Numbered from the stretch's first letter, positions 1 through 64,000 are shown. The stretch: 64,000 nt of DNA from Planctomycetaceae bacterium (GCA_014762625.1 JABURQ010000063.1:1-64000); one strand, 5' to 3'. Notes: a model not told the origin generated them from the sequence alone. Made by a program: numbers and translations.

Positions 1-103
1 CTAACTCCTAATCACTAACCGCCAAACAGTACACAAAAACAAATCCTGCGCGAGATGTGAAAAATCGGGAAACAACTGGGCGTTTTCCACTCGTGTTTTC
101 GTA

Positions 104-141
104 TTTCGTATTGAGGTTTTCGCCAATTGCTCAATACGAAA
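104..141. repeat. 11-bp perfect inverted repeat with 16-nt loop
   Basis: TTTCGTATTGA at 104-114 is followed by its exact reverse complement at 131-141, separated by 16 nt. No T-tract follows on either strand, so it is a poor intrinsic terminator. It lies in the gene-free 255-bp left edge of the window, where I see no credible coding sequence. It may be a dispersed hairpin or a protein-binding site; its function is unknown. Confidence 0.4.
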
Positions 142-189
142 ACTCTCGGGGTTCAGCCATCAAACAACGGAATTTCTTCCAAACGCGGA

Positions 190-223
190 AAACAAAAAGC
201 CCGGCACCAGGAGAGGCCGGGCT
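190..223 (-). terminator. Rho-independent terminator of the leftmost gene
   Basis: The stem AGCCCGGC (198-205) pairs with GCCGGGCT (216-223) around a 10-nt loop. Read on the minus strand, the hairpin is followed at once by TTTTTGTTTT. It lies about 33 bp beyond the stop codon of the minus-strand gene at 256-870, where a terminator for that gene should be. Confidence 0.75.
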
Positions 224-255
224 CGTGAGATTAATTGTCTGATCGTCGATCTCGA

Positions 256-870
256 TCAGTTGCGTGTCGTGCCGGAATTGGAACGGGCGGACGAAGACGG
301 GTTCGACGGGGCGTCGCGGTCGTCGTCACTCGCCTGCACGCTGCCGCTCGAAGTCCAGTTCTCGACTTTCCAGAACGGATAGGTATCCTTCACGCTACGT
401 CCGATGTCTTTGAGAATGGCGGCGAACTTCGCGGTATTCATATCGCGGTTGTCGACCACTCGCTGGAGCACAAAGCGGCGGTTGGAAGCGATGTAGGCGA
501 AGAACTTGCCGTTCCCGAGTCGATCGTTTTCCGCGAGCAGACGCAACAACGCGGTTCGCGGAACGTCGGCGGCAGAACGAGGCAACGGATCGAGCCAAGC
601 CATCACCCAGATCGATTTTTCATCTTTCGAGAGGACGGTCGACATCGTGAAGTTCCACTCATCGCCGTCGAGCGCGGTGCGGAAGGCGAAGTCGTATCGC
701 TTTTCGGTTTTCTTGGGTTGCAGTCCCATCGCTTCGAGCAGCAGCCCCAACTGTTCCTCGTTAAGACTTTCGAGAGTGGTTTTTCCACTCTGGGCAAAAG
801 CGGAGCCGCCTCCGATCAGGGCACCGGCGGTCAATCCACTCAATAACAGATCGCGTCTGTTCAGATTCAT
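256..870 (-). CDS. Secreted hypothetical protein with Tat-like signal
   Basis: About 204 residues. I start it at the ATG at 870, not the upstream in-frame start at 903, because an AAAGGAG sequence lies about 8 nt upstream of 870 and the N-terminus then reads as a signal peptide. That signal has an NRRDLLL twin-arginine-like motif, a hydrophobic stretch and an AFA-Q cleavage site near residue 28. The mature part is a single compact alpha/beta domain (about residues 35-160) with alternating hydrophobic strands. It ends in a Ser/Asp/Asn-rich, probably disordered tail. The overall look resembles small YbjN- or secretion-chaperone-like folds, but I see no diagnostic motif and do not assign a family. 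It is followed by a strong terminator and appears monocistronic. Confidence 0.8.
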   Translation of the reverse strand: MNLNRRDLLLSGLTAGALIGGGSAFAQSGKTTLESLNEEQLGLLLEAMGLQPKKTEKRYDFAFRTALDGDEWNFTMSTVLSKDEKSIWVMAWLDPLPRSAADVPRTALLRLLAENDRLGNGKFFAYIASNRRFVLQRVVDNRDMNTAKFAAILKDIGRSVKDTYPFWKVENWTSSGSVQASDDDRDAPSNPSSSARSNSGTTRN

Positions 871-983
871 CGGGGACACTCCTTTGTCTCCAGTCGTCAG
901 CACTCGGGTTACTGCAATCCTTGCAGTTCCTCGGGTTCCGAATGCGAGGTCGAATATTCGATAAAATGTTGTGATTCAGAAGG

Positions 984-1583
984 TTACACCGAACCAAACA
1001 GGTGTTGCAGGCAGATTTGCGACCAGGTCTCGAACGAGTCGAGCTCTGCTAACAGTTGTTCCGGTTGCGCAAACCCTGTCTCCTGTATCGACTCTTCGGC
1101 TGGGTAAACTTTGGGCTCTTCCAGGTCAAATATGTGAACAATCCCTAAATGGACCTTCCCGACGTCGGTTTCGTCGTCGTTAATCAGCCCTACAAGCTGT
1201 TCTTTGAATGGGGTTTCGATGGTCACTTCCTCGTCGAGTTCCCGCTGCATCCCGACCCGATACGGCTCGCTGTCTCCCGCTTCATCTTCTGAGGAAATGT
1301 GCCCGCCGATCCCGATCGATTTTTTGGCGTGCAGGCGGCTTTCCCCGCCACTCCCGCCGCGGACATACTGGAAGATTTTGCCGTCGCAGCGAAAGATGCA
1401 ATAGGGAATCAGCTGTTTGTAGCTGGGGTCCTCTTCCATTTGGGGTCGCGGCTCGTAACTCGTGTGGGCCGGATCGAGCAGCGTATTGAGATAGGGATCG
1501 ACATTTTCGCAGAATCCCTGAAAGTGTCCGATTTCGTGGAAAAGGAGAGTCGGGACAACCATGATCTGTTCGACGTCGCTCAT
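984..1583 (-). CDS. Nudix-like hydrolase domain protein
   Basis: 199 residues, starting at an ATG preceded by AAAGGA. The central part carries a Nudix-box-like segment: GGH near residue 93, then about 20 residues on an REL-x-EE motif (about residues 114-119), matching the GX5EX7REUXEE pattern with a short acidic insertion. This suggests cleavage of a nucleoside diphosphate linked to another moiety; the substrate cannot be read from the sequence. The N-terminal 60 residues, with HEIGHFQGF, are not typical of short Nudix enzymes and may be a lineage-specific extension. The protein has no signal peptide and is likely cytoplasmic. It lies 55 bp downstream of trpC on the same strand, so co-transcription is possible. 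Confidence 0.7.
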
Positions 1584-1638
1584 GGAACGAATCCTTTCGG
1601 TTCAGTTTCGATAAATAATAATTTCGGTTGTTCGGTTT

Positions 1639-2430
1639 CTAGGAATCTCGTCCAAGTAACTGCCGCACCGCCTGGCCGATATCCTCCTGTCGCATGAGCG
1701 ACTCGCCGACCAGAATCCCCTTAACGCCGAACTGTTGCAGATGGACGACGTCCTCGTGCGTTCGGATGCCGCTTTCACTCACAAGGAGCGTTTCTGCGGG
1801 AACGTCTTTGGCGAGATCGGTGGTGTGTGAGAGCTCGGTAATGAATGTTTTCAGATCGCGGTTATTGATGCCGAGCAGTGGCGGATCGAGCTTCAGGACC
1901 CGTTCCAGATTTTCGGGATCGTAGATCTCGATCAAGCACTCCATGCCCAGTTCGGAGGCCTGGAAGTAGAGTTCTCTCAGATGGCAGTCATCGAGGCACT
2001 CGGCGATCAGCAGAATGCAATCAGCTCCTGCTGCCCGGGCTTCGACCACTTGGTAGGGATCGATGATGAAGTCTTTGCGAAGGACGGGAATGTCCACCGC
2101 CGCGCGGACCGCTTTCAGGTAATCGAGATGTCCCTGAAAATAGGGTTCGTCGGTCAACACACTGAGGCAGGCGGCTCCGTTGGCCTGATAGGCTTTCGCA
2201 ATCGTGACAGGATCGAAGTCCTCCCGGATGATACCCGCGGATGGCGAGGCTTTTTTAACTTCCGCGATCAGGCCGATGCCATCCGCGTTTTTGAGAGCAG
2301 CGACAAAGTCACGAACGGGGGGAGCTTCGGGAAGCTGGGCCTCGATCTCTGCGAGCGGTCGAGAGACTTTGGCCTGATTGATTTCCTGCCGCTTGTCTGC
2401 GACGATCTGATCTAATACGTTGCTTGTCAT
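1639..2430 (-). CDS. trpC: Indole-3-glycerol phosphate synthase
   Basis: 263 residues, the usual length for a monofunctional TrpC. It converts 1-(2-carboxyphenylamino)-1-deoxyribulose 5-phosphate to indole-3-glycerol phosphate in tryptophan synthesis. Family signatures are clear: EVKKASPSAG (catalytic Lys, phosphate loop) near residue 58, VLRKDFIIDPYQ with the second catalytic Lys near 118, GINNRDL near 188, LVSESGI near 217 and GILVGESLM near 240. No other trp genes are adjacent, so the pathway is dispersed. The gene is divergent from the CPBP protease, with 131 bp between the two starts. Confidence 0.96.
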   Translation of the reverse strand: MTSNVLDQIVADKRQEINQAKVSRPLAEIEAQLPEAPPVRDFVAALKNADGIGLIAEVKKASPSAGIIREDFDPVTIAKAYQANGAACLSVLTDEPYFQGHLDYLKAVRAAVDIPVLRKDFIIDPYQVVEARAAGADCILLIAECLDDCHLRELYFQASELGMECLIEIYDPENLERVLKLDPPLLGINNRDLKTFITELSHTTDLAKDVPAETLLVSESGIRTHEDVVHLQQFGVKGILVGESLMRQEDIGQAVRQLLGRDS

Positions 2431-2561
2431 ACGTGGCTATTGATCTCGAAATGACCGTATTGAAGGAACGGTCGCCGCGGAAGTCCTGTCACCGAGTGAT
2501 TATGATCCCGGCATCATAACTGGCAGAGCAGCAGTTCCCAACCGTCAAAGCGATCCGAACC

Positions 2562-3434
2562 ATGCAGTCTTTCGATCTTCCCCGGATTCTGTTGCAGTTC
2601 GTCGTTCTGCTGCCGATCGCCGCCAGTCTGTACCTCTGGTTCCGTTACTTATCGAAGGCCGAGCGTCCTTTCTGGCGGCAGCCTCGACCATTCGATCTAC
2701 CCCGTCATTCGTCCACGCTGCTGCTGACCGGCGGTCTAATGATATTTGGAAACGCACTGGTTCAGACTGCGTTTCTGCCGGATGTCCTCGACCGATATGC
2801 TCCGACTGTTGAGAAAACGCACGAGGAGATAACTGGCAAAGAGTTTGGCATCGAACGGGAACTGGTGCAAACGCAGTTTTCAGTGGTGGTCAATCTGGCG
2901 TTTGCGGGGCTGGCTTTGATCGTAATTTTTCTACAACCCGGAAACGACCGGAAACGGGTCGGATTCCGAGGCGATGATCTCCCGAGGCAGGCATGGTACG
3001 GGCTGCAGGGATTTTTGCTGGCAATCCTGCCGGTCTATGCGCTGGTACTTTTGGTTTTGCCGCTCAAGGAGAGTGAGGAGGCGGTCCATCCCCTGCTCCG
3101 GATGATGGCGGAAGGGCAATTCAACAATCGCTATGTGTTCTGGGCTTGTCTCTCGGCGATTGTGGTTGCACCGATTCAGGAAGAGATTCTGTATCGCGTG
3201 TTGTTACAGGAGGGGATGGTGTCGCTTGGCTATCGTTGGCAGTATGTGATTCCTGGAGTGGCGGTCTTCTTCAGCCTGATGCATTTGTTTCCCGATATGA
3301 TCCCGTTGTTTCCGCTGGCGATGCTATTCGGACTCGTGATGCACTTTCGAAACAGCTTTCTGGCGGTAGTGCTGATGCACATGCTATTCAATGCGTTTAA
3401 TATTCTGCTGACCTTGATTTCCAACCCGTCGTAA
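2562..3434 (+). CDS. CPBP-family intramembrane metalloprotease (CAAX protease-like)
   Basis: 290 residues with about seven hydrophobic segments. All three conserved CPBP/Rce1 motifs are present: EExxxR at E207, E208 and R212; H241 in SLMHLF; and HxxxN at H273 and N277. These residues build the glutamate/histidine active site in the membrane. In bacteria the family is linked to peptide maturation, self-immunity or membrane protein turnover. The substrate is unknown. It is a single gene between the divergent trpC and downstream tyrS, with about 105 bp before tyrS. Confidence 0.88.
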   Translation: MQSFDLPRILLQFVVLLPIAASLYLWFRYLSKAERPFWRQPRPFDLPRHSSTLLLTGGLMIFGNALVQTAFLPDVLDRYAPTVEKTHEEITGKEFGIERELVQTQFSVVVNLAFAGLALIVIFLQPGNDRKRVGFRGDDLPRQAWYGLQGFLLAILPVYALVLLVLPLKESEEAVHPLLRMMAEGQFNNRYVFWACLSAIVVAPIQEEILYRVLLQEGMVSLGYRWQYVIPGVAVFFSLMHLFPDMIPLFPLAMLFGLVMHFRNSFLAVVLMHMLFNAFNILLTLISNPS

Positions 3435-3541
3435 CCGACGCACTCGCTGGCAGTGTAATCAGTCTCTTGTTACGCTCTCCTTAACCTTCCAACACAGGAT
3501 TTACGCCCCCATTCCAACAGTTATTTTTGGTTGAAATCATC

Positions 3542-4765
3542 ATGGAATTCGCTCCCGTCGAAGATCAGTTAGCCATTATCCGCCGAGGTGTCGAAAAGAT
3601 CGTTCCCGAGGAGGAACTGGCCAAAAAGCTGGAAGAGAGTCGCCAAACGGGAACACCGCTCCGCGTGAAATATGGTATTGATCCGACCGGGATCGATCTG
3701 CATCTGGGACACACCGTTCCCATGCGGAAGATGCGACAGTTCCAGGAACTCGGCCATCAGGCGGTCATCATTATCGGCAATTACACCGCCATGGTGGGCG
3801 ATCCGAGCGGACGCGATGAAACCCGCGCGCGTCTCACGGAAACCGCCGTCGAACAGAACGCCAGAACCTACCTGGAACAGGTCGGCAAAGTGATCGATCT
3901 CGATCAGGCGGAAGTTCATCGGAACGGAGACTGGTTCGGGAAGATGTCGTTCTCGGATATCCTGACGCTCACCAGCAAAGTGACGGTGGCTCAACTCTTG
4001 ACCCGCGATGATTTCTCCAAACGGATGAAGGACGAATCGGCGATCTACCTTCACGAATGTCTGTACCCGATCATGCAGGCCTGGGATTCGGTCGAAATTA
4101 AAGCCGACATCGAACTCGGCGGCACCGAGCAGCTTTTCAGTTTCATGCTCGCGCGCGAATTGCAACGTGACGAAAAGCTTCCTCTGCAAATTGGGATCAT
4201 GTCTCCGATTCTGGTGGGGCTCGACGGCGTCCGTCGAATGGGCAAAAGCCTCGGCAACTACATCGGCATCGCCGAGTCGCCGTACGACATGATGAAGAAA
4301 TTCATGCAACTCCCCGACGATGTGATGAAGATGTTTTACGAACTCTTAACCGACTTGCCGATGGCGGAAGTTGATGAGATTCTCGCCGGTCATCCGAAGG
4401 ATGCGAAGCTGGCCCTCGGAAAAACCGTGATCGAGCAATATCACACGGGACAGGCCGCGGATGAAGCTGCCGCACGCTGGGAAAAGGAAATTGGACAAGG
4501 TGCTCTCCCCGAAGAGATCCCGACCAAACTCCTGCCGCCTTCCGAAATTGAAGAGGGAAAAGTCATGGCGGTCAAACTTCTGAGTCTGCTGGGGATGTGT
4601 AACTCCTCCGGAGAAGCTCGCCGCATGATTGCCCAGGGGGCCGCCTACCTCGGCGAAGAGAAGACTCGCATCGAATCGCACGACCAGATGATTGAGGTCG
4701 AAGACGGACTGCTGGTCCGCGTCGGAAAGAAGAAAATCTGCCGCATCGATGTCACCGGGGATTGA
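3542..4765 (+). CDS. tyrS: Tyrosine--tRNA ligase
   Basis: 407 residues from the ATG at 3542; an in-frame TTG at 3527 is less likely. It charges tRNA-Tyr in the cytoplasm. The class I HIGH motif appears as HLGH at residues 54-57. The KMSKS loop appears as RMGKS near residue 231, followed by LGN. The C-terminal 65 residues form an S4 RNA-binding domain (SSGEARRMIAQGA). It belongs to the longer bacterial form (TyrZ/TyrS2-like) with DPTGIDLHLGH, not the E. coli form. I see no T-box-like leader in the 105 bp upstream. Confidence 0.96.
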   Translation: MEFAPVEDQLAIIRRGVEKIVPEEELAKKLEESRQTGTPLRVKYGIDPTGIDLHLGHTVPMRKMRQFQELGHQAVIIIGNYTAMVGDPSGRDETRARLTETAVEQNARTYLEQVGKVIDLDQAEVHRNGDWFGKMSFSDILTLTSKVTVAQLLTRDDFSKRMKDESAIYLHECLYPIMQAWDSVEIKADIELGGTEQLFSFMLARELQRDEKLPLQIGIMSPILVGLDGVRRMGKSLGNYIGIAESPYDMMKKFMQLPDDVMKMFYELLTDLPMAEVDEILAGHPKDAKLALGKTVIEQYHTGQAADEAAARWEKEIGQGALPEEIPTKLLPPSEIEEGKVMAVKLLSLLGMCNSSGEARRMIAQGAAYLGEEKTRIESHDQMIEVEDGLLVRVGKKKICRIDVTGD

Positions 4766-4775
4766 TGTTTTTTCA

Positions 4776-4884
4776 CCGCGGTTTCATCTCTCCAGTGTTT
4801 GACATTCGACCTGCAAGCTGGTCTTCGTCAATCAAAGACCAGAGAGATAAGGTGGAAGAGGTTTGAACCGCGGATCACGCGGAT
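4776..4884. repeat. Left copy of 109-bp direct repeat flanking the GxxExxY gene
   Basis: 109 bp that recur at 5483-5591 in the same orientation with about eight mismatches (roughly 93% identity by eye). Both copies start with CCGCGGT and end with a CCGCGGAT...CGCGGAT palindrome-like motif. A further 14-bp perfect repeat, GTGTCATCCGCGGT, occurs at 5022-5035 and 5476-5489. The interval 4885-5084 contains no convincing gene; a long plus-strand frame there merely translates the repeat. Together the repeats bracket the small gene at 5085-5435. Confidence 0.85.
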
Positions 4885-5084
4885 TTCTCGGATAGGCGGA
4901 GAGTGGTTGGAAAGTTCCAAACGGTTCATAAGTGACAGAAGGGACGAGTTTGGTTTGAAATTGATTATCGATACTCTGAGATGGGCGGTCGATAATCACT
5001 GTAATCTTATCAGCGATATCTGTGTCATCCGCGGTTATAATAAATCGAAATTGGTAGTTCGGCTCTAGATTGCAGAGTAATCGC

Positions 5085-5435
5085 ATGTTGTATCCGGAAT
5101 TGAGCGAATCCATCATTGGTGCTGCGATGACCGTGCTAAATGAGCTTCGCCCCGGACTGGATGAAAAACTCTACGAGAATGCACTCGTGATTGAGCTTGA
5201 GCAGAGAGGGCATGCAGTCGAGCAACAAAAGCAGTTCCCCGTGTATTACTCGCAAAAGAAGATCGGACACTTGATTCCCGATTTGATCGTCGATACCAAA
5301 ATTGTCTCGGTGTTTAATGAGACGCACGTTTCTCAAATGTTGGGTTATCTTGCTATTACTGGATTGGAATTAGCGATACTCATTAATTTTCGAGAAGCGA
5401 AGCTGGACTGGAAACGAGTTGTCAAATCGCGTTGA
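5085..5435 (+). CDS. GxxExxY family protein
   Basis: 116 residues from the ATG at 5085; an in-frame TTG at 5070 would add five residues. The family-naming motif is present as GLDEKLYENA near residues 23-32. A PDLIVDTKIV segment near residue 65 has the Asp/Lys spacing of PD-(D/E)XK nuclease-like folds. The family is widespread in environmental bacteria, usually solitary, and has no settled function. A nuclease-like role is inference. The gene sits exactly between two copies of a 109-bp direct repeat, suggesting that gene and repeats moved or were duplicated together. Confidence 0.85.
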   Translation: MLYPELSESIIGAAMTVLNELRPGLDEKLYENALVIELEQRGHAVEQQKQFPVYYSQKKIGHLIPDLIVDTKIVSVFNETHVSQMLGYLAITGLELAILINFREAKLDWKRVVKSR

Positions 5436-5482
5436 TTGATGAGTGATGTCCATTGCAGGAATATCCGCGCTATCAGTGTCAT

Positions 5483-5591
5483 CCGCGGTCTCATCACTCC
5501 AGTGTTTGTCATTCGACCTGCAAGCTGGTCTTCGTCAATCACAGCCCAGAGAGATAAGGTGGAAGAGGTTTTAACCGCGGATTTCGCGGAT
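5483..5591. repeat. Right copy of 109-bp direct repeat flanking the GxxExxY gene
   Basis: Same orientation as the copy at 4776-4884. It begins 47 bp after the GxxExxY stop codon and is abutted on its left by the 14-bp GTGTCATCCGCGGT repeat (5476-5489). The sequence from 5592 to 5739 holds nothing I can identify. Confidence 0.85.
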
Positions 5592-5739
5592 AAACTGAGG
5601 GTGAAGCGATCAATTCCAAACAGTTTTCGAGTCACTGAAATAGTCATTGCGGTGTAAAACGAACCGGGAATATCGGTAGTCTCTCAGAACCTGAAAAATC
5701 TCAATCAAATTCTGTTTCTCTGATCGGGGAGAGAACAAT

Positions 5740-5779
5740 TTGACTCTGGCGAGGGATTTCTTGAGAATAGGGCTCTCAA
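5740..5779 (+). promoter_or_regulatory. Candidate sigma-70-type promoter with overlapping inverted repeat
   Basis: TTGACT at 5740-5745 and GAGAAT at 5763-5768 are separated by 17 bp, the canonical spacing (5/6 and 4/6 matches to consensus). A TTGAGA-N7-TCTCAA inverted repeat at 5761-5779 covers the putative -10 and start region and could be an operator. This would give a leader of about 40 nt to the sulfatase ATG at 5815. Assigned by eye only. Confidence 0.3.
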
Positions 5780-5814
5780 GTAATTCCGTACCGAGATCGA
5801 TCCGAGGTTCTTTC

Positions 5815-7344
5815 ATGATTCGCGCTCTTGCCGCTTTGTTCTGTGTCGTCTGGTTGCCGACCGTCGCCATGTTTGGTTCGTCACACGCAGAGGCGGCTGA
5901 GTCTCAGCCGAATATCGTCGTAATTCTCGCGGACGATATGGGATACGGCGATGTGCAGGCACTCAATTCGGACTCGAAAATTCCCACGCCGAATTTGAAT
6001 CGTCTCGCCACGGAGGGGATGTCGTTCGTCGACGCTCATTCGCCGTCTGCGGTCTGCACACCGACTCGATACGGCTTGTTGACGGGGCGATACTGTTGGC
6101 GGACCCGACTGACGCGCGGCGTTTTGGGAGGTTACAGCCCTCCTTTGATTGCACCGGAGCGGTCGACGATCGCCACGCTGTTGAAAAAACAGAATTATTC
6201 GACACACGCCGTCGGCAAGTGGCACTTAGGAATGACGCTCCCGATGCTCGAAGGAAAAACGAACAATGGGAAAAAATGGGATGGCGATCCGGGAGTCGAT
6301 TTCGCGGGTAAGATTACCGACAGTCCCATCCACCACGGCTTCGACAGTTATTTTGGAGTTTCGGCGTCGCTCGATATGGCTCCTTACGTTTTTATCCGGA
6401 ACGACCACTTCAATCAGCTTCCGACCGAACAACAGCCAGCGGTCAAGTTTCCGCACTTCGTCCGGTCGGGCCCCCGTTCGGAAGAATTCGTGATCGATCG
6501 GGTTCTCGATCGTTTGACGCAAGAAGCCATTCAAATTGTGAAGTCACAGGCCGGGCAGGACAAACCGTTCTTCCTTTACGTGCCGCTCACCGCGCCTCAT
6601 AAGCCGACACAACCTCACGAACGTTTCCGCGGGAAAACGGGACTTAACGAGTACGGCGACTTTGTGATGCAGGTCGATTGGACCGTTGGACAGATTCTCG
6701 GTGCGCTCGATGACACAGGAATCAGAGAGAATACGGTCGTATTCTTTACCTCGGATAACGGCTCCTACATGTATCGGTATGACGAACCCGATAAGAAAGA
6801 TCATACGGATGATTCGGGAATTCAGGGATATCGAGCGGAGAACCATCGTCCCAACGGTCCTCTCCGTGGGACGAAAGCAGACGTCTGGGAAGCCGGGCAT
6901 CGCGTTCCGTTTTTTGTTCGCTGGCCCGGCCACGTTTCACCAGGCTCGGCCTGTTCGGAACCGATCACACACACTGACATTTACGCGACCTGCGCGGCGA
7001 TTGTGGGCGCGAAGTTGGACAACACTCAGGCGGAGGACAGCTCCTCCCTGCTCCCTTTGTTGAAGCAGGAAGCGGGAGCGAAGCGAGCAGCGCATGTCGT
7101 GAATCATTCGGTCGCCGGGATGTTCGCGATCCGTGATGGGCGTTGGAAGCTTGTTCTGGGGAATGGTTCGGGAGGCCGGCAGCAACCGAAAGGTAAACCG
7201 TTTGCCAGACCTTACCAACTCTTTGATCTCTCGGAAGACATCGGCGAGACGACCAATCTCATCGAGGCGCATCCGGAGATCGCGAAGCGTCTGGAGGCGA
7301 CGTTGGAGACTTATCGAACTTCGGGGCGTAGTATAGAACGATAA
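5815..7344 (+). CDS. Secreted sulfatase (arylsulfatase type, Cys class)
   Basis: 509 residues from the ATG at 5815, where a signal peptide starts at once (cleavage near residue 27, HAEAA). An upstream in-frame TTG at 5740 falls inside the candidate promoter and is rejected. The formylglycine signature CTPTR lies at residues 81-85, followed by YGLLTGR, so an anaerobic or aerobic maturase elsewhere must convert Cys81. Metal-binding Asp residues are in ILADDMGYGD (residues 37-46) and TSDNGS. It hydrolyses sulfate esters, probably of polysaccharides, in the periplasm or outside; the substrate is unknown. It is a full-length single gene. Confidence 0.93.
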   Translation: MIRALAALFCVVWLPTVAMFGSSHAEAAESQPNIVVILADDMGYGDVQALNSDSKIPTPNLNRLATEGMSFVDAHSPSAVCTPTRYGLLTGRYCWRTRLTRGVLGGYSPPLIAPERSTIATLLKKQNYSTHAVGKWHLGMTLPMLEGKTNNGKKWDGDPGVDFAGKITDSPIHHGFDSYFGVSASLDMAPYVFIRNDHFNQLPTEQQPAVKFPHFVRSGPRSEEFVIDRVLDRLTQEAIQIVKSQAGQDKPFFLYVPLTAPHKPTQPHERFRGKTGLNEYGDFVMQVDWTVGQILGALDDTGIRENTVVFFTSDNGSYMYRYDEPDKKDHTDDSGIQGYRAENHRPNGPLRGTKADVWEAGHRVPFFVRWPGHVSPGSACSEPITHTDIYATCAAIVGAKLDNTQAEDSSSLLPLLKQEAGAKRAAHVVNHSVAGMFAIRDGRWKLVLGNGSGGRQQPKGKPFARPYQLFDLSEDIGETTNLIEAHPEIAKRLEATLETYRTSGRSIER

Positions 7345-7396
7345 CGAGAATCGCTGCTCCTTCTCTGTGAGAGTCCCATAAGCGAAACGAATACTT

Positions 7397-8536
7397 ATGC
7401 CGATTAAATTTCGTTGCGAACATTGTCACCAGTTATTGGGAATTTCCCAAACCAAAGCAGGAGAACATGTCGACTGCCCGACATGTGGTCGTGCGGTGCA
7501 GGTTCCCTCGCTGGATGGGACTTCCAGCAGTGAGCCGAAGCACTCCTGGAATTTAAAAGATCAATCGTTGCTCAATGCTCTGGAGTCTCTGGCCTCTCTC
7601 AATTCAGGGCCAGAGTCCTCCGTCGAAATGTCGGCTTCTTCAGATCAGCAGGAGGACACTTCCGCGCCACCACCTGTGGTCAGTCCGGAGCCGATCGAAT
7701 TGCCACCGTTGGAGAAACCGGTCGCTCTGGCCGAACCGGAACAACTTCAGAAACCTGAACCTCTAGAACCTGAGACAATCGAGCCAGAGCAAGCGAAGGA
7801 AATGACGGAGAGTTCGGCGTACGTCGAACCGACTTCCGTTGCGCCGGCGAAAACTTCCTTTCCTTTGCCTCAAGCGAGCCCAACTGCTTCAGGGAAAAAC
7901 GGGGTTCCCGTGAGTGCGGTTGTAATTTTGATTCTATTGTCGTTCGCTGCTGGGTATGGCGTGAGAGGATTGAAAGGAACTTCGACCGAAGAAATCGTTG
8001 ACTCGCCACCCGACATGACGGAACAGAGCGAGACAGTCTCGGAGCCTCAGACGGACTCACTGGACGCACGATCCGAAAATAAGGCTTTGCGACAAGCTAT
8101 TGAAGGACGAATCACTTATCGAACGGCGGAGGGAAGTACACAAGCGGACGAAGGTGCCGTCGTCGTACTGTTACCGGTGTATCGAAAAAGTTCCGGCAAG
8201 TTACCGATTACAGGTTTCCGCCCCGCCGATTCAAACGAGGATCGAGAAATCGCTCGCGCGGCGGTGCGGGCACTGGGGGGAGATTTAACGGTGGTTGATG
8301 CCGACGGTCACTATACCGCGAGACTCCCCCAGGCGGGAGAATACCATCTGCTGGTTCTGTCCCGACACGTCGCACGCAATGAGGAGGAATCGATCGAATC
8401 GACCGAGATCGCGACGTTGGGAGAATATTTTGAACGTCCAAGACAACTTCTCGGGCAGTTGAAGTTCCAGGTGGGAACTGTTAACTATCGCGGAGAGAAT
8501 ACGGAAATCTGGGACCACGCGTTTGAGGCGGGATAG
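7397..8536 (+). CDS. Zinc-ribbon single-pass membrane protein, unknown function
   Basis: 379 residues. The N-terminus is a small zinc ribbon with CxxC pairs at C7/C10 and C27/C30. A long Pro/Glu/Ser-rich linker follows (about 45-170), with repeated PEP and LEPE steps. One transmembrane helix lies near 172-192. The C-terminal domain (about 220-375) is rich in beta strands, with DADGHYTARLPQAGEYHLLVLS, and resembles carboxypeptidase-regulatory-like or transthyretin-like sandwiches. The ribbon probably faces the cytoplasm and the C-terminal domain the periplasm. Two other proteins in the window (31596-33455 and 41540-43108) share the ribbon-linker-TM plan but differ at the C-terminus. Confidence 0.85.
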   Translation: MPIKFRCEHCHQLLGISQTKAGEHVDCPTCGRAVQVPSLDGTSSSEPKHSWNLKDQSLLNALESLASLNSGPESSVEMSASSDQQEDTSAPPPVVSPEPIELPPLEKPVALAEPEQLQKPEPLEPETIEPEQAKEMTESSAYVEPTSVAPAKTSFPLPQASPTASGKNGVPVSAVVILILLSFAAGYGVRGLKGTSTEEIVDSPPDMTEQSETVSEPQTDSLDARSENKALRQAIEGRITYRTAEGSTQADEGAVVVLLPVYRKSSGKLPITGFRPADSNEDREIARAAVRALGGDLTVVDADGHYTARLPQAGEYHLLVLSRHVARNEEESIESTEIATLGEYFERPRQLLGQLKFQVGTVNYRGENTEIWDHAFEAG

Positions 8537-8608
8537 CAGCCCGTTGAAAAACTCGATTTTGCTGCGAATGTTTTTTTTTGAGCTGAATTACTGACAGGCA
8601 AGGATGCA

Positions 8609-9382
8609 ATGAATTTTCAAGACATAGCCAAGGTCGCCGAGCATGCGGCTCGCGAGGGAGGACGAGTCCTCGAAGAGTGGTCGAAAAAATTTACGGTGAG
8701 TGAGAAACGCCGTGCGGACCTGGTCACCGAGGCGGATTTCTCTTCACAGACGGCCATTCATACGCTGTTGCGAGAAAAGTTTCCGACCCACGGATTTCTG
8801 GGAGAGGAAGGGCTATCCGCGGAGGGTGAGGATACCGATTATCGCTGGATCATCGATCCGCTCGACGGGACCGGTAATTACGTGCACCGCTTCCCTTATT
8901 ACGGAGTTTCGATTGCATTGGAGTATCAATCGGAACTGGTCGTAGGAGTCGTGTACGACCCGAATCGGGATGAACTGTTCTCGGCTACCAAAGGAGGGGG
9001 AACGACTTTGAACGGCCAAACTATTTCTGTCAGCGAGAACGACACTCTCGACCAGAGCATGGTGATGGCCAGTTTGCCCGTAACGCCCGATCCCTCAAAC
9101 CCCGCCGTTGCTCGATTTCTGAACGTTCTTCCTCGGGCACAATCTGTGCAGCGCACCGGCTCCGCCGCATTAAATCTTTCCAACGTCGCCGCAGGACGCC
9201 TGGATGGATTCTGGTCGACGAGTCTCAAACCGTGGGATATGGCGGCGGGGGTGTTACTGGTGCGGGAAGCTGGGGGCAAAGTGTCGAAAATCGATAATTC
9301 CGAATTTGCGGTTGATGCCCCTGACCTGTTGGCCACAAACGGCTTACAGCTGCATCAGGAAATTCAGCAATATTTGAAATGA
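8609..9382 (+). CDS. Inositol monophosphatase family protein
   Basis: 257 residues, typical length for the family. Magnesium-binding motifs are intact: GEEG (residues 65-68), DPLDGTGN (83-90) and WDMAAGVLLVREAGG near 207. Members hydrolyse inositol phosphate, histidinol phosphate, or 3'-phosphoadenosine nucleotides; these cannot be told apart from the motifs alone. Because the neighbours are not histidine genes, I give no symbol. The start ATG is preceded by AAGGA. A T9 run lies just upstream (8571-8579). Confidence 0.92.
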   Translation: MNFQDIAKVAEHAAREGGRVLEEWSKKFTVSEKRRADLVTEADFSSQTAIHTLLREKFPTHGFLGEEGLSAEGEDTDYRWIIDPLDGTGNYVHRFPYYGVSIALEYQSELVVGVVYDPNRDELFSATKGGGTTLNGQTISVSENDTLDQSMVMASLPVTPDPSNPAVARFLNVLPRAQSVQRTGSAALNLSNVAAGRLDGFWSTSLKPWDMAAGVLLVREAGGKVSKIDNSEFAVDAPDLLATNGLQLHQEIQQYLK

Positions 9383-9585
9383 TCATTAGACAGACGGTTC
9401 TGAATTGGGGCGGAATCATCCTTTCAGTCCATTTCGCAATCGTCTCAACTCACCTTTTCGCGTATAATTGATGTGCATAATTATTGTGTGCATTTCTCAA
9501 CGGGCTCGTCACGATCAAAGTCTACCCTTGGACGCGGTCGGCGAAATGTAGAAACTCATCAGATCCTTTCCGCGGCGGTATCGCC

Positions 9586-12500
9586 ATGATGTCTCAGAAA
9601 TCCAGGAGTCGGATCTTCGCACTCCTCTGTGGATTCCTTGTTTTGCTGGTGACGGCGAACCCTGGGGATGCCCAGAACGGAGGTGGTCCGTCAACGCCGT
9701 CGGTTTCCGGGAATTCATCGCTTCCGAACGGCGATATCATTTACCTAAAAGATCAGAACGGTCGTCCTGTTCCGGTGCCGAAAAATGCCTCGGTGGAGGA
9801 ATATCTCAATTGGCTGGAGAAACGCGAGGCTCAAAACGAGACCCGGATTCCTGATTACGACTTAATTTCCCTGTCGCTGAAGGGTGTGGCGACTGAGAAG
9901 GTTGCCGAACTGGAGGCGGTTGTCGCGTTGCGTATCCGCAAGAAAGAGGGAGCGGTTCGTGTTCCCTTGCAGTTCAATGAAGCGGTGCTGAAACAAATTT
10001 CGCACAGCGGCGAAGGGGATTTCGCCTTCATCGGTCTGAATAATAAAACCGGTTACGAATGGAACATTTCCGGTGCCGGCATTCACGAGATCACCCTGAA
10101 ACTGAGCGTTCCTCTCACTCGTCAACTCCCGTTACGCCGGTTGCAATTGACCGTTCCACAGTCTCCCGTCAGTTCGCTCGAATTGACGGTGGGAGTCCCG
10201 AATGCGTCGTTCAAATTACCGCAGCGTTCCGCTTTTGAAATCACCCCGGCGGGACAACAAACATTGTTAACCCTGTTTGGGTTGACGGAAAACCTGGATC
10301 TCTCCTGGCAATCCGCGCCGGAGTCAAACAGCGATCGGTCGGTTCTGGAAGCCAACACTCGAATCGATGTTAAGCTCTCCTATGGGAACGTGATTCTCAC
10401 CACGAGACAACAAATTGAAGCCGTCAGCGGAAACTTCGATCAGTTGCAGATTCGGCTGCCGGAAGATTACCAGTTGCAAAACCTGCAAGTGGGCGATGAA
10501 CTGCTGGAATCGGTATCCGCGGTGAAAGATCGACAAGGATGGTATGAGTTACAACTGTCGGCTCCTACGTCAGGGCCGGTCGTGTTGGACTGGATTCTCT
10601 CTCGCCCGATTCCGGATTTGGGGGAACTTGTAAAAATTGAAGGCTTTGAGATCGAAGGCGATCTTCGTCAACAATCGGGTCAAATTCATCTCGCCGAAAT
10701 GTCCGGCTATCGGTTGCTGACGCGCAATCAACCGCGCGCTCTGTTTCGGATCGATGTCCCGGAGTCGGCGGGAGCGTCGATTTCACGTTCGTGGGAGTTC
10801 TACCGACAACCCTTCCAGCTTGCTTTTGAATTACAGAAAATTCGCCCGCTCTATTCTCTGGAACCTGTTTACGAATTGAATGTGGAAGAGGAAGGTCTCG
10901 TCTGGAAAGCAGATCTGGAGTTGAATGTCTTTCGTGGTGCTTTGTCAGAACTCAATTTACAGTGGCCGAACTGGCAATCGGCGGGATGGCAATTAGGAAC
11001 TGAACTTCAGGACGGAATTGTGGATCGGATTCGTGTCGATGAGAACGATCCCGACCTATTACAGCTTGTCTTCATTGAGCCACTGACTGCCGGGAAAAAA
11101 CGCCTTTTGCTCACCGCCCGCAAGCCGTTCAGTTATCAATCCGGCTCCCTGGCGATCCAGCTTCCACGTTTTCCCGCCGGATCGGAACCTGCGGATACGT
11201 CGCTGAAGATCAACTCGGTCAGAAATTACGAAGTAGAAGTGGGAACCACGGCGGATGTGAGGTCCCTTCCTCCGACAGAAAACGTCAGCGAAACTGAGTC
11301 ACTCATACCGGTCGCGTCGCTTCGTTTTCCGGAAACGGCTTCCCGCAATCTGGAGCTGTCTGTCAAAAAACGTCAAAGAGAGGTCACCACACAAACGCGA
11401 ATACGATTGGAATATGGCCGTGATTCTTCCGATCTGAAAGTCAATCAAGCTCTAGATTACCAGATTAAGTACGAGGAACTCGATACCTTGCGATTTCGTA
11501 TCCCTCAGGAAATTGCGGAGTCTCTGGTGGTTCGTGATAGTGAGGGGCGACTTCTGAAGATCGAATTCGTGTCGCCGGGTGAATACGGTCAAGCGCGTAT
11601 TGCTCTGAGCGAACCTCTCCTGGGGTTATATTCTCTCCAGTTTGATTACGATCTCCCCTTCCCCGAGTCAACGAATCCTAACGGTTCGAGCTGGCGTATC
11701 CCCGTGATCCAGTCCTCCGACGCGGAGTCGAAATCTCTTCGACTCGAACTCGGAAAGTTTCTGATGACGCAATATCATCCGGATCCGGAAGGTTGGCAAA
11801 TGGCGACCAATCCGGGGGGAGGAATTTACTACCAATCGAACGATCCCGCCGTTCGTCAGGAAATTCGGCTTCAGCAATCGGTTCCCGAAAATCAGTCCCA
11901 GGAACTCTTCGTGCGTCGGGCGTTACACCTGGCCTCCACCGATGGATTGGGGGCTTTGAGTCTACGCAGCGAATATCTGATCGCCGGTTCTCCAGACTCG
12001 CTGCAGATACGGATACCCGACGGATACCAACTCGATCAGTTGTTGCTGGATGGGGAACCGGTTGATGATTTTCAGCTCGTGGAGAACCTCGTTGAGATCG
12101 GTCCTTCCCGCGTCGATCGAAGGCTGGCCTCCCGCGAGCATCACTTGAGCATTCTGACAAATACCCAATCGCCGGATTTGGAATTTGGCTGGGTCGCGAA
12201 AATGGACTGCAACGCGCCCGAGATCTTAAACGTGAGCTGGCAGAATGAATCAATGTGGCTCGTCGAACTTCCCTACCGCCATCACCTATTCCTACAACCG
12301 GTATCGTATTCACCACTTTATACCTGGCAACGAGAAGGACTATTCTGGGTGCGAACTCCGAACCTCTCCAAGTCATCTCTCGCGGAATGGATCGATCTTG
12401 ATCCCGCCGCGTTCGAGCAGATGTTTGTCGTCGGCGGTAATTCCTATCTCTTTCATCGGTTGGGAGACGGATCGAAGATCGTGCTGGGAAGTATGCACCG

Positions 12501-12909
12501 TTCGATGGTGGTGCTGACGGGGGCGGGACTGACGTTGATGATCAGTTTCATCCTCTTGAGGATCCCCACCACGCGTAATGCGCTCACGTTGTTGATGATT
12601 GCTTTGGCTTTGGCTGTTGCGGGAGTGTTTTATCCCACTTCGGTGGCCCTGCTCCTGCAACCAGCGATTCTCGGATTCTGTTTAGCATGTCTGGCGGCCT
12701 TTTTGGACAACCTGTTTCGACGACCTCAGTTGCCAAATGCCGTCATTACATTTGATGAACCCTCTCGCGGCTCCAGCCAACACACTCAAGTCCCCCATCC
12801 GTCTCTGGCTCAGATGGAGCCGGCTCTCGGTTCCGAAGACCCAACTGAACTGCGTGCCCGGGAAGTGACGGAAGAGCAGGTTTCCTCATTCATTTCTGAT
12901 GGAGAGTGA
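9586..12909 (+). CDS. Giant envelope protein, module 1 of a three-module array
   Basis: 1107 residues from the ATG at 9586, directly followed by a second ATG. A signal peptide (about residues 1-28, ending GDAQ) leads into an ectodomain of some 940 residues. This is almost entirely predicted beta structure, full of LxLxLP and RIxVP-like strands, with few cysteines. Two or three transmembrane helices occupy about residues 968-1045, followed by a 60-residue acidic cytoplasmic tail. No enzymatic motif is visible. A TATAAT hexamer at 9463-9468 could be its -10 element, though no good -35 accompanies it. The stop codon overlaps the ribosome-binding site of the next giant gene, so the two are translationally coupled. 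Likely a planctomycete-specific structural or adhesion-like envelope protein; function unknown. Confidence 0.85.
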   Translation: MMSQKSRSRIFALLCGFLVLLVTANPGDAQNGGGPSTPSVSGNSSLPNGDIIYLKDQNGRPVPVPKNASVEEYLNWLEKREAQNETRIPDYDLISLSLKGVATEKVAELEAVVALRIRKKEGAVRVPLQFNEAVLKQISHSGEGDFAFIGLNNKTGYEWNISGAGIHEITLKLSVPLTRQLPLRRLQLTVPQSPVSSLELTVGVPNASFKLPQRSAFEITPAGQQTLLTLFGLTENLDLSWQSAPESNSDRSVLEANTRIDVKLSYGNVILTTRQQIEAVSGNFDQLQIRLPEDYQLQNLQVGDELLESVSAVKDRQGWYELQLSAPTSGPVVLDWILSRPIPDLGELVKIEGFEIEGDLRQQSGQIHLAEMSGYRLLTRNQPRALFRIDVPESAGASISRSWEFYRQPFQLAFELQKIRPLYSLEPVYELNVEEEGLVWKADLELNVFRGALSELNLQWPNWQSAGWQLGTELQDGIVDRIRVDENDPDLLQLVFIEPLTAGKKRLLLTARKPFSYQSGSLAIQLPRFPAGSEPADTSLKINSVRNYEVEVGTTADVRSLPPTENVSETESLIPVASLRFPETASRNLELSVKKRQREVTTQTRIRLEYGRDSSDLKVNQALDYQIKYEELDTLRFRIPQEIAESLVVRDSEGRLLKIEFVSPGEYGQARIALSEPLLGLYSLQFDYDLPFPESTNPNGSSWRIPVIQSSDAESKSLRLELGKFLMTQYHPDPEGWQMATNPGGGIYYQSNDPAVRQEIRLQQSVPENQSQELFVRRALHLASTDGLGALSLRSEYLIAGSPDSLQIRIPDGYQLDQLLLDGEPVDDFQLVENLVEIGPSRVDRRLASREHHLSILTNTQSPDLEFGWVAKMDCNAPEILNVSWQNESMWLVELPYRHHLFLQPVSYSPLYTWQREGLFWVRTPNLSKSSLAEWIDLDPAAFEQMFVVGGNSYLFHRLGDGSKIVLGSMHRSMVVLTGAGLTLMISFILLRIPTTRNALTLLMIALALAVAGVFYPTSVALLLQPAILGFCLACLAAFLDNLFRRPQLPNAVITFDEPSRGSSQHTQVPHPSLAQMEPALGSEDPTELRAREVTEEQVSSFISDGE

Positions 12910-12913
12910 AACT

Positions 12914-15900
12914 GTGTTGAGATTGTTGCGCATGAACAGATTGTTCTGGTTGGGGATTCTACTCGCGACCATTTTACCTCAAACAGGCTTCTCGCAAACT
13001 CCCGAGACAGCAACCATCCGCAAGATCTATGTGCCCGCGGATTCTCCCGAGAGTTGGCCGGAGGGTGACTGGATTCCCGTCCCTTCCGACCGACTCAGAG
13101 ATCCCTCCGCGGAGCCGGACGCGGAGTCATTCTCACCGGCCTGGGCACGTTCCGCAAAGTATGAAGCCAGCCTGCAAGGGAATTCGCTTGTTCGAGGGAA
13201 TCTTCGAGTAGAGATTGAGCACGCCCGGCACTCAGATTCGCAGGTCCATCAATCTCTGCTCCCCTGGACCGACACAACACTGGCTGTTTCCAATCTGAAC
13301 TGGGAGTCCGGACCCGCGAAGCTAGGAAATGGTGAGGATGGAACCCCTTATTTGATGGCTTCTCCCCAGCACAAAATTCTCACGGGGAACTGGACCTATG
13401 AGGGACGCGCGCTCTCCGGCGGAGCGTTCTTCACTCTTCAGTTTCCTCCGTCCGCCGTCACGGAGTTTCTGCTGCACATTCCCCGCCGTCATGAATTGAA
13501 GTTATTCGACAGCGTGCCTGTAAAAGAACTCTCCACAGAATCCCCTCGAGAGCAAACGTTTCAGCTATCTCTAGGGAGTCGGGCGAAAGTGCGATTTTTT
13601 GTCTCCTTCGGAACAGCAGATAAGACTCACAAACGCGAACCTCAATTGTTTACCCGCGCCGAGACGTTGGTGCTGCTGGCACGCGATCAATCACGCGTTC
13701 GCCAGGAACTTTTGATCGAGTCGCTGGGATCGCCGGTGAAGTCCATCAAACTCCCCGTACCCACCAATCTCAAAGTGCGATCGATTGAGTACGGCGGAAT
13801 CACGATGAACAACTGGAATGTGACGCGCGATCCGCCTCAGACTTTGACGATTCAGTTTCCGGAACCGATAGAAGGGTTGGGACGCCCTTTGTTAATCGAC
13901 GGTCAACTCAACTACGAAGAGTCGCAATTGTGGCGGGTTCCGCATCTTCTACCACAGAATTCCCATCCCATATCCGAGACGGTCACGCTCAACGTCACTC
14001 CTCCGCACGAGCTATTAACAATTCGTCCCGAGGGGTTTCGACAGACGAGCTCCTCCACCAGTACCACCGGAGCTGGCTCTCTGACTTTCCAAAGAAGCTC
14101 CCCCGTCGCCGACATCGATGTGCGTGTCGGTCTCCCGCCAACTCGGCTGAAAACCGACTTCGTGAGTCGGCTCAATCGTGACGAGCAAAGCGTGTCGGCT
14201 GATGTTCACCTGACCGGGAGCGTCGATTCGGGAAGACTTTATTCCGTCTGGATGGAGATCGCTCCTCAATGGGATCCCCTCTCTATTGAGTTTCTCGACC
14301 AAAGCACTATGCGGTTAACTCCTGATTTGCCCTGGGCGATTGAGAGCTCGAATGGCCGACGGACCTTACGCGTGGAATTTCCCAAAGCGGTGAATCGAGA
14401 GCAGCCACTGAAGTTGACGATGAAGTTTCGTCATCGCCGCATGACCGGTGAAGCGATCCCTCAGGTTCCCGTCGTCAGAATGTCGGGAGAAATTCCCAGC
14501 CAGCAAGCTCTCCTCATTCGTCGAGAGGACTTTTCCATCGATGATGCGCAACTTGAAGCCGATGGTTGGCAAAATCTGACCGCGAATGAAGTTCCTTCCT
14601 GGATGGAAAACGCCATCAGCAGTTTGATTTCCGAGTCGAATGTTTCTGAATGGGACATGCTGGCTGCCAACAAACCTGCATTTATCGAATTGCCGATCTT
14701 TGCGAAAGACGAACCTCTTGAGGTGAACTCAATCGATCGGCTGAGGATTTCCGAGAAGAATTCAAAGCGAATCATCATTCGTGAAGAGTTGGAACTGATT
14801 CTTGAGAGTCAAAGCTCGACGCGCGAATCGGTTCAGTTCACAACAGCATCCAATGTCGATTTGAATCAGTTCTCGTGGGACGTTTTTCAATCACCTCAAA
14901 CCCGTATTGTATGTCGTCAGGTTGAAGAACCGGAAAACGTACGGGCGGTTCATGTCTGGGAACTTGAATTCGATCCTCCATTGAAATCCTCTATGCGTGT
15001 TCTCGGTACTCGAACTCAGCGAAATGGCGGAGAACTGCATGCCGTCCTTCCCGTCATCCAGGGAGAAAAAAGCTCGGGAAGACTTGAACTCGTCACCCCG
15101 CCCCACCTGACCGATCAGGTTTTGGAATTTCTGAAATATGGTTACTTGGAAGATCCTCCTCCCGAGAAGATGGCGGACACCTATGAAACTCTTTATCTCA
15201 GTGATCTCTCGACGTTGAGTATCGATCTCCCCAGGCGAGGAGACTCATCGGTACCTGTGATTTCAGACGTCAAATTACAGAGTGAGCTGATCTCCGGAGC
15301 TTCCGATCAATTTTCTCATCGAATGTTGATCGAGTTGGAAAACCCTGGTTCGGAATTTCGCATCCGGTTACCCGAACAGATTTCGGAGTTGGCTGCTTTC
15401 TTTAATGGAAATCCAGTAAGAGTTCGCGGCTTGGAGGAAGGATTGCAAAGTCTGAATCTGGAGTCACCCGCCAAGTCATTGAATCAGCTTGAACTCACCT
15501 GGAGATCGTCAGTGATTCGGAAATCGAATGGACTCTGGGGGGAGATCCCGCTCCCTCAACTTTTACTTCCTTCCGATGGACTCCAATGGCATCTCAACAT
15601 ACCGGAGGATTGTCGCGTCGAAGATTACGCCGAGCCATTCCTGCTCCAGTCCTCGCAAGTTGAGCGTCACTGGACACAGCGGTATTTCGGTCCGCTGGGC
15701 AGAACGAATTCGCGAGAACTCTTCCACCCTCTGCGTGCAGAAGAATGGCGGGGACTTCTTCAAGCCGAACCAGAGCCTGACGGGGCAGAGCAACAAGTGC
15801 TGATCTTTGAGTCGCGTCAGTTTCCAGAAACCATCCGAGTGAAGATTTGGTCGGAATCGCGACATCGGGCGTTAGCTTGGGTTGTGTTCTGCGCAACTCT

Positions 15901-18900
15901 CCTGTGCGGAGTCGCCGTTCGCATCACTCGCTGGGAAGGGCGCCTGACGTTGGTCGCCTGGAGTCTCACACTGACTCTCATCGCCTGCACGGTCGTACCC
16001 GATTCCTGGGTCACCTATTCAGGGGCAATCAATGCGGGTTTAATTGTGGCGATGCTCTTTCCCCGGATGCTGTTGCTGGGACGTCGAAAGCTCACCTCGT
16101 ATACCGGAGACGAATCTCAGATTACCGAAGCGAGCACCTTGAAGCGGGTGACGGTGGGACTTCTCTTGTCGATGACGGTCTTTCACTCAACGAACTCGTT
16201 ACTCGGTCAATCGGAATCACGGAGAACAGCCCCCCGCTCCGAGGCCGATCAAAGACGCGAAGAACCGGGCGTCGTCGATTTGTTGATCCCCTATTCGGGA
16301 GAAACTCCGAATGAGACTCTTCCTGAATTGATCTATGTGAGAGACGCGCAGAGACAGTCTTCCATTTTCTCCCCGGTTACGAAATCTCGTCCCGTGTTGA
16401 TCACCTCTGCGGATTACGAATGTCGCTTGAACCCGCAAGGGCCGGCGTCGTTCAAGATCCTGCTGACGGTCGAAGTCCCTGAAGAACCCGCCTTGGACTA
16501 TTTCACTCTGCCTCTTCAGGGAGCCAATCTGGCACGCGAAAACGGTTGCCTGGTGGAAGGACACCCGACGTCCGTCGCGATGACGGCGAATGGCGTTTTG
16601 GAAGTTCCGATTCCCCCCTCTTCGACGAGTCAATCTTCCGGGGAATGGACTCCACTTCGCGCCCCACGTCCAGACCGAAATAATTCGGCCACGCCCCGCC
16701 GGGAGAAGTATCGATCATTAGTCGTGGAATTAAACTTATATGCCTCGGTGGATATCCAGAATTCCGTTCGGCAATTTCAGCTCGCCATACCCCCCGTTTC
16801 AAATAGTCGAATGAGATGCCGCTTCCCGGAAGAGTTCATGATTGAAGAGTTCGGAGGGGCTCGGGGAGCCATCACGGAACGGACGAAATCGACGCTCGGA
16901 GCCGATTTGGGAAATACCTCCACGCTCAATTTGAAATGGCATTTCCGTCAACCTGAGACACCTCTGGAGGACACGCCCCAAGAGCCAAAGATCACTCTCT
17001 CTCCACAATATTACGTCGAGGCGTTTTCAACACACTTGAATTACCGCATTCGTGTGTCTCATTCGGTTGAGGCTGGTTCACTTTCCACGATCCGCTGGGA
17101 ACTGCCGGTCCAATTTCATTTTCGAAAAGTGCTCAGTCAACCTGTTCTGCAAACGCGAGATTATCTCGCCGACGGGAAACGGGTGGTATTGTTCGACTTG
17201 CTGGAAGAGCTGAATCCTTCTCGTTCGCCGTTTGTCATTAATGCGGAATTTGTAGTTCCGATTTCCAAACAGGAAGAAGACGAAGTGGTCGTGGACGTTC
17301 CGCAGCTTCAGCAGACTGATGAGGGCGGGGCGACATTCACCTTACTGGAGGAGTCGATGGCGAGCCTGGGGCTCTGGTCCCCTCCCGATTTACCGCTGAC
17401 ACTCCTCGAATTTCCGCTCGAGGGATTGAAGAATCTGAGTGCTGATGCTTATTTGAGTCGCTGGCCGCAGGGATCGGGGCTCCAAACCCCGCAACACGCC
17501 TTCGAATTGCGAGGTCCCTTGACACTTTCATTTTTACGCACCGAATCAAAACCTCAGAAAAAGGTTTGGGTCAAAGAGACGGGTGTCATTAGCGACCAAT
17601 TCCTGGAATGGGAGTGGTCGGGAGAAGTCCAAACGACGGAGCTACCGGCGTTCGAACATGAGTTTCTCATCGATCCGCGATTGGAGATTCTCTCTGTCAG
17701 TGTGAAAGAGGATCAGGCGGAACGAGTCAATCGCTGGTCGCGGGACGGCAACCGTTTGACGGTTCGTCTCACGCGAAAAGCAGAAGAGAGTTCGCAAGAC
17801 GTTCGAATTCAGGCCCGGATGGAACTCGGGCTCAAGGAGAACGCGACGCGACACGAGGAAGAAGTGGAGTTGCCGGAGATTCGCCTGTTGACGGGAGAGC
17901 GAATGGAGGCGATCGCGGAACTGTTTGTGGTACCGACGCGAACCATTCGATGGAAAAATGGGCGGGTTCCTACTGGGGGAAGTACGGAAGTGAGTTCTGC
18001 GAGCCGTTCGGAAACCCTGTCGAGTTTTGATCTGTTTTCGAGACTCGAAGGAAGTCCCGCCGAACAAACAATTATTGTCGGTGAGAAGACGATCCCTCCC
18101 CATATTCACAGGTTGATTCAATTCGAAAAACGGGCGGATGACGATTTTGATGTGGTTTGTCGCCTCACCGATCACCAGCCGGAGAACGTTCTGGGAGCTC
18201 TGGAATTAATCGTTCCGGAAACCTGGATTCCCCGATTGCGAGTGGAACGGGATGAGGAATCCGATGCCGAAATATCACGCGAACTCAATGAGAACGGCAC
18301 TCTCACGTTGACGATTCCTGAAAAGCTCCGAGGAACGACTCTGGTCTTGCGGACGACCCTCGCCGCCTCCGATCAGAAAACCTGGTTGGTTTCCTGGCCG
18401 GAAGCCTCTTCGGAGGCGGTTTACCAGAATGAAGTGAGTCTCAAACTTGCCGATGGCTGGGCTCCCCGTATGGAATGTCGTCTGGAGGAAGAAGGGACGC
18501 CACCGCTGAAGAATGAGGGGGCTCACTTCGATCGTTGGGAATATTTGTGTGATCAACTGGAACTCCAGAAGACCGAAGTCTCTGACCCTTCTGCTGTCCC
18601 GTTCATTCCTCTTCTGGTCTCGCGGGTCGATATCCGCCCTGGGAAAGTGATTCAGGGAGAATACGGGATCATCTATCGGGGTCGAGGACGCGAGCAAATT
18701 GAGCTGACGCTCCCCTTCCCCGCATTGGTGCATTCGGTACGTCGAGCGGGTGAAATTGTCGAATCGGACTGGGATGAGGAGCATCGACTTCTGAAATTAC
18801 CTTTGACCCAGGACGCTGGCTGGCAGTTCTTTGCGATCGACTGGTCTTCCACAGACCCTTTCACCCCCGGAATGCTGTCTGAAATGAATCTACCGTTTCC

Positions 18901-19624
18901 CGCCATCTCTGAAATCGAGGTGGGTCAGCAACAAGTCACTCTGCTCTCCTCCTCCGATCTGAAATTGATGATGTACCACGGCGTTCAACCTCAATCTCGA
19001 GCGGAATACCGACTGACATTACTGGAAACATTAACGCGTCAACTGAAAGAAGATCGCGTGGATGTCCTCAAGCTGCCTCAGGATATCCAAACACTCTTTG
19101 TCTCTCTCATCCAGGACGAACTCGCAAACGACTCATTCTCAAACGATAAATTTCGTAACAAACAAGCACTCCTGAATCGGTATGAAAAAGCCCGATCAGA
19201 TTTCCTGTCCCAGATGCCGGAAGAAATTCTGGAACGCGCCGCAGAAGCCCCGGCGAAGATGGCGTCAACCTCCGTCGGAACACTGATGGCGTTTGATGCA
19301 GAAAGCGATTTGCCGGGACAAACGGTTCTGTATGCGGTCGCAGAGCAGGAACCGGAATCATCGAAGGTCTGGTGGCTGGTTCGACTCTGGTATCTGCTGG
19401 GAATATGCGTGGTGGCTGCCGCTGTGATGATTCCGCTATTCTGCTGGGGATTACGCGAATCAACAGCTAATTGGATCGCCCAAAATCGAGTCTATCTATG
19501 GATGTTTATCGGCTTGCTGTGGTGGACTTGTTTGCAACTCAGTTTTGTGGGGCTGGTGATATTGGCGCTCGCTTTGATCTCGCGGCTGATCTCTCCATTC
19601 ACTTCCCGTCGCCGCGTTTACTGA
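12914..19624 (+). CDS. Giant envelope protein made of two fused modules
   Basis: About 2236 residues from a GTG at 12914, four bases after the upstream stop. GGAGAG within the end of the previous gene sits about 7 nt ahead, better than the unsupported ATG at 12899. The architecture is signal peptide (ending GFSQ), then a beta-rich ectodomain to about 980. A transmembrane cluster (about 982-1059) follows. A second signal-like helix (VTVGLLLSMTVF, about 1078-1099, ending LLGQ) leads into a second beta-rich ectodomain (about 1100-2150) and a final transmembrane cluster (2151-2230). Each half repeats the plan of the neighbouring 1107-residue protein. Each module starts with a similar IYV/IYL strand, then a Y-[DE]-x2-[SC]-L strand. 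No catalytic motifs seen. Probably a scaffold or assembly factor of the cell envelope; function unknown. Confidence 0.85.
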   Translation: MLRLLRMNRLFWLGILLATILPQTGFSQTPETATIRKIYVPADSPESWPEGDWIPVPSDRLRDPSAEPDAESFSPAWARSAKYEASLQGNSLVRGNLRVEIEHARHSDSQVHQSLLPWTDTTLAVSNLNWESGPAKLGNGEDGTPYLMASPQHKILTGNWTYEGRALSGGAFFTLQFPPSAVTEFLLHIPRRHELKLFDSVPVKELSTESPREQTFQLSLGSRAKVRFFVSFGTADKTHKREPQLFTRAETLVLLARDQSRVRQELLIESLGSPVKSIKLPVPTNLKVRSIEYGGITMNNWNVTRDPPQTLTIQFPEPIEGLGRPLLIDGQLNYEESQLWRVPHLLPQNSHPISETVTLNVTPPHELLTIRPEGFRQTSSSTSTTGAGSLTFQRSSPVADIDVRVGLPPTRLKTDFVSRLNRDEQSVSADVHLTGSVDSGRLYSVWMEIAPQWDPLSIEFLDQSTMRLTPDLPWAIESSNGRRTLRVEFPKAVNREQPLKLTMKFRHRRMTGEAIPQVPVVRMSGEIPSQQALLIRREDFSIDDAQLEADGWQNLTANEVPSWMENAISSLISESNVSEWDMLAANKPAFIELPIFAKDEPLEVNSIDRLRISEKNSKRIIIREELELILESQSSTRESVQFTTASNVDLNQFSWDVFQSPQTRIVCRQVEEPENVRAVHVWELEFDPPLKSSMRVLGTRTQRNGGELHAVLPVIQGEKSSGRLELVTPPHLTDQVLEFLKYGYLEDPPPEKMADTYETLYLSDLSTLSIDLPRRGDSSVPVISDVKLQSELISGASDQFSHRMLIELENPGSEFRIRLPEQISELAAFFNGNPVRVRGLEEGLQSLNLESPAKSLNQLELTWRSSVIRKSNGLWGEIPLPQLLLPSDGLQWHLNIPEDCRVEDYAEPFLLQSSQVERHWTQRYFGPLGRTNSRELFHPLRAEEWRGLLQAEPEPDGAEQQVLIFESRQFPETIRVKIWSESRHRALAWVVFCATLLCGVAVRITRWEGRLTLVAWSLTLTLIACTVVPDSWVTYSGAINAGLIVAMLFPRMLLLGRRKLTSYTGDESQITEASTLKRVTVGLLLSMTVFHSTNSLLGQSESRRTAPRSEADQRREEPGVVDLLIPYSGETPNETLPELIYVRDAQRQSSIFSPVTKSRPVLITSADYECRLNPQGPASFKILLTVEVPEEPALDYFTLPLQGANLARENGCLVEGHPTSVAMTANGVLEVPIPPSSTSQSSGEWTPLRAPRPDRNNSATPRREKYRSLVVELNLYASVDIQNSVRQFQLAIPPVSNSRMRCRFPEEFMIEEFGGARGAITERTKSTLGADLGNTSTLNLKWHFRQPETPLEDTPQEPKITLSPQYYVEAFSTHLNYRIRVSHSVEAGSLSTIRWELPVQFHFRKVLSQPVLQTRDYLADGKRVVLFDLLEELNPSRSPFVINAEFVVPISKQEEDEVVVDVPQLQQTDEGGATFTLLEESMASLGLWSPPDLPLTLLEFPLEGLKNLSADAYLSRWPQGSGLQTPQHAFELRGPLTLSFLRTESKPQKKVWVKETGVISDQFLEWEWSGEVQTTELPAFEHEFLIDPRLEILSVSVKEDQAERVNRWSRDGNRLTVRLTRKAEESSQDVRIQARMELGLKENATRHEEEVELPEIRLLTGERMEAIAELFVVPTRTIRWKNGRVPTGGSTEVSSASRSETLSSFDLFSRLEGSPAEQTIIVGEKTIPPHIHRLIQFEKRADDDFDVVCRLTDHQPENVLGALELIVPETWIPRLRVERDEESDAEISRELNENGTLTLTIPEKLRGTTLVLRTTLAASDQKTWLVSWPEASSEAVYQNEVSLKLADGWAPRMECRLEEEGTPPLKNEGAHFDRWEYLCDQLELQKTEVSDPSAVPFIPLLVSRVDIRPGKVIQGEYGIIYRGRGREQIELTLPFPALVHSVRRAGEIVESDWDEEHRLLKLPLTQDAGWQFFAIDWSSTDPFTPGMLSEMNLPFPAISEIEVGQQQVTLLSSSDLKLMMYHGVQPQSRAEYRLTLLETLTRQLKEDRVDVLKLPQDIQTLFVSLIQDELANDSFSNDKFRNKQALLNRYEKARSDFLSQMPEEILERAAEAPAKMASTSVGTLMAFDAESDLPGQTVLYAVAEQEPESSKVWWLVRLWYLLGICVVAAAVMIPLFCWGLRESTANWIAQNRVYLWMFIGLLWWTCLQLSFVGLVILALALISRLISPFTSRRRVY

Positions 19625-19649
19625 TTGCTTCAACGGGCTGTGAGGTTCG

Positions 19650-21647
19650 TTAGAGACGATCCAGAGAATCGAGCCAGATGGAAATTTCCTCGAGGCGTGC
19701 CGGAGTAGGATAGGTGTGTCCGCGTCCTTTGAGAACTTGAAAGACCACCGGGAACTTGAGGCGTTTCAGGATTTTGACCGAGGCATCGACTTTTTCAAAC
19801 TCCGGATCCTCATCTCCGCAGCTGAAGAGTAATTGCAGTCGATATTCGGGGTCGTTTTCCGGCGGACGTGACGGAATCGGAGCCCCGGCAATTGCGGCAG
19901 CACGAAAGGTGTCCCTGTATTTGAATGCCAGGTGCGCTGCGAATGCCCCTCCGGAACCGTAGCCGTGAATGGCGATTCGTCGATCATCAATGCGATATCG
20001 GGATTTGATGTCGAGCACGGCGTCTTTAATGAACTCTGCTTCATTCAGATTCCAGGCTCCGATCTTTGCCGCTTTGGGACCGATCATGATCAGTCCTCTG
20101 CGTTCGCAGAGTTGTTGCCAATCCTGGGCGATACTAGCTTCCATCGTATCGCCGCCCGGATGAATCCAGACCACCAGTCCGTATTGGTAGGAGGGATTGT
20201 AATCGTTGGGAATGTAGGCCCAATACTCATGGTTGTGGGCCTCCATCGGGACGGTGACAAATCCCGTCGGAAGATCTTTATCCACATCCCCTTCCTCCGG
20301 CGGAGGGATAAATTCATCGAGAAGTTCGACGGGAATCTCTTCGGTGGTTGTGGTTAACGTCAGCTTTACCGTCTCTTTCAAATTGCCTCGTTCAAACGTC
20401 ACGCTCACTTCGTTCTCGGGGCGTTCGCGTGAAATCAGAGTCCAGAGATCGGCATATTCTTTCACCGGTTCTCCCTGAAACTCCACAATGCGGTCATCTT
20501 TCTTCAAGCCCGCCTGATCGGCCGCGCTCTCCGTGTAGACGTAGCGAACAGTCACGCCGGTTCGGGGAGCGTCGATCGGTTCCCGTGTGGGCAGAATTCC
20601 CAGAAAGCCGGATTCGTAAGGTATGAGCGTTTCCACGAGAGTCATTGTGGTTTCGATAACTTCCTCGCCTTTCCGGAACGTGGCGGGAATCGTTTCTCCC
20701 GCGTAGTGCGTTCCGAGTGCATAGCGAAGGTGTCCCACGCGGCTCAAAGGCATCTCGTCAACAGAGAGCAGGATGTCTCCCCGCCTCATACCGGCGCGAT
20801 ATGCGGGGGAGTCGGGACGAACCATGTCGATTTCCAATTCGCCCTCAGTGAGATCGTTGCGGCGGAAGGTGACTCCCATGAGGCCCGGGTGAAGGTCTTC
20901 ACCTTCCTTGAGCCGGTCCAGAATGGCGTACACGTCTTCCAGAGGGATGGCGAAACCGATTCCGGAATCGTACCACTCAACCCCTGCGGTTTCTGTGGTT
21001 GCGGATGCGGAGAGCGGGACCAGTACTCCCATCACTTTGCCTTCAATATTCAGTAACGGTCCTCCGTAGTTGACGGGAGAGACTTTGGCATCGGTCTGAA
21101 TCGCTTTTCCCCAGATACGGTTTAACGCACTGACGATTCCGATCGAAACATTCGGGACCTGAGCTGAATAGGTTCGTCCCGCGGCGATCGCCCACTGCCC
21201 GACCGCGAGTTCGTCTTTGGGAACCGGAATGGCCGGTTTGAGATTCTCTGCCTCGATCTTTAACAACGTCAACATGCGGGAACGGTCTGTCGCCACTTCA
21301 ATTGCGGGAAAGCGACGCCCGTCCGCAAGTTCGACCAGCACGGAGGCTGGTTTGGAAATAAAATTGAACGCGGACGAGATGATATAACCATCTTCACTGA
21401 CGACCAGCCCCGAGGTCGGACCGGTACTGGTGAGAATCTGCCCTACACGATCGAGTCCGCCGACAGTCTGGATCCGGACGATTGAAGGTTCCGCGAAGGC
21501 GACCGCCTGTTTGAAGGCTTGTTCTTCCAGTTCCGTCAAAGAGGGAGATTCCTGCGCCTCGATGCGAAGCGTTGAAGACGCGAGGGTCAGCAAAAGTGCC
21601 AAGCCGAGTCGCGCGCACGAGATATTCAGACTGTTCATAAATGACAT
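19650..21647 (-). CDS. Pseudo-HtrA: triad-less trypsin-like domain, two PDZ domains, esterase-like domain
   Basis: 665 residues from the ATG at 21647, with a signal peptide to about residue 31. The trypsin-like domain (about 45-240) aligns well with the HtrA protease two genes upstream. All three catalytic positions are changed: His to F94, Asp to M125 and Ser to Y194 (VNYGGPL replaces GNSGGPL). Two PDZ domains follow (about 260-345 and 355-435), both with the typical AGxxxGD-x-I turn. The C-terminal 190 residues look like an alpha/beta-hydrolase of the polymer-depolymerase or feruloyl-esterase type. In its nucleophile elbow, GYGSGG, Gly occupies the expected Ser position; candidate Asp (CGDED) and His (GRGHTYP) are present. 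It likely binds rather than cleaves peptides. It is the last gene of the minus-strand run, 17 bp beyond the previous stop. Confidence 0.9.
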   Translation of the reverse strand: MSFMNSLNISCARLGLALLLTLASSTLRIEAQESPSLTELEEQAFKQAVAFAEPSIVRIQTVGGLDRVGQILTSTGPTSGLVVSEDGYIISSAFNFISKPASVLVELADGRRFPAIEVATDRSRMLTLLKIEAENLKPAIPVPKDELAVGQWAIAAGRTYSAQVPNVSIGIVSALNRIWGKAIQTDAKVSPVNYGGPLLNIEGKVMGVLVPLSASATTETAGVEWYDSGIGFAIPLEDVYAILDRLKEGEDLHPGLMGVTFRRNDLTEGELEIDMVRPDSPAYRAGMRRGDILLSVDEMPLSRVGHLRYALGTHYAGETIPATFRKGEEVIETTMTLVETLIPYESGFLGILPTREPIDAPRTGVTVRYVYTESAADQAGLKKDDRIVEFQGEPVKEYADLWTLISRERPENEVSVTFERGNLKETVKLTLTTTTEEIPVELLDEFIPPPEEGDVDKDLPTGFVTVPMEAHNHEYWAYIPNDYNPSYQYGLVVWIHPGGDTMEASIAQDWQQLCERRGLIMIGPKAAKIGAWNLNEAEFIKDAVLDIKSRYRIDDRRIAIHGYGSGGAFAAHLAFKYRDTFRAAAIAGAPIPSRPPENDPEYRLQLLFSCGDEDPEFEKVDASVKILKRLKFPVVFQVLKGRGHTYPTPARLEEISIWLDSLDRL

Positions 21648-21664
21648 TTCAAATCGCAACAGGA

Positions 21665-22723
21665 TTAGTTGGTGTCAGGTTTGTTGGGAACCAGAGTCTC
21701 GACGGTAATCAGGGCATCATCGCGCCGGACAATCAGCGACAAATCATCCCCCGCCTCAAGGTTGCCGAGTTGTTCGCGAAACTCCCGGCACGATTGCACC
21801 AGATTGTCGTTCACGAACAACACGAGGTCGCCGGGCCTCAGATTCAGCTCGGCGGCAATCGAACCGTCTTCCACCACTTCGATGTAGGCGGGGGTCCGAA
21901 AGACGACATCGGGAACCATCAATATCCCGAAATCGAGTGGTTGGTAACTGAGAGGATTGTCTTCGTTGTCGTTTTTTGTCTGCTGAGAGACGTAGTCGCC
22001 CGACATGATCTGCCTGATGACCGGAGTCAGTTCGGACATCGGCATCGCATAGTTGATCCAGGTGTTGGACTCGTTGTTGCGCAGTTCTTTGCCGATCATG
22101 GCCAGTAACTGACCGTCGGTGGTGGTGACCAGTCCCCCTCCCGCTCCCGGATTATTCGTGATCGCATCGATAATATAGACCGGCCCATCGTAGGGGACTT
22201 CATAGGCTCCTCGGCGGGCGGTTAGTTTTGTTTTGGCGGCGATGACGCCGTGTAGAATGGAGACCGGTTCGTCTCCCGTCGCGACCTTGAACATATTGCT
22301 GAATGCCAGAATTCGAGTACCGGGGACGGCGGAAGTCGTTTCTTCCAGATCGAAGTAGGGAAGCTGCAAACCTTCGCGGACAATTTTGAGAACCGCGAGA
22401 TCGAGTTGGGGCTCGGCTCCTAGAACAGCCGCGGTTTCCTTACGACCGTTGGCAAGGATGACCGTCACTTGATCCCGATCCAGAACATGACTCCAGACGG
22501 TGACGATATGACCTTCCGGGCTGACGAGGAATCCGGTGCTGTAGGAATGCAGATTCCGCAGACCTCCCGCTCCAAAGATTTTCACCATCTTCGGTTGAAT
22601 CATTTGCGACACTTGTTCGTTCGTATCGACTTGTGCGAGGCTCTGGACCGGAACCAGAAGTCCGGCCAGCAAGACCGCATAGGCCGCGAGGAAACGAAGT
22701 CGATCGGAAGGTAATGTATTCAT
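21665..22723 (-). CDS. HtrA-like protein lacking the catalytic serine, one PDZ
   Basis: 352 residues from the ATG at 22723; a much longer frame upstream overlaps the preceding gene and lacks a signal peptide at its start. The signal peptide ends near residue 31 (SLAQ). In the trypsin-like domain His79 (WSHV) and Asp108 (LDLAVLKI) are kept. The oxyanion/nucleophile loop reads NPGAGGGL, so the Ser is Gly195. A single degenerate PDZ domain follows (about 265-345, RPGDLVLFVND). It is probably proteolytically inactive and may act as a binding partner or adaptor for the active relative immediately upstream, with which it is almost contiguous (22 bp). Confidence 0.9.
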   Translation of the reverse strand: MNTLPSDRLRFLAAYAVLLAGLLVPVQSLAQVDTNEQVSQMIQPKMVKIFGAGGLRNLHSYSTGFLVSPEGHIVTVWSHVLDRDQVTVILANGRKETAAVLGAEPQLDLAVLKIVREGLQLPYFDLEETTSAVPGTRILAFSNMFKVATGDEPVSILHGVIAAKTKLTARRGAYEVPYDGPVYIIDAITNNPGAGGGLVTTTDGQLLAMIGKELRNNESNTWINYAMPMSELTPVIRQIMSGDYVSQQTKNDNEDNPLSYQPLDFGILMVPDVVFRTPAYIEVVEDGSIAAELNLRPGDLVLFVNDNLVQSCREFREQLGNLEAGDDLSLIVRRDDALITVETLVPNKPDTN

Positions 22724-22745
22724 AAAACTGAGAGGCGTTAGAGGC

Positions 22746-24494
22746 TTAGTTGGAGGTAACTTGTTTTCCGGCCGGTTTCGGGCCCGGCGAGAAGTTGATG
22801 GACTCAATGGTCCATTGATCGTATTGTTCCCCGCCGCTATGAATCGTCCAACCGGACGGAAACTGAAGATCTTCAAAGGCCTGAATTTCTCCGAAGCGAA
22901 CTTCGCATTCGTCGAGATCGTCTCTGACTTGAGTGTCGAATCCCAGGAACTGTCCGGTTTCATCATCGAAGTACCATCGACTCTCCACCGACGTGAGTTC
23001 GCTGGTCAGCACATCGACGCGATTCCCCAAACCGTCCAGAGGTTCGGTCCCCAGATACTGAAACTCGGAGAACAGAAATCCGTGATGCGTCAGAAACAGA
23101 CGCAGATGATACAGCGCCACTAACAGTCCGCCGCTGTTTTCCGGAGCATCTGTCAGCGGTGCGCCATCGAACGTTTGCGTCCAGGTCTTCTTGCCCAGGG
23201 TTAACTCCGTTTTCTCCTGATCGAGCTCCATCTTGAAGGCGGTTCCCGCCACGTTTCGCCCCGTCAGCACCCAGGAGCCGTTGCGAGAGGCGTAGTCTCC
23301 CCACTCGTTGAATGTTGCAAGGACACGATTCTGTTCCCGGCGATTGAACTCGTAGTTCGCGTAGCCCGTTTTCTTTTCATACAACCCCTGAAACGGTTTA
23401 GGGATGGGATTTTCTTTGGCAGCCGGTTTTTGTTCGTCCGAGTTGGGCTTCTTCTCGGGGGGAGGTTCGATCTTCTTTTTCTCACCCGGTATCAGTTCCG
23501 CGGCGTTATGCAGTCCCCGGAGACGGACGCGAATGGTCTGTTTTTCCTGGTTCCGACGAAATTCGAGAGGGAGCTTCCACCCTTTGGGGTAGATTCCCAG
23601 AATATTTTTGTATTGATTGACGCTCCGAATAGGCCGCCCCGCGAACGAGACAATTTCATCTCCTTGTCGCAAACCGCGCCGGTAGGCTTCCGAATCCTCC
23701 AGAATGGTTTCGACGACCACTGAACCGTCGGACAACGACGTCACGGTCGCTCCCAGAGTGGCATGATCGACGACCCGTCCCGATTTCAAATGGCCGAGAA
23801 AGTTCATGATCTGATTGATGGAGATCGCATAGCCGGCGCCCGAATTGACGCGCCCTCTTTTTTCGAATGAGCCGCGACCGTTGATTCCGACCAGTTCTCC
23901 ATCATCGTTAAACAGCGGCCCGCCCGAGTTACCGGGGTTGATGGAACTGTCGGTCTGAATGCAATCGGTGTATTCCAAAATCGTTCCCGCCGGATACTGG
24001 TATCGATGCACGCCGCTGACGATGCCGTAAGTCACCGTCGGTTTGAAATCGGTTGCCAGAAGGAACGGATTCCCCATGGCGTACACCCAGTCTCCCGCTT
24101 GGAGGTTGTCGCTGTTTCCGATTTCAGCGACTGGAAAATCGTCTCGACCGAGAAGTTTCAGCAGAGCCACGTCGCCGGTCGGGTCGATCCCCACAATCAC
24201 GGCGTCGTACAGATTGCCGTCATTCAAACCGCACTTCATGAAGTCACCGGCGCCACTGGTAACGTGAAAGTTGGAGAGAGCGTATCCATCCTTGGAGATT
24301 AAAACTCCAGATCCTCCTCCCCCTTCCCCGCTCGCCGAAAAAATCGCCACAACCGAGTCGGAAACCTTATCGATTACCTCGATTCGCTTCTGCTGCGCTT
24401 CGAGGACCGTGGTGTCGGCCGCCTGGAGCCCGGCGTTGAACGAACCGATTACGAGGCCGATCGTCAGAAGAAACAGATATCGAGCAATGGTCAT
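22746..24494 (-). CDS. HtrA/Deg-like serine protease with PDZ and unique C-terminal domain
   Basis: 582 residues from the ATG at 24494, where a signal peptide begins. The catalytic triad is complete: His77 (SNFHVTSG), Asp108 (PTGDVALLKL) and Ser190 (GNSGGPL), so it should be an active periplasmic protease. One PDZ domain lies at about 240-325. After a Lys/Pro/Glu-rich linker (330-380) comes a C-terminal domain of about 200 residues with many aromatic positions (YANYEF, WYFDDETGQF). I do not recognise it in standard Deg proteins; it resembles domains that bind or sense substrates but cannot be named. First of three tandem Deg-like genes. Confidence 0.92.
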   Translation of the reverse strand: MTIARYLFLLTIGLVIGSFNAGLQAADTTVLEAQQKRIEVIDKVSDSVVAIFSASGEGGGGSGVLISKDGYALSNFHVTSGAGDFMKCGLNDGNLYDAVIVGIDPTGDVALLKLLGRDDFPVAEIGNSDNLQAGDWVYAMGNPFLLATDFKPTVTYGIVSGVHRYQYPAGTILEYTDCIQTDSSINPGNSGGPLFNDDGELVGINGRGSFEKRGRVNSGAGYAISINQIMNFLGHLKSGRVVDHATLGATVTSLSDGSVVVETILEDSEAYRRGLRQGDEIVSFAGRPIRSVNQYKNILGIYPKGWKLPLEFRRNQEKQTIRVRLRGLHNAAELIPGEKKKIEPPPEKKPNSDEQKPAAKENPIPKPFQGLYEKKTGYANYEFNRREQNRVLATFNEWGDYASRNGSWVLTGRNVAGTAFKMELDQEKTELTLGKKTWTQTFDGAPLTDAPENSGGLLVALYHLRLFLTHHGFLFSEFQYLGTEPLDGLGNRVDVLTSELTSVESRWYFDDETGQFLGFDTQVRDDLDECEVRFGEIQAFEDLQFPSGWTIHSGGEQYDQWTIESINFSPGPKPAGKQVTSN

Positions 24495-24549
24495 GAATGA
24501 GTCGCCTTTCGGCTTTCCTGAATAATATAAGCTCGGGGTTGGGAAGATC

Positions 24550-25764
24550 TCACTTGATGAGTCGTGCATCGCCTAATGCGAGATGATCGGCCACTGCCAG
24601 ATCGGCACCAAAATCGACCAGGATCTCAAGATCGCGTTTTCCGGCGATATCGAAATCGAGGGGAATCGGCTCATCGCTGCCGGTCACATCACCCTCAAAT
24701 AAAATCTCGTCGTCTGCTTTGATGACGACATGAGTGTGCCCCTTGTTCCCCACCAGTTCTTCAATCCCCATGGTCGACTGGAGACGACGGTACTGACCGC
24801 CCAGGCGATAACGGAGCAATGTTTTGGAGTGAATGCAAAGACCCTTTTTGAACGACTGATTGCCGATCCGGATGGGACTGCCGTCGAAGTTTTCATCGAT
24901 TCGCATTTTCCATTCTTCATCGAAGAAAGGAGTGTACTCGTTGACTCGTGGTTCCAGATCGGAGAGATAAACCAATCGTCCCTGCCGAAAGTCGATCATG
25001 TCGATGTCGTCGAGAGTCGTCTCCAGAGCCAATCCGGAGGCCGAAACCGCCGAGAGCTTGCCGTCGGAATAACTCAATGTGGAAAGCGGAAAGCGATCGT
25101 CGTTCGCCATCAACAAGCTCCCAACCGCCTCGGTTGAGCCAATTTTTCGGCTCAAAATGATACCGAACACCTTATCCACACCAACCGGTATTTCTTCGCC
25201 GTCGAGCAGGAAGTAAACCGCTTTCTCGTCGAGTTTGGAAATCACCCCTTCCACGAAGTCGATCGATTCTTCCTTGTTGATCACCAGCAGATCCTGCTTG
25301 GAATCGCGATCGAGAATTTCTTTCCAGCGCGCCAGTGTCGTGGCATTCCCCTCCGAATATCGAAGGTGATGAAGCAGACTCCCCTTCCCTTTCAGAACAC
25401 CGAGATGGGGCGTCTCAGCGGAAAATTGTGTGCCGTCGTAGCGCACCTGGCTGGTTTTCAACAAGCTGCCATCGACGAGCGCCAGATGTTTCAAGATTTC
25501 TTCCGATCCAATCGTCTCTTCCCGATCAGCGATTTCGATCGTCAAAATGCCATCCCGCGAAAACGTCTGGATCTCACCGTCAATTTGCAGAGTTGCCGCG
25601 TCGGCAGAGAGTTCTTTTAATTCACCTCGAACCGCGGAACCGGTCAAAGGCGTCACTTCCACCAAAGTGGATTGAGCGGATACCGGGAAAACGCAAACGG
25701 AGAGAACCATCCCCAGAATGATTGTCTGCAGGTACTTTTGGATGCCGGGGCTCAAGTCGGTCAT
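24550..25764 (-). CDS. Secreted protein with NPCBM-type carbohydrate-binding domain
   Basis: 404 residues with a signal peptide (cleavage near residue 31, VSAQ). The first 270 residues consist of repeated short beta units. Lines such as DGSLL, VEGVISKLDEKAVYFLLDGE and DGKLSAVS recur, like a repetitive beta-solenoid or barrel that handles hydrophobic or sugar ligands. The last 110 residues match the NPCBM/NEW2 jelly-roll: KGLCIHSKTLLRYRL, a central GIEELVGNKGH and terminal DFGADLAVADHLALGDARL. The domain is linked to glycan binding in other proteins. The position between a helical secreted protein and the active Deg protease suggests an extracytoplasmic role in the same operon. Confidence 0.85.
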   Translation of the reverse strand: MTDLSPGIQKYLQTIILGMVLSVCVFPVSAQSTLVEVTPLTGSAVRGELKELSADAATLQIDGEIQTFSRDGILTIEIADREETIGSEEILKHLALVDGSLLKTSQVRYDGTQFSAETPHLGVLKGKGSLLHHLRYSEGNATTLARWKEILDRDSKQDLLVINKEESIDFVEGVISKLDEKAVYFLLDGEEIPVGVDKVFGIILSRKIGSTEAVGSLLMANDDRFPLSTLSYSDGKLSAVSASGLALETTLDDIDMIDFRQGRLVYLSDLEPRVNEYTPFFDEEWKMRIDENFDGSPIRIGNQSFKKGLCIHSKTLLRYRLGGQYRRLQSTMGIEELVGNKGHTHVVIKADDEILFEGDVTGSDEPIPLDFDIAGKRDLEILVDFGADLAVADHLALGDARLIK

Positions 25765-25805
25765 GGTGATCTTTTTCAGAAGAATCTCTGGGTTCCGGTA
25801 GCTGC

Positions 25806-26852
25806 TTATTCGGGGCTGCGGCCTGCCGATTTCCGGAAGTAAGCTTCGATGGCTCGACGATAATTTTCCGGAAAGTCACGTTTCAACAGGTTCTTGGCTT
25901 TAGTCACTTCCGTTTCCGGCAACGCTCCCCAGCCGGCCTGTTTTTTCAAATCCTTTTCCTCGACTTCACCGGGAGCCGTTGTTCCTTTCACAACACTTTC
26001 CTGCGACCCTCCACCGGGTTGATTGGTGTTTCCGCCGGATCCGCTTCCTCCCCCCGATCCGTTCGATTGTTCGATTTTCTCGATGATAGAGTCGAGAAGG
26101 GTGACGATTTCTTCTTCCTTCTTTTGCGTTTGTTGACCGCCGCGCCCCAGAGAGAGGCGACGCTTCACATCCTTCATGCGTTGCGCCACTTCATCGAGAG
26201 ATTCGTCCTTGATCGCCGCCAGTTGAAACTTCATCAATTCGGCAATCGTAGCGTAACGTTCGGGAACCGCTTCGGTCTTTTTTGTGAGTGTCTCGATCGT
26301 CGCCAAGCCTTCCGCTTTCATGAGCAGTTCGGATTGGGCGACGGCCTGATGGAAGAGTGCGGTCGGTGGGTCGGCGGAATATTTGAGATCGAGTTTATCG
26401 AAGTAAGGCAAAGCTTCATCGTAGAGCTTCTTGCGAACGAGATAGACCGCGTAAAATTGCGTCAGGTTGTTGCGAAAAAAGTCCGAGTATCGAGGATCGT
26501 CCAGCAGTTCGGGAACCGGAATGTCATGAGCCGGACTCGACAAGCGGCAGCCGGACACAAACCGATCGACCTCCGGGTCGATGACTCGAAAGGTTTCCAT
26601 GACTCGCGAAAAGATTTCAGACGAATTGGGGATCGCATCGGGCGAAGCCCAAATCTCGCCGACTTTGGTTTTGACCGACTCGTTGTCGATTTTTCGACTG
26701 GCGACTTCATCGAGCACGCGCGTTTTGACTTCTTCAAAACGGGGCGTTTCGATCAGATCCAATTCCTGAGCATCGGCGGTCATGGAACTGGACACCATGA
26801 CGGTCGTCACGACGAGAAAGGCTCGCAAGGATCGATTGAGAAGTTGACTCAT
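25806..26852 (-). CDS. Secreted helical (TPR-like) protein
   Basis: 348 residues; the ATG at 26852 is preceded by GGAGAATACT. A signal peptide ends near residue 29 (ADAQ). The mature protein is mainly alpha-helical. Residues 125-230 contain YAVYLVRKKLYDEALPYFDKL and similar paired helices like a degenerate TPR. A Gly/Ser/Asn/Gln-rich hinge follows (about 265-300) and a short helical C-terminus (RDFPENYRRAIEAYF). No enzyme motif. It is separated by only 23 bp from the upstream gene, with which it is surely co-transcribed. A scaffold or binding role is inference. Confidence 0.8.
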   Translation of the reverse strand: MSQLLNRSLRAFLVVTTVMVSSSMTADAQELDLIETPRFEEVKTRVLDEVASRKIDNESVKTKVGEIWASPDAIPNSSEIFSRVMETFRVIDPEVDRFVSGCRLSSPAHDIPVPELLDDPRYSDFFRNNLTQFYAVYLVRKKLYDEALPYFDKLDLKYSADPPTALFHQAVAQSELLMKAEGLATIETLTKKTEAVPERYATIAELMKFQLAAIKDESLDEVAQRMKDVKRRLSLGRGGQQTQKKEEEIVTLLDSIIEKIEQSNGSGGGSGSGGNTNQPGGGSQESVVKGTTAPGEVEEKDLKKQAGWGALPETEVTKAKNLLKRDFPENYRRAIEAYFRKSAGRSPE

Positions 26853-26875
26853 TAGTATTCTCCTTCTCTCGGAAA

Positions 26876-28792
26876 TTATTGATTCCGGCCAGTCGCCAGA
26901 TCGTAAGTGGTTTTCTGAATGCGCGATTGTCGCCGGGACAATTCCTGGAGTTGATCGACGACTTCCGGCGATTCCGCCGCTTCTCCCCGGAACTCGCGAG
27001 CCAGCACGCGCGTGCGGCGGTTAATCCGTAACTGAAGCGAGCGTAGCATTTTCAATTCCGCTAATTTATCGACCAGAGGGGGAGGCGATTGTTGTTGCTG
27101 CTGCTGTTGTTGCTGTTGCTGCTGCTCTTCTTCCGACTTTTCCATCTCTTTTTGCAGGGATTCGATAATCTCCTGTAACGCTTCGATGAGATCTTCTTCG
27201 ATCACCTGCGTCAGTTCGCCGGCTTGCGATTGTTCCAGCCGACGGGCGACCGTCAACATATCGGACCGCATCTGTTCGATGGCTTCGGGGAATGCAATCG
27301 ACGATCCTTCCGCTTTCAATAGATCGAGCGCTTTGACCGCCTCCAAGGCAATTTCATCCTCGGTTTGCGCTAGTTCGCGCGACCGGGCATGGTGGCGAGA
27401 GGTCCAGTCCGCAGAAGGGGTTTTGTCGAGGTTGATCGTGCCGGTGTAGACCATCAATTGCATCGCCAGCATTTTCTGGAAACGTGCTTCCAAAGCGGCC
27501 AGCAGCAGCTCTCGCTCCTCTTCCCGCAGTTGCCGCAGGATTTCCTCAAGTTTCGCCTTGGCCTCCTCCAGTTTGGCGATGGCTTCGGATTGTTCCCGGG
27601 AGGCGTTCCCTCGATTTTTCTTCTTCAGTTCCTCAATGGCCCGTTCCATCTTTTCCACCGACTCGGCGATTTCATCCCGACCGGCTGTTTTGTTTTCATC
27701 GTTTTGCTGTTGATCGGAATGCTCCCCGGCGGGCTGTTGTCCGGATGGAGATTCGCCCTTGGGCTGTTGGCCCTGTTGCTGTTGTTGAGATTGGCCCTGT
27801 TGAGACTGGCCTTCCTGGGACTCCCCTTCTTGCGGCTTGCCGGACTGGCTTTCTCCCGACTGACTCGACTTCGATTCACCTTCCTTGGGCTCTCCCTTCT
27901 TGCCTTCTTGGCCGGCTTGGGAGTCTCCCTCCTGAGGCTCTCCTTCTTTGGGTTTACCTTCTGTCTGTTCTCCCGGCTTCTGTTCGCCGGACTGAGAATC
28001 TCCCGGTTTCCCTTCCCCTTCCCGAGGTTCTCCTTCACCCGGTTTTTTCTCTCCTTCGCCGGACTCTTTCCCTTCGCCCTGCTCGCCTTCAGCCGGGTTT
28101 CCTTCTCCCGATTCTTGTCCTTCGCCGGGTTCGTTTTCTCCGGTTTGCCCCTCCCCCTCGGCTCCTTCTTCGGCGGCTTTGGCACGACGCTCTGCATCCT
28201 GCTCGTCGATTTTATCGACGAGCTTGCGTCCGGACGCTTCGGCAATTTCCTGACGTTCGATGGCTCGTTGAATCTCATCGCCGCGTTCGTTCGAAGCCCG
28301 TGCGTCTTTGGCTTTACCGAGGGTGATCTGGAGGTCTTTGAGGATTTGCTGGATCCGTTCCTGCTCCGCCTGAAGTTCGCTGCGTCGGTCTCCGCTCTGC
28401 AAGAGATCCAGCAATGATTGCAATGACGTGATCACCTTGTCTTCGCGATCCATCGCATCGCCGAAGCGTTTCTCTTCGAGCAACGCGGTGATCTGGGACA
28501 TCTCGGTCGAGATTCGATCCGATTTACTTTGACCGATTCCGCGGACGAGCAGATCGGCCTGTTCCGGATCCGTCTTACGCATGTATTCCGCCATTTGCAG
28601 GAGCAAGCGTTCAAAACGTTTATACTTTTGCGCTACAGCATCTTGACGTTCGTGGAGATCGAGTGACGTCTCCGCGGCAGGAGCGTCGTCGGTCTCTTCG
28701 GTCTGAGCGAGAACAACCGTCGATGAAGGAACCAGCGCCCCGAAGGCCAAGATTCCGGCCAGAAGGCATGTCAGAACAATTTTGGATCGCAT
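26876..28792 (-). CDS. Secreted coiled-coil protein with long Glu/Gly/Lys/Gln-rich region
   Basis: 638 residues from the ATG at 28792, which has GGGAG upstream and starts a signal peptide (ending near VLAQ). Domains: an N-terminal helical coiled-coil (about 35-210); a very low-complexity region (about 215-365) of short GEG, KPGE, PKEGE and SQSGE-like repeats; a second coiled-coil (about 370-540, EEAKAKLEEILRQLREEERE); a poly-Gln run near 555-570; and a helical C-terminus with many Arg. The same composition appears fused to a DUF4175-like protein at 51575-54964. The protein is likely extended or disordered, and may be a spacer or phase-separating scaffold. Low complexity also leaves long stop-free frames on the opposite strand, which I do not take as genes. 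Confidence 0.82.
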   Translation of the reverse strand: MRSKIVLTCLLAGILAFGALVPSSTVVLAQTEETDDAPAAETSLDLHERQDAVAQKYKRFERLLLQMAEYMRKTDPEQADLLVRGIGQSKSDRISTEMSQITALLEEKRFGDAMDREDKVITSLQSLLDLLQSGDRRSELQAEQERIQQILKDLQITLGKAKDARASNERGDEIQRAIERQEIAEASGRKLVDKIDEQDAERRAKAAEEGAEGEGQTGENEPGEGQESGEGNPAEGEQGEGKESGEGEKKPGEGEPREGEGKPGDSQSGEQKPGEQTEGKPKEGEPQEGDSQAGQEGKKGEPKEGESKSSQSGESQSGKPQEGESQEGQSQQGQSQQQQQGQQPKGESPSGQQPAGEHSDQQQNDENKTAGRDEIAESVEKMERAIEELKKKNRGNASREQSEAIAKLEEAKAKLEEILRQLREEERELLLAALEARFQKMLAMQLMVYTGTINLDKTPSADWTSRHHARSRELAQTEDEIALEAVKALDLLKAEGSSIAFPEAIEQMRSDMLTVARRLEQSQAGELTQVIEEDLIEALQEIIESLQKEMEKSEEEQQQQQQQQQQQQSPPPLVDKLAELKMLRSLQLRINRRTRVLAREFRGEAAESPEVVDQLQELSRRQSRIQKTTYDLATGRNQ

Positions 28793-28912
28793 CGTCGGTC
28801 TCCCGGATTCTTCAACAGAATCAGTTCGAATTGTTTCGCAACTTGTCAATCTTACCCGAGGAGCCGGAATCAGACGAGAGGAATGTGTCGGATTCCTGGG
28901 GCTCCTGCATTC

Positions 28913-31489
28913 TCAAATCCCCAATTTCTTCAGGCTATCCTTCAGTTTTTTCAGGTCTTCCTGCTGAACCTTCTCCGTCTTTTCCCGGATTTTGGACTGT
29001 TCTTCAATCAGGTCTCGGAGTTCCTGGAGCGCTTCATGGAATTCGGCCAGATCCGAAATCTCATCCAGCACGGCCCGCATTTTCAAAAGCAGTTGATTCA
29101 ACGAATCGCTGGTCTGGTCCAAGGCACTCAGGGAATCGTTATCCGACTGGACGTTTTGGCTGAACAGACCGGCGGCCACATCGGCGTTTTCGAACAACTC
29201 TTCGGTAATGATTTCGAGCGGCTCCAGAATCAGGGAGTTGATTCGTTCGTTCTGTTCTTCAGTATGCACTCGATTGTTCAGAAGTTCGTCCAGAATCCGT
29301 TTAAAGGATTGTTTGACAGCTGTCGTCTCGTTGCGGTTCTTACCGATTTGATGCCGGGCACGTTCGGCGACATTCGAAACGAGAATTTTCAGTTCCTCGC
29401 GTTTTTCGGCGTCCGTCTCATTCCCGGCAAGTTGTTTCGCAAGTTCGAGAGCATTTTCTCGATTGTCGAGCAGATCTTCACGAGTCGCCTCGACTTCGGA
29501 AATGATTTGTTCGAATTGACGACGCAGGTTGATTTCCCGGTCGTGCAGGATGGCCAGAAGTTCGTCATCCGTCACGATCGTGAAGGTGTAATTCCGACCG
29601 CGCATTTCGTGCGGGCCGTTGAGGTTATCGTTGTCGATCGCGTAGACGGTGAGAATTAGCTTTTGTCCCGGCTTGAGTTCGAGTTGAGCGGTCTGAAAAC
29701 GTTCGAAGGAGAGATATTCTTCCGGCTGGCGATTTTCGTAATACTCGCGAATTTCATGGGACTGAACGTAACCGTTGCGTTCGATATTCTGGCGGCTGTT
29801 GGGGGAATTCTGGAAAGGACGCGGACGAAACTCCTCGCCATCATCGACTTTGAATTCAAACCGTGCTTTGACCAGGCCGTAATCATCGGTGATCGTTCCC
29901 TGAACGGGGATCATGGCTTTGTTGGTGATTGACGACCCGATTCCCGTCAATTCGGTTTCGATTTTGGGAGGCTCGTCCGGAATCCCGAGGATCGTGAAGC
30001 GTTTAGGTTCGGCGGAGAGAATGCCGTCTTCATCCTCCAGATAAATTTTCAGTTCCGAATCGAGCGGCAGAATCCAGGGTTTCCCGAGTTCTGCAGGTAA
30101 TTGAATGTTGCGGCCGGCGATCTCCTCCTGTGAGTGATTGCTCATGACGAAGGGAAGACGGAACAACTGCCTGCCCTCCCCGATCATCGATTGGGCGAGC
30201 GTGGACGGCAGGGACTGTCGTTTTCCGAAACTGCCGTCCTCGTTGATCGGACGCATCGTGAGTTCGTCCGTAGCAGCGGACGATTCTGCTTGATCGTCCG
30301 TTTCATCAGTTGAAGTGTGTCGTTGCCCCAGAGCCAGTTCAAAGGAGTCGGATTGCAGGATGATATTCCGAAGCGGCTTGTTGGTTTCGAGGTTGAGGAC
30401 AAAGGCCGTCTCCGCCGGGATGCTGATCGTCTTGCTGATCAGTTTGTACTCATCGAGCACAATCTCTCCGTCGGCATACTCGTCGCGATTCATGTAGTCC
30501 GGGTAGTCGCACTCCAACGTGATGTCGTCCGCCTTGGGCGCTTCGACGATTTGAATGCGATACGGTTTTCGATTGATGTAGTCGTTGCCGTTCAACCAGA
30601 ATTTAAAACTGCTGAGAACGGAATTCATTTTGAACTGGAACTGACGTTCTCCTCGACGGGCGAGCGGTTGACGGTCGCCGCCGCTCGATTTTTTTTCAAA
30701 CACATAATCAATTTCGACTTCGTCGGGAACGATCCACGGTGTTCCTAGGGAGTTTTCGCCTTCCGGCACCGAGACCCGTAAAGTCAGGTCGGCTCCGGCG
30801 GGATGTTTATAAACACCGTTCACAAACGGACGAACGCGATCGCCCGGCTCCGCGAGCGCGACCACTTCCAGCGTCGTTTCTCGCAGCCAGTAAATCTCGT
30901 CGAAATGCACGAACGCTCGTGTCCAGCGGTCGAACGCTTCCGGCATGGCTGCCGCAACCGCACCGACCCCCATCAGCAACACCGCAGCAGCAGCCCAGCC
31001 CTGAATCAGAGGTCGCCAGTCAAAGACGTCCGAAAGTTTGAGTTCGTGTGCCGATTGCCCCACTTCTCGGATCGTTTCCTGGATCATGTACTGGGTGAGT
31101 GGTGACTGTTCCTCGCCTGTAGTGCCTTCCAGTTCAACGGCCGTGATGAGACGATCGTCCAACTCGGGAAAGCGACGTTCGAGAATCAGCGCCAACGACC
31201 GGGCTTTCTTGCTTTTCAGCAGGCGCAGAACAACCTGATTGGCGAGCACCCAGAAAATGGCCCCCACCATCCCCATCGCCAGAAGAATACGCAAAGCGAC
31301 CGGAAGCTCCAGATAACTGACTTGAAAGTAGAGCCAGTCGAGTGTGATCGTGGCGAAGAAGCCGACACACAAGGCGATCAACACCAGAGCCACCCCGTGA
31401 AAAAAGAGGTAGAGCTGGATCCTCAGCCGCAGGTTGTCCAGGACAGAGTCGAGCTCGGATTTCATGGGGCCATACGGCAAAGTTGACAT
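28913..31489 (-). CDS. DUF4175-like membrane protein
   Basis: 858 residues. The N-terminus has two membrane segments (about 26-50 and 58-80). A cytoplasmic-type helical stretch with LALILERRFPELDDRL follows (about 95-120), a signature of DUF4175-like proteins, then a third membrane helix near 165-185. A long beta-rich ectodomain follows (about 190-640) and a C-terminal coiled-coil of 200 residues (EVEATREDLLDN, IEEQSKIREKTEKVQQEDLKKL). No catalytic motif. It is related to the minus-strand gene at 51575-54964. Start could be ATG 31489 or the in-frame ATG 31465. Partner genes around it suggest membership of an envelope complex linked to MoxR/vWA proteins. Confidence 0.82.
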   Translation of the reverse strand: MSTLPYGPMKSELDSVLDNLRLRIQLYLFFHGVALVLIALCVGFFATITLDWLYFQVSYLELPVALRILLAMGMVGAIFWVLANQVVLRLLKSKKARSLALILERRFPELDDRLITAVELEGTTGEEQSPLTQYMIQETIREVGQSAHELKLSDVFDWRPLIQGWAAAAVLLMGVGAVAAAMPEAFDRWTRAFVHFDEIYWLRETTLEVVALAEPGDRVRPFVNGVYKHPAGADLTLRVSVPEGENSLGTPWIVPDEVEIDYVFEKKSSGGDRQPLARRGERQFQFKMNSVLSSFKFWLNGNDYINRKPYRIQIVEAPKADDITLECDYPDYMNRDEYADGEIVLDEYKLISKTISIPAETAFVLNLETNKPLRNIILQSDSFELALGQRHTSTDETDDQAESSAATDELTMRPINEDGSFGKRQSLPSTLAQSMIGEGRQLFRLPFVMSNHSQEEIAGRNIQLPAELGKPWILPLDSELKIYLEDEDGILSAEPKRFTILGIPDEPPKIETELTGIGSSITNKAMIPVQGTITDDYGLVKARFEFKVDDGEEFRPRPFQNSPNSRQNIERNGYVQSHEIREYYENRQPEEYLSFERFQTAQLELKPGQKLILTVYAIDNDNLNGPHEMRGRNYTFTIVTDDELLAILHDREINLRRQFEQIISEVEATREDLLDNRENALELAKQLAGNETDAEKREELKILVSNVAERARHQIGKNRNETTAVKQSFKRILDELLNNRVHTEEQNERINSLILEPLEIITEELFENADVAAGLFSQNVQSDNDSLSALDQTSDSLNQLLLKMRAVLDEISDLAEFHEALQELRDLIEEQSKIREKTEKVQQEDLKKLKDSLKKLGI

Positions 31490-31595
31490 GCGGCGTGATT
31501 ACTTTCTGTAGACTGGCGTCAATTTGGATCTGGTCTCTTGCAGGAAGGACGTTTTGAGGCCCTGCATCCAACACGATTCCGTTCAATTCGAGCAG

Positions 31596-33455
31596 TTATT
31601 TGAGGGAATAAGGCGTTTTCCCCTGATCGGCGATGAATTTTTCGGTCGCAATGACGAACCCCTGGCCCGTGTCATCAAGATAAAGACCGATTTTCCCGGT
31701 GCCTTTGGTGATCGAGTCCTTGATAATGGTATTTCCTTCCCCATTGATGATCGCCAGCAAGGCTTTGGCGACGCTGATTTGCTTGTACGCGAAGGTCTGC
31801 GGCATGTTCTGAGTGAAACCGGCCAGTTTCAGAGCATCCCCTTCGATTTCCATCTTGATTTCCGCTTCATCCGCGATGTAGGCGAAAGCGTCCTGAAGCG
31901 GCATGCGGCGGAAATCGACCTCGATTTGTTTTTGCAGCTTTTCTTCCAGCGTCAGTTCTTTCTCGGGCTCATTCGAGGCGACTGTGGTGGCTGGTCCGGC
32001 GGACTGATTGAAATCGGTGCGGGTCGATTCATCCCAGGTCAGCAAAGAACCCAGAGCCAGATTTGGTGCCGCACGGTCGTTGAGAACGGTCGTGAACTGG
32101 ATCGATCGTGATTCCGAGCCGCTGGAGGTTGCCATGGCGAGCACCTTCGTCATCGCCGGGAACCGCCCGATGATTTTTCGTGGTCCCACCTGTTGCGGAT
32201 TCATTTTGGAGACCGCACTCAGGATCCGTTCGGGAAGTTCATCCAGTCGCTGGGACAGTTTACGCTCCACCGATGAAGGGAGTGCTGCCGCATCGTTACG
32301 TAAAATAAGTTCCTGATGAAACTCTCCATCCAGATGTACGCTCCAGACGGCGGTTTTGACATCATCTCCGAGCCAGTCCAGAAAGTGATTGAGAACCGGA
32401 CCGGCGTTTTCCGGGAACCAGGAACTTTGCTCCAGTCGGAGAATTTTGGGATCGAAGAGAATGGAGAGATGACGATCCTGATCGGTTTTCAATAGCAGAG
32501 TTTCGATGTCTTGGTCGGTGATCGCGTTCACGTCGATGGCGTCTGCCATTTCCTGGGCATAATCCGCCGGCCCGACGGCGAACTTCTGATCGTCGATATG
32601 AATGAAACACTGATCTCCGGTGAGGTAAATCGCGGGAGAATAGTCATTAATGCGATCGCCGGGAAATAGCTTGATCAGAGTGGCGGGGGATTGCTCTTCG
32701 ACCAGCTCCACATAAGCGGCCACTTGGGGCAGCTCATTTCTCAAGCCGGGGATCAGGCAAATCTGCAGGCGGTCGATCTGCCGGGGCTCAAATTTTGTGA
32801 GTTCCGTGATTCTGGATTCCAGCCAGGTCCCAATCGGTCCCAGGCAGAAACGAAATTCTTCAGCGAGAGACTTTTGTTCCCAGAAGGCAGCCGGATGCAG
32901 ATTCACGATGACCCGCGCACCGGACGGTATGTAGTGCAGAGTAATCGGCCCGCCCTTGGTGGGTGCCGCATTGGCGAGTGAATCCATATTGGCTTTATTT
33001 TCGGCCACCTGAGCGTCGTAAGCGGAATTCCGTTTCGGGGCTTCGGCTTCCGCTTTCGCCGCCGCCAGTTTTTCGCGTTCCGCTTTGACGTAGAAGATGA
33101 CGCCAGCCAGCACGACGGCAATCAGCCCCCCGACGACGATCTGGAAGTTGCGACGTTTTTTATTTTTTCGCCGCAGTTCCTTCATGCGTTCGACACCGCC
33201 CGATTCGATCGTGGGTGCGGTGACCGGAGGCGTAAAAGTCTGGGCCTCTGGAGCAGCGGTCGCAGAACTCGCACCGGTAGTGGCGGATTCCGGAGCGGGA
33301 GCGACCAGTTCGAGTTCGACTTCCTCCTCTTCCGGTTCTTCCAGCCGAAAGACTTCCGCGCACTTGGGGCATTTCCCCTTTTTGCCGATCAGACTGCGAT
33401 CCTTCAGCTTCAGTTCCTGACCGCAATGGGGGCATGGAATAACGACTACGGGCAT
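31596..33455 (-). CDS. Zinc-ribbon membrane protein with STN-like C-terminus
   Basis: 619 residues with GAGGAAA ahead of the start. A zinc ribbon (C8/C11 and C29/C32) is followed by an acidic, Ala/Pro-rich linker and one transmembrane helix at 104-123. A large mixed alpha/beta periplasmic domain follows (about 155-480), with no motif I know. The C-terminal 100 residues (about 510-610, VDFRRMPLQDAFAYIADEAEIKMEI then KALLAIINGEG) resemble the secretin/TonB short N-terminal (STN) fold. A plus-strand gene at 41540-43108 has the same ends with identical Cys spacing. It heads the eight-gene minus-strand run and lies 187 bp downstream of ispD. Confidence 0.85.
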   Translation of the reverse strand: MPVVVIPCPHCGQELKLKDRSLIGKKGKCPKCAEVFRLEEPEEEEVELELVAPAPESATTGASSATAAPEAQTFTPPVTAPTIESGGVERMKELRRKNKKRRNFQIVVGGLIAVVLAGVIFYVKAEREKLAAAKAEAEAPKRNSAYDAQVAENKANMDSLANAAPTKGGPITLHYIPSGARVIVNLHPAAFWEQKSLAEEFRFCLGPIGTWLESRITELTKFEPRQIDRLQICLIPGLRNELPQVAAYVELVEEQSPATLIKLFPGDRINDYSPAIYLTGDQCFIHIDDQKFAVGPADYAQEMADAIDVNAITDQDIETLLLKTDQDRHLSILFDPKILRLEQSSWFPENAGPVLNHFLDWLGDDVKTAVWSVHLDGEFHQELILRNDAAALPSSVERKLSQRLDELPERILSAVSKMNPQQVGPRKIIGRFPAMTKVLAMATSSGSESRSIQFTTVLNDRAAPNLALGSLLTWDESTRTDFNQSAGPATTVASNEPEKELTLEEKLQKQIEVDFRRMPLQDAFAYIADEAEIKMEIEGDALKLAGFTQNMPQTFAYKQISVAKALLAIINGEGNTIIKDSITKGTGKIGLYLDDTGQGFVIATEKFIADQGKTPYSLK

Positions 33456-33641
33456 CGTGATTTCCTCGGGCGAATCGCTGGGGACACATCCTGTCTGATG
33501 ACTTTGCCAGAAACCCTGCTCGCCAGACAGAGAACTCCTGCAAAATCGGCGTTTTCAATGAAGCGGCAGTTCCCGTTCCATTGCCATTATTTCACTATAA
33601 CAGAACATTTTTCTGTTTCCATCCCCTTTCCTGAAAACGGT

Positions 33642-34385
33642 TTACAGCCGAGAAGGATCTTCGTCGGCAAAGGGGTGCAGGGATCGGAGTGTCTTTTCTT
33701 TGGGCACGACGGCGAGCAGTGCTTCCGCCATCTTCAGGTCGTCCTGGGTCGTAATTTTCAGGTTGATGGCCGAGCACTGCACGATGGACACCGATTTTCC
33801 CAGATTTTCCACGAGTTGGGCTTCATCCGTGGCGTTCAGGCCTCCCCGCTGAGCGAAAGCTTCTTCGAGCAGAGATTTTAGAAAGACTTGCGGTGTCTGG
33901 GCCTCCCACAGTTCGTCCCGGGAGACGGTTTCCTCAATGGTGTCACCCGTTTTGACGCGTTTCAGAGTCGAAGCCACTTTGTGAGCGAGGATGGCCGCGT
34001 TGGTCTCGACCGCTTTGGCAAACACGTCGTCGATCCATTTTTTTGCCAACAGAGGTCGGGCGGCATCGTGGACGGCGACAAAGTCGATCCCCTCCTTCAC
34101 TACTGCCAACCCATTGGCGACGGAGTCTGCCCGTTCGGCTCCTCCGAGCACGATATCGATGTTCATAAACGCCAGATTGGGGCGAAATTTTTCTTTGAAA
34201 CGTTCTTCGTCCTCCGGGGAGATGACAATGATCGTTTGGGCAACATCCTGCCGTTCAACAAAATGTTCGGCGGTTCGGATCCAGACCGCACGCTCTTTGA
34301 GGTTGGTAAACACTTTTTTGTCTCGGGCATTTCCGAAACGGCTGCTTTTCCCGGCGGCGGGAAGGATGACGGCAAATTTCGACAT
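33642..34385 (-). CDS. ispD: 2-C-methyl-D-erythritol 4-phosphate cytidylyltransferase
   Basis: 247 residues. It makes CDP-methylerythritol in the non-mevalonate isoprenoid pathway. The CTP-binding N-terminus reads PAAGKSSRFG (residues 9-18) with the catalytic Lys in DKKVF, and VAVHDAARPL lies near residue 108. The length and order are typical for the single-function enzyme; no ispF fusion. GGGAGTCC is a plausible ribosome-binding site. It may be co-transcribed with a tiny possible lipoprotein gene upstream. Confidence 0.94.
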   Translation of the reverse strand: MSKFAVILPAAGKSSRFGNARDKKVFTNLKERAVWIRTAEHFVERQDVAQTIIVISPEDEERFKEKFRPNLAFMNIDIVLGGAERADSVANGLAVVKEGIDFVAVHDAARPLLAKKWIDDVFAKAVETNAAILAHKVASTLKRVKTGDTIEETVSRDELWEAQTPQVFLKSLLEEAFAQRGGLNATDEAQLVENLGKSVSIVQCSAINLKITTQDDLKMAEALLAVVPKEKTLRSLHPFADEDPSRL

Positions 34386-34476
34386 TTCAGGACTCCCGGT
34401 GTGGCTCGATGGATTTCGAATATCCTAACGACGATCGAGTGGCGAATCCAAACGGCAGACGGCTGCGAGGAAGATT

Positions 34477-34668
34477 TCATTCCGGTGAGAAAATATCTGT
34501 GGGGATCTGGAGAGTGAGGCGTCTCTTCTTTTGAGGAGCATCCGAGGATGTGGCCGGGGAATCTTCGTTTTTCGGTCGCGTCCCTGAGGAAGCACCGCTA
34601 CCATGAGACACACAGGTCACGAGACACAGAACCGCCAGATACAACTTCAGGAGTGAGTAGAACTTCAT
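34477..34668 (-). CDS. Possible small lipoprotein
   Basis: A 63-residue frame whose first 30 residues look like a lipoprotein signal: [16 protein letters not shown] followed by VTC at a lipobox-like position near residue 20. The rest is polar ([11 protein letters not shown]). Its ATG at 34668 overlaps the start codon of the divergent moxR gene by two bases, an odd arrangement, and no Shine-Dalgarno is seen. It ends 92 bp ahead of ispD. The signal-like N-terminus favours a real gene; the overlap argues against. Confidence 0.35.
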
Positions 34669-35749
34669 GAGTGAAGAGCCGAGCGTTACTGATAACACCG
34701 AAACCGTTCAGAAAATCAACGAGGCTTATGCCAAAATCCGGGGGCAGATCAGCAAGGTCATCATCGGGCAGGATGAAGTTGTCGACCAGTTGTTGATCGC
34801 GTTGTTCTCGCGCGGTCACTGTCTGCTGGAGGGGGTGCCCGGTCTGGCGAAAACCCTGATGATCAGCACACTCGCTCGCACGCTCTCGATGTCATTTGCC
34901 CGGATTCAGTTTACACCTGACCTGATGCCGGCTGACATTACGGGAACCGACGTTCTGCAGGAAAACAAGGAAACGGGCGAACGCGTCTTCCGTTTTATTC
35001 AAGGACCACTGTTTCACAACGTCGTGCTCGCCGACGAAATCAACCGGACACCTCCCAAAACGCAGGCCGCGCTGCTCGAAGCGATGCAGGAAAGGCAAGT
35101 GACCGTCGGTCAAACCCGGCATATGCTTGACGAGCCATTTTTCGTGCTGGCAACGCAAAACCCCATCGAGCAGGAAGGAACCTATGCCCTTCCCGAAGCC
35201 CAACAAGATCGTTTCATGTTCAAGGTGACGGTCGATTATCCCAGCTTCGTCGAAGAACGGGCCATCGCGAAAGCGACCACCAGCACCATCAAGCACGAGA
35301 TTGACGCGGTTCTCGACGGTAAAGAAATTCTCCTGCTGCAGGAACTCGTGCGTCAGGTGCCGGTCTCCGATCACGTCGTCGATTACGCATTGCTGCTGGT
35401 CCGACAAACCCGCGTCCAGGAAGAAGAAACGCCTGAGTTCATCAACGATTGGCTCAGTTGGGGCGCCGGCCCGCGGGCCGTGCAGATGTTACTACTGGGA
35501 GCGAAAACCCGAGCGTTGCTGAACGGGCGGATGCATGTTTCGACCGAGGATATCCAGGCGCTCGCCAAACCGGTCCTGCGACACCGGATCGTCGTCAACT
35601 TCTCGGCGGAAAGTGAAGGAATCGATAGTGACAAGGTCATCGAACGTCTCGTGGCGGAAACGCCCTCAAAGGAAGGTGAACTGAACCGTGACCCAAGATT
35701 ACAGAAAATTTTTGCGGCCGGAGGAACTCAGCCGAATCTCACGACTTGA
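34667..35749 (+). CDS. MoxR-family AAA+ ATPase
   Basis: 360 residues, standard for MoxR. The Walker A motif is GVPGLAKT (56-63) and Walker B VVLADEIN (about 119-126), followed by [16 protein letters not shown]; sensor ATQNP lies near 164. AGGAGTG precedes the start. MoxR proteins act as cytoplasmic chaperone-like ATPases that mature or activate partner complexes together with vWA proteins. It is the only MoxR in the window, although three BatA/vWA pairs are present. Its 3' end overlaps the DUF58 gene by 62 bp, so the two are coupled. Confidence 0.95.
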
Positions 35750-36599
35750 GATTCGCGCCCGCCAGGTGGTCGAAGGTTTTCTGTCGGGACTTCATCGGAG
35801 TCCGTACTACGGCCAATCGGTTGAGTTCGTTCAGCACCGGGAATATGTCTCGGGAGATGATATCCGTCGCGTCGACTGGAAAGTCTGGTCGAAGACCGAC
35901 AAATATTACATCAAGCTCTACGAAGAAGACACCAATCTACGGACCACTCTGCTGGTCGACTTGAGCGAGTCGATGCTGTTCCAGTCGGGAGCGATGTCGA
36001 AATACGATTACGCCTGCACGATCGCGGCAGCGCTCTCGCATTTGTTGTTGAAACAGCAGGACTCCGTGGGACTCTATGCGTTCGACGACACATTGCGGAA
36101 ACGGGTTCCCTCCAGCAGTCGACGCAATCAACTGCATGCGATTCTCCAGGCACTCAGCAACGAAAAACCTGCCGAAAAAACCGATCTCCATCAAATCCTG
36201 CGACAGGTCGCCGACGACCAATCGCAGAAAGGAATGATCGTCCTGATCTCCGATCTGTTCACCGATTTCGACAAACTGTGCAAAGGATTGACGCAGTTAC
36301 GTTATCGCGGTCACGACGTCCTGGTGATGCATATCCTCGACGATCAGGAACTCGATTTTGAATACACCGGCACGACACGATTTGAAGGAATGGAAGAAGC
36401 GGGCGATTTGATTTGCGATCCCCGTGCCTTGCGCGAGGGATACCAGAAAGCGATGCAGGATTTTTTATTCGATTTACGACGCTTCTGTTCGAAGAATCTG
36501 GTCGATTATCAGGTGATTCGGACGAGCGAACATATGGACGCGGCTCTGCTGCACTATTTCAATCATCGAGTCGGGATGCGACAAGCGGTTCAAAAATAA
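35688..36599 (+). CDS. DUF58 domain protein (vWA-like)
   Basis: 303 residues from a GTG at 35688 inside the end of moxR; the AAGGAAGGTGAA stretch ahead can serve as ribosome-binding site. The DUF58 signature [15 protein letters not shown] is at about 56-70. A vWA-like MIDAS motif DLSES (91-95) follows, so metal-dependent protein binding is plausible. No membrane helix is evident, so it is cytoplasmic or peripheral. DUF58 proteins are the standard partner of MoxR. Confidence 0.93.
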
Positions 36600-36629
36600 A
36601 CGACACCAGATTAGAGACGACTCCCCACT

Positions 36630-38888
36630 ATGGGCGGATTTTTTTCAGGACTAACCAGCTTTCTCTCACCGTTCTTTATGAACCCGGCGGTGTTTCTCCC
36701 CGGCGCTGCGCTGATCTCCGCTCCGATTATCATCCACTTGCTGAATCGTCTGCGTTTTCGCAAAGTTCGTTTCGCCGCCATGGCTTTTTTGCTGCAATCG
36801 CAGAAACAGAACAAGCGACGGATTCTGTTCGAGCAGTTGTTACTGCTGTTGTTGCGGATTCTGATTGTGCTGCTGATCGCGTCCCTCATCGCGCGTCTGA
36901 TGTTCAGTCCAAATCAACTGGCGTTGTTGCGCGGGGAAAAAAGCCATCAACTGGTCTTGCTCGACAATAGCGCGTCGATGCAGGACCGGTGGGGAGAGAC
37001 GACAGCCTTCGACGAGGGCAAGAAAATTATTCTGAAACTCGTGGAAGAAGGATCCCAGCGTCCCGGAACGCAAAAACTGACCGTCATTTTGCTCTCCGAA
37101 CCGGATCGCCCTTTCATCCTCGGCGAAGATATCAACGAACAGCTCTTGATCAAACTGGCCGAGGATCTGGAAACTCTCGAACCTTCGTCTCGCGCTTTGA
37201 ATCTGATCGACGGCTTGCAGGCGTCGCTGGACCGCTTGAACGATCTGAAAGCCGTTTCCCGTACCGCGAATATTATCACCGACTTCCGCGAAAGTGATTG
37301 GAACACTCAACCGGCGCTCAAGGAAATGGTCAAGAGTTTCGAGGAAGCCGACATCGCCGTCAATCTGGTTCGATCGGTGACCGAACGTCATCAAAACCTT
37401 TCTCTGGTTGGTTTGAGTGGAGATTTACAGACCGCCGCCGTCAATGTCCCGTTGCGATTGACGGCACAGGTGAGAAATCATTCACAGACGAAAGCGGACG
37501 GCGTGCGGCTCACCGTCATCCAAGACGGTAAGAAACTGCCGGTTGCGGTTCCCGTAGCGGGGGTGGAAGCGGGCGAGACAGTCGCGAAATCGTTCGATGT
37601 GGTCTTCGCCACCCCGGGACGTCACCAACTCGAAGTGCTACTCGATTCCGACGCGCTCGATCAGGATAACTCACGGTTTCTCACACTCAACTTGAAAGCG
37701 ACCAACCCGGTTCTCCTGATCGATGGCGATCAGGAGGCCAAAGCGGCGGCCGTTGTGGCGGATGCTCTGGCTGCGGATCCGACCCTCACAGGGATCGCTC
37801 CGCTCATTCAGAGTCCCGATTATTTGCGACGCAACTCGCTGGAGAATTTCCGCTGCATCTACCTGATTAATGTGGGAGCGTTGCCGGCGGATGCGATCGT
37901 GCCTCTGGAAAATTATGTCGCTTCCGGTGGAGGTCTGGCCTGGTTCGTGGGGGAATTGACCGATCCGCGATTCATTAATGACACGCTTATTCGAGAAGAC
38001 GAAAACAGTCTGTTTCCCGTTCCTTTAGCGCCGACATGGAGCGACTTACCGCGGGCGAGCGAATTTTCTCCCGGTCCCGACTTGGAATTTACCGACCATC
38101 CGCTGTTTACGATTTTTCAGGGAGAAGAGAATCCTTTTGTCGCGGCGGTCCACGTCGATCGCTTCTTCCCCGTCGCGGAGGAAGTGACGGAAGCTGGCCT
38201 GCGAGAGGAAGGTCGGGTGCAAACGCTCGTCACGCTGAGGAACGACGCTCCGATTATGTTCGAACATTCATTCGGCCAGGGAAAAATCATCACCACGCTC
38301 ACTTCCGCCGGTAATGCGTGGAACGATTGGTCGACGAATCCAAGTTTTGTTATTTTCCAGCTCGAATTGCAGAAGTATCTGGCCAAGCGCTACGAAAAAC
38401 AGCACAGCGAGGAAGTCGGAACGCCGATTGAGCTGGCGGTCGATGCCGCGCGCTATTCACAGGAGCTCGAAATCATTTCTCCGAATGAGCAAACCGCGCA
38501 ACTGCAAATGACCCGAGAAGAAGTGGATGCGGATGACGACAGCGAAGATTTTGTCTGGAAAGCAAACTTTACCGATACGAACGATGCCGGCGTCTACCGC
38601 GTGACGCTGTTTGATAACGACCAACTGCCCGAAGAACGTTGGATTGCCTATAATCCTCCTGTGACCGAGAGTAGTCTCAAACTCCTCTCCAAGGATGACC
38701 TCGAAGATCGAGTCGGCCAGAGCGATCAGATTGCGATTCAGTCCTACGACGATCTCAGTTGGTTGCAACAGGCAGACGCTCAACAGGAAGCGCGGATGTC
38801 GGTGTTGGCCGCATTGTTTCTGATTATGATGTTCGAACAGTTCCTGGCCTATCGACTCAGTTACCACACTCGAACTTCCGGAGCTTAG
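36630..38888 (+). CDS. BatA-like membrane protein with vWA domain (copy 1)
   Basis: 752 residues. The BatA N-terminal domain (about 15-95) has a first membrane helix ending in IHLLNRLRFRKVRFAAMAFL and a second, Leu-rich helix (EQLLLLLLRILIVLLIASLIA). The vWA-like domain starts with the MIDAS DNSAS near 111. A long beta-rich periplasmic region follows, then a GATase-like Rossmann segment (LLIDGDQEAKAAAVV) that lacks the usual Cys. The last membrane helix (about 727-745) ends in an FEQFLAYRLSYH signature. The stop overlaps the next gene's GTG by one base. Related copies are at 46533-48881 and 57346-59769. Confidence 0.9.
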   Translation: MGGFFSGLTSFLSPFFMNPAVFLPGAALISAPIIIHLLNRLRFRKVRFAAMAFLLQSQKQNKRRILFEQLLLLLLRILIVLLIASLIARLMFSPNQLALLRGEKSHQLVLLDNSASMQDRWGETTAFDEGKKIILKLVEEGSQRPGTQKLTVILLSEPDRPFILGEDINEQLLIKLAEDLETLEPSSRALNLIDGLQASLDRLNDLKAVSRTANIITDFRESDWNTQPALKEMVKSFEEADIAVNLVRSVTERHQNLSLVGLSGDLQTAAVNVPLRLTAQVRNHSQTKADGVRLTVIQDGKKLPVAVPVAGVEAGETVAKSFDVVFATPGRHQLEVLLDSDALDQDNSRFLTLNLKATNPVLLIDGDQEAKAAAVVADALAADPTLTGIAPLIQSPDYLRRNSLENFRCIYLINVGALPADAIVPLENYVASGGGLAWFVGELTDPRFINDTLIREDENSLFPVPLAPTWSDLPRASEFSPGPDLEFTDHPLFTIFQGEENPFVAAVHVDRFFPVAEEVTEAGLREEGRVQTLVTLRNDAPIMFEHSFGQGKIITTLTSAGNAWNDWSTNPSFVIFQLELQKYLAKRYEKQHSEEVGTPIELAVDAARYSQELEIISPNEQTAQLQMTREEVDADDDSEDFVWKANFTDTNDAGVYRVTLFDNDQLPEERWIAYNPPVTESSLKLLSKDDLEDRVGQSDQIAIQSYDDLSWLQQADAQQEARMSVLAALFLIMMFEQFLAYRLSYHTRTSGA

Positions 38889-41500
38889 TGACCTTGATCT
38901 CTTTGACCGTCTTTCCAACTCTACTCGCGGCTGAAGCTGGCTCAGGCTCCCTCCAGAACTGGGAGTGGAGTACGCCGCGAAGTGGTCTGACGTGGTTGGG
39001 AATCGTGCTGTTTCTGGTGGCGTATCTGGGTTGGACCATCTGGTTGTACTGGCGGGATTCGCGCTCGTTTCATCCGCTCTGGCGAGTCTGGCTGCTGTTG
39101 CTGCGATTGGGAGTGCTCGCGGGTTTAATTGTGATTGCTTTCAATCCGCAACTGAGAACGACGAAAACCGCCTATCATCCCTCAAAAGTGGGTGTGTTGA
39201 TTGATACGTCGCTCTCGATGCGATTTCCGGCGGAAGATTCGGAGAGCCCCTCCGAAGCCGATGAGTCTCGTCTCGAGGCCTCCCGGAAGCTTCTGTTCGA
39301 TGACGGTTTGATCGCCAAACTGCGCGAGCAGCACGAAGTTTCGATCTTTACCTTCGACGAACAGTTACGAGGGCCGATTCACGTCTACCCGTCACAACAT
39401 CCGTTGGCGTTACAGTACCAACAGTCCTCCCAGGAAGAAGAATCGAAACCTGAGACACTTTCGCTTCAGGAACAGTTGCTCCGGTCGGCGACAACTTCCG
39501 AGATGAACGAAACCGACGATTCAGATTCAAACGAACCCGCGAAAGTGCTGACTTGGGAAGAAGCCTTTCCTCCCACCGGAACCGAAACCCGAATCGCCGA
39601 GTCGGTCAACGCCGCACTCACGCAATTGGGGGGGCATCTCTCGGGGTTAGTGATTGCCACCGATGGAGCGTCGAATGCCGGATTGCAAGCCTCATCAGCG
39701 AACGCCGCCGCCAATCAACTGGATGCCCGGCTGGTGGCTGTGGGAGTTGGTTCCACGCGACAGCCGGTCAATCTGACGGTCGCTTCCGTGCAGGCTCCCT
39801 CGATGGTGAGAATCAGCGATCAACCGGGAGAGGTGAACGATCCGTTCGAGGTGGTCGCGCTGGTTCAGGGAACCGGCCTGGAAGGGAAAACGGCGAATGT
39901 CGAATTGTTGATGAAGCCGAAAGACGCTCCGAATATCGAACCGACATTGATCGAAAGCCGTCAGGTCAGCTTCGGACAGGACGAAGAACGAGTCGAATTG
40001 AAATTCAGTCGCGAACCGACAGAGGAAGGTCGCGAAGAATATATCGTGCAGGCTTCGCTGGCGGACGATGCGGGAGAAGTCAACACCGAAGACAATGAGG
40101 CTCGACGGACCGTCAACGTGACTCGCAAGCGGATGGAATTGCTGATTGTGGCGAGTGGTCCGATGCGGGATTACCGCTTTCTACGCAGCATGTTGGCGCG
40201 GCGGTCCGGGATCGAAATGGATGTCTGGTTGCAGACCGTGGATGCGTCGTTTGCGGCGGCCGTCGATCAGGATGCCCGCGAATTATTGACCGAGTTCCCT
40301 CAAACGGCGCAAGAACTTTCTCGCTATGATGTGATTGTCGCCTTCGATCCGAATTGGCGCGACCTGACGCCCGAGCAGGTGGAAATCCTGACCGAATGGG
40401 TGGCGACGCACGCGGGAGGCATGATCTACATCGCCGGAGACGTCTTTACCGGTGAATTAAGTACCCTGGCTCAAAGCGACGATCCCGAGCAGGTCCGAAA
40501 TTACAAACCGGTCCTCGATATGCTTCCCGTTCATTTGGGACTGGGAGGATTTGATGTCGTTTCGACCGTCTCGTCGGATCAGGGATGGCCCATCGAATTT
40601 ACCAAAGACGGCGAAGGGGCCGGCTTCCTGCAACTCGACGAAGATCCCGGGCAATCACAACTCGTCTGGAAAGAGTTCGAGGGGATTTATCGCTGTTATC
40701 CCACTGCGGGAGCCAAACCGGCAGCCACCGTTTATGCCTACTTCTCAGATCCCCGATTTACATCCCAGTACGGTCAACCCATCCTCGTCGCTTCGCAATT
40801 TTATGGAGCGGGACGAGTGATCTATCTGGGAAGCGCCGAACTGTGGCGGATTCGCGCGTTGTCCGACGAATATTTCGATCGCTTCTGGGTCCGCGCCATT
40901 CGAGAAGTCGCCCAGGGACGCATGAAACAGGGAAACCAGCGCCTGCTGTTGATGCCGGAACGTAAAACCTATTACCTCGGTCAGACCGTTCGAGTCCGCG
41001 CGCGGGTTTTCGATCGCCAACTCAAACCGCTGACGATTCCCGAAGTGACGATGCGGGTCTTCGAGCCGGATGGACGCGAAGTGATTCCGGCTCGTAAACT
41101 GGTCCGCGATCCGAATCGGGAAGGCGAATACGTGGGCGATTTTCGCGTTACCCGTCAGGGGAACTACCGGCTGGAACTGCTCGATCCCGAAGAGAACGAG
41201 GCGGTGGAATCGACCTCCGTCGAGATGGAGGAAATCGAAGTCACGGTGCCGAAGTTGGAGTCTGAGAATACCCAGCAAAACATCAAATATCTTCGCGATC
41301 TCGTGGCCGATACCGACGGCGATTACGTCACACCGCAAACCGCCCTCTCTACAGTTCCCGATCTTTTGCCGAACGTCGGGGAAGCCTTCCAGATCGACGT
41401 CAGTTCCCGCCCTTTGTGGGATAAGGCCTGGGTGATGTACCTGCTGATTGCGTTATTGACCCTCGAGTGGGCAACCCGAAAGCTGCTGAAACTGGCGTAA
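38888..41500 (+). CDS. vWA / GATase-like membrane protein (copy 1)
   Basis: 870 residues from a GTG at 38888, in a TAGTG stop-start overlap with the upstream gene and with GGAG close by; starts further upstream would overlap by 130 bp. A short signal-like helix, two membrane helices (about 33-55 and 65-86), then a vWA domain with MIDAS DTSLS (106-110) and ATDGASNAG. Next comes a GATase-like fold (about 410-660, GGMIYIAGDVF) without a visible catalytic triad. The last helix ends in LEWATRKLLKLA. Two paralogues share this plan and the EWxxRK end. Confidence 0.9.
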   Translation: MTLISLTVFPTLLAAEAGSGSLQNWEWSTPRSGLTWLGIVLFLVAYLGWTIWLYWRDSRSFHPLWRVWLLLLRLGVLAGLIVIAFNPQLRTTKTAYHPSKVGVLIDTSLSMRFPAEDSESPSEADESRLEASRKLLFDDGLIAKLREQHEVSIFTFDEQLRGPIHVYPSQHPLALQYQQSSQEEESKPETLSLQEQLLRSATTSEMNETDDSDSNEPAKVLTWEEAFPPTGTETRIAESVNAALTQLGGHLSGLVIATDGASNAGLQASSANAAANQLDARLVAVGVGSTRQPVNLTVASVQAPSMVRISDQPGEVNDPFEVVALVQGTGLEGKTANVELLMKPKDAPNIEPTLIESRQVSFGQDEERVELKFSREPTEEGREEYIVQASLADDAGEVNTEDNEARRTVNVTRKRMELLIVASGPMRDYRFLRSMLARRSGIEMDVWLQTVDASFAAAVDQDARELLTEFPQTAQELSRYDVIVAFDPNWRDLTPEQVEILTEWVATHAGGMIYIAGDVFTGELSTLAQSDDPEQVRNYKPVLDMLPVHLGLGGFDVVSTVSSDQGWPIEFTKDGEGAGFLQLDEDPGQSQLVWKEFEGIYRCYPTAGAKPAATVYAYFSDPRFTSQYGQPILVASQFYGAGRVIYLGSAELWRIRALSDEYFDRFWVRAIREVAQGRMKQGNQRLLLMPERKTYYLGQTVRVRARVFDRQLKPLTIPEVTMRVFEPDGREVIPARKLVRDPNREGEYVGDFRVTRQGNYRLELLDPEENEAVESTSVEMEEIEVTVPKLESENTQQNIKYLRDLVADTDGDYVTPQTALSTVPDLLPNVGEAFQIDVSSRPLWDKAWVMYLLIALLTLEWATRKLLKLA

Positions 41501-41539
41501 GCGGGGTTCCTCCCAGCGACGATCTGCTACAATGTTGGC

Positions 41540-43108
41540 ATGGCCGCGTACGAATTTCCCTGCCCCGTTTGCTCTTTGACTCTCCGCGCCCGCGACCAGA
41601 CGGTCGCCGGGCAGGTCATCAAGTGTGCAGATTGTCAGACGCCGTTGCTCGTGGAGCAGGATGGTGATGGTCAACTCTTCGCACGTCGGCAACAGACTCT
41701 CCCTCCTCTTAAAACCTCCAAACTGGGGAACGCATCGCCGGACTCCTCGCTCTCAACAAAGAAGTTCAGAACACCACGTTCCGGAAAACTGTGGGGGAGT
41801 CTTGCGGGAATCGGTGTGGTGTTGATTGGGGGATTCTTTCTGATGGGACGTTCGACGGATGAGTCGCCAGCCGACAATCGATCCGTCGATCAGAAACCAG
41901 AGGTGGCACAGGATCCTGCTACACCGGAATCATCTGACAAGGAATCAGTTAGTAACGAGTCGAATAACAAGCCCAACGCCGACACCCTTTATTCCGATCT
42001 CGACGAACGCATTCAATTGTTTCAGGAGACTTCCGGCGTCTATCCGAGTCCGGTCATTTCCGGCCCCGAGGATCGATCGGAACGTTTCAGTTGGATCGCC
42101 TCTCTCGAATCGGTCACCCATCCGACGCAACTTCAACCTCTCTGGGATCGTGCCTGGGACGATCCGCTGAACGAACATTTCGTCCGACGAGCCCTGCCCC
42201 ATTGGCTCAATCCGGCGGTCTCGCCGAAAACTTCTCCCAATCGTTTTCCGGCGACTCACTTTGTGGGCATCGCCGGCATCGGGAAAGATGCCGCCAGCCT
42301 TCCCAGTTCCGATCCTCGAGCGGGGATGTTCGGTGACGGCAGAACGCTCTCCCCGGAAAACTTACCGGCGGGAGCCGCGAATGTCTGGATGCTTTCGGGG
42401 GTGCAGGAACAGATTGGTGCCTGGGCCGCGAACGGACAGGCAACCGTCAGACCCTGGACGGGAGGCCCCGTCATCGGCGGTCCTGACGGATTCGGTACGG
42501 GGCAAAAGGACGCCATGCCCATCCTGATGGCGGATGGCAGCGTGAGAGTTGCTTCCGCACAAACCGCTCCCGATGTTCTGGAACGACTGGCGACCATTCA
42601 CGTCGATAACAACGATGAAGTGGTCGTGGCCAAACAGGATCCTACCCCGATCACAGATCCTCCTGAAGAACCACCGTCTCCCCAATTCGCCGGTCAGCGC
42701 GTTTTCCAATTCCCACCCTTACGAGCCCCCAAACCTCCCGAAGCGGAGTTGGAAGATTTGCTGGCCTTGCTGAAGAAAGATCTCGGCGTCAAACCGCAAG
42801 AACCCGAACCAGCCCAGAATGTCGAACTCCAATTGGCGCAGAAGTTACGAGTCTTCGATCTCCGCGAACCGCAACCATTGCAAGCCGTGCTGGAGGAACT
42901 CTCGGTGATGAGCGGTGTGCCGATTCTGATTTCGCGAGCCGATTTGGGAGACGCAGAATCGAAACTCGATCGACGGGTCACCTTATCCCTCATTGAAACA
43001 ACCCTCAAGGATGTTCTGATTCGACTGTTGCAAGAGGCCGAGCTCGGGTACCGCATCGATTCAGGACGCATCAGAATTACTTCCGAACCGCTCACCGCTC
43101 CCGAATAA
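41540..43108 (+). CDS. Zinc-ribbon membrane protein with DUF1559-like and STN-like domains
   Basis: 522 residues. It has the same N-terminal ribbon as the gene at 31596-33455 (C8/C11, C29/C32) and one transmembrane helix at about 84-103. A DUF1559-like segment follows (about 145-330): RFSWIASLE, THFVGIAGIGKDAASLPSSDPRAGMFG and a terminal ILMADGSVR in place of the usual H-x9-DG. The C-terminus (about 425-515) is STN-like. DUF1559 is normally carried on prepilin-like proteins with an N-methylation leader, which is missing here. No Shine-Dalgarno is seen; a TACAAT hexamer ends 7 nt before the ATG, hinting at a leaderless message. It lies 39 bp after the vWA gene, so operon membership is also possible. 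Confidence 0.87.
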   Translation: MAAYEFPCPVCSLTLRARDQTVAGQVIKCADCQTPLLVEQDGDGQLFARRQQTLPPLKTSKLGNASPDSSLSTKKFRTPRSGKLWGSLAGIGVVLIGGFFLMGRSTDESPADNRSVDQKPEVAQDPATPESSDKESVSNESNNKPNADTLYSDLDERIQLFQETSGVYPSPVISGPEDRSERFSWIASLESVTHPTQLQPLWDRAWDDPLNEHFVRRALPHWLNPAVSPKTSPNRFPATHFVGIAGIGKDAASLPSSDPRAGMFGDGRTLSPENLPAGAANVWMLSGVQEQIGAWAANGQATVRPWTGGPVIGGPDGFGTGQKDAMPILMADGSVRVASAQTAPDVLERLATIHVDNNDEVVVAKQDPTPITDPPEEPPSPQFAGQRVFQFPPLRAPKPPEAELEDLLALLKKDLGVKPQEPEPAQNVELQLAQKLRVFDLREPQPLQAVLEELSVMSGVPILISRADLGDAESKLDRRVTLSLIETTLKDVLIRLLQEAELGYRIDSGRIRITSEPLTAPE

Positions 43109-43144
43109 AAACGATTCTTCTCCTGGAAAAGTGTTAGGAAACGC

Positions 43145-43447
43145 GTGGAACTCGACGATCAGGTTTGCCTCTGTTTTCATGTCAGCAAACGAAAAATAGT
43201 CAACTACATTCGCATTCACAAACCGCGCGTTCCCTCGCAGATCAGTGAGTGCGCTTCGGCGGGAACCGGGTGTGGCTGGTGCATTCCGTTTCTGAAACGT
43301 TATTTCGAAGAACAGACCGGTCGCAATGCGGAGGTCACCGGCAGCGATTTGACCGCCGAGGAATACGCTCGTCAGCGAGCCAACTACATCAAAGAGGGCA
43401 AAGGAACTCCTCCCCCCGGTGCGACACCCCTCCCCGACGAGGAATAA
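43145..43447 (+). CDS. BFD-like [2Fe-2S]-binding protein
   Basis: 100 residues from a GTG at 43145. The cluster ligands fit the BFD pattern: C8 and C10 (CLC), then C43 and C46 (CGWC), with C36 extra. Bacterioferritin-associated ferredoxins pass electrons to bacterioferritin to release iron, but similar domains occur in other redox proteins. No bacterioferritin gene is close. The C-terminal 30 residues are a proline-rich tail. It ends 9 bp from the convergent hsp20 stop. Confidence 0.85.
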   Translation: MELDDQVCLCFHVSKRKIVNYIRIHKPRVPSQISECASAGTGCGWCIPFLKRYFEEQTGRNAEVTGSDLTAEEYARQRANYIKEGKGTPPPGATPLPDEE

Positions 43448-43462
43448 CAGTCGAGGTTATTC
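43442..43462. other. Short hairpin spanning the convergent stop codons
   Basis: GAATAAC (43442-43448) pairs with GTTATTC (43456-43462) over a 7-nt loop. The two stems contain the TAA stops of the plus-strand BFD-like gene and the minus-strand hsp20 gene. It is AT-rich, so weak as a terminator, but it may act on both strands. Confidence 0.35.
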
Positions 43463-43864
43463 GCCTTCATCAATATTGATTTTTCGGGGTTCTCCGCGCG
43501 AAGCTTTCGGCAGGATCACTCTCAACACGCCGTGATTCAATTTTGCGCTGATCCGTTCGTGGTCCACTTCATCGCTCAGAATAAAGGAACGCAGAAAGTC
43601 CCCGACGCCGTACTCTTCGTGTTGGCCCATCAGCCCCTCGGGGACATAACGATTCACCCTTCCGAACAAGGTCAGCTTATTGTCCTGAACTTGCAGCTCG
43701 AGATTTTCCAGCGTGACGCCCGGCAAGTCGGCGACCAAGACGAGTCCTTCCTCCGATTCATAGATATCGATGGGAGGCGTGAACATCAAACGCTGCTCGG
43801 AAGAGTCGCCTGGTGAGGGGAGCGATTGCTCCGGATTGTTCTGCGGGACCAGTTCGTTGTTCAT
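43457..43864 (-). CDS. Small heat shock protein Hsp20, second of a pair
   Basis: 135 residues. The alpha-crystallin domain (about 30-125) has the VLVADLPGV strand pair and the conserved A-x-x-x-x-G-V-L end ([10 protein letters not shown]). It holds unfolded proteins in an ATP-independent way. It starts one base after the stop of the upstream hsp20, whose end provides a GGAGGGG ribosome-binding site. The two proteins are clearly diverged, so they may form mixed oligomers. Confidence 0.93.
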
Positions 43865-43865
43865 C

Positions 43866-44309
43866 TTATTCCCCTCCCTCCTGAATCGGGATTTGACGCG
43901 GAGTCACTTCCGGAGCTTTGGGAAGCGTGATTTTCAAAATGCCGTTCGTCAATTCCGCCTTCAGTCCCTCTTCCATCACACGATCGGGAAGATTGAGACT
44001 CCGCTGCCATTGGCCGCGGTAACGCTCGGACCTCCGGTAGCTACTATCGGGAACGTCATCCGCAGTCCGATTCCCTTTCAAAGTCAAGATTCCCTGAGCG
44101 ATGGAGAGATCGAGATCGGATTTCTTCATCCCGGGAAGTTCCGACGTCAGCAAATAATGGTCGTCATACTCATAGAGATTCACCGCCGGGAATGTTCGGC
44201 CCAGCCGAACCCCCTGGAGAGTGAAATCCATCGATCCCATCAGCCGGTCGACTTCGCGTTCCAAATCGCGAAACGCATCCCAGGCATTTCCCCAACGAAA
44301 GACGGGCAT
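43866..44309 (-). CDS. Small heat shock protein Hsp20, first of a pair
   Basis: 147 residues; AGGAGA precedes the ATG. The alpha-crystallin domain (about 40-140) has LLTSELPGM and the terminal [14 protein letters not shown]. The N-terminal arm ([12 protein letters not shown]) is typical. In the 290-bp gap to the divergent coaD I see no CIRCE element and no clear sigma-32 promoter. A TTTTATAAGATG stretch about 30 nt upstream could hold a -10 box. Confidence 0.94.
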
Positions 44310-44600
44310 GAAACTCTTCTCCTGACCAGAAATTTGGACATCTTATAAAATGGCAAACCCTGTACCAGAGACGTCGGGAAACTGGAGACGAAGTATTTCC
44401 ATTGCAGTAAGTCATTGAAGTCAAACCGGATAGAACAAATCATGCAGAATGCGATGATCGACTGAAAAAGAAACGAGGTGCCATTCTGACAGTGAAAATC
44501 CGCACGGATTCTGGCGGGGAAAGAGTTTCGTCGATGTTGCCGACCAGAATGAATCGTTATGATGCCTCTCCGCACTCACTTCAAGTTAATGTGGTCAATC

Positions 44601-45107
44601 ATGGAACTCTCCGCTCGACACGCCGTCTATGTTGGCAGTTTCGATCCGCTGACTCTCGGGCACGAAGACATTATTCGACGCGGTGCATTGCTGTTCGACA
44701 AGTTGACCGTCGGCATTGGTATCAATCCCGACAAGAAACCTCTCTTCACGCCGGAGGAACGGGTGAAGCTGTGTCGTGAGATTCTTGCTCCTCTCTCGAA
44801 CGTGGAAGTCTGTTCGTTTGAAGGTCTGGCGGTCGATTTCGTGAAGTCCTGCGGAGCTCAGGTGATGCTGCGCGGGGTGAGAACGTTGACTGACATCGAG
44901 TCCGAATTCACGATGTCACTGGCCAATCGCACGTTGGCTCCCGACATCGAAACCGTGTTTTTGATGTCGAGCGATCAATACACCCATATTTCGAGCTCGC
45001 TGATCAAACAGATCGCGCAAATGGCCAAAGAGAATTCAGCGGAAAAATTAAAAGAATTTGTGCCGGTGCAAATCATCCCCCACCTGATCGAAAAATTCAC
45101 GGCTTGA
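44601..45107 (+). CDS. coaD: Phosphopantetheine adenylyltransferase
   Basis: 168 residues from the ATG at 44601; an earlier in-frame ATG at 44559 would add 14 atypical residues. It joins ATP and 4'-phosphopantetheine to form dephospho-CoA. The nucleotidyltransferase motif GSFDPLTLGHEDI is at residues 12-24, with RGVRT-x-DIE-x-E near 92 and SS-x-YTHISSS-x-IKQIA near 125. It is convergent with the next gene; only 2 bp separate the two stops. Confidence 0.95.
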   Translation: MELSARHAVYVGSFDPLTLGHEDIIRRGALLFDKLTVGIGINPDKKPLFTPEERVKLCREILAPLSNVEVCSFEGLAVDFVKSCGAQVMLRGVRTLTDIESEFTMSLANRTLAPDIETVFLMSSDQYTHISSSLIKQIAQMAKENSAEKLKEFVPVQIIPHLIEKFTA

Positions 45108-45109
45108 AT

Positions 45110-46435
45110 TCAGGAGCGAGCAGATTGATTGAGCAGCGAGATCAACCGGTCGGCTTCGTCGATGTACTGAGAGAGAACGTCCAGAACCTGCCAGCGATCT
45201 TCCGGTTTGATGTACAGTTTCTCGATCCCTTTCCGCCGGTTGCGGATGAGCAACCACTCGGGCTCTCTCAACGATTCCCAATCGCCCGCACGACACGTCA
45301 GATGAGTGTGCAGTTCCTCGACGTCTCCGCGGACGAGCGACCACAGGCTCCGCCCATCAGGGAAATCCGAGCTCATGCCGAACCAATCCAGCAAAGACGC
45401 GGGGAGATCGGCGGGAGAAGTAAGCGCGCCGTGACGTTCTCCCAGGTCCTGATTTCCGTGAACCAGAAGTAACGGAAGATGAGCAGTCTCTTCCTGGATC
45501 GGTCCTGAGTGTTGATGTCGGTCGAGTTGTTGAGTGACGGCGGATTCCCAGAGCGGTAAGCCGCGATCCGAAGTGAGAAAGAATACCGATCGTCCAGCGT
45601 CGATTTCCGGTTCCAGGCGATCGAAAAACTTGCCGAGTTCGTGGTCCCATTCCGACAATCGAGCTGCTGCCAGAACGTTGAGCGTTTTGATATGGAGACT
45701 TTCCGGCTCCGCGTTTTCTGTAGAGATGAGGGAAAGTGTCTCTTCGATCAATTCAAATGCGGCGGTCCGCTCGTCTTCCGAGATCGCATTTTCTTCGACG
45801 TCTTCAGTCTCCTCCTCGTCCTCGGCGGTCGGCGAGGGTTCTGTCTCAGGCTCCGAGAGTTGAGGGAGTTCGTTCAAATACAATTCGAGAAACGTCATCT
45901 CGGGAATCGGGATGCTCGGCATTTCACGCGAGTAAATCCACACGATCGCCTTTGCTCCTCGACCCCGAATCTCTGAGAGGATCGACTCTGCAGTTGAGAA
46001 AAGTTGCGATAGAGACTCGCCGACGGAATCGGAACTCGACTCCAGATAAGTGGTGTCCCAGCCGTCGGGAGCGATCTCCCACTCCGCGGGAGGAGAGTCG
46101 CTGATGAGGTGACATTCAATTCCAGCGGACGCACTCTGTTCGGCAAGAGACGGTCCCGCGTTCGACTCATTTTCTGCTGAGTACGTGGTCATGCCGTCCC
46201 ACCAGGCGTGTCGTAGACGGTCTTCGCCGAGATCGTCGGCAAAATGCTGGTCGAAAAGAACGCCTCGCGACGCCATCCGGTCGAAATGGGGAGTCTGTCC
46301 CAGTTCGCTGCCGTAGGCGCTGAACAGTTTCAATGGTAATTGTTGAAACGAGACCACCACGGCAATTCGCGGATCGTTTGGTTCGGTATCCATGCGGAAA
46401 TTTCGTGCGGAATTGAGAAAGTGTTCCCATCTCAT
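45110..46435 (-). CDS. Sulfatase-fold protein without the formylglycine signature
   Basis: 441 residues; an in-frame ATG at 46393 is an alternative start just before the core fold (IAVVVSFQQLPLKLFSAYG). The order of elements follows the alkaline-phosphatase/sulfatase superfamily: TPHFDRMASRGVLFDQHFA near 48, FFLTSDRG near 290, LPLLLVHG and LPASLLDWFG further on. The stretch that should hold C/S-x-P-x-R reads DLGEDRLRHAWWDG, so no nucleophile is present. An acidic insert of about 40 residues (EDEEETEDVEE) lies near 205-235. There is no signal peptide, so it is probably cytoplasmic and non-catalytic as a sulfatase; another metal-dependent activity remains possible. Confidence 0.78.
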   Translation of the reverse strand: MRWEHFLNSARNFRMDTEPNDPRIAVVVSFQQLPLKLFSAYGSELGQTPHFDRMASRGVLFDQHFADDLGEDRLRHAWWDGMTTYSAENESNAGPSLAEQSASAGIECHLISDSPPAEWEIAPDGWDTTYLESSSDSVGESLSQLFSTAESILSEIRGRGAKAIVWIYSREMPSIPIPEMTFLELYLNELPQLSEPETEPSPTAEDEEETEDVEENAISEDERTAAFELIEETLSLISTENAEPESLHIKTLNVLAAARLSEWDHELGKFFDRLEPEIDAGRSVFFLTSDRGLPLWESAVTQQLDRHQHSGPIQEETAHLPLLLVHGNQDLGERHGALTSPADLPASLLDWFGMSSDFPDGRSLWSLVRGDVEELHTHLTCRAGDWESLREPEWLLIRNRRKGIEKLYIKPEDRWQVLDVLSQYIDEADRLISLLNQSARS

Positions 46436-46532
46436 CCGGAAATGTACGTAACGTCAAGAGAGACCGTTTCTTCGGGCATCGGGATCGCGTAAACTTGAAG
46501 AGCCGCGATAATTTTCGAGAAACCGGAATTCC

Positions 46533-48881
46533 ATGTCTTTTGATGTCCTCAATCCCTGGATGCTGGCTGGCTTGGCGGGAATCGCCCTGCCCGTTCTCGC
46601 CCATCTGTTGAGTAAGAAGAAATACGATGTCGTCCAGTGGGGGGCCATGCAGTTTCTGGAACTGGGACGCGAAACCCGTCGTCGCGTTCGTCTGGAAGAG
46701 TTTCTCTTATTACTGATCCGGATTCTGTTGATATGTTTGATTGTGTTCCTGTTCGCGCGTCCCTGGGCGTCGGGCGGTTTGTTCAAGAACCTGGTTTCCG
46801 CGCAACCCCGCGATGTCGTCATTATCGTCGATGGATCGTTCAGTATGGGCTGGCAGGACGGCATGGAGACACCTCACCAAAAGGCAATCAACTGGGCTCG
46901 TGAATTTCTGAACGACCTGGGAGCGGGGGACACCGTGGCGTTGATCGATGCTCGCGATCAGGCCCGGATAGTGATCGAGAAACCGACGCGCGATATCGAA
47001 TGGGTCCGTGAGGAACTTCGCAACCTGCCGGCTCCCTCCGGCTCTTCGAATCTGGCGGAAGCCGCGACTCGCGCGGTGCAGATCCTGAGTCAAACTACCC
47101 ATCTCGAACGGGAAATTCTGATTCTCACAGATGGACAGAGCCGACCGTGGTCGGTCGATGATCCGAATCGCTGGTTGCGATTCGACGACCTCTTGCAGCA
47201 ACCGGTCGTCAGGCCGCGTCTCTGGTGCGTCGATGTGACCCGTGAAGAATCGGACGAACGAGTCAATCTGACGGTCGGTCCCATCCAGCTATCCCGTGAA
47301 TTGACGGTAACCGACTTCCCGGTGCGGATATCGACCACGGTCGGGTATTCGGGAGGAGACGAACCGATCATGAAACGGATCGATTTGCAGATCAACGGGG
47401 AAACCGTGCCCGGACGCTCCGTCTCCGTTCAATTGCAACCGGACGGGGAAACGACCGTCGAATTCGAACATCGCTTCGCGTCCGTTGGTTCCTATGTGAT
47501 CGGCGTCGCGGTCGATGGGGATGCCTTGCCGGGGGATAACGAATCGTTGGCGGCGATTGAAGTGAATCAGGCTCTGCCGGTGTTGCTGGTGGACGGCGAT
47601 CGGCATCTCGACCCGACACGAAACGAAACATTTTTCGCACAAATTGCCTTCAGCCCCGCCACGAAATCTCGCGACTGGATTCGGGCGGAGACCGTAAGTG
47701 CCGATGATTGGAAAACCGAGAATCTGGATCGATATCGAACGATCGTTCTGGCAAATGTCTCAAAACTTCCGCGCGAGGTGATCCGTCCTCTCAGAAGTCA
47801 CGTCGCCAACGGCGGTGGTTTGTTCATCGCGCTTGGCGATCAATGCGACCCCACCTTCTATAATGAAACGCTCTTCGAGCAGGGTTTGATCCCTGCTTTG
47901 CTCCGTAAACAGAGTCAGCCTCCGGAACCCGATCAGCCGACATCCGCGGTCACGATTGCCCCCGAGACGCTCGAACTTCCCTGGCTGAAACGTTTCCAGA
48001 ATACGGAGTCCTCATTACGGGATGTCCGCTTCGATCGTTGGTGGTCGATCGACGCGCTGTCGCCCATCGCCACGGATGAGGACAGCGAGCATCTCAGCGA
48101 ACCGGTTACAGCCGCTCGATTCTCCACGGGAGAACCGTTGCTCGTGACAGCCGAGTTGGGGCGAGGCCGCGTGCTGGTGATGTCCGCTCCCCTCGACGCC
48201 GACTGGAGCACATTACCTGCAAAACCCGATTATGTGGCGTTTCTGCATGAAGCCATTTTCTATCTGGCATCCGCCGGTGTGGAACGTAACCTGCTTCCCG
48301 GTCTCCCTTTCGTCATGCCGGTGGAGCCCGATTTTCCCGCGGATGAATACGCCGTCTTCGATCCATCGGGAACGCCTCACGACATCAAAGTGGTCGGCAG
48401 CAGCGAACGAGCATCAATTCGGTTCGCCGAGACGCAACTCCCCGGTCGTTACTCTCTCGAAAAGACGCCCCGGAACTCCGATCTCTCATCGCAACAATTT
48501 TTTGTGGTCGATTACGATCGCGGGGAATCAGACCTCACCCCACTAACCGAAGCCGATCGAACCTTTCTGACCGATCGGGACCGAATGCAGTTTGTGGTGA
48601 CGCAGAACGAACTGAGAGAGCAATTATTGACCGATACCTCGCGTGCCGAGTTGTGGCGGTGGATCGTTTTTCTGTTTCTCGGGTTTCTGGTGTTTGAACT
48701 CTGGATGACAAAACGACTGGTTCAGGGAGGACACGCCACCGATGAGATTCTGGATCAGCAAATGGCTCGGGCGGAAGAGTTCGAAGCGGATTCACCTCCC
48801 GATCCGGCGGCGTCATCCCAACCAGTTGCCGAAGGCCGGTTTCCCGAGGAGTCTTCGGAGGAGACCATTCTTCGCTCGTGA
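46533..48881 (+). CDS. BatA-like membrane protein with vWA domain (copy 2)
   Basis: 782 residues. The N-terminal BatA domain contains LAHLLSKKKYDVVQWGAMQFL followed by a Leu-rich membrane helix (EEFLLLLIRILLICLIVFLFARPW). The vWA domain has MIDAS DGSFS near 101 and LTDGQSRPW. A periplasmic beta-sandwich region and a GATase-like Rossmann segment (VLLVDGDRHLDPT, then GGGLFIALGD) follow. The last membrane helix (about 708-730) is succeeded by an acidic tail of 50 residues, absent in copy 1. No moxR or DUF58 gene accompanies this pair, so it may depend on the single MoxR at 34667-35749. Confidence 0.9.
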   Translation: MSFDVLNPWMLAGLAGIALPVLAHLLSKKKYDVVQWGAMQFLELGRETRRRVRLEEFLLLLIRILLICLIVFLFARPWASGGLFKNLVSAQPRDVVIIVDGSFSMGWQDGMETPHQKAINWAREFLNDLGAGDTVALIDARDQARIVIEKPTRDIEWVREELRNLPAPSGSSNLAEAATRAVQILSQTTHLEREILILTDGQSRPWSVDDPNRWLRFDDLLQQPVVRPRLWCVDVTREESDERVNLTVGPIQLSRELTVTDFPVRISTTVGYSGGDEPIMKRIDLQINGETVPGRSVSVQLQPDGETTVEFEHRFASVGSYVIGVAVDGDALPGDNESLAAIEVNQALPVLLVDGDRHLDPTRNETFFAQIAFSPATKSRDWIRAETVSADDWKTENLDRYRTIVLANVSKLPREVIRPLRSHVANGGGLFIALGDQCDPTFYNETLFEQGLIPALLRKQSQPPEPDQPTSAVTIAPETLELPWLKRFQNTESSLRDVRFDRWWSIDALSPIATDEDSEHLSEPVTAARFSTGEPLLVTAELGRGRVLVMSAPLDADWSTLPAKPDYVAFLHEAIFYLASAGVERNLLPGLPFVMPVEPDFPADEYAVFDPSGTPHDIKVVGSSERASIRFAETQLPGRYSLEKTPRNSDLSSQQFFVVDYDRGESDLTPLTEADRTFLTDRDRMQFVVTQNELREQLLTDTSRAELWRWIVFLFLGFLVFELWMTKRLVQGGHATDEILDQQMARAEEFEADSPPDPAASSQPVAEGRFPEESSEETILRS

Positions 48882-48901
48882 GACGCGATGAAGTATTCAT
48901 C

Positions 48902-51436
48902 ATGGAACAGCATTTTTCATTTCAGGGACTGTATCAAACCGGCTGGTTCGCCGCGTCGCTGGTGGCGCTGGTCGTGTCTGGAGTCTGCATCTGGATGCTC
49001 TATCGTTACGAGCGCCATCTGGTCGACAAATCGGTAGGAACCGCGCTTGTCACGCTAAGGCTGTCTGTCTTAGCGCTGATCCTGTTCGTTGTCCTTCAGC
49101 CAGTAATGAGTTGGAGTCTGACCGAAAAACAACAGGGGCGGATCGCGGTTGCGATTGATCTTTCCGAAAGTATGCAGACCCGCGACGAACATGCGTCGTT
49201 GGCCGAAGATCTGCGTTGGGCGTATTCGCTGGGGATGATCGGAGGAGGCAGCACTGAAGATCAGGTCAAACGCTGGATCGTCGAAGCTGAAGCGGGCGAA
49301 GAACCGATGTGGGTGACTCCCGGAGAAGAACCGAACGAACAGAAGCGAATCCAACTGGCCGATTCCCGCCGGGAGAATATCGAGCAAATCCGCGAATCGC
49401 TGCACGAACTGAGCCGCGCGGAGTTGGCGGGTCGTTTGCTGACGTCGGCATCGTCGCCGTTGCTGGAAGAACTTTCGAAAGTCACCTCGATCGATTTGGA
49501 ACTGTTCGCCGGTAAGGCGGAAGGTGTTGCCGAAGAATTACTGGGAGAGTCTCTCGAGAAACCGCCGTATCTCATCGATCCTCAATCGTCGAACTTGAGC
49601 GCCGCACTGGAACATGCCTCCGCGGATCTAGAGAGTGCGCCGCTGTCGGGTGTCATTCTGCTGACCGATGGTCGCGATAATTCGAACTTTGACCCTCTGA
49701 ATCAGTCGATTCGATTCAGCCTCACGGGCATTCCCATTTATCCGGTGATGATCGGCTCGGAAAACAAACCGAAGGACCTCTCCATCGCCTCGGTCGAATA
49801 TCCTCAAACCGCCTTCAAGGACGATAAAGTAGTACTCTCCGCAACCATCAACACCTCCGGTTTTGATGGTTCAGAAGTCGATGTCGAACTGCGTGCCGAC
49901 GACGCGGAACCGGTTGTCAAAACCATTCGAGCCGACGGTGATATGACGCAGGTTGATTTCGATCTGGATTCCTCCGCCATCGGACGCACGGAGTACCGTC
50001 TGTTTGTCCCGGTTCAGAATGATGAAACGCGCGATGATAACAACGAAAAAAGCTTCGCGATGGCCGTCGTCGATGATATGGTTCACGTTCTGCTGCTGGA
50101 AGGTGAGGCGCGTTGGGAGTTCCGTTTCATCGATAATGCCTTTACCCGCGACGAACGAATCGACATTGAGAAGGTCGTCTACGAACAACCGTATCTCGGC
50201 GTTCTCGAAGAAACCTTCTTCAAGAAAGAATTAACGCTGCCGGACGACGTAACCGACCTGGCCGACTCTCCGTTTGTCGATAAGGACATCGTGATTCTCG
50301 GTGATGTGGGACCGGAATATCTGCAGCCGGGATTTTTTGAACTGTTGGATCAATTTGTCGCGGAGGCGGGAGGGACGCTGGTCATCACCGCCGGCAAAAA
50401 ATCGATGCCTCGTGCGTATCAGAATGAAACACTCTCGCGTCTCTTACCGATACTGGATCCACAACCGGTCAACGTCTCCGGCTCCCAAGGGATCGGCTCT
50501 CCGCGCGAGCGAGGATTTCATCTGCAGTTGACTCCCGAGGGAGAGGCGGAGCCGTTCTTACAATTCGACGCCGACCGCGTCAGGAATCGTGAAATCTGGA
50601 AATCGCTCCCAGGCTTCGAGTGGGGACTGTTCGGCGAACCGCGTCCCGGCTCGACGGTCCTCGCGACGACTCTCCCAGGAGAGGAAATTCCGGCGCTCGA
50701 AGCTCTGGATCGCTCAGCCGTGATTGTTCATCAATACTACGGCTTCGGCCAGGTGATGTGGATCGGAGTCGATTCCACGTGGCGCTGGCGTCACCGGGCG
50801 GGCGACAAATACCATCATCGTTTCTGGGGCCAACTGGGACGTTGGGCCGCCCGCAATCGGTCCTCCGCCGGGAATGATTTCGTCCGTTTCGGCCCCGCGC
50901 GCACCGATATCCCGCAAGGCGAAGATGCCGTCATCAAGGCCCGCTTCGTCCAACAATATCTCAAACAATACCCCGACCTGAAAGCGTCCACAGAAGTCTA
51001 TCGTCTCGACGAAAACGATGTGCGCGAGTTGTTTACGACAATCGAACTCAATGTGAATCCTGCCCGCCCTTTGTCTTATGAAGGACGAGCGGTCGGCTTG
51101 CCGGCGGGACGATATCGTCTGAAGTTGCTCATCGAAGGGGCCGACCCGCAAGCGGGAGATCTCGAAGCCCCGCTCTACGTCCAGGAACAACCGACCCCCG
51201 AACTGAGCGACTTGAGCTCCAATCGAGAATTGCTCGTCCAGATGGCCAACCTCAGCGACGGCCAATTCTTCATGCCGGACGAAATGTCGGAATTGCTGTC
51301 CGTGGTAAAAGATCCTCTGGCCGACCGAGTGATCCGTGAGGAAGTGGAACTCTGGGACCGGTGGTGGCTGATGCTGTTGGTCTTCGCGCTTTTGACTGTC
51401 GAATGGGTGACCCGCAAACTCAACGGCCTACCGTAG
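48902..51436 (+). CDS. vWA / GATase-like membrane protein (copy 2)
   Basis: 844 residues from the ATG at 48902; a GTG at 48878 that overlaps the upstream stop is the alternative. Two membrane helices (about 15-34 and 48-68) precede a vWA domain with MIDAS DLSES (86-90), a long helical insert (about 110-200) and LTDGRDN. A GATase-like region follows (about 415-620, GGTLVITAGKKSM and SRLLPI), then beta-sandwich repeats. The last membrane helix ends TVEWVTRKLNGLP. It is 20 bp after copy 2 of the BatA-like gene and convergent with the next operon; the 138 bp between them show nothing notable. Confidence 0.9.
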   Translation: MEQHFSFQGLYQTGWFAASLVALVVSGVCIWMLYRYERHLVDKSVGTALVTLRLSVLALILFVVLQPVMSWSLTEKQQGRIAVAIDLSESMQTRDEHASLAEDLRWAYSLGMIGGGSTEDQVKRWIVEAEAGEEPMWVTPGEEPNEQKRIQLADSRRENIEQIRESLHELSRAELAGRLLTSASSPLLEELSKVTSIDLELFAGKAEGVAEELLGESLEKPPYLIDPQSSNLSAALEHASADLESAPLSGVILLTDGRDNSNFDPLNQSIRFSLTGIPIYPVMIGSENKPKDLSIASVEYPQTAFKDDKVVLSATINTSGFDGSEVDVELRADDAEPVVKTIRADGDMTQVDFDLDSSAIGRTEYRLFVPVQNDETRDDNNEKSFAMAVVDDMVHVLLLEGEARWEFRFIDNAFTRDERIDIEKVVYEQPYLGVLEETFFKKELTLPDDVTDLADSPFVDKDIVILGDVGPEYLQPGFFELLDQFVAEAGGTLVITAGKKSMPRAYQNETLSRLLPILDPQPVNVSGSQGIGSPRERGFHLQLTPEGEAEPFLQFDADRVRNREIWKSLPGFEWGLFGEPRPGSTVLATTLPGEEIPALEALDRSAVIVHQYYGFGQVMWIGVDSTWRWRHRAGDKYHHRFWGQLGRWAARNRSSAGNDFVRFGPARTDIPQGEDAVIKARFVQQYLKQYPDLKASTEVYRLDENDVRELFTTIELNVNPARPLSYEGRAVGLPAGRYRLKLLIEGADPQAGDLEAPLYVQEQPTPELSDLSSNRELLVQMANLSDGQFFMPDEMSELLSVVKDPLADRVIREEVELWDRWWLMLLVFALLTVEWVTRKLNGLP

Positions 51437-51574
51437 TGGTACCCTGCACCATATTTCCCGAAACTTTAGAGAAGATCAGGAAGACTTCCATAAGGTAGTC
51501 CTCGTCAAGTCCGGGTTGGGGGCGATCTGTTCAACAACAACCCATGTGAAAGAAAGCTTCAAGGCGTTTCACTC

Positions 51575-54500
51575 TCACTTCTTCCGCCCGAGGTCGCGGG
51601 TGAATGCTTCGTAAGCGTCTCGGTATTCGATCGGGACGGGGAGATCGCGACCGCTAAAACTGCGGGTCGCTTTGCCGGGACGGGAGTCGTTGGTGCGAGC
51701 CGCTTCTTTTTTCGGCCTGAAGTTCATGTTTTTGAGCATCTCTTCAAACTGTCGTTGGCGGACCGCTTCTTCCGACGTTAACTCGTCCCGGTTCTGGGAG
51801 AGCTGCTGACGCATGCGATCGACGAACGACTTCATCTCCCCCTCGGTCCAGCCGAGTTCTTTCAGTAAATCCTCGCTCACTTCACCCCGTTCGAGCTGTT
51901 GTTCGAGACGTTTCAGGACCAGGTCGGCGGCCTCTTTGGCGTGTTCGAGATTCTGCTCTTCCGCAGACGAGGAAGCAGAACCTTCTCCAGGGCCCGGTGC
52001 ATTCCCTTCCTGTCCCGCACCGCCACCTCCCGAGGTGCCGGGAGCCTGACCGGTTCCCGTGCCGGAACCTTCCCCGAGTTCTCCTGTCGATGGTTTGTCT
52101 CCCTTGCCGCTGCCACCTTCTGCGGAGCCTTCGCCTTCTCCTTCTCCGCCAGAGGATTCCTTGCCGCCGGCTTTCCCTTCGCCCGATTCCTTCTGGCTCG
52201 ATTTCGGATCGCCGGGCTCGCCTCCCTTACTTTCTTTGCCTCCTTCGCCCTCGGCGGAATCTCCGGGATTGTCGGTTGTCTCGCCGTTCCCCGGTTCGCT
52301 TCCTCCCTGTTTGCCATCGGAAGTTTGCTGCGAGCTGCCCGTCTCCCCGGAATCAGGTTTCTTCGAGCGTTGCCCTTTCGGATCTCCTTCCGCGGGTTCG
52401 GGACGATCGGGACCTTCCGGCTGTGTTTTCGGGCCGGGACTGTTGGGGTCGCCTTTCTCCTCGCCGGCGTTGGAAGGATTCTTCGGCGGTTGGTCGGTCT
52501 GTTCCTGGGGCGCATCAGGGTCGCGGGGATCGCTCGACGGCGTTGTTTTTGGCTGTGTGCCTTCCTTCCGATCGATATTGTTGGGATCGCTGGCTTTCGT
52601 CGCGTCTTTCGGATCCGTCTTTTCGTCGGGAGTGCCTGTTCCTTTGGTGTCGGGATCGCCAGGCCGTTTCTGATCAGCCGGACCGTCGCTCGGTTCACCC
52701 GGCTCGCCTTCGTTACTGTTCTCACTGTTATTGTCGGAGTTGTTTTGAGCGTCCGAATTCTGATCGTCCTGTTTCTGGGTGCCGTTCCCGGTTCCCTGCT
52801 GGGAGGGATCATCGGATGCCTCGTTGGTGGGGGATTCGTTCCCGGTTCCCTCGGCATTGTTGTTCTGTTGGTCGGCGTTTTCGTTGTCGCCGGGGGCCTG
52901 ATTGCTGTTTTCTTGCTGTTCCTCGATGATTTTTTCCAGCACCTCAGCATCATCGATACCGTCATTTTTCAGAGCGTTCGGTTCGCCCCCTTCTTCTCCG
53001 GCCTCTTCACCGACTTCGGGTTTCTCGGACTCTTCGCCCATGCCGTCGTCGGTCGGTTGGGGTTTGTCGTCCGCGTTCTCATTGTCGGCGTCGGGTTGTT
53101 CGCCCGTTTGTTTTTCGTTCTCGCCCGAATTTTCGTTCATCCGCTCTTTGTCGCTCGCGCCTTCGTTTTCTCCCTCTTGTGACTTTTCGCGATCCGAGCC
53201 ACCGGCGTCTTCTTCGGAATTCTCGTCCCCTTCTTCCCCCGATTCCTCGGACTCGGAAGCCCCTCCCTGTTCTCCGTTTTCTTCGGCGGCGGCCTGTTGC
53301 TCATCCTCGAGTCGCGGTTCCTGTTCGGCTTCGTCCTGCTGAAGCTGTTGCTCAACTTCTTCCGGTTCCACGGGAGTGGTGATGGTTAATTTGAGCGGTT
53401 GCGAGGTGCGTCGATTACCGAACGGCTGCTTGTTGTCGCGCGCCTCCAAAGCGAACGTCACGACATCTCCCGGCTTCAGGCCAAGCGGTTTTAACTCCCA
53501 ACGATAACGATCGGCGACCGCTTTTTGTTCGCCGTCAAAGAGTTGGTAACTCTGCAGTTCTTCACCCCCTTTTTCGACTCGTAAGGTAATGTAGCGGAGC
53601 TGGAAGTCGGGATCGCGGGCTTTGTAGACCAGCGGGACCACAGCGTTCGCCGCGCGTTCGATGTCGCCGGTTGGATCGACAAAACCGACTTCGGGGGCTT
53701 CATCCGGACGGATCGTGATCGGATAGGTGGGGGGATCGTCTTCGCTCAAGCCTTCTTCCGACTTGCAGACGATGCGATATTCTCGGGTGTAGGTGCCGTC
53801 TTCGCGAAACTGCAATTTCCACGCCCCCCGCAAGCGATTGCCGTCGATGACCGTCAGCGGAACTTCCTCGTAACCGGCAGCCGTCTGGTTAGGATCGACG
53901 AACTGGACCACGGCTGTTTTCACAGGGACATTGTTGCCGATCCGAGCCTCCAGAACGACTTCCGTCCCTTCCCAGGCATCGATGGCTCCGATCACCTGCG
54001 AGCGAGGTTCGAAATCCATGTACTCGGGATAGCGGTATTCGATTCGATCGATGACGGCCGTAGGAACTTTTTCGACGTCGATGGTAAACGTCTCGGAACG
54101 CGCATCCCCGGCGGTAATGTAATAAGTCGTTCGCTGACCGATTCCGTCTCCATTTTCGCCGGCAAAGAGCAGCAGATACTCGCCTTCCTTCTCTTCATTT
54201 GCCTGCATTTCGAGTTGCTCGTCGACGAATGATTGATCCTCCGTCGTGTAATGGAACAGAACCTGCTCCGGCTTCTTGTCACGTACGATCACCGAGACCG
54301 GCAGCGACCGTCGGGCGAGTACCGACGCATCGCCGGGAGTCACTTCGACGATGCGTGTCTGCGTGGCGACCGGGATATTCGCGACGGTGAGCGGTCTTAA
54401 AAATGAAATCGGCTTCGGACTGAACAAGGCATACAGGCAGAACAGCACCACCACGGCCAGCAGCACGTAGCAAATTCGCAGCAATTGCCGTCGGTCGATC

Positions 54501-54964
54501 ACATGTTCCATATCGACTCTGGAGAGTTCGACAGCAGATCGCTTTTCCATCGCCTGTTGAATTCCGGGATGGGGTTTTCTCCCCGCCGCTTCCAGATCGA
54601 TCAGATTGAGCAGATTACTTCTCAGACCAGGAACATGTTCCTCAATCATCCGTGCGGCGAAGAGAAGATGCACTTTCCGCCACCATGGGAGGACAATTTT
54701 CCAGACCGTCCAACCGAGGCTGACGACCACCAGCAACGTCAGCAGAACAGCTCGCGTTCCACGACTGAATCCCCCCTCGATGACCCAATGATCGAAGAGC
54801 GTGAATACAAACAGATAGGCGAGCGTGAGGGCGGCGATTCCAGCGAGCGTGGTGAGGACGTCATTCCACTTGATCTCTCCGCGCGTCTTCTCCAATTGGT
54901 AGTCGACGAACTCATCGTAATCGACGTATTTGGAAGAGGGTTGAGAAGGAGTTGTGGAGGACAT
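51575..54964 (-). CDS. DUF4175-like membrane protein with huge acidic low-complexity domain
   Basis: 1129 residues from the ATG at 54964. Membrane helices at about 40-60, 70-95 and 160-180 frame a cytoplasmic segment with ARMIEEHVPGLRSNLLNLIDLE, the counterpart of the DUF4175 signature at 28913-31489. A beta-rich ectodomain runs to about 535. A region of some 460 residues (about 540-1000), made nearly only of Glu, Gly, Ser, Asp, Asn, Gln, Pro and Lys (EENGEQGG, DNENADDKPQ, GGEGEGEGS), follows. The end is a coiled-coil (EHAKEAADLVLKRLEQQLERG) and a basic segment. The disordered part matches in composition the separate protein at 26876-28792. Third gene of a minus-strand operon. Confidence 0.85.
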   Translation of the reverse strand: MSSTTPSQPSSKYVDYDEFVDYQLEKTRGEIKWNDVLTTLAGIAALTLAYLFVFTLFDHWVIEGGFSRGTRAVLLTLLVVVSLGWTVWKIVLPWWRKVHLLFAARMIEEHVPGLRSNLLNLIDLEAAGRKPHPGIQQAMEKRSAVELSRVDMEHVIDRRQLLRICYVLLAVVVLFCLYALFSPKPISFLRPLTVANIPVATQTRIVEVTPGDASVLARRSLPVSVIVRDKKPEQVLFHYTTEDQSFVDEQLEMQANEEKEGEYLLLFAGENGDGIGQRTTYYITAGDARSETFTIDVEKVPTAVIDRIEYRYPEYMDFEPRSQVIGAIDAWEGTEVVLEARIGNNVPVKTAVVQFVDPNQTAAGYEEVPLTVIDGNRLRGAWKLQFREDGTYTREYRIVCKSEEGLSEDDPPTYPITIRPDEAPEVGFVDPTGDIERAANAVVPLVYKARDPDFQLRYITLRVEKGGEELQSYQLFDGEQKAVADRYRWELKPLGLKPGDVVTFALEARDNKQPFGNRRTSQPLKLTITTPVEPEEVEQQLQQDEAEQEPRLEDEQQAAAEENGEQGGASESEESGEEGDENSEEDAGGSDREKSQEGENEGASDKERMNENSGENEKQTGEQPDADNENADDKPQPTDDGMGEESEKPEVGEEAGEEGGEPNALKNDGIDDAEVLEKIIEEQQENSNQAPGDNENADQQNNNAEGTGNESPTNEASDDPSQQGTGNGTQKQDDQNSDAQNNSDNNSENSNEGEPGEPSDGPADQKRPGDPDTKGTGTPDEKTDPKDATKASDPNNIDRKEGTQPKTTPSSDPRDPDAPQEQTDQPPKNPSNAGEEKGDPNSPGPKTQPEGPDRPEPAEGDPKGQRSKKPDSGETGSSQQTSDGKQGGSEPGNGETTDNPGDSAEGEGGKESKGGEPGDPKSSQKESGEGKAGGKESSGGEGEGEGSAEGGSGKGDKPSTGELGEGSGTGTGQAPGTSGGGGAGQEGNAPGPGEGSASSSAEEQNLEHAKEAADLVLKRLEQQLERGEVSEDLLKELGWTEGEMKSFVDRMRQQLSQNRDELTSEEAVRQRQFEEMLKNMNFRPKKEAARTNDSRPGKATRSFSGRDLPVPIEYRDAYEAFTRDLGRKK

Positions 54965-55052
54965 CAAATCACCGGTTATTGAACATTCAAAAGTGTGTTT
55001 CCATTATATCGACACAGACGCGACGCGCGGGCCAAGAGTTCCGTGGAGGCCG

Positions 55053-57326
55053 TTAAACCAAACCACTCTTCTTCCGCAAAAACCACTCGGACGAGATTAC
55101 CACCACGAACAGCAGCATGACGTAACTATTGTCCCACAAGGAGGTTCGACGAATCTCAGTCAGCTCTAGGCTCGGCAGACGCTCTTCCTGTAGCTGCTGG
55201 AGATAATCGTCGAGATCCTCCGGAAGAATCATCGATCCGCCGCTCAATTTCGCAATTTCTTCCAGAAGTTGATAATCGGCAGCCGGATTATCGAGTTCGG
55301 GATCCCCCGCATCGATCAGAAAACGGGTCCAGGCGGTCGGCCCGACCGGTTGACCATCGACGGTCGCATCGACCTTCACCCAGTAATCTCCCGGCTGCTC
55401 GGTCTCATTGATTTCGACGGTCCGTTCGCCACCCGTTCCCTGCAACGGAGGAGAAAGTTCCTGACCGTCGGGAGTGAGGACCGAAACTTTGAAGACGGCA
55501 TTGTCGAGCGGCTCTCCCTGTTCGTTGCGGGCTCCGAAGGTGACGGGGACTCGCTGGCCCTGTCGAAAGTTTCTTGGTTCGACGCGAGCCCAGACAGAGG
55601 AATCGCCGTCGTATTCTTTCCGCGCCAGCCACAGAATCACCTGCTGCCAGAAGCGGGTATGTTCTTTCTCAAAACCGTTCAGATGCCACAGCCAGGTCGT
55701 GTCACCGGCGAATGCCAGTACGCGTCCACGACCGAACTCGCTCGCAAACAGCAACGGCGCGCCGTCTTCGCTTTCCGCCAGAACTTCCACCAGGGCATGC
55801 CGGCGTTGCAGTTTGTTGGCCTTTTGCAACGGCGGTAATTTGGTCCAAATGTCGTTCGGATTCGTCGCGTTATCAAGACGCATCAGATAGTGCGTCCGTC
55901 CGCGAGCAGTCGGCAGCATTTGCAAATCACGGAAGTAATGCAGATCGGGCGAGACACGACCGTCCGATCGCTCCGATGGTTTGACCTGCACCGGCAACAA
56001 TTCTTCCAAAGGCGTCCCCGCATAGCCTCCCGGTCCAAAACTTCGTAAGCCCCCCAGCATGATGAAGCCGGCTCCGTCTTCGGAAACTCGTTTCGAGAGC
56101 GACTCCATCTGCTGTTGAGTCAACAATTCGGCGGGAATATCTCCAATCATATAGACGTCGAATCGGTCCGGCTCGAACCATTCATCGGGGAGACGGTTTT
56201 TGGATTTGAGGGCTCCGAGGTACATCAGGTTCGATTCGATCTGAATCTGTTCGGTTCCGCCGACTTTGAGAATGTATTTGGCTTCGGGGGGAATTGAGTG
56301 CAGATAGGCGACCCGAATGCCTCCCTTCTGGACGGTGATAATCGTTTCGCGGAAGTTGTTGACGGTTTTGACTTCCTTGTTGAGCGGTTCCGCTTCGACG
56401 CGGATTTTGAACTCTCCCGTCATCTGCGGTGTGAAGCTGAGATCGACCGTCTGGACCTCGTTGGACGTCTTCACGGTCACTTCCTTCACCGGACGGTCGT
56501 CGCCAGAGATCGGAGCCAGGCTCATCGTGCCGACCGTTCCGGGTGACTGGAACTGGCGCTCTTCGACCATCAGCTTCACGCGAACTTTCCGCCCCGCGGC
56601 TCCCATCGCTCGCAAGCGAACCGCCACGGGAATGGTCGTGTTCTCAAAAGCGATCGGATCGACGAACATTTCTTCGACCACCAGATCGAGTGCGTTTTCA
56701 CTTTGCCCGGTGCCGCCGAACGGAACGGGATGAATGGGAATGCGTTGCTCTCCATACCGTAAAGCGACGATTCTGGGGTCGGTGTTGAGAGGGGCGAACG
56801 CCCGTTGCGCCCCGTCGGTCATCATTAACACGCCGACCACACGTTCGCGGGTCGCCTGCTGTAACAGTTCTTCGAGACTCGCACCGACAGCCGTCTGCTC
56901 GCCGTCGGCCAGTAGTTCCAGTTGTTCGCGCGGGTTCAGTGTTTCATCAAAGTCAAAGCGTTGGATCGTCACCTTTTCGGAGAGTTCTTTCAGGGTCTCG
57001 TCGTTCTCCGCGAGCGTGTTCAGCAAAGCTTGACGTCGGGAAATCGATCCGGGACCGTCGGGCGTTTCCATACTGCGCGACGAATCGCCGACGATCATCA
57101 ACACCATCCCCTCGGTTTCGCTTGAGGTAAATTCAAATGACGGTCGCAGAAAGAGAAACAGCAGAATCAACAGCGCGACTACCCGCAATCCAAGTAACAT
57201 TTTTCCGCGTAGCGGCGAGAGCCGCGTCAATTTCGACCGGTAACTCCACCAGATCACGAAACCGAGCGCAGCCGCAATCAGCAGCGTCAACGGCCAGGTC
57301 GTGATGGGAGAGAACACCAGTTTCAT
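55053..57326 (-). CDS. vWA / GATase-like membrane protein (copy 3)
   Basis: 757 residues; AAAGGAG lies about 13 nt ahead of the ATG. Two membrane helices (about 8-28 and 43-62), MIDAS DSSRS at 81-85, MMTDGAQ near 167, then a beta-sandwich. Next comes a GATase-like segment with GAGFIMLGGLRSFGPGG (about 425-442), the best conserved of the three copies but with no Cys-His-Glu triad. The terminal helix ends ISSEWFLRKKSGLV. It is placed between the BatA-like and DUF4175-like genes, with gaps of 19 and 88 bp. Confidence 0.9.
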   Translation of the reverse strand: MKLVFSPITTWPLTLLIAAALGFVIWWSYRSKLTRLSPLRGKMLLGLRVVALLILLFLFLRPSFEFTSSETEGMVLMIVGDSSRSMETPDGPGSISRRQALLNTLAENDETLKELSEKVTIQRFDFDETLNPREQLELLADGEQTAVGASLEELLQQATRERVVGVLMMTDGAQRAFAPLNTDPRIVALRYGEQRIPIHPVPFGGTGQSENALDLVVEEMFVDPIAFENTTIPVAVRLRAMGAAGRKVRVKLMVEERQFQSPGTVGTMSLAPISGDDRPVKEVTVKTSNEVQTVDLSFTPQMTGEFKIRVEAEPLNKEVKTVNNFRETIITVQKGGIRVAYLHSIPPEAKYILKVGGTEQIQIESNLMYLGALKSKNRLPDEWFEPDRFDVYMIGDIPAELLTQQQMESLSKRVSEDGAGFIMLGGLRSFGPGGYAGTPLEELLPVQVKPSERSDGRVSPDLHYFRDLQMLPTARGRTHYLMRLDNATNPNDIWTKLPPLQKANKLQRRHALVEVLAESEDGAPLLFASEFGRGRVLAFAGDTTWLWHLNGFEKEHTRFWQQVILWLARKEYDGDSSVWARVEPRNFRQGQRVPVTFGARNEQGEPLDNAVFKVSVLTPDGQELSPPLQGTGGERTVEINETEQPGDYWVKVDATVDGQPVGPTAWTRFLIDAGDPELDNPAADYQLLEEIAKLSGGSMILPEDLDDYLQQLQEERLPSLELTEIRRTSLWDNSYVMLLFVVVISSEWFLRKKSGLV

Positions 57327-57345
57327 CGCGGTCGCGAAACTCCTT

Positions 57346-59769
57346 TCAGGCGGCTTGTTTGAGGGCGGAAGAGGGAGACGCCGCGGATGTCAAATCGTCG
57401 TCGTAAAAGCGATTGGCGATCACCTGTTCCAGCGCGAATAGAATCGTCGCCAGCAGGATCAGCAACGGCACCATCTCCTGTCCCAAGCGACGACTGCGAA
57501 CGACCGGTTCCAGTTCTTCCAGCGATCGCGCGACGCCGAACCGACCTTCCCCGAACAGATCGATCAGCTCCCCTGAAGTGAGTCGGGCGAGATTCGACTC
57601 CGCCTCGGGAAGATTGGCGGAAAAGGCCACGCGATATCCATTCGGTTTGGAACGGACGTCGTAATGCCCGGCCTGTTCGAGACGCCCGAGCGATAACTGT
57701 TCGGCGCCCGGTTCGAGATCCCCGCCCGTCTGCTGAAGGCCCGGCGTCCGGAACAGATACTGGCTGAAGTCGCGATCTTGCGGCAACGGGACAACGACCG
57801 ATTCCCCAACCTGAAAGTTATACGTGAGCATGTCGCGCGGACGGAGTGCTTGCAGCATTAAATCAGAAAGGATGAAAAACGCCGGTCCGGAGAAAAACAA
57901 ATCGTTCCAGTCTCCCGGCTCGATGGAGGTCGTCAGCATCAGCACCCGTCCGCGACCGAGCGAACGTTCCAGCAGCGCCGGGGAGTGATCGGAATTCGTA
58001 AAAGGGACGATCACGCGGGCATCGTCGGCGACATCCACTTTCCAGCGCCACCTGACTTCCGCTCCCACCAGGCCGTCCGGGACCAATAATCCCTCCGCCT
58101 TCGCGACTAGCGGATGATCGTTGTTGCCGAAATCGAGGAACTCGGGAGGGGTGAACTTCAAAAACGCAGCCGGCAATCCGGGTAACACGTTCTTCGCGGC
58201 CACCGACTGACGATAGCTGAGCGGGTCGAGCGTTTTATACCCTAACGAGACAAACAGGCCGCCTCCCGCAGAGACAAACTTCTCCAGCCGAGCCCATGAA
58301 GCCTCCGAGACTTTCTCGGCACTCAGCAGGCAGACGATATCAAAATTCGGTAATTCGAGACGCTCCAACGCGGCGGGAGGTTGTTTGGATACTTGATATC
58401 GCAGTTTTTCCAGCATTGTGGAGAACAGCTCACGCCGGTCGCGATCCTGCGATACGACCAGCACGCGCGAAGCGTCGGTCACTTTCGCGGTAAATGCGCG
58501 TTGATTATCAAACAGCATGGGATCCGAAGAGACGAGACGCAGTTCCCCTTCGAGATATCCCGGTCGCTGTGCCTTCAGCGGAAACTCGACGATCGCTCCT
58601 CCCTCTTCCGAAAGAGAGACATCCTGTCGTCCCTGTTTGGTCATTTCGCCCGAGCCGTAACGCGTGAACAATTCGACGGTCTGGGTATCGTTGTTGATTT
58701 CTGAGGAGAAAAGTTCGGCGCGGATCACGAGCGTGGAATCATTCGAGGCCGTTTCCGCAGACAACTGCGGATGTGAGAGGGTGATATTCCGCGAACTGAT
58801 CGCACTCACATCGACCAGATAAACGGCCAGCCACGGATTCTCCTCCATCAGGTTGCTTAACGCGACCGAAGACGACATCCGCCACTGATGGACGGCCAGA
58901 TCGGTGAAGATATAAATCTCACGTAGGTAGCGGTCGTTGCCGGCACTGTCCGCCGTCGCTCCCATCTCTTCCAGAATCCGTTCCCGATCGCGGACCTGCA
59001 AATCGATCGCCGCCTGCACGCGGCGGTCGAGCGTATCCGACATCTGGATGATTTTCAGTTGATCGATACGGTCGCGTGCTGCGGTCGAGTCACTCAGAAA
59101 GACGGCGGGATCGGTCGAGCCGTTATGCGTGACCGAAAGCTGACTTCCGGTCGGAAGTCGCGAGAGGAGTTGTTGAGCCAGTTCCTGAGCCGACTCGAGC
59201 CGGGTGAGATTCTGTTCTCGATATTCCATACTGGGCGAGACATCGAACAGCAGCACCGCCGAGACCGGAAAGTTTTCCTGAATCGGCGATTGCGGATCTT
59301 TCCACTGCGCGACAATCCGCGAGCCGTACGGCCAAAGGAACAGCAGCAGAAACAACACAAACGCCACGGCCCCCAGCAGGCTCCGTAAAGTCGTCTGTCG
59401 GGAACGGAATTCGGACGTCGAAAGAGATCGGTTTTTCCAGACGTGACTGAACCAGCGTTCGACGGCAATCGCCGCGACGACAATCATCGCCAGACGAAAA
59501 TAGTCTCCCCCCGTCAGTCCATAATCGGCAGCCGGTAATGTAGGCCGCGCCAACGCCAGCACAATCACAGCAATCAACAGGATTCTCAACAGCAATAACC
59601 AGAGATGCTTGAGCTTCATCCGCCGCGTGTTCGACTTCTTGGAGAGCATCAACAGTCGCAGCGCGGGGAAAGGGAGCTTCTTTGGTTTATTGCGCAACAG
59701 GAGATGCAGAATGACCGGAATCGCGGTCAAACCGAGGCCGAACAGAATGGCGGCGTTGAGAAACGTCAT
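57346..59769 (-). CDS. BatA-like membrane protein with vWA domain (copy 3)
   Basis: 807 residues. The BatA N-terminus (AIPVILHLLLRNKPKKLPFPALRLL) and Leu-rich helix are followed by two further membrane helices (about 90-105 and 130-147) that copies 1 and 2 lack. MIDAS DVSPS is at 176-180. A GATase-like part has LVVSQDRDRRELFSTML and GGGLFVSLGY. The terminal helix ends in ALEQVIANRFY, similar to copy 1. First gene of the minus-strand operon 59769 to 51575. No moxR or DUF58 is adjacent. Confidence 0.9.
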   Translation of the reverse strand: MTFLNAAILFGLGLTAIPVILHLLLRNKPKKLPFPALRLLMLSKKSNTRRMKLKHLWLLLLRILLIAVIVLALARPTLPAADYGLTGGDYFRLAMIVVAAIAVERWFSHVWKNRSLSTSEFRSRQTTLRSLLGAVAFVLFLLLFLWPYGSRIVAQWKDPQSPIQENFPVSAVLLFDVSPSMEYREQNLTRLESAQELAQQLLSRLPTGSQLSVTHNGSTDPAVFLSDSTAARDRIDQLKIIQMSDTLDRRVQAAIDLQVRDRERILEEMGATADSAGNDRYLREIYIFTDLAVHQWRMSSSVALSNLMEENPWLAVYLVDVSAISSRNITLSHPQLSAETASNDSTLVIRAELFSSEINNDTQTVELFTRYGSGEMTKQGRQDVSLSEEGGAIVEFPLKAQRPGYLEGELRLVSSDPMLFDNQRAFTAKVTDASRVLVVSQDRDRRELFSTMLEKLRYQVSKQPPAALERLELPNFDIVCLLSAEKVSEASWARLEKFVSAGGGLFVSLGYKTLDPLSYRQSVAAKNVLPGLPAAFLKFTPPEFLDFGNNDHPLVAKAEGLLVPDGLVGAEVRWRWKVDVADDARVIVPFTNSDHSPALLERSLGRGRVLMLTTSIEPGDWNDLFFSGPAFFILSDLMLQALRPRDMLTYNFQVGESVVVPLPQDRDFSQYLFRTPGLQQTGGDLEPGAEQLSLGRLEQAGHYDVRSKPNGYRVAFSANLPEAESNLARLTSGELIDLFGEGRFGVARSLEELEPVVRSRRLGQEMVPLLILLATILFALEQVIANRFYDDDLTSAASPSSALKQAA

Positions 59770-59867
59770 GTCAGCATCCGTCCCGTGTTACTCCTTACGT
59801 GGATTCATTTTAGAGAGAATCGACCGCGAGAGCATCCCCAGTGTGGGGAAACCTGCGTGAATACGGG

Positions 59868-60120
59868 CAGAGGGTTTTGACGCAAAGGCGGGAAGGCGTA
59901 AAGAAACGCAGAGAAATCAAAATGGGTAGCCTCGTTTGCTCCCCAAATGGTGTGACGAAATCACAAGAAGCCAAATGCCATTCCATAATCCGCAATCATA
60001 GATCCCAAATGGAGTGGGGTGGCTGGGGACGACCGCAGGTAGCCCCCAGATTGAGGACCACGAATTTCGCGAATCACACGAATGGAATTTTAACTCACGC
60101 GGCGGCGCAGAGATGCGGGG
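59868..60120. repeat. Relic of dispersed repeats without a gene
   Basis: The 355-bp gap from 59770 to 60125 holds no convincing gene. Two pieces look like dispersed-repeat fragments: 59873-59912 (TTTTGACGCAAAGGCGGGAAG and on, ending AACGCAGAG) and 60055-60084 (ACCACGAATTTCGCGAATCAC). The latter resembles in style the CCGCGGATCACGCGGATTTC ends of the repeat that flanks the GxxExxY gene at 5085-5435. Such motifs commonly accompany GxxExxY genes, but none is present here. Confidence 0.4.
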
Positions 60121-60125
60121 GTTTT

Positions 60126-60551
60126 TCAGTCTGCTTCCTCAGCTAACTCAATTCCTTTCCACTCACACCAGTCCCTCAAGGACTTTTCTATCTGTGAATT
60201 TTCAAAATCGTACCATTCCTGCAACAACCCCTGTCTTTCGAGCAAATCCTTGAATCGACGGTACGCTCCCCGGCTACGAAAAATTGTTCTGATTTCGTTT
60301 TCGAGTTCCGACTCTTGTCCTGCTGCGAACTCGTAGACCAGATTGTTGCCGAGATCGAGATCGTATTTGTTAGGAAGATCGACCAGTTCATGCGGATGGT
60401 CTTCGGGGGGATATTCACTGAGTTCCGAATCGAGATCTGAATAAATATAGATTTCGCCGGTTCCGAGACAGACCTGAGCCTGGATGTCGCCATCGGGAGA
60501 GAACGAGATCATTTCGTAAGCATCCAGAATTTTGGCAAAAGAGTGTTTCAT
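60126..60551 (-). CDS. UPF0158 family protein
   Basis: 141 residues, acidic and without signal peptide. Features fit UPF0158: an N-terminal ILDAYEMISF strand-helix, a conserved ALDLGNNLVYEF-like segment (here DLDLGNNLVYEFAAG), then RSRGAYRRFKDLLERQGLLQEWYDFEN and a final WCEWKGIEL. The function of the family is unknown. Single gene next to repeat fragments. Confidence 0.82.
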   Translation of the reverse strand: MKHSFAKILDAYEMISFSPDGDIQAQVCLGTGEIYIYSDLDSELSEYPPEDHPHELVDLPNKYDLDLGNNLVYEFAAGQESELENEIRTIFRSRGAYRRFKDLLERQGLLQEWYDFENSQIEKSLRDWCEWKGIELAEEAD

Positions 60552-60673
60552 ATCGGGTTCTCACTTTCTGGTATTTACTCTGAGAGTCTGTCTACAAAAT
60601 TGAACTCTCGGATGATTCCCCCTTCGTGATCACACTCTATGCTTTCTTCAAACTCAAAACTCAACACTTAAAA

Positions 60674-61528
60674 CTACGACTCCCTCCCCGGTTTGGGCAA
60701 GTTGTGAGGTTCGACCAGTTTGCCGTAGAACTCCGGACGCCGGTCGGCTAAGCGGTCGATCGAATGTTTGCCGGGAATACGTTCGACCCGTTTCTTCCGC
60801 GCGGCGGCTGGATCGATCTCTGCGTAGAGAATTGTCTCGTCTCGATGATCGGCAACCGCCAGTGTCTCTCCCGCCACGCCGCAGATGCGACTGCCGCCGA
60901 TGAAGTCGTAGCCTCGTTCGTGACCGACACGATTGACGGCCGCGTAATAGATGCCGTTTTCCATCGCGCGGGTGTTAATGGCGTGGGCGGCGACGTGCTC
61001 GGCTCCCGGCGGCCAGTTGGTCGGGAGGGCGATCAGGTCGGCTCCACAAAGTGTCAGTTCGCGCGACGATTCGGGAAACGCCGAGTCGTAACAGATATTC
61101 AGACCGACTTTGATATCTCCCGTATCAACGACATCGAAAGGACGATCGCCGAACGTGGACCATTGATCGACGCCCAGAAATGGCAGATGAACTTTGCGAT
61201 AGGTGCCGAGAATTCCTTCTCCATTCACCATGACCGCCGCATTGAAGACATTCTCATCGCCCGTCGGTTCCAGCATGCCGAAGATTGCCATGCCGCCGAG
61301 TTCCGCGCAGGCTTCAATCATCGCCTGCACGCTCGGTCCGGGAATTTGCTCGGCGTATTGTCGGGCTTCCGCGAGCGAGTCGAAACAGTACCCAGTCAGT
61401 GCGCATTCGGGGAAGATTGTGATCTCAGCTCCCTCCGAACGGGTTTCTCTGAGACGTTCGATCATCTTGTCGAGATTCTCCCGCACTTGACCGAGAGAAA
61501 CATCCATTTGTACGCCAGCAATTTTCAT
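60674..61528 (-). CDS. Carbon-nitrogen hydrolase (nitrilase superfamily)
   Basis: 284 residues. The Glu-Lys-Cys triad is complete: E41 (FPECALTGY), K112 (YRKVHLPF) and C146 (NICYDSAFPE). Such enzymes hydrolyse amides, nitriles or carbamyl compounds in the cytoplasm; the substrate is not evident. The C-terminus (RRPEFYGKLVEPH) is typical of the beta-ureidopropionase/omega-amidase-like group. It is divergent from the following sulfatase. Confidence 0.93.
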   Translation of the reverse strand: MKIAGVQMDVSLGQVRENLDKMIERLRETRSEGAEITIFPECALTGYCFDSLAEARQYAEQIPGPSVQAMIEACAELGGMAIFGMLEPTGDENVFNAAVMVNGEGILGTYRKVHLPFLGVDQWSTFGDRPFDVVDTGDIKVGLNICYDSAFPESSRELTLCGADLIALPTNWPPGAEHVAAHAINTRAMENGIYYAAVNRVGHERGYDFIGGSRICGVAGETLAVADHRDETILYAEIDPAAARKKRVERIPGKHSIDRLADRRPEFYGKLVEPHNLPKPGRES

Positions 61529-61710
61529 CGTTCACACACTCTCTGAATTTCCATACTTGCAATGGGACGGAGCTTCCCCTGAAGATGGAGAAACAACCCG
61601 CGAAAAGATTCATTGTATGATCAGTTTGACTGGGGGCTGCGTTTCGCTCGGTCCGCCAACCAGCCGATTACGATCTTGATTTAATTCACTCAATACACAT
61701 TCCGCAAAAT

Positions 61711-61737
61711 CAGCCGCTGGGCACTAGCCCACGGTTA
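61711..61737. repeat. REP-like imperfect hairpin
   Basis: CCGCTGGGC-ACTA-GCCCACGG (61714-61734) folds back with one bulged base. I recall closely similar GC-rich hairpins as recurrent in planctomycete intergenic DNA, but only one good copy is in this window; a distorted one may be at 60034-60050. It lies 22 bp ahead of the downstream sulfatase ATG, so it could affect translation. Confidence 0.45.
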
Positions 61738-61758
61738 CCACACATCAAGGATAACCGA

Positions 61759-63243
61759 ATGCGTTCTTTATTGCTGCTCACTCTACTGATTCTCTGTTCG
61801 CCGTTCCTCTCCAGCAGTTCGGCACAAGAGGTTCCCCAACGACCGAACATCCTGTTCGCGATCTCGGATGACCAGTCGTATCCGCACGCCGGTGCGTACG
61901 GCGACAAGGGCGTGAACACTCCCGCTTTCGACCGCATTGCAAAAGAGGGAGCTCTGTTTCATACCTGCCTCGCCGGCTCTCCCGGATGCAGTCCCTCGCG
62001 AGCCGCCCTGTTAACTGGTCGGCATACCTGGGAGATCGAACAGGCGGGGACACACGCGAGTTCCTTCCCGATCACCTATCAGGTCTATCCGGATATTCTG
62101 GAACAGGCCGGGTATTTTGTCGGCTATACCGGAAAAGGTTGGGGACCGGGTAACTGGAAAACGAGCGGTCGTGAGCGAAATCCCTGCGGACCGTCTTTCG
62201 GGAAGTTCAAAATGAAGTCTCCTGCCGGAATCAGTGCAAACGATTACGCGGCAAACTTTGAAGCATTCCTGAAAAAAAAACCGGACGATCAGCCGTTCTG
62301 TTTCTGGTATGGATGTCACGAACCGCATCGGGGTTATAAAAAAGGAATCGGACTGGAACAGGGCAAGAAACTGGAGGATGCAACCGTTCCATCTTTTCTT
62401 CCCGACACTCCGGAAATTCGTAGCGACATTCTCGATTACTATGTGGAAATTGAATGGTTCGATCAGCACCTCGCCCGCATTCTCAAAACACTCGAAGAAC
62501 GCGACGAACTCGACAACACCCTGATCGTCGCGACCGCCGATAACGGCAGGCCGTTCCCGCGTGCCAAAGCGAACGGCTACGAATACGGCGTTCATGTGCC
62601 GCTCGCGATTCGCTATCCGAAACGCATTCCCGCCAGTCTTGATGTCAAACAGCCAGTCGATTTCGTCGACCTGGCGCCGACGATGCTCGACGCCGCGGGA
62701 ATCTTTCCGACGATTGCGATGAGTGGTGCAAGCCTGTTTCCGCTGATAAACGGTGAGGTCAACGACCTCGGACCGGCGTTCTCCGCTCGCGAGCGACATT
62801 CGTCATCGCGGCATAACAATCTGACCTACCCGATTCGCTCGATGCGAACCGACGACTTTCTATTGATCTGGAATCCGCGACCGAGTCGCTGGCCCGCAGG
62901 ACATCCGGCGGGATTCAAGGGGGACAAATTCGGCTATTACGACATCGACGGCTGCCCTTCGAAAACCTTCCTCTGGGAGAACCGTAACGATCCCAAACTC
63001 GGAGAGTATTTCCATCTGGCGGTCGATAAACGTCCCGAGTGGGAATTGTACGCTGCGGAATCCGATCCGGGAAATCTGGTCAATCTGGCGGAGGATTCCC
63101 AATACAAATCGCGCTTCGAAGAACTTAAAAACACCATGCTGGATTATCTCGAGAAAACGGGGGACCCGCGCGTCCTCAATGGCGGCGACATCTACGAAGA
63201 GTACATCCGCTATTCGCATATCCGTGAGTTCCCCGCGGATTGA
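61759..63243 (+). CDS. Secreted sulfatase (heparan-sulfatase-like, Cys class)
   Basis: 494 residues; AAGGA precedes the ATG. Signal peptide 1-22 (SSAQ). The formylglycine motif CSPSR is at residues 77-81, followed by AALLTGRH; metal ligands are in AISDDQSYPHAGAYG and TADNGRPFPR. The compact C-terminus with RPEWELYAAESDPGNLVNLAED is typical of N-sulfoglucosamine sulfohydrolase-like (S1_8) sulfatases, though substrate remains inference. It differs strongly from the sulfatase at 5815-7344, so the two are not recent duplicates. Confidence 0.93.
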   Translation: MRSLLLLTLLILCSPFLSSSSAQEVPQRPNILFAISDDQSYPHAGAYGDKGVNTPAFDRIAKEGALFHTCLAGSPGCSPSRAALLTGRHTWEIEQAGTHASSFPITYQVYPDILEQAGYFVGYTGKGWGPGNWKTSGRERNPCGPSFGKFKMKSPAGISANDYAANFEAFLKKKPDDQPFCFWYGCHEPHRGYKKGIGLEQGKKLEDATVPSFLPDTPEIRSDILDYYVEIEWFDQHLARILKTLEERDELDNTLIVATADNGRPFPRAKANGYEYGVHVPLAIRYPKRIPASLDVKQPVDFVDLAPTMLDAAGIFPTIAMSGASLFPLINGEVNDLGPAFSARERHSSSRHNNLTYPIRSMRTDDFLLIWNPRPSRWPAGHPAGFKGDKFGYYDIDGCPSKTFLWENRNDPKLGEYFHLAVDKRPEWELYAAESDPGNLVNLAEDSQYKSRFEELKNTMLDYLEKTGDPRVLNGGDIYEEYIRYSHIREFPAD

Positions 63244-63281
63244 AGGAATTTTCTCACTCCGTTGGACACCTGGAGAACATC

Positions 63282-63782
63282 ATGCAGGCTCGCGATGTGT
63301 TGATCGCCAATATCGAGTTGGGCAATCAATTAGTCATCCCGCTGTTTGAGGATTTGAAAGACGCTCCTCTGGAACGAACGCTTCCTGAGGGAGGGAACCA
63401 CGCCCATTGGATGCTGGGACATCTGCTGCTGAGTGAAGCGCAAATGTGTCGGGTGTTCGCGATGGGAGAAGAAAATCCTTACGCAGACTGGAATTCGTTC
63501 TTCAAAGGAGGAACGTCCGCCGATCCGGAAGGAAAGGGATATCCGCCGTATGAACAGTTGCTGGAGAAATATCGGCACGAACGCGCCCATACCATCTCGA
63601 TCTTAGAGGGACTTTCCGAGGCCGACCTGGACGCCAGACCCGCGATTGTGAAAGAGGAATATGAAGCGTTTTTCCCGAACAAAGCCGCCGTCTTCATCCT
63701 GAACGCCAATCATCCCTTCATGCATTACGGCCAGTTGGCCGACATTCGTCGGCGTCTGGGACGCGATATTCTGATGGCGTAG
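63282..63782 (+). CDS. DinB-like four-helix protein
   Basis: 166 residues from the ATG at 63282, preceded by CTGGAGA; an in-frame TTG at 63240 is less likely. Four helices with DinB-type metal-site histidines: HAHWMLGHLLLSEAQM and HPFMHYGQLADIRRRLG. Related proteins include thiol transferases and many of unknown role. It is directly downstream of the sulfatase and probably co-transcribed with it. Confidence 0.85.
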   Translation: MQARDVLIANIELGNQLVIPLFEDLKDAPLERTLPEGGNHAHWMLGHLLLSEAQMCRVFAMGEENPYADWNSFFKGGTSADPEGKGYPPYEQLLEKYRHERAHTISILEGLSEADLDARPAIVKEEYEAFFPNKAAVFILNANHPFMHYGQLADIRRRLGRDILMA

Positions 63783-63786
63783 TGTG

Positions 63787-64000
63787 ATGGTTCCGAAGAA
63801 ACCAAATATTGGAACACAGACCGAAGACCGGATTCGCCAACTTCTCAAACGTCGCCAGGGCTTTGAGGAGAAGCGTATGTTTGGCGGCTTGGGCTTTCTG
63901 TTACACGGTAACATGTGCTGTGGTGTCCATAAGGAACGTCTAATTCTGCGCCTCGGTCAGGATGTTGCCGGTGTCGCTCTGAAAAAACAGCACGTCAAGC
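63787..64000 (+). CDS. TfoX N-terminal domain protein, cut by window end
   Basis: 71 codons are visible and the frame stays open to the last base. An N-terminal helix (EDRIRQLLKRRQGF) is followed by EEKRMFGGLGFLLHGNMCCGV and LILRLG, the pattern of TfoX-N proteins. These small proteins are often misnamed competence regulators; function here is unknown. GTG at 63784 is in frame and directly ahead of the chosen ATG. Confidence 0.75.
   Translation, partial: MVPKKPNIGTQTEDRIRQLLKRRQGFEEKRMFGGLGFLLHGNMCCGVHKERLILRLGQDVAGVALKKQHVK

Follow-up and report, generated by a model that had tools for sequence, protein, structure and literature searches.

Why would a bacterium keep, beside a working protease, two relatives of that protease that have lost catalytic residues? 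A planctomycete locus raises this question. Within 19650-24494 of the window (the whole 64,000-nucleotide stretch of DNA that was analysed) lie three HtrA-like genes, here called A, B and C, co-directional on the minus strand and in the order A-B-C. The original prediction had described three tandem HtrA-like genes that all keep signal peptides and PDZ domains. The ORFs, their order and their strand bore this out, and Pfam assigned Trypsin_2 to all three proteins and PDZ domains to each (one in A, one in B and two in C). Together with N-termini that resemble Sec signal peptides on visual inspection, this corresponds to the HtrA/DegP family layout of a trypsin-like domain followed by PDZ in a protein that, judged by eye, would be exported. 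The three genes and their parts are the following.

Gene A, 22746-24494, minus strand: active HtrA-type protease, 582 aa, start at 24494 (Trypsin_2 2.9e-32, PDZ_2 7.8e-7).
Parts of gene A, minus strand: protease domain 23883-24314; one PDZ domain 23520-23759; orphan C-terminal domain 22749-23387.
Triad span of gene A, 23925-24266, minus strand: His77 24264-24266, Asp108 24171-24173, Ser190 23925-23927 (from the sequence).
Gene B, 21665-22723, minus strand: pseudoprotease, 352 aa, start at 22723 (Trypsin_2 1.6e-18, PDZ_2 8.5e-9).
Parts of gene B, minus strand: protease-like domain 22097-22537; one PDZ domain 21695-21889.
Gly195 of B, 22139-22141, minus strand: catalytic Ser position.
Gene C, 19650-21638, minus strand: pseudoprotease, 662 aa, start at 21638 (Trypsin_2 1.2e-17; Pfam and NCBIfam).
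Parts of gene C, minus strand: protease-like domain 21024-21413; PDZ1 about 20649-20888; PDZ2 20355-20570; hydrolase-like domain 19653-20270.
Tyr191 of C, 21066-21068, minus strand: catalytic Ser position, in the QTDAKVSPVNYGG loop.
Phe91 of C, 21366-21368, minus strand: His position; Met122 of C, 21273-21275, minus strand: Asp position.
Gly561 of C, 19956-19958, minus strand: nucleophile position of the alpha/beta-hydrolase domain.

Active-site residues were compared across orthologues from the operon regions of 40 genomes of the order and of a further 20 genomes belonging to other families in the class, plus further loci, which provided alignments of 62-66 orthologues per gene (62 rows for A). 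A second set comprised 80 loci from named genomes and overlapped the first in part. Nearly all of its loci, among them those of Gimesia, Schlesneria and Planctomicrobium, carry the label Planctomycetota, a phylum whose cell plan is unusual, and their active-site residues agree.

Gene A has the predicted His77, Asp108 and Ser190 in the window sequence, the Ser within the loop NPGNSGGPL. In the aligned rows His was found in 60/62, Asp in 61/62 and Ser in 61/62, the remainder being gaps, and A and every readable orthologue carry the His-Asp-Ser triad and oxyanion-hole Gly of HtrA serine proteases. The three proteins score below the 416-bit cut-off of the NCBIfam Do-family endopeptidase TIGR02037 (A 225, B 84 and C 180 bits) and fall outside this named subfamily. 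The NCBIfam models of MamE (NF040960) and MamO (NF040961), which have an 800-bit cut-off, gave best scores of 113 and 57 bits, both with A. The C-terminal domain of A, about 210 residues long and with conserved positions, matched no known family in solved-structure and Pfam searches. A LolA/RseB-like identity, suspected by eye, found no support in these searches.

For gene B, His79 and Asp108 had been read as kept and the Ser position as Gly, and this is what the window contains, with Gly195 in NNPGAGGGL. Across 66 orthologues the Ser position is Ala in 45, Gly in 16 and another residue in five; Ser, which an HtrA serine protease would need, was found in 0/66. The oxyanion-hole Gly193 is retained in 66/66, His is kept in 44/66 and Asp or Glu is present in 56. 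With its oxyanion-hole Gly, often His and Asp, and no nucleophile, B amounts to a naturally occurring version of the Ser-to-Ala HtrA mutant made in the laboratory. Given that its His and Asp drift, B is not merely a frozen Ser-to-Ala enzyme. The AF2 model of B (pLDDT 87.9) had its best Foldseek matches in the PDB with DegQ, DegS and DegP.

The third gene was said to have Phe, Met and Tyr in place of His, Asp and Ser, and the window indeed encodes Phe91, Met122 and Tyr191, the last in the Ser loop SPVNYGGPL. This Tyr sits inside the conserved QTDAKVSPVNYGG loop and is found in 65/66 orthologues, with Val in the remaining one (1/66). The His position is Phe, Tyr, Glu or Ala and the Asp position is never Asp, so that each of the three residues of an HtrA serine protease is found in 0/66 orthologues; the oxyanion-hole Gly is also absent in every one of the 66. 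The AF2 model (pLDDT 90.3) has DegP and DegQ as best Foldseek matches in the PDB. The second PDZ domain of C and its C-terminal alpha/beta-hydrolase domain had been overlooked in the original prediction. The latter was recognised by Pfam as DLH (1.2e-5) and by NCBIfam as PHB-depolymerase-like (8.8e-17, below the NCBIfam cut-off), and is present in Planctomycetia and absent from class-external genomes.

One explanation would be that B and C are still catalytic, as protease or esterase, through non-canonical residues. Compatible with this, the former active-site loop of C has a conserved Lys185 (61/66) and Ser187 (66/66), and a minority of C orthologues have Ser at the hydrolase nucleophile position. 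However, B has no nucleophile, and C has neither the oxyanion-hole Gly nor a conserved His anywhere in its protease domain (best column 12/66 orthologues), which rules out a relocated Ser-His-Asp triad as functional residues elsewhere in that domain. As to the hydrolase domain, its nucleophile position is Gly561 in the window and Ser in 4/62 readable orthologues and 8/41 of the second set, and hence this domain is usually dead too; its catalytic His was found in 12 orthologues, the features of an active alpha/beta hydrolase were not, and class-external C proteins do without the domain. Residual catalysis is therefore very unlikely.

If B and C do not cut, they could simply be genes on their way out. 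The original prediction had instead regarded them as maintained pseudoproteases, and the evidence agrees. Intact ORFs of both are found throughout the order, the class and the phylum, and no relative with an intact B or C triad was found among up to 66 orthologues per gene. Within the order, B is present in 170/170 genomes and C in 167/170, the three genomes without C being 74-83% complete. Because the window and its congeners are saturated at synonymous sites, dN/dS was taken from the L031-L032 pair only; the values for B (0.047) and C (0.045) were as low as that for A (0.060). The former active-site loop is the top-conserved 13-residue stretch in A and B and the second in C, where AGVEWYDSGIGFA alone outranks it. 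The low dN/dS and the conserved loop together indicate that B and C are maintained proteins.

The window genome has 18 Trypsin_2 matches, as would be expected if an HtrA-rich genome had undergone ordinary paralogue expansion, with B and C heading for loss. Yet B and C occur throughout the order and the class with dN/dS near 0.05, they form with A ancient separate clades (see below), and every other clear HtrA-like protein encoded in the same genome keeps the Ser of the GxSGG motif, which makes the two dead copies special to this locus. We consider such an expansion extremely improbable, and decay of B and C is already contradicted by the present data. Chance or mis-annotation was also ruled out, since the residues and the gene order recur throughout 14 families of this class and also in genomes beyond it.

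In the protease-domain tree A, B and C form three separate clades, each with 100/99 support, and each clade follows the species. The class-external loci L121, L122 and L123 fall outside the class members in each of them, and thus the A/B/C split predates the planctomycete classes. The catalytic losses themselves are ancient and fixed. B and C lie on one side of the tree (96/81 support), with long stems and a midpoint root, and on account of these long branches and this rooting B as sister of C is not relied on. The idea of a stepwise loss of the triad was thus upheld for its end states and not for its path: the three clades are deep, no intermediates connect them, and the tree does not reveal in which order the losses took place.

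The genes upstream of the trio were then considered, and the conserved ones are listed here.

Gene N, 24550-25764, minus strand: NPCBM/NEW2-domain protein directly upstream of A, conserved (PF08305 2.4e-26; synteny).
Gene T, 25806-26852, minus strand: conserved protein of the operon without a named family in Pfam or NCBIfam (synteny, alignment).
Gene Q, 26876-28849, minus strand: conserved, coiled-coil-like, Gln/Glu-rich protein (synteny).
Gene R, 28913-31489, minus strand: conserved membrane protein, DUF4175-like (synteny).
MoxR-side half of the operon, 34667-41500, plus strand: split from R-Q-T-N-A-B-C in the window lineage (Pfam; contiguous with R to C in other genomes).
MoxR-side genes, plus strand: MoxR ATPase 34667-35749; DUF58 35688-36599; BatA/VWA 36630-38888; V2 38759-41500.

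The trio closes, at the 3' end, an operon of 11 genes, MoxR-DUF58-BatA/VWA-V2-R-Q-T-N-A-B-C, whose full order was pieced together from overlapping loci. In most genera it ends a co-directional cluster R-Q-T-N-A-B-C preceded by BatA and V2. Of thirteen regions whose upstream part was inspected, most show the cluster continuing to MoxR and DUF58; one of the thirteen, from another class, had the same genes with extra genes interspersed. In the loci L123 and L136, which likewise come from a different class, MoxR-DUF58 adjoins A. The adjacent MoxR ATPase, DUF58 and BatA/VWA genes are those of a Bat/MoxR-DUF58-VWA operon. In the window, MoxR-DUF58-BatA-V2 (34667-41500, plus strand) and R to C (31489-19650, minus strand) are parted by two other genes, and this split of the MoxR half made the link invisible to the original prediction. 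Membership of R in DUF4175 (PF13779) was not sustained: 1/20 R orthologues matches this family (3.5e-8) and the R of the window does not.

Within the class, 14 families have the order N-A-B-C, as do three genomes from other classes. One more class-external genome, G294 (L120), has a full-length C and is 6% contaminated; it was left out as evidence of spread. The linkage of the trio is common, not strict. In several genera, g51 among them, C is not linked to A-B, and in g15 B occurs without A as a neighbour (L036, L037), so strict co-translation is not needed. In the family f77, four loci carry MoxR-DUF58-BatA-V2-R-T-N and lack the HtrA trio, and a genome-wide search of 13 f77 genomes returned no full-length A or C, only ordinary HtrA-type matches. 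As f77 keeps the rest of the operon without the trio, A, B and C seem to be gained or lost together.

This bears on whether B and C act with A at all. They could instead be repurposed binding proteins that act without A, perhaps as sensors of metals, glycans or peptides, and sit in the operon only so that they are expressed together with the MoxR/VWA machinery. The QTDAKVSPVNYGG loop of C, a nearly fixed novel surface reminiscent of the MamO protease domain, would suit such a role, and so would the genera in which C is unlinked from A and B. The joint absence of the three genes from f77, where the rest of the operon is kept, and the preservation of N-A-B-C at phylum depth argue against it, and we regard independence from A as rather unlikely.

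Our best reading is that A, B and C are extracytoplasmic HtrA-type proteins that function as a single set, with A as the sole protease. Conservation of this trio over much of the phylum suggests an important non-cutting role for its two dead members beside A. B and C probably partner protease A, without catalysis of their own, in a system that maintains the envelope, and we infer that they associate physically with it as hetero-oligomers. The original prediction had suggested a hetero-oligomeric sensor or chaperone; this would be plausible, and the fixed gene order and the absence of all three genes from f77 lend it indirect support. Since all genes of the operon are conserved, the conservation shared by the trio is by itself no proof of a complex. 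Within this set, B and C would bind clients or signals, such as unfolded envelope proteins or, via their PDZ domains, C-termini, and would either keep hold of clients for A or activate it, as MamO does non-catalytically for MamE. By analogy with known systems, B may be a client-binding, non-cutting HtrA, and C may act as a regulator or a receptor, its old active site having become the fixed QTDAKVSPVNYGG binding surface. B and C would then tune or feed A in a Bat-like setting, putatively in cooperation with the MoxR/VWA membrane machinery. More tentatively, the three proteins might form a dedicated asymmetric HtrA complex in which one member cuts and the other two receive clients or signals without cutting. 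Such a complex would be the output of the planctomycete MoxR-VWA machine outside the cytoplasm and would work in the biogenesis or quality control of the envelope; this we see as possible rather than probable.

How does the trio compare with known systems? It shares with DegP, DegQ and DegS the fold and the protease-PDZ layout, as indicated by the profile matches and, for B and C, by AF2 and Foldseek, and C has two PDZ domains like DegP and DegQ. B also lacks the catalytic Ser, like DegP S210A, a mutant that has lost the protease and kept the chaperone function (PMC5023192). In contrast to these proteins, B and C are without catalytic residues and always accompanied by A, and they are not subunits of a one-gene homo-oligomer. 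In plant Deg7, active and inactive HtrA protease domains are likewise kept together, and the inactive domain of AtDeg7 serves oligomerisation, mediating trimerisation (PMC3473262). Deg7 is, however, one fused eukaryotic polypeptide, whereas the planctomycete proteins are encoded by three separate bacterial genes.

MamE and MamO of magnetotactic bacteria are similarly an active and a dead HtrA-like protein in one gene cluster. Inactive MamO is required for MamE-dependent proteolysis and its triad is dispensable; it has lost the Gly at position 193, and its protease domain has a metal-binding role separate from MamE activation (PMC4794232). MamO and C are thus alike in being without the position-193 Gly. 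The planctomycete locus differs in having two dead partners, in the two PDZ domains and the alpha/beta-hydrolase domain of C, where MamO has a TauE transporter instead, and in its place within a MoxR/VWA operon and not a magnetosome island.

Bat/MoxR-DUF58-VWA operons are described in Bacteroides, Borrelia, Leptospira and Rhizobium (RL3499-RL3502), and defects in the comparable Rhizobium operon alter the envelope and cell morphology, as reported in the available text of PMC5700661; that text does not mention HtrA genes in the operons of these four genera. A literature search returned no relevant report on planctomycete pseudoproteases or on MoxR/DUF58 operons with HtrA, and the trio genes go unmentioned in the main text of the Planctopirus limnophila essential-gene paper (PMC10632474). 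The planctomycete operon resembles the Bat operons in joining a MoxR ATPase, DUF58, a BatA/VWA membrane protein and further membrane proteins, and differs from them in carrying R-Q-T-N and the HtrA trio. It may offer a concrete lead on the workings of MoxR-DUF58-VWA operons in the envelope, where they may control or feed an HtrA module.

An active HtrA with inactive partners is thus already known, from few cases such as MamE/MamO and plant Deg7. What is notable here is the presence of two different dead partners, the depth of conservation and the MoxR/VWA context. Found in nearly all Planctomycetia families examined, with two different and deeply fixed losses and a tie to a MoxR/VWA operon, the trio would rank among the most ancient and most widely distributed pseudoprotease systems of bacteria.

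In the lineage of the window, the half of the ancestral operon running from the membrane-protein gene R to the pseudoprotease gene C and the MoxR-DUF58-BatA-V2 half lie on opposite strands (region 31596-41500), separated by two genes:

31596-33455, zinc-ribbon-type gene
33642-34385, ispD

The two halves are contiguous in related genera. Further Bat-type genes were found in the window:

46533-48881, BatA/VWA membrane gene
55053-57326, GATase1_like (glutamine-amidotransferase-like) membrane gene
57346-59769, BatA/VWA membrane gene

These BatA/VWA and glutamine-amidotransferase-like genes (46533-59769) constitute a second Bat-type cluster near the first, and perhaps a third.

The C-terminal domain of the active protease A (22749-23387) contains positions conserved across the order and had no match among Pfam families or solved structures. 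Two adjacent genes (9484-19624), convergent to the HtrA trio, encode very large proteins of 1,141 and 2,241 aa with no clear Pfam family; relatives of the 2,241 aa gene were found 3' of C at four loci (L031, L040, L043 and L047). The window's genome also carries a further pair of adjacent trypsin-like matches (L079, G000:C203:5300-7800), one member containing GDSGG and the other being a partial match only.

Four loci of family f77 (L158-L161) possess the MoxR...T-N operon and lack the HtrA trio; an unassigned ORF of about 400-500 aa sits between T and N, and R is fused or longer (about 1,320-1,350 aa). At L120, in the class-external genome G294 (6% contaminated), a full-length C adjoins B and A, and this locus is possibly a misbinned Planctomycetia contig. 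In genus g15 (L036 and L037), the pseudoprotease gene B is kept, but the adjoining gene, encoding an 860-880 aa protein with a weak HtrA match, is not an A orthologue, and C is located away from B. This arrangement is a natural break-up of the trio.
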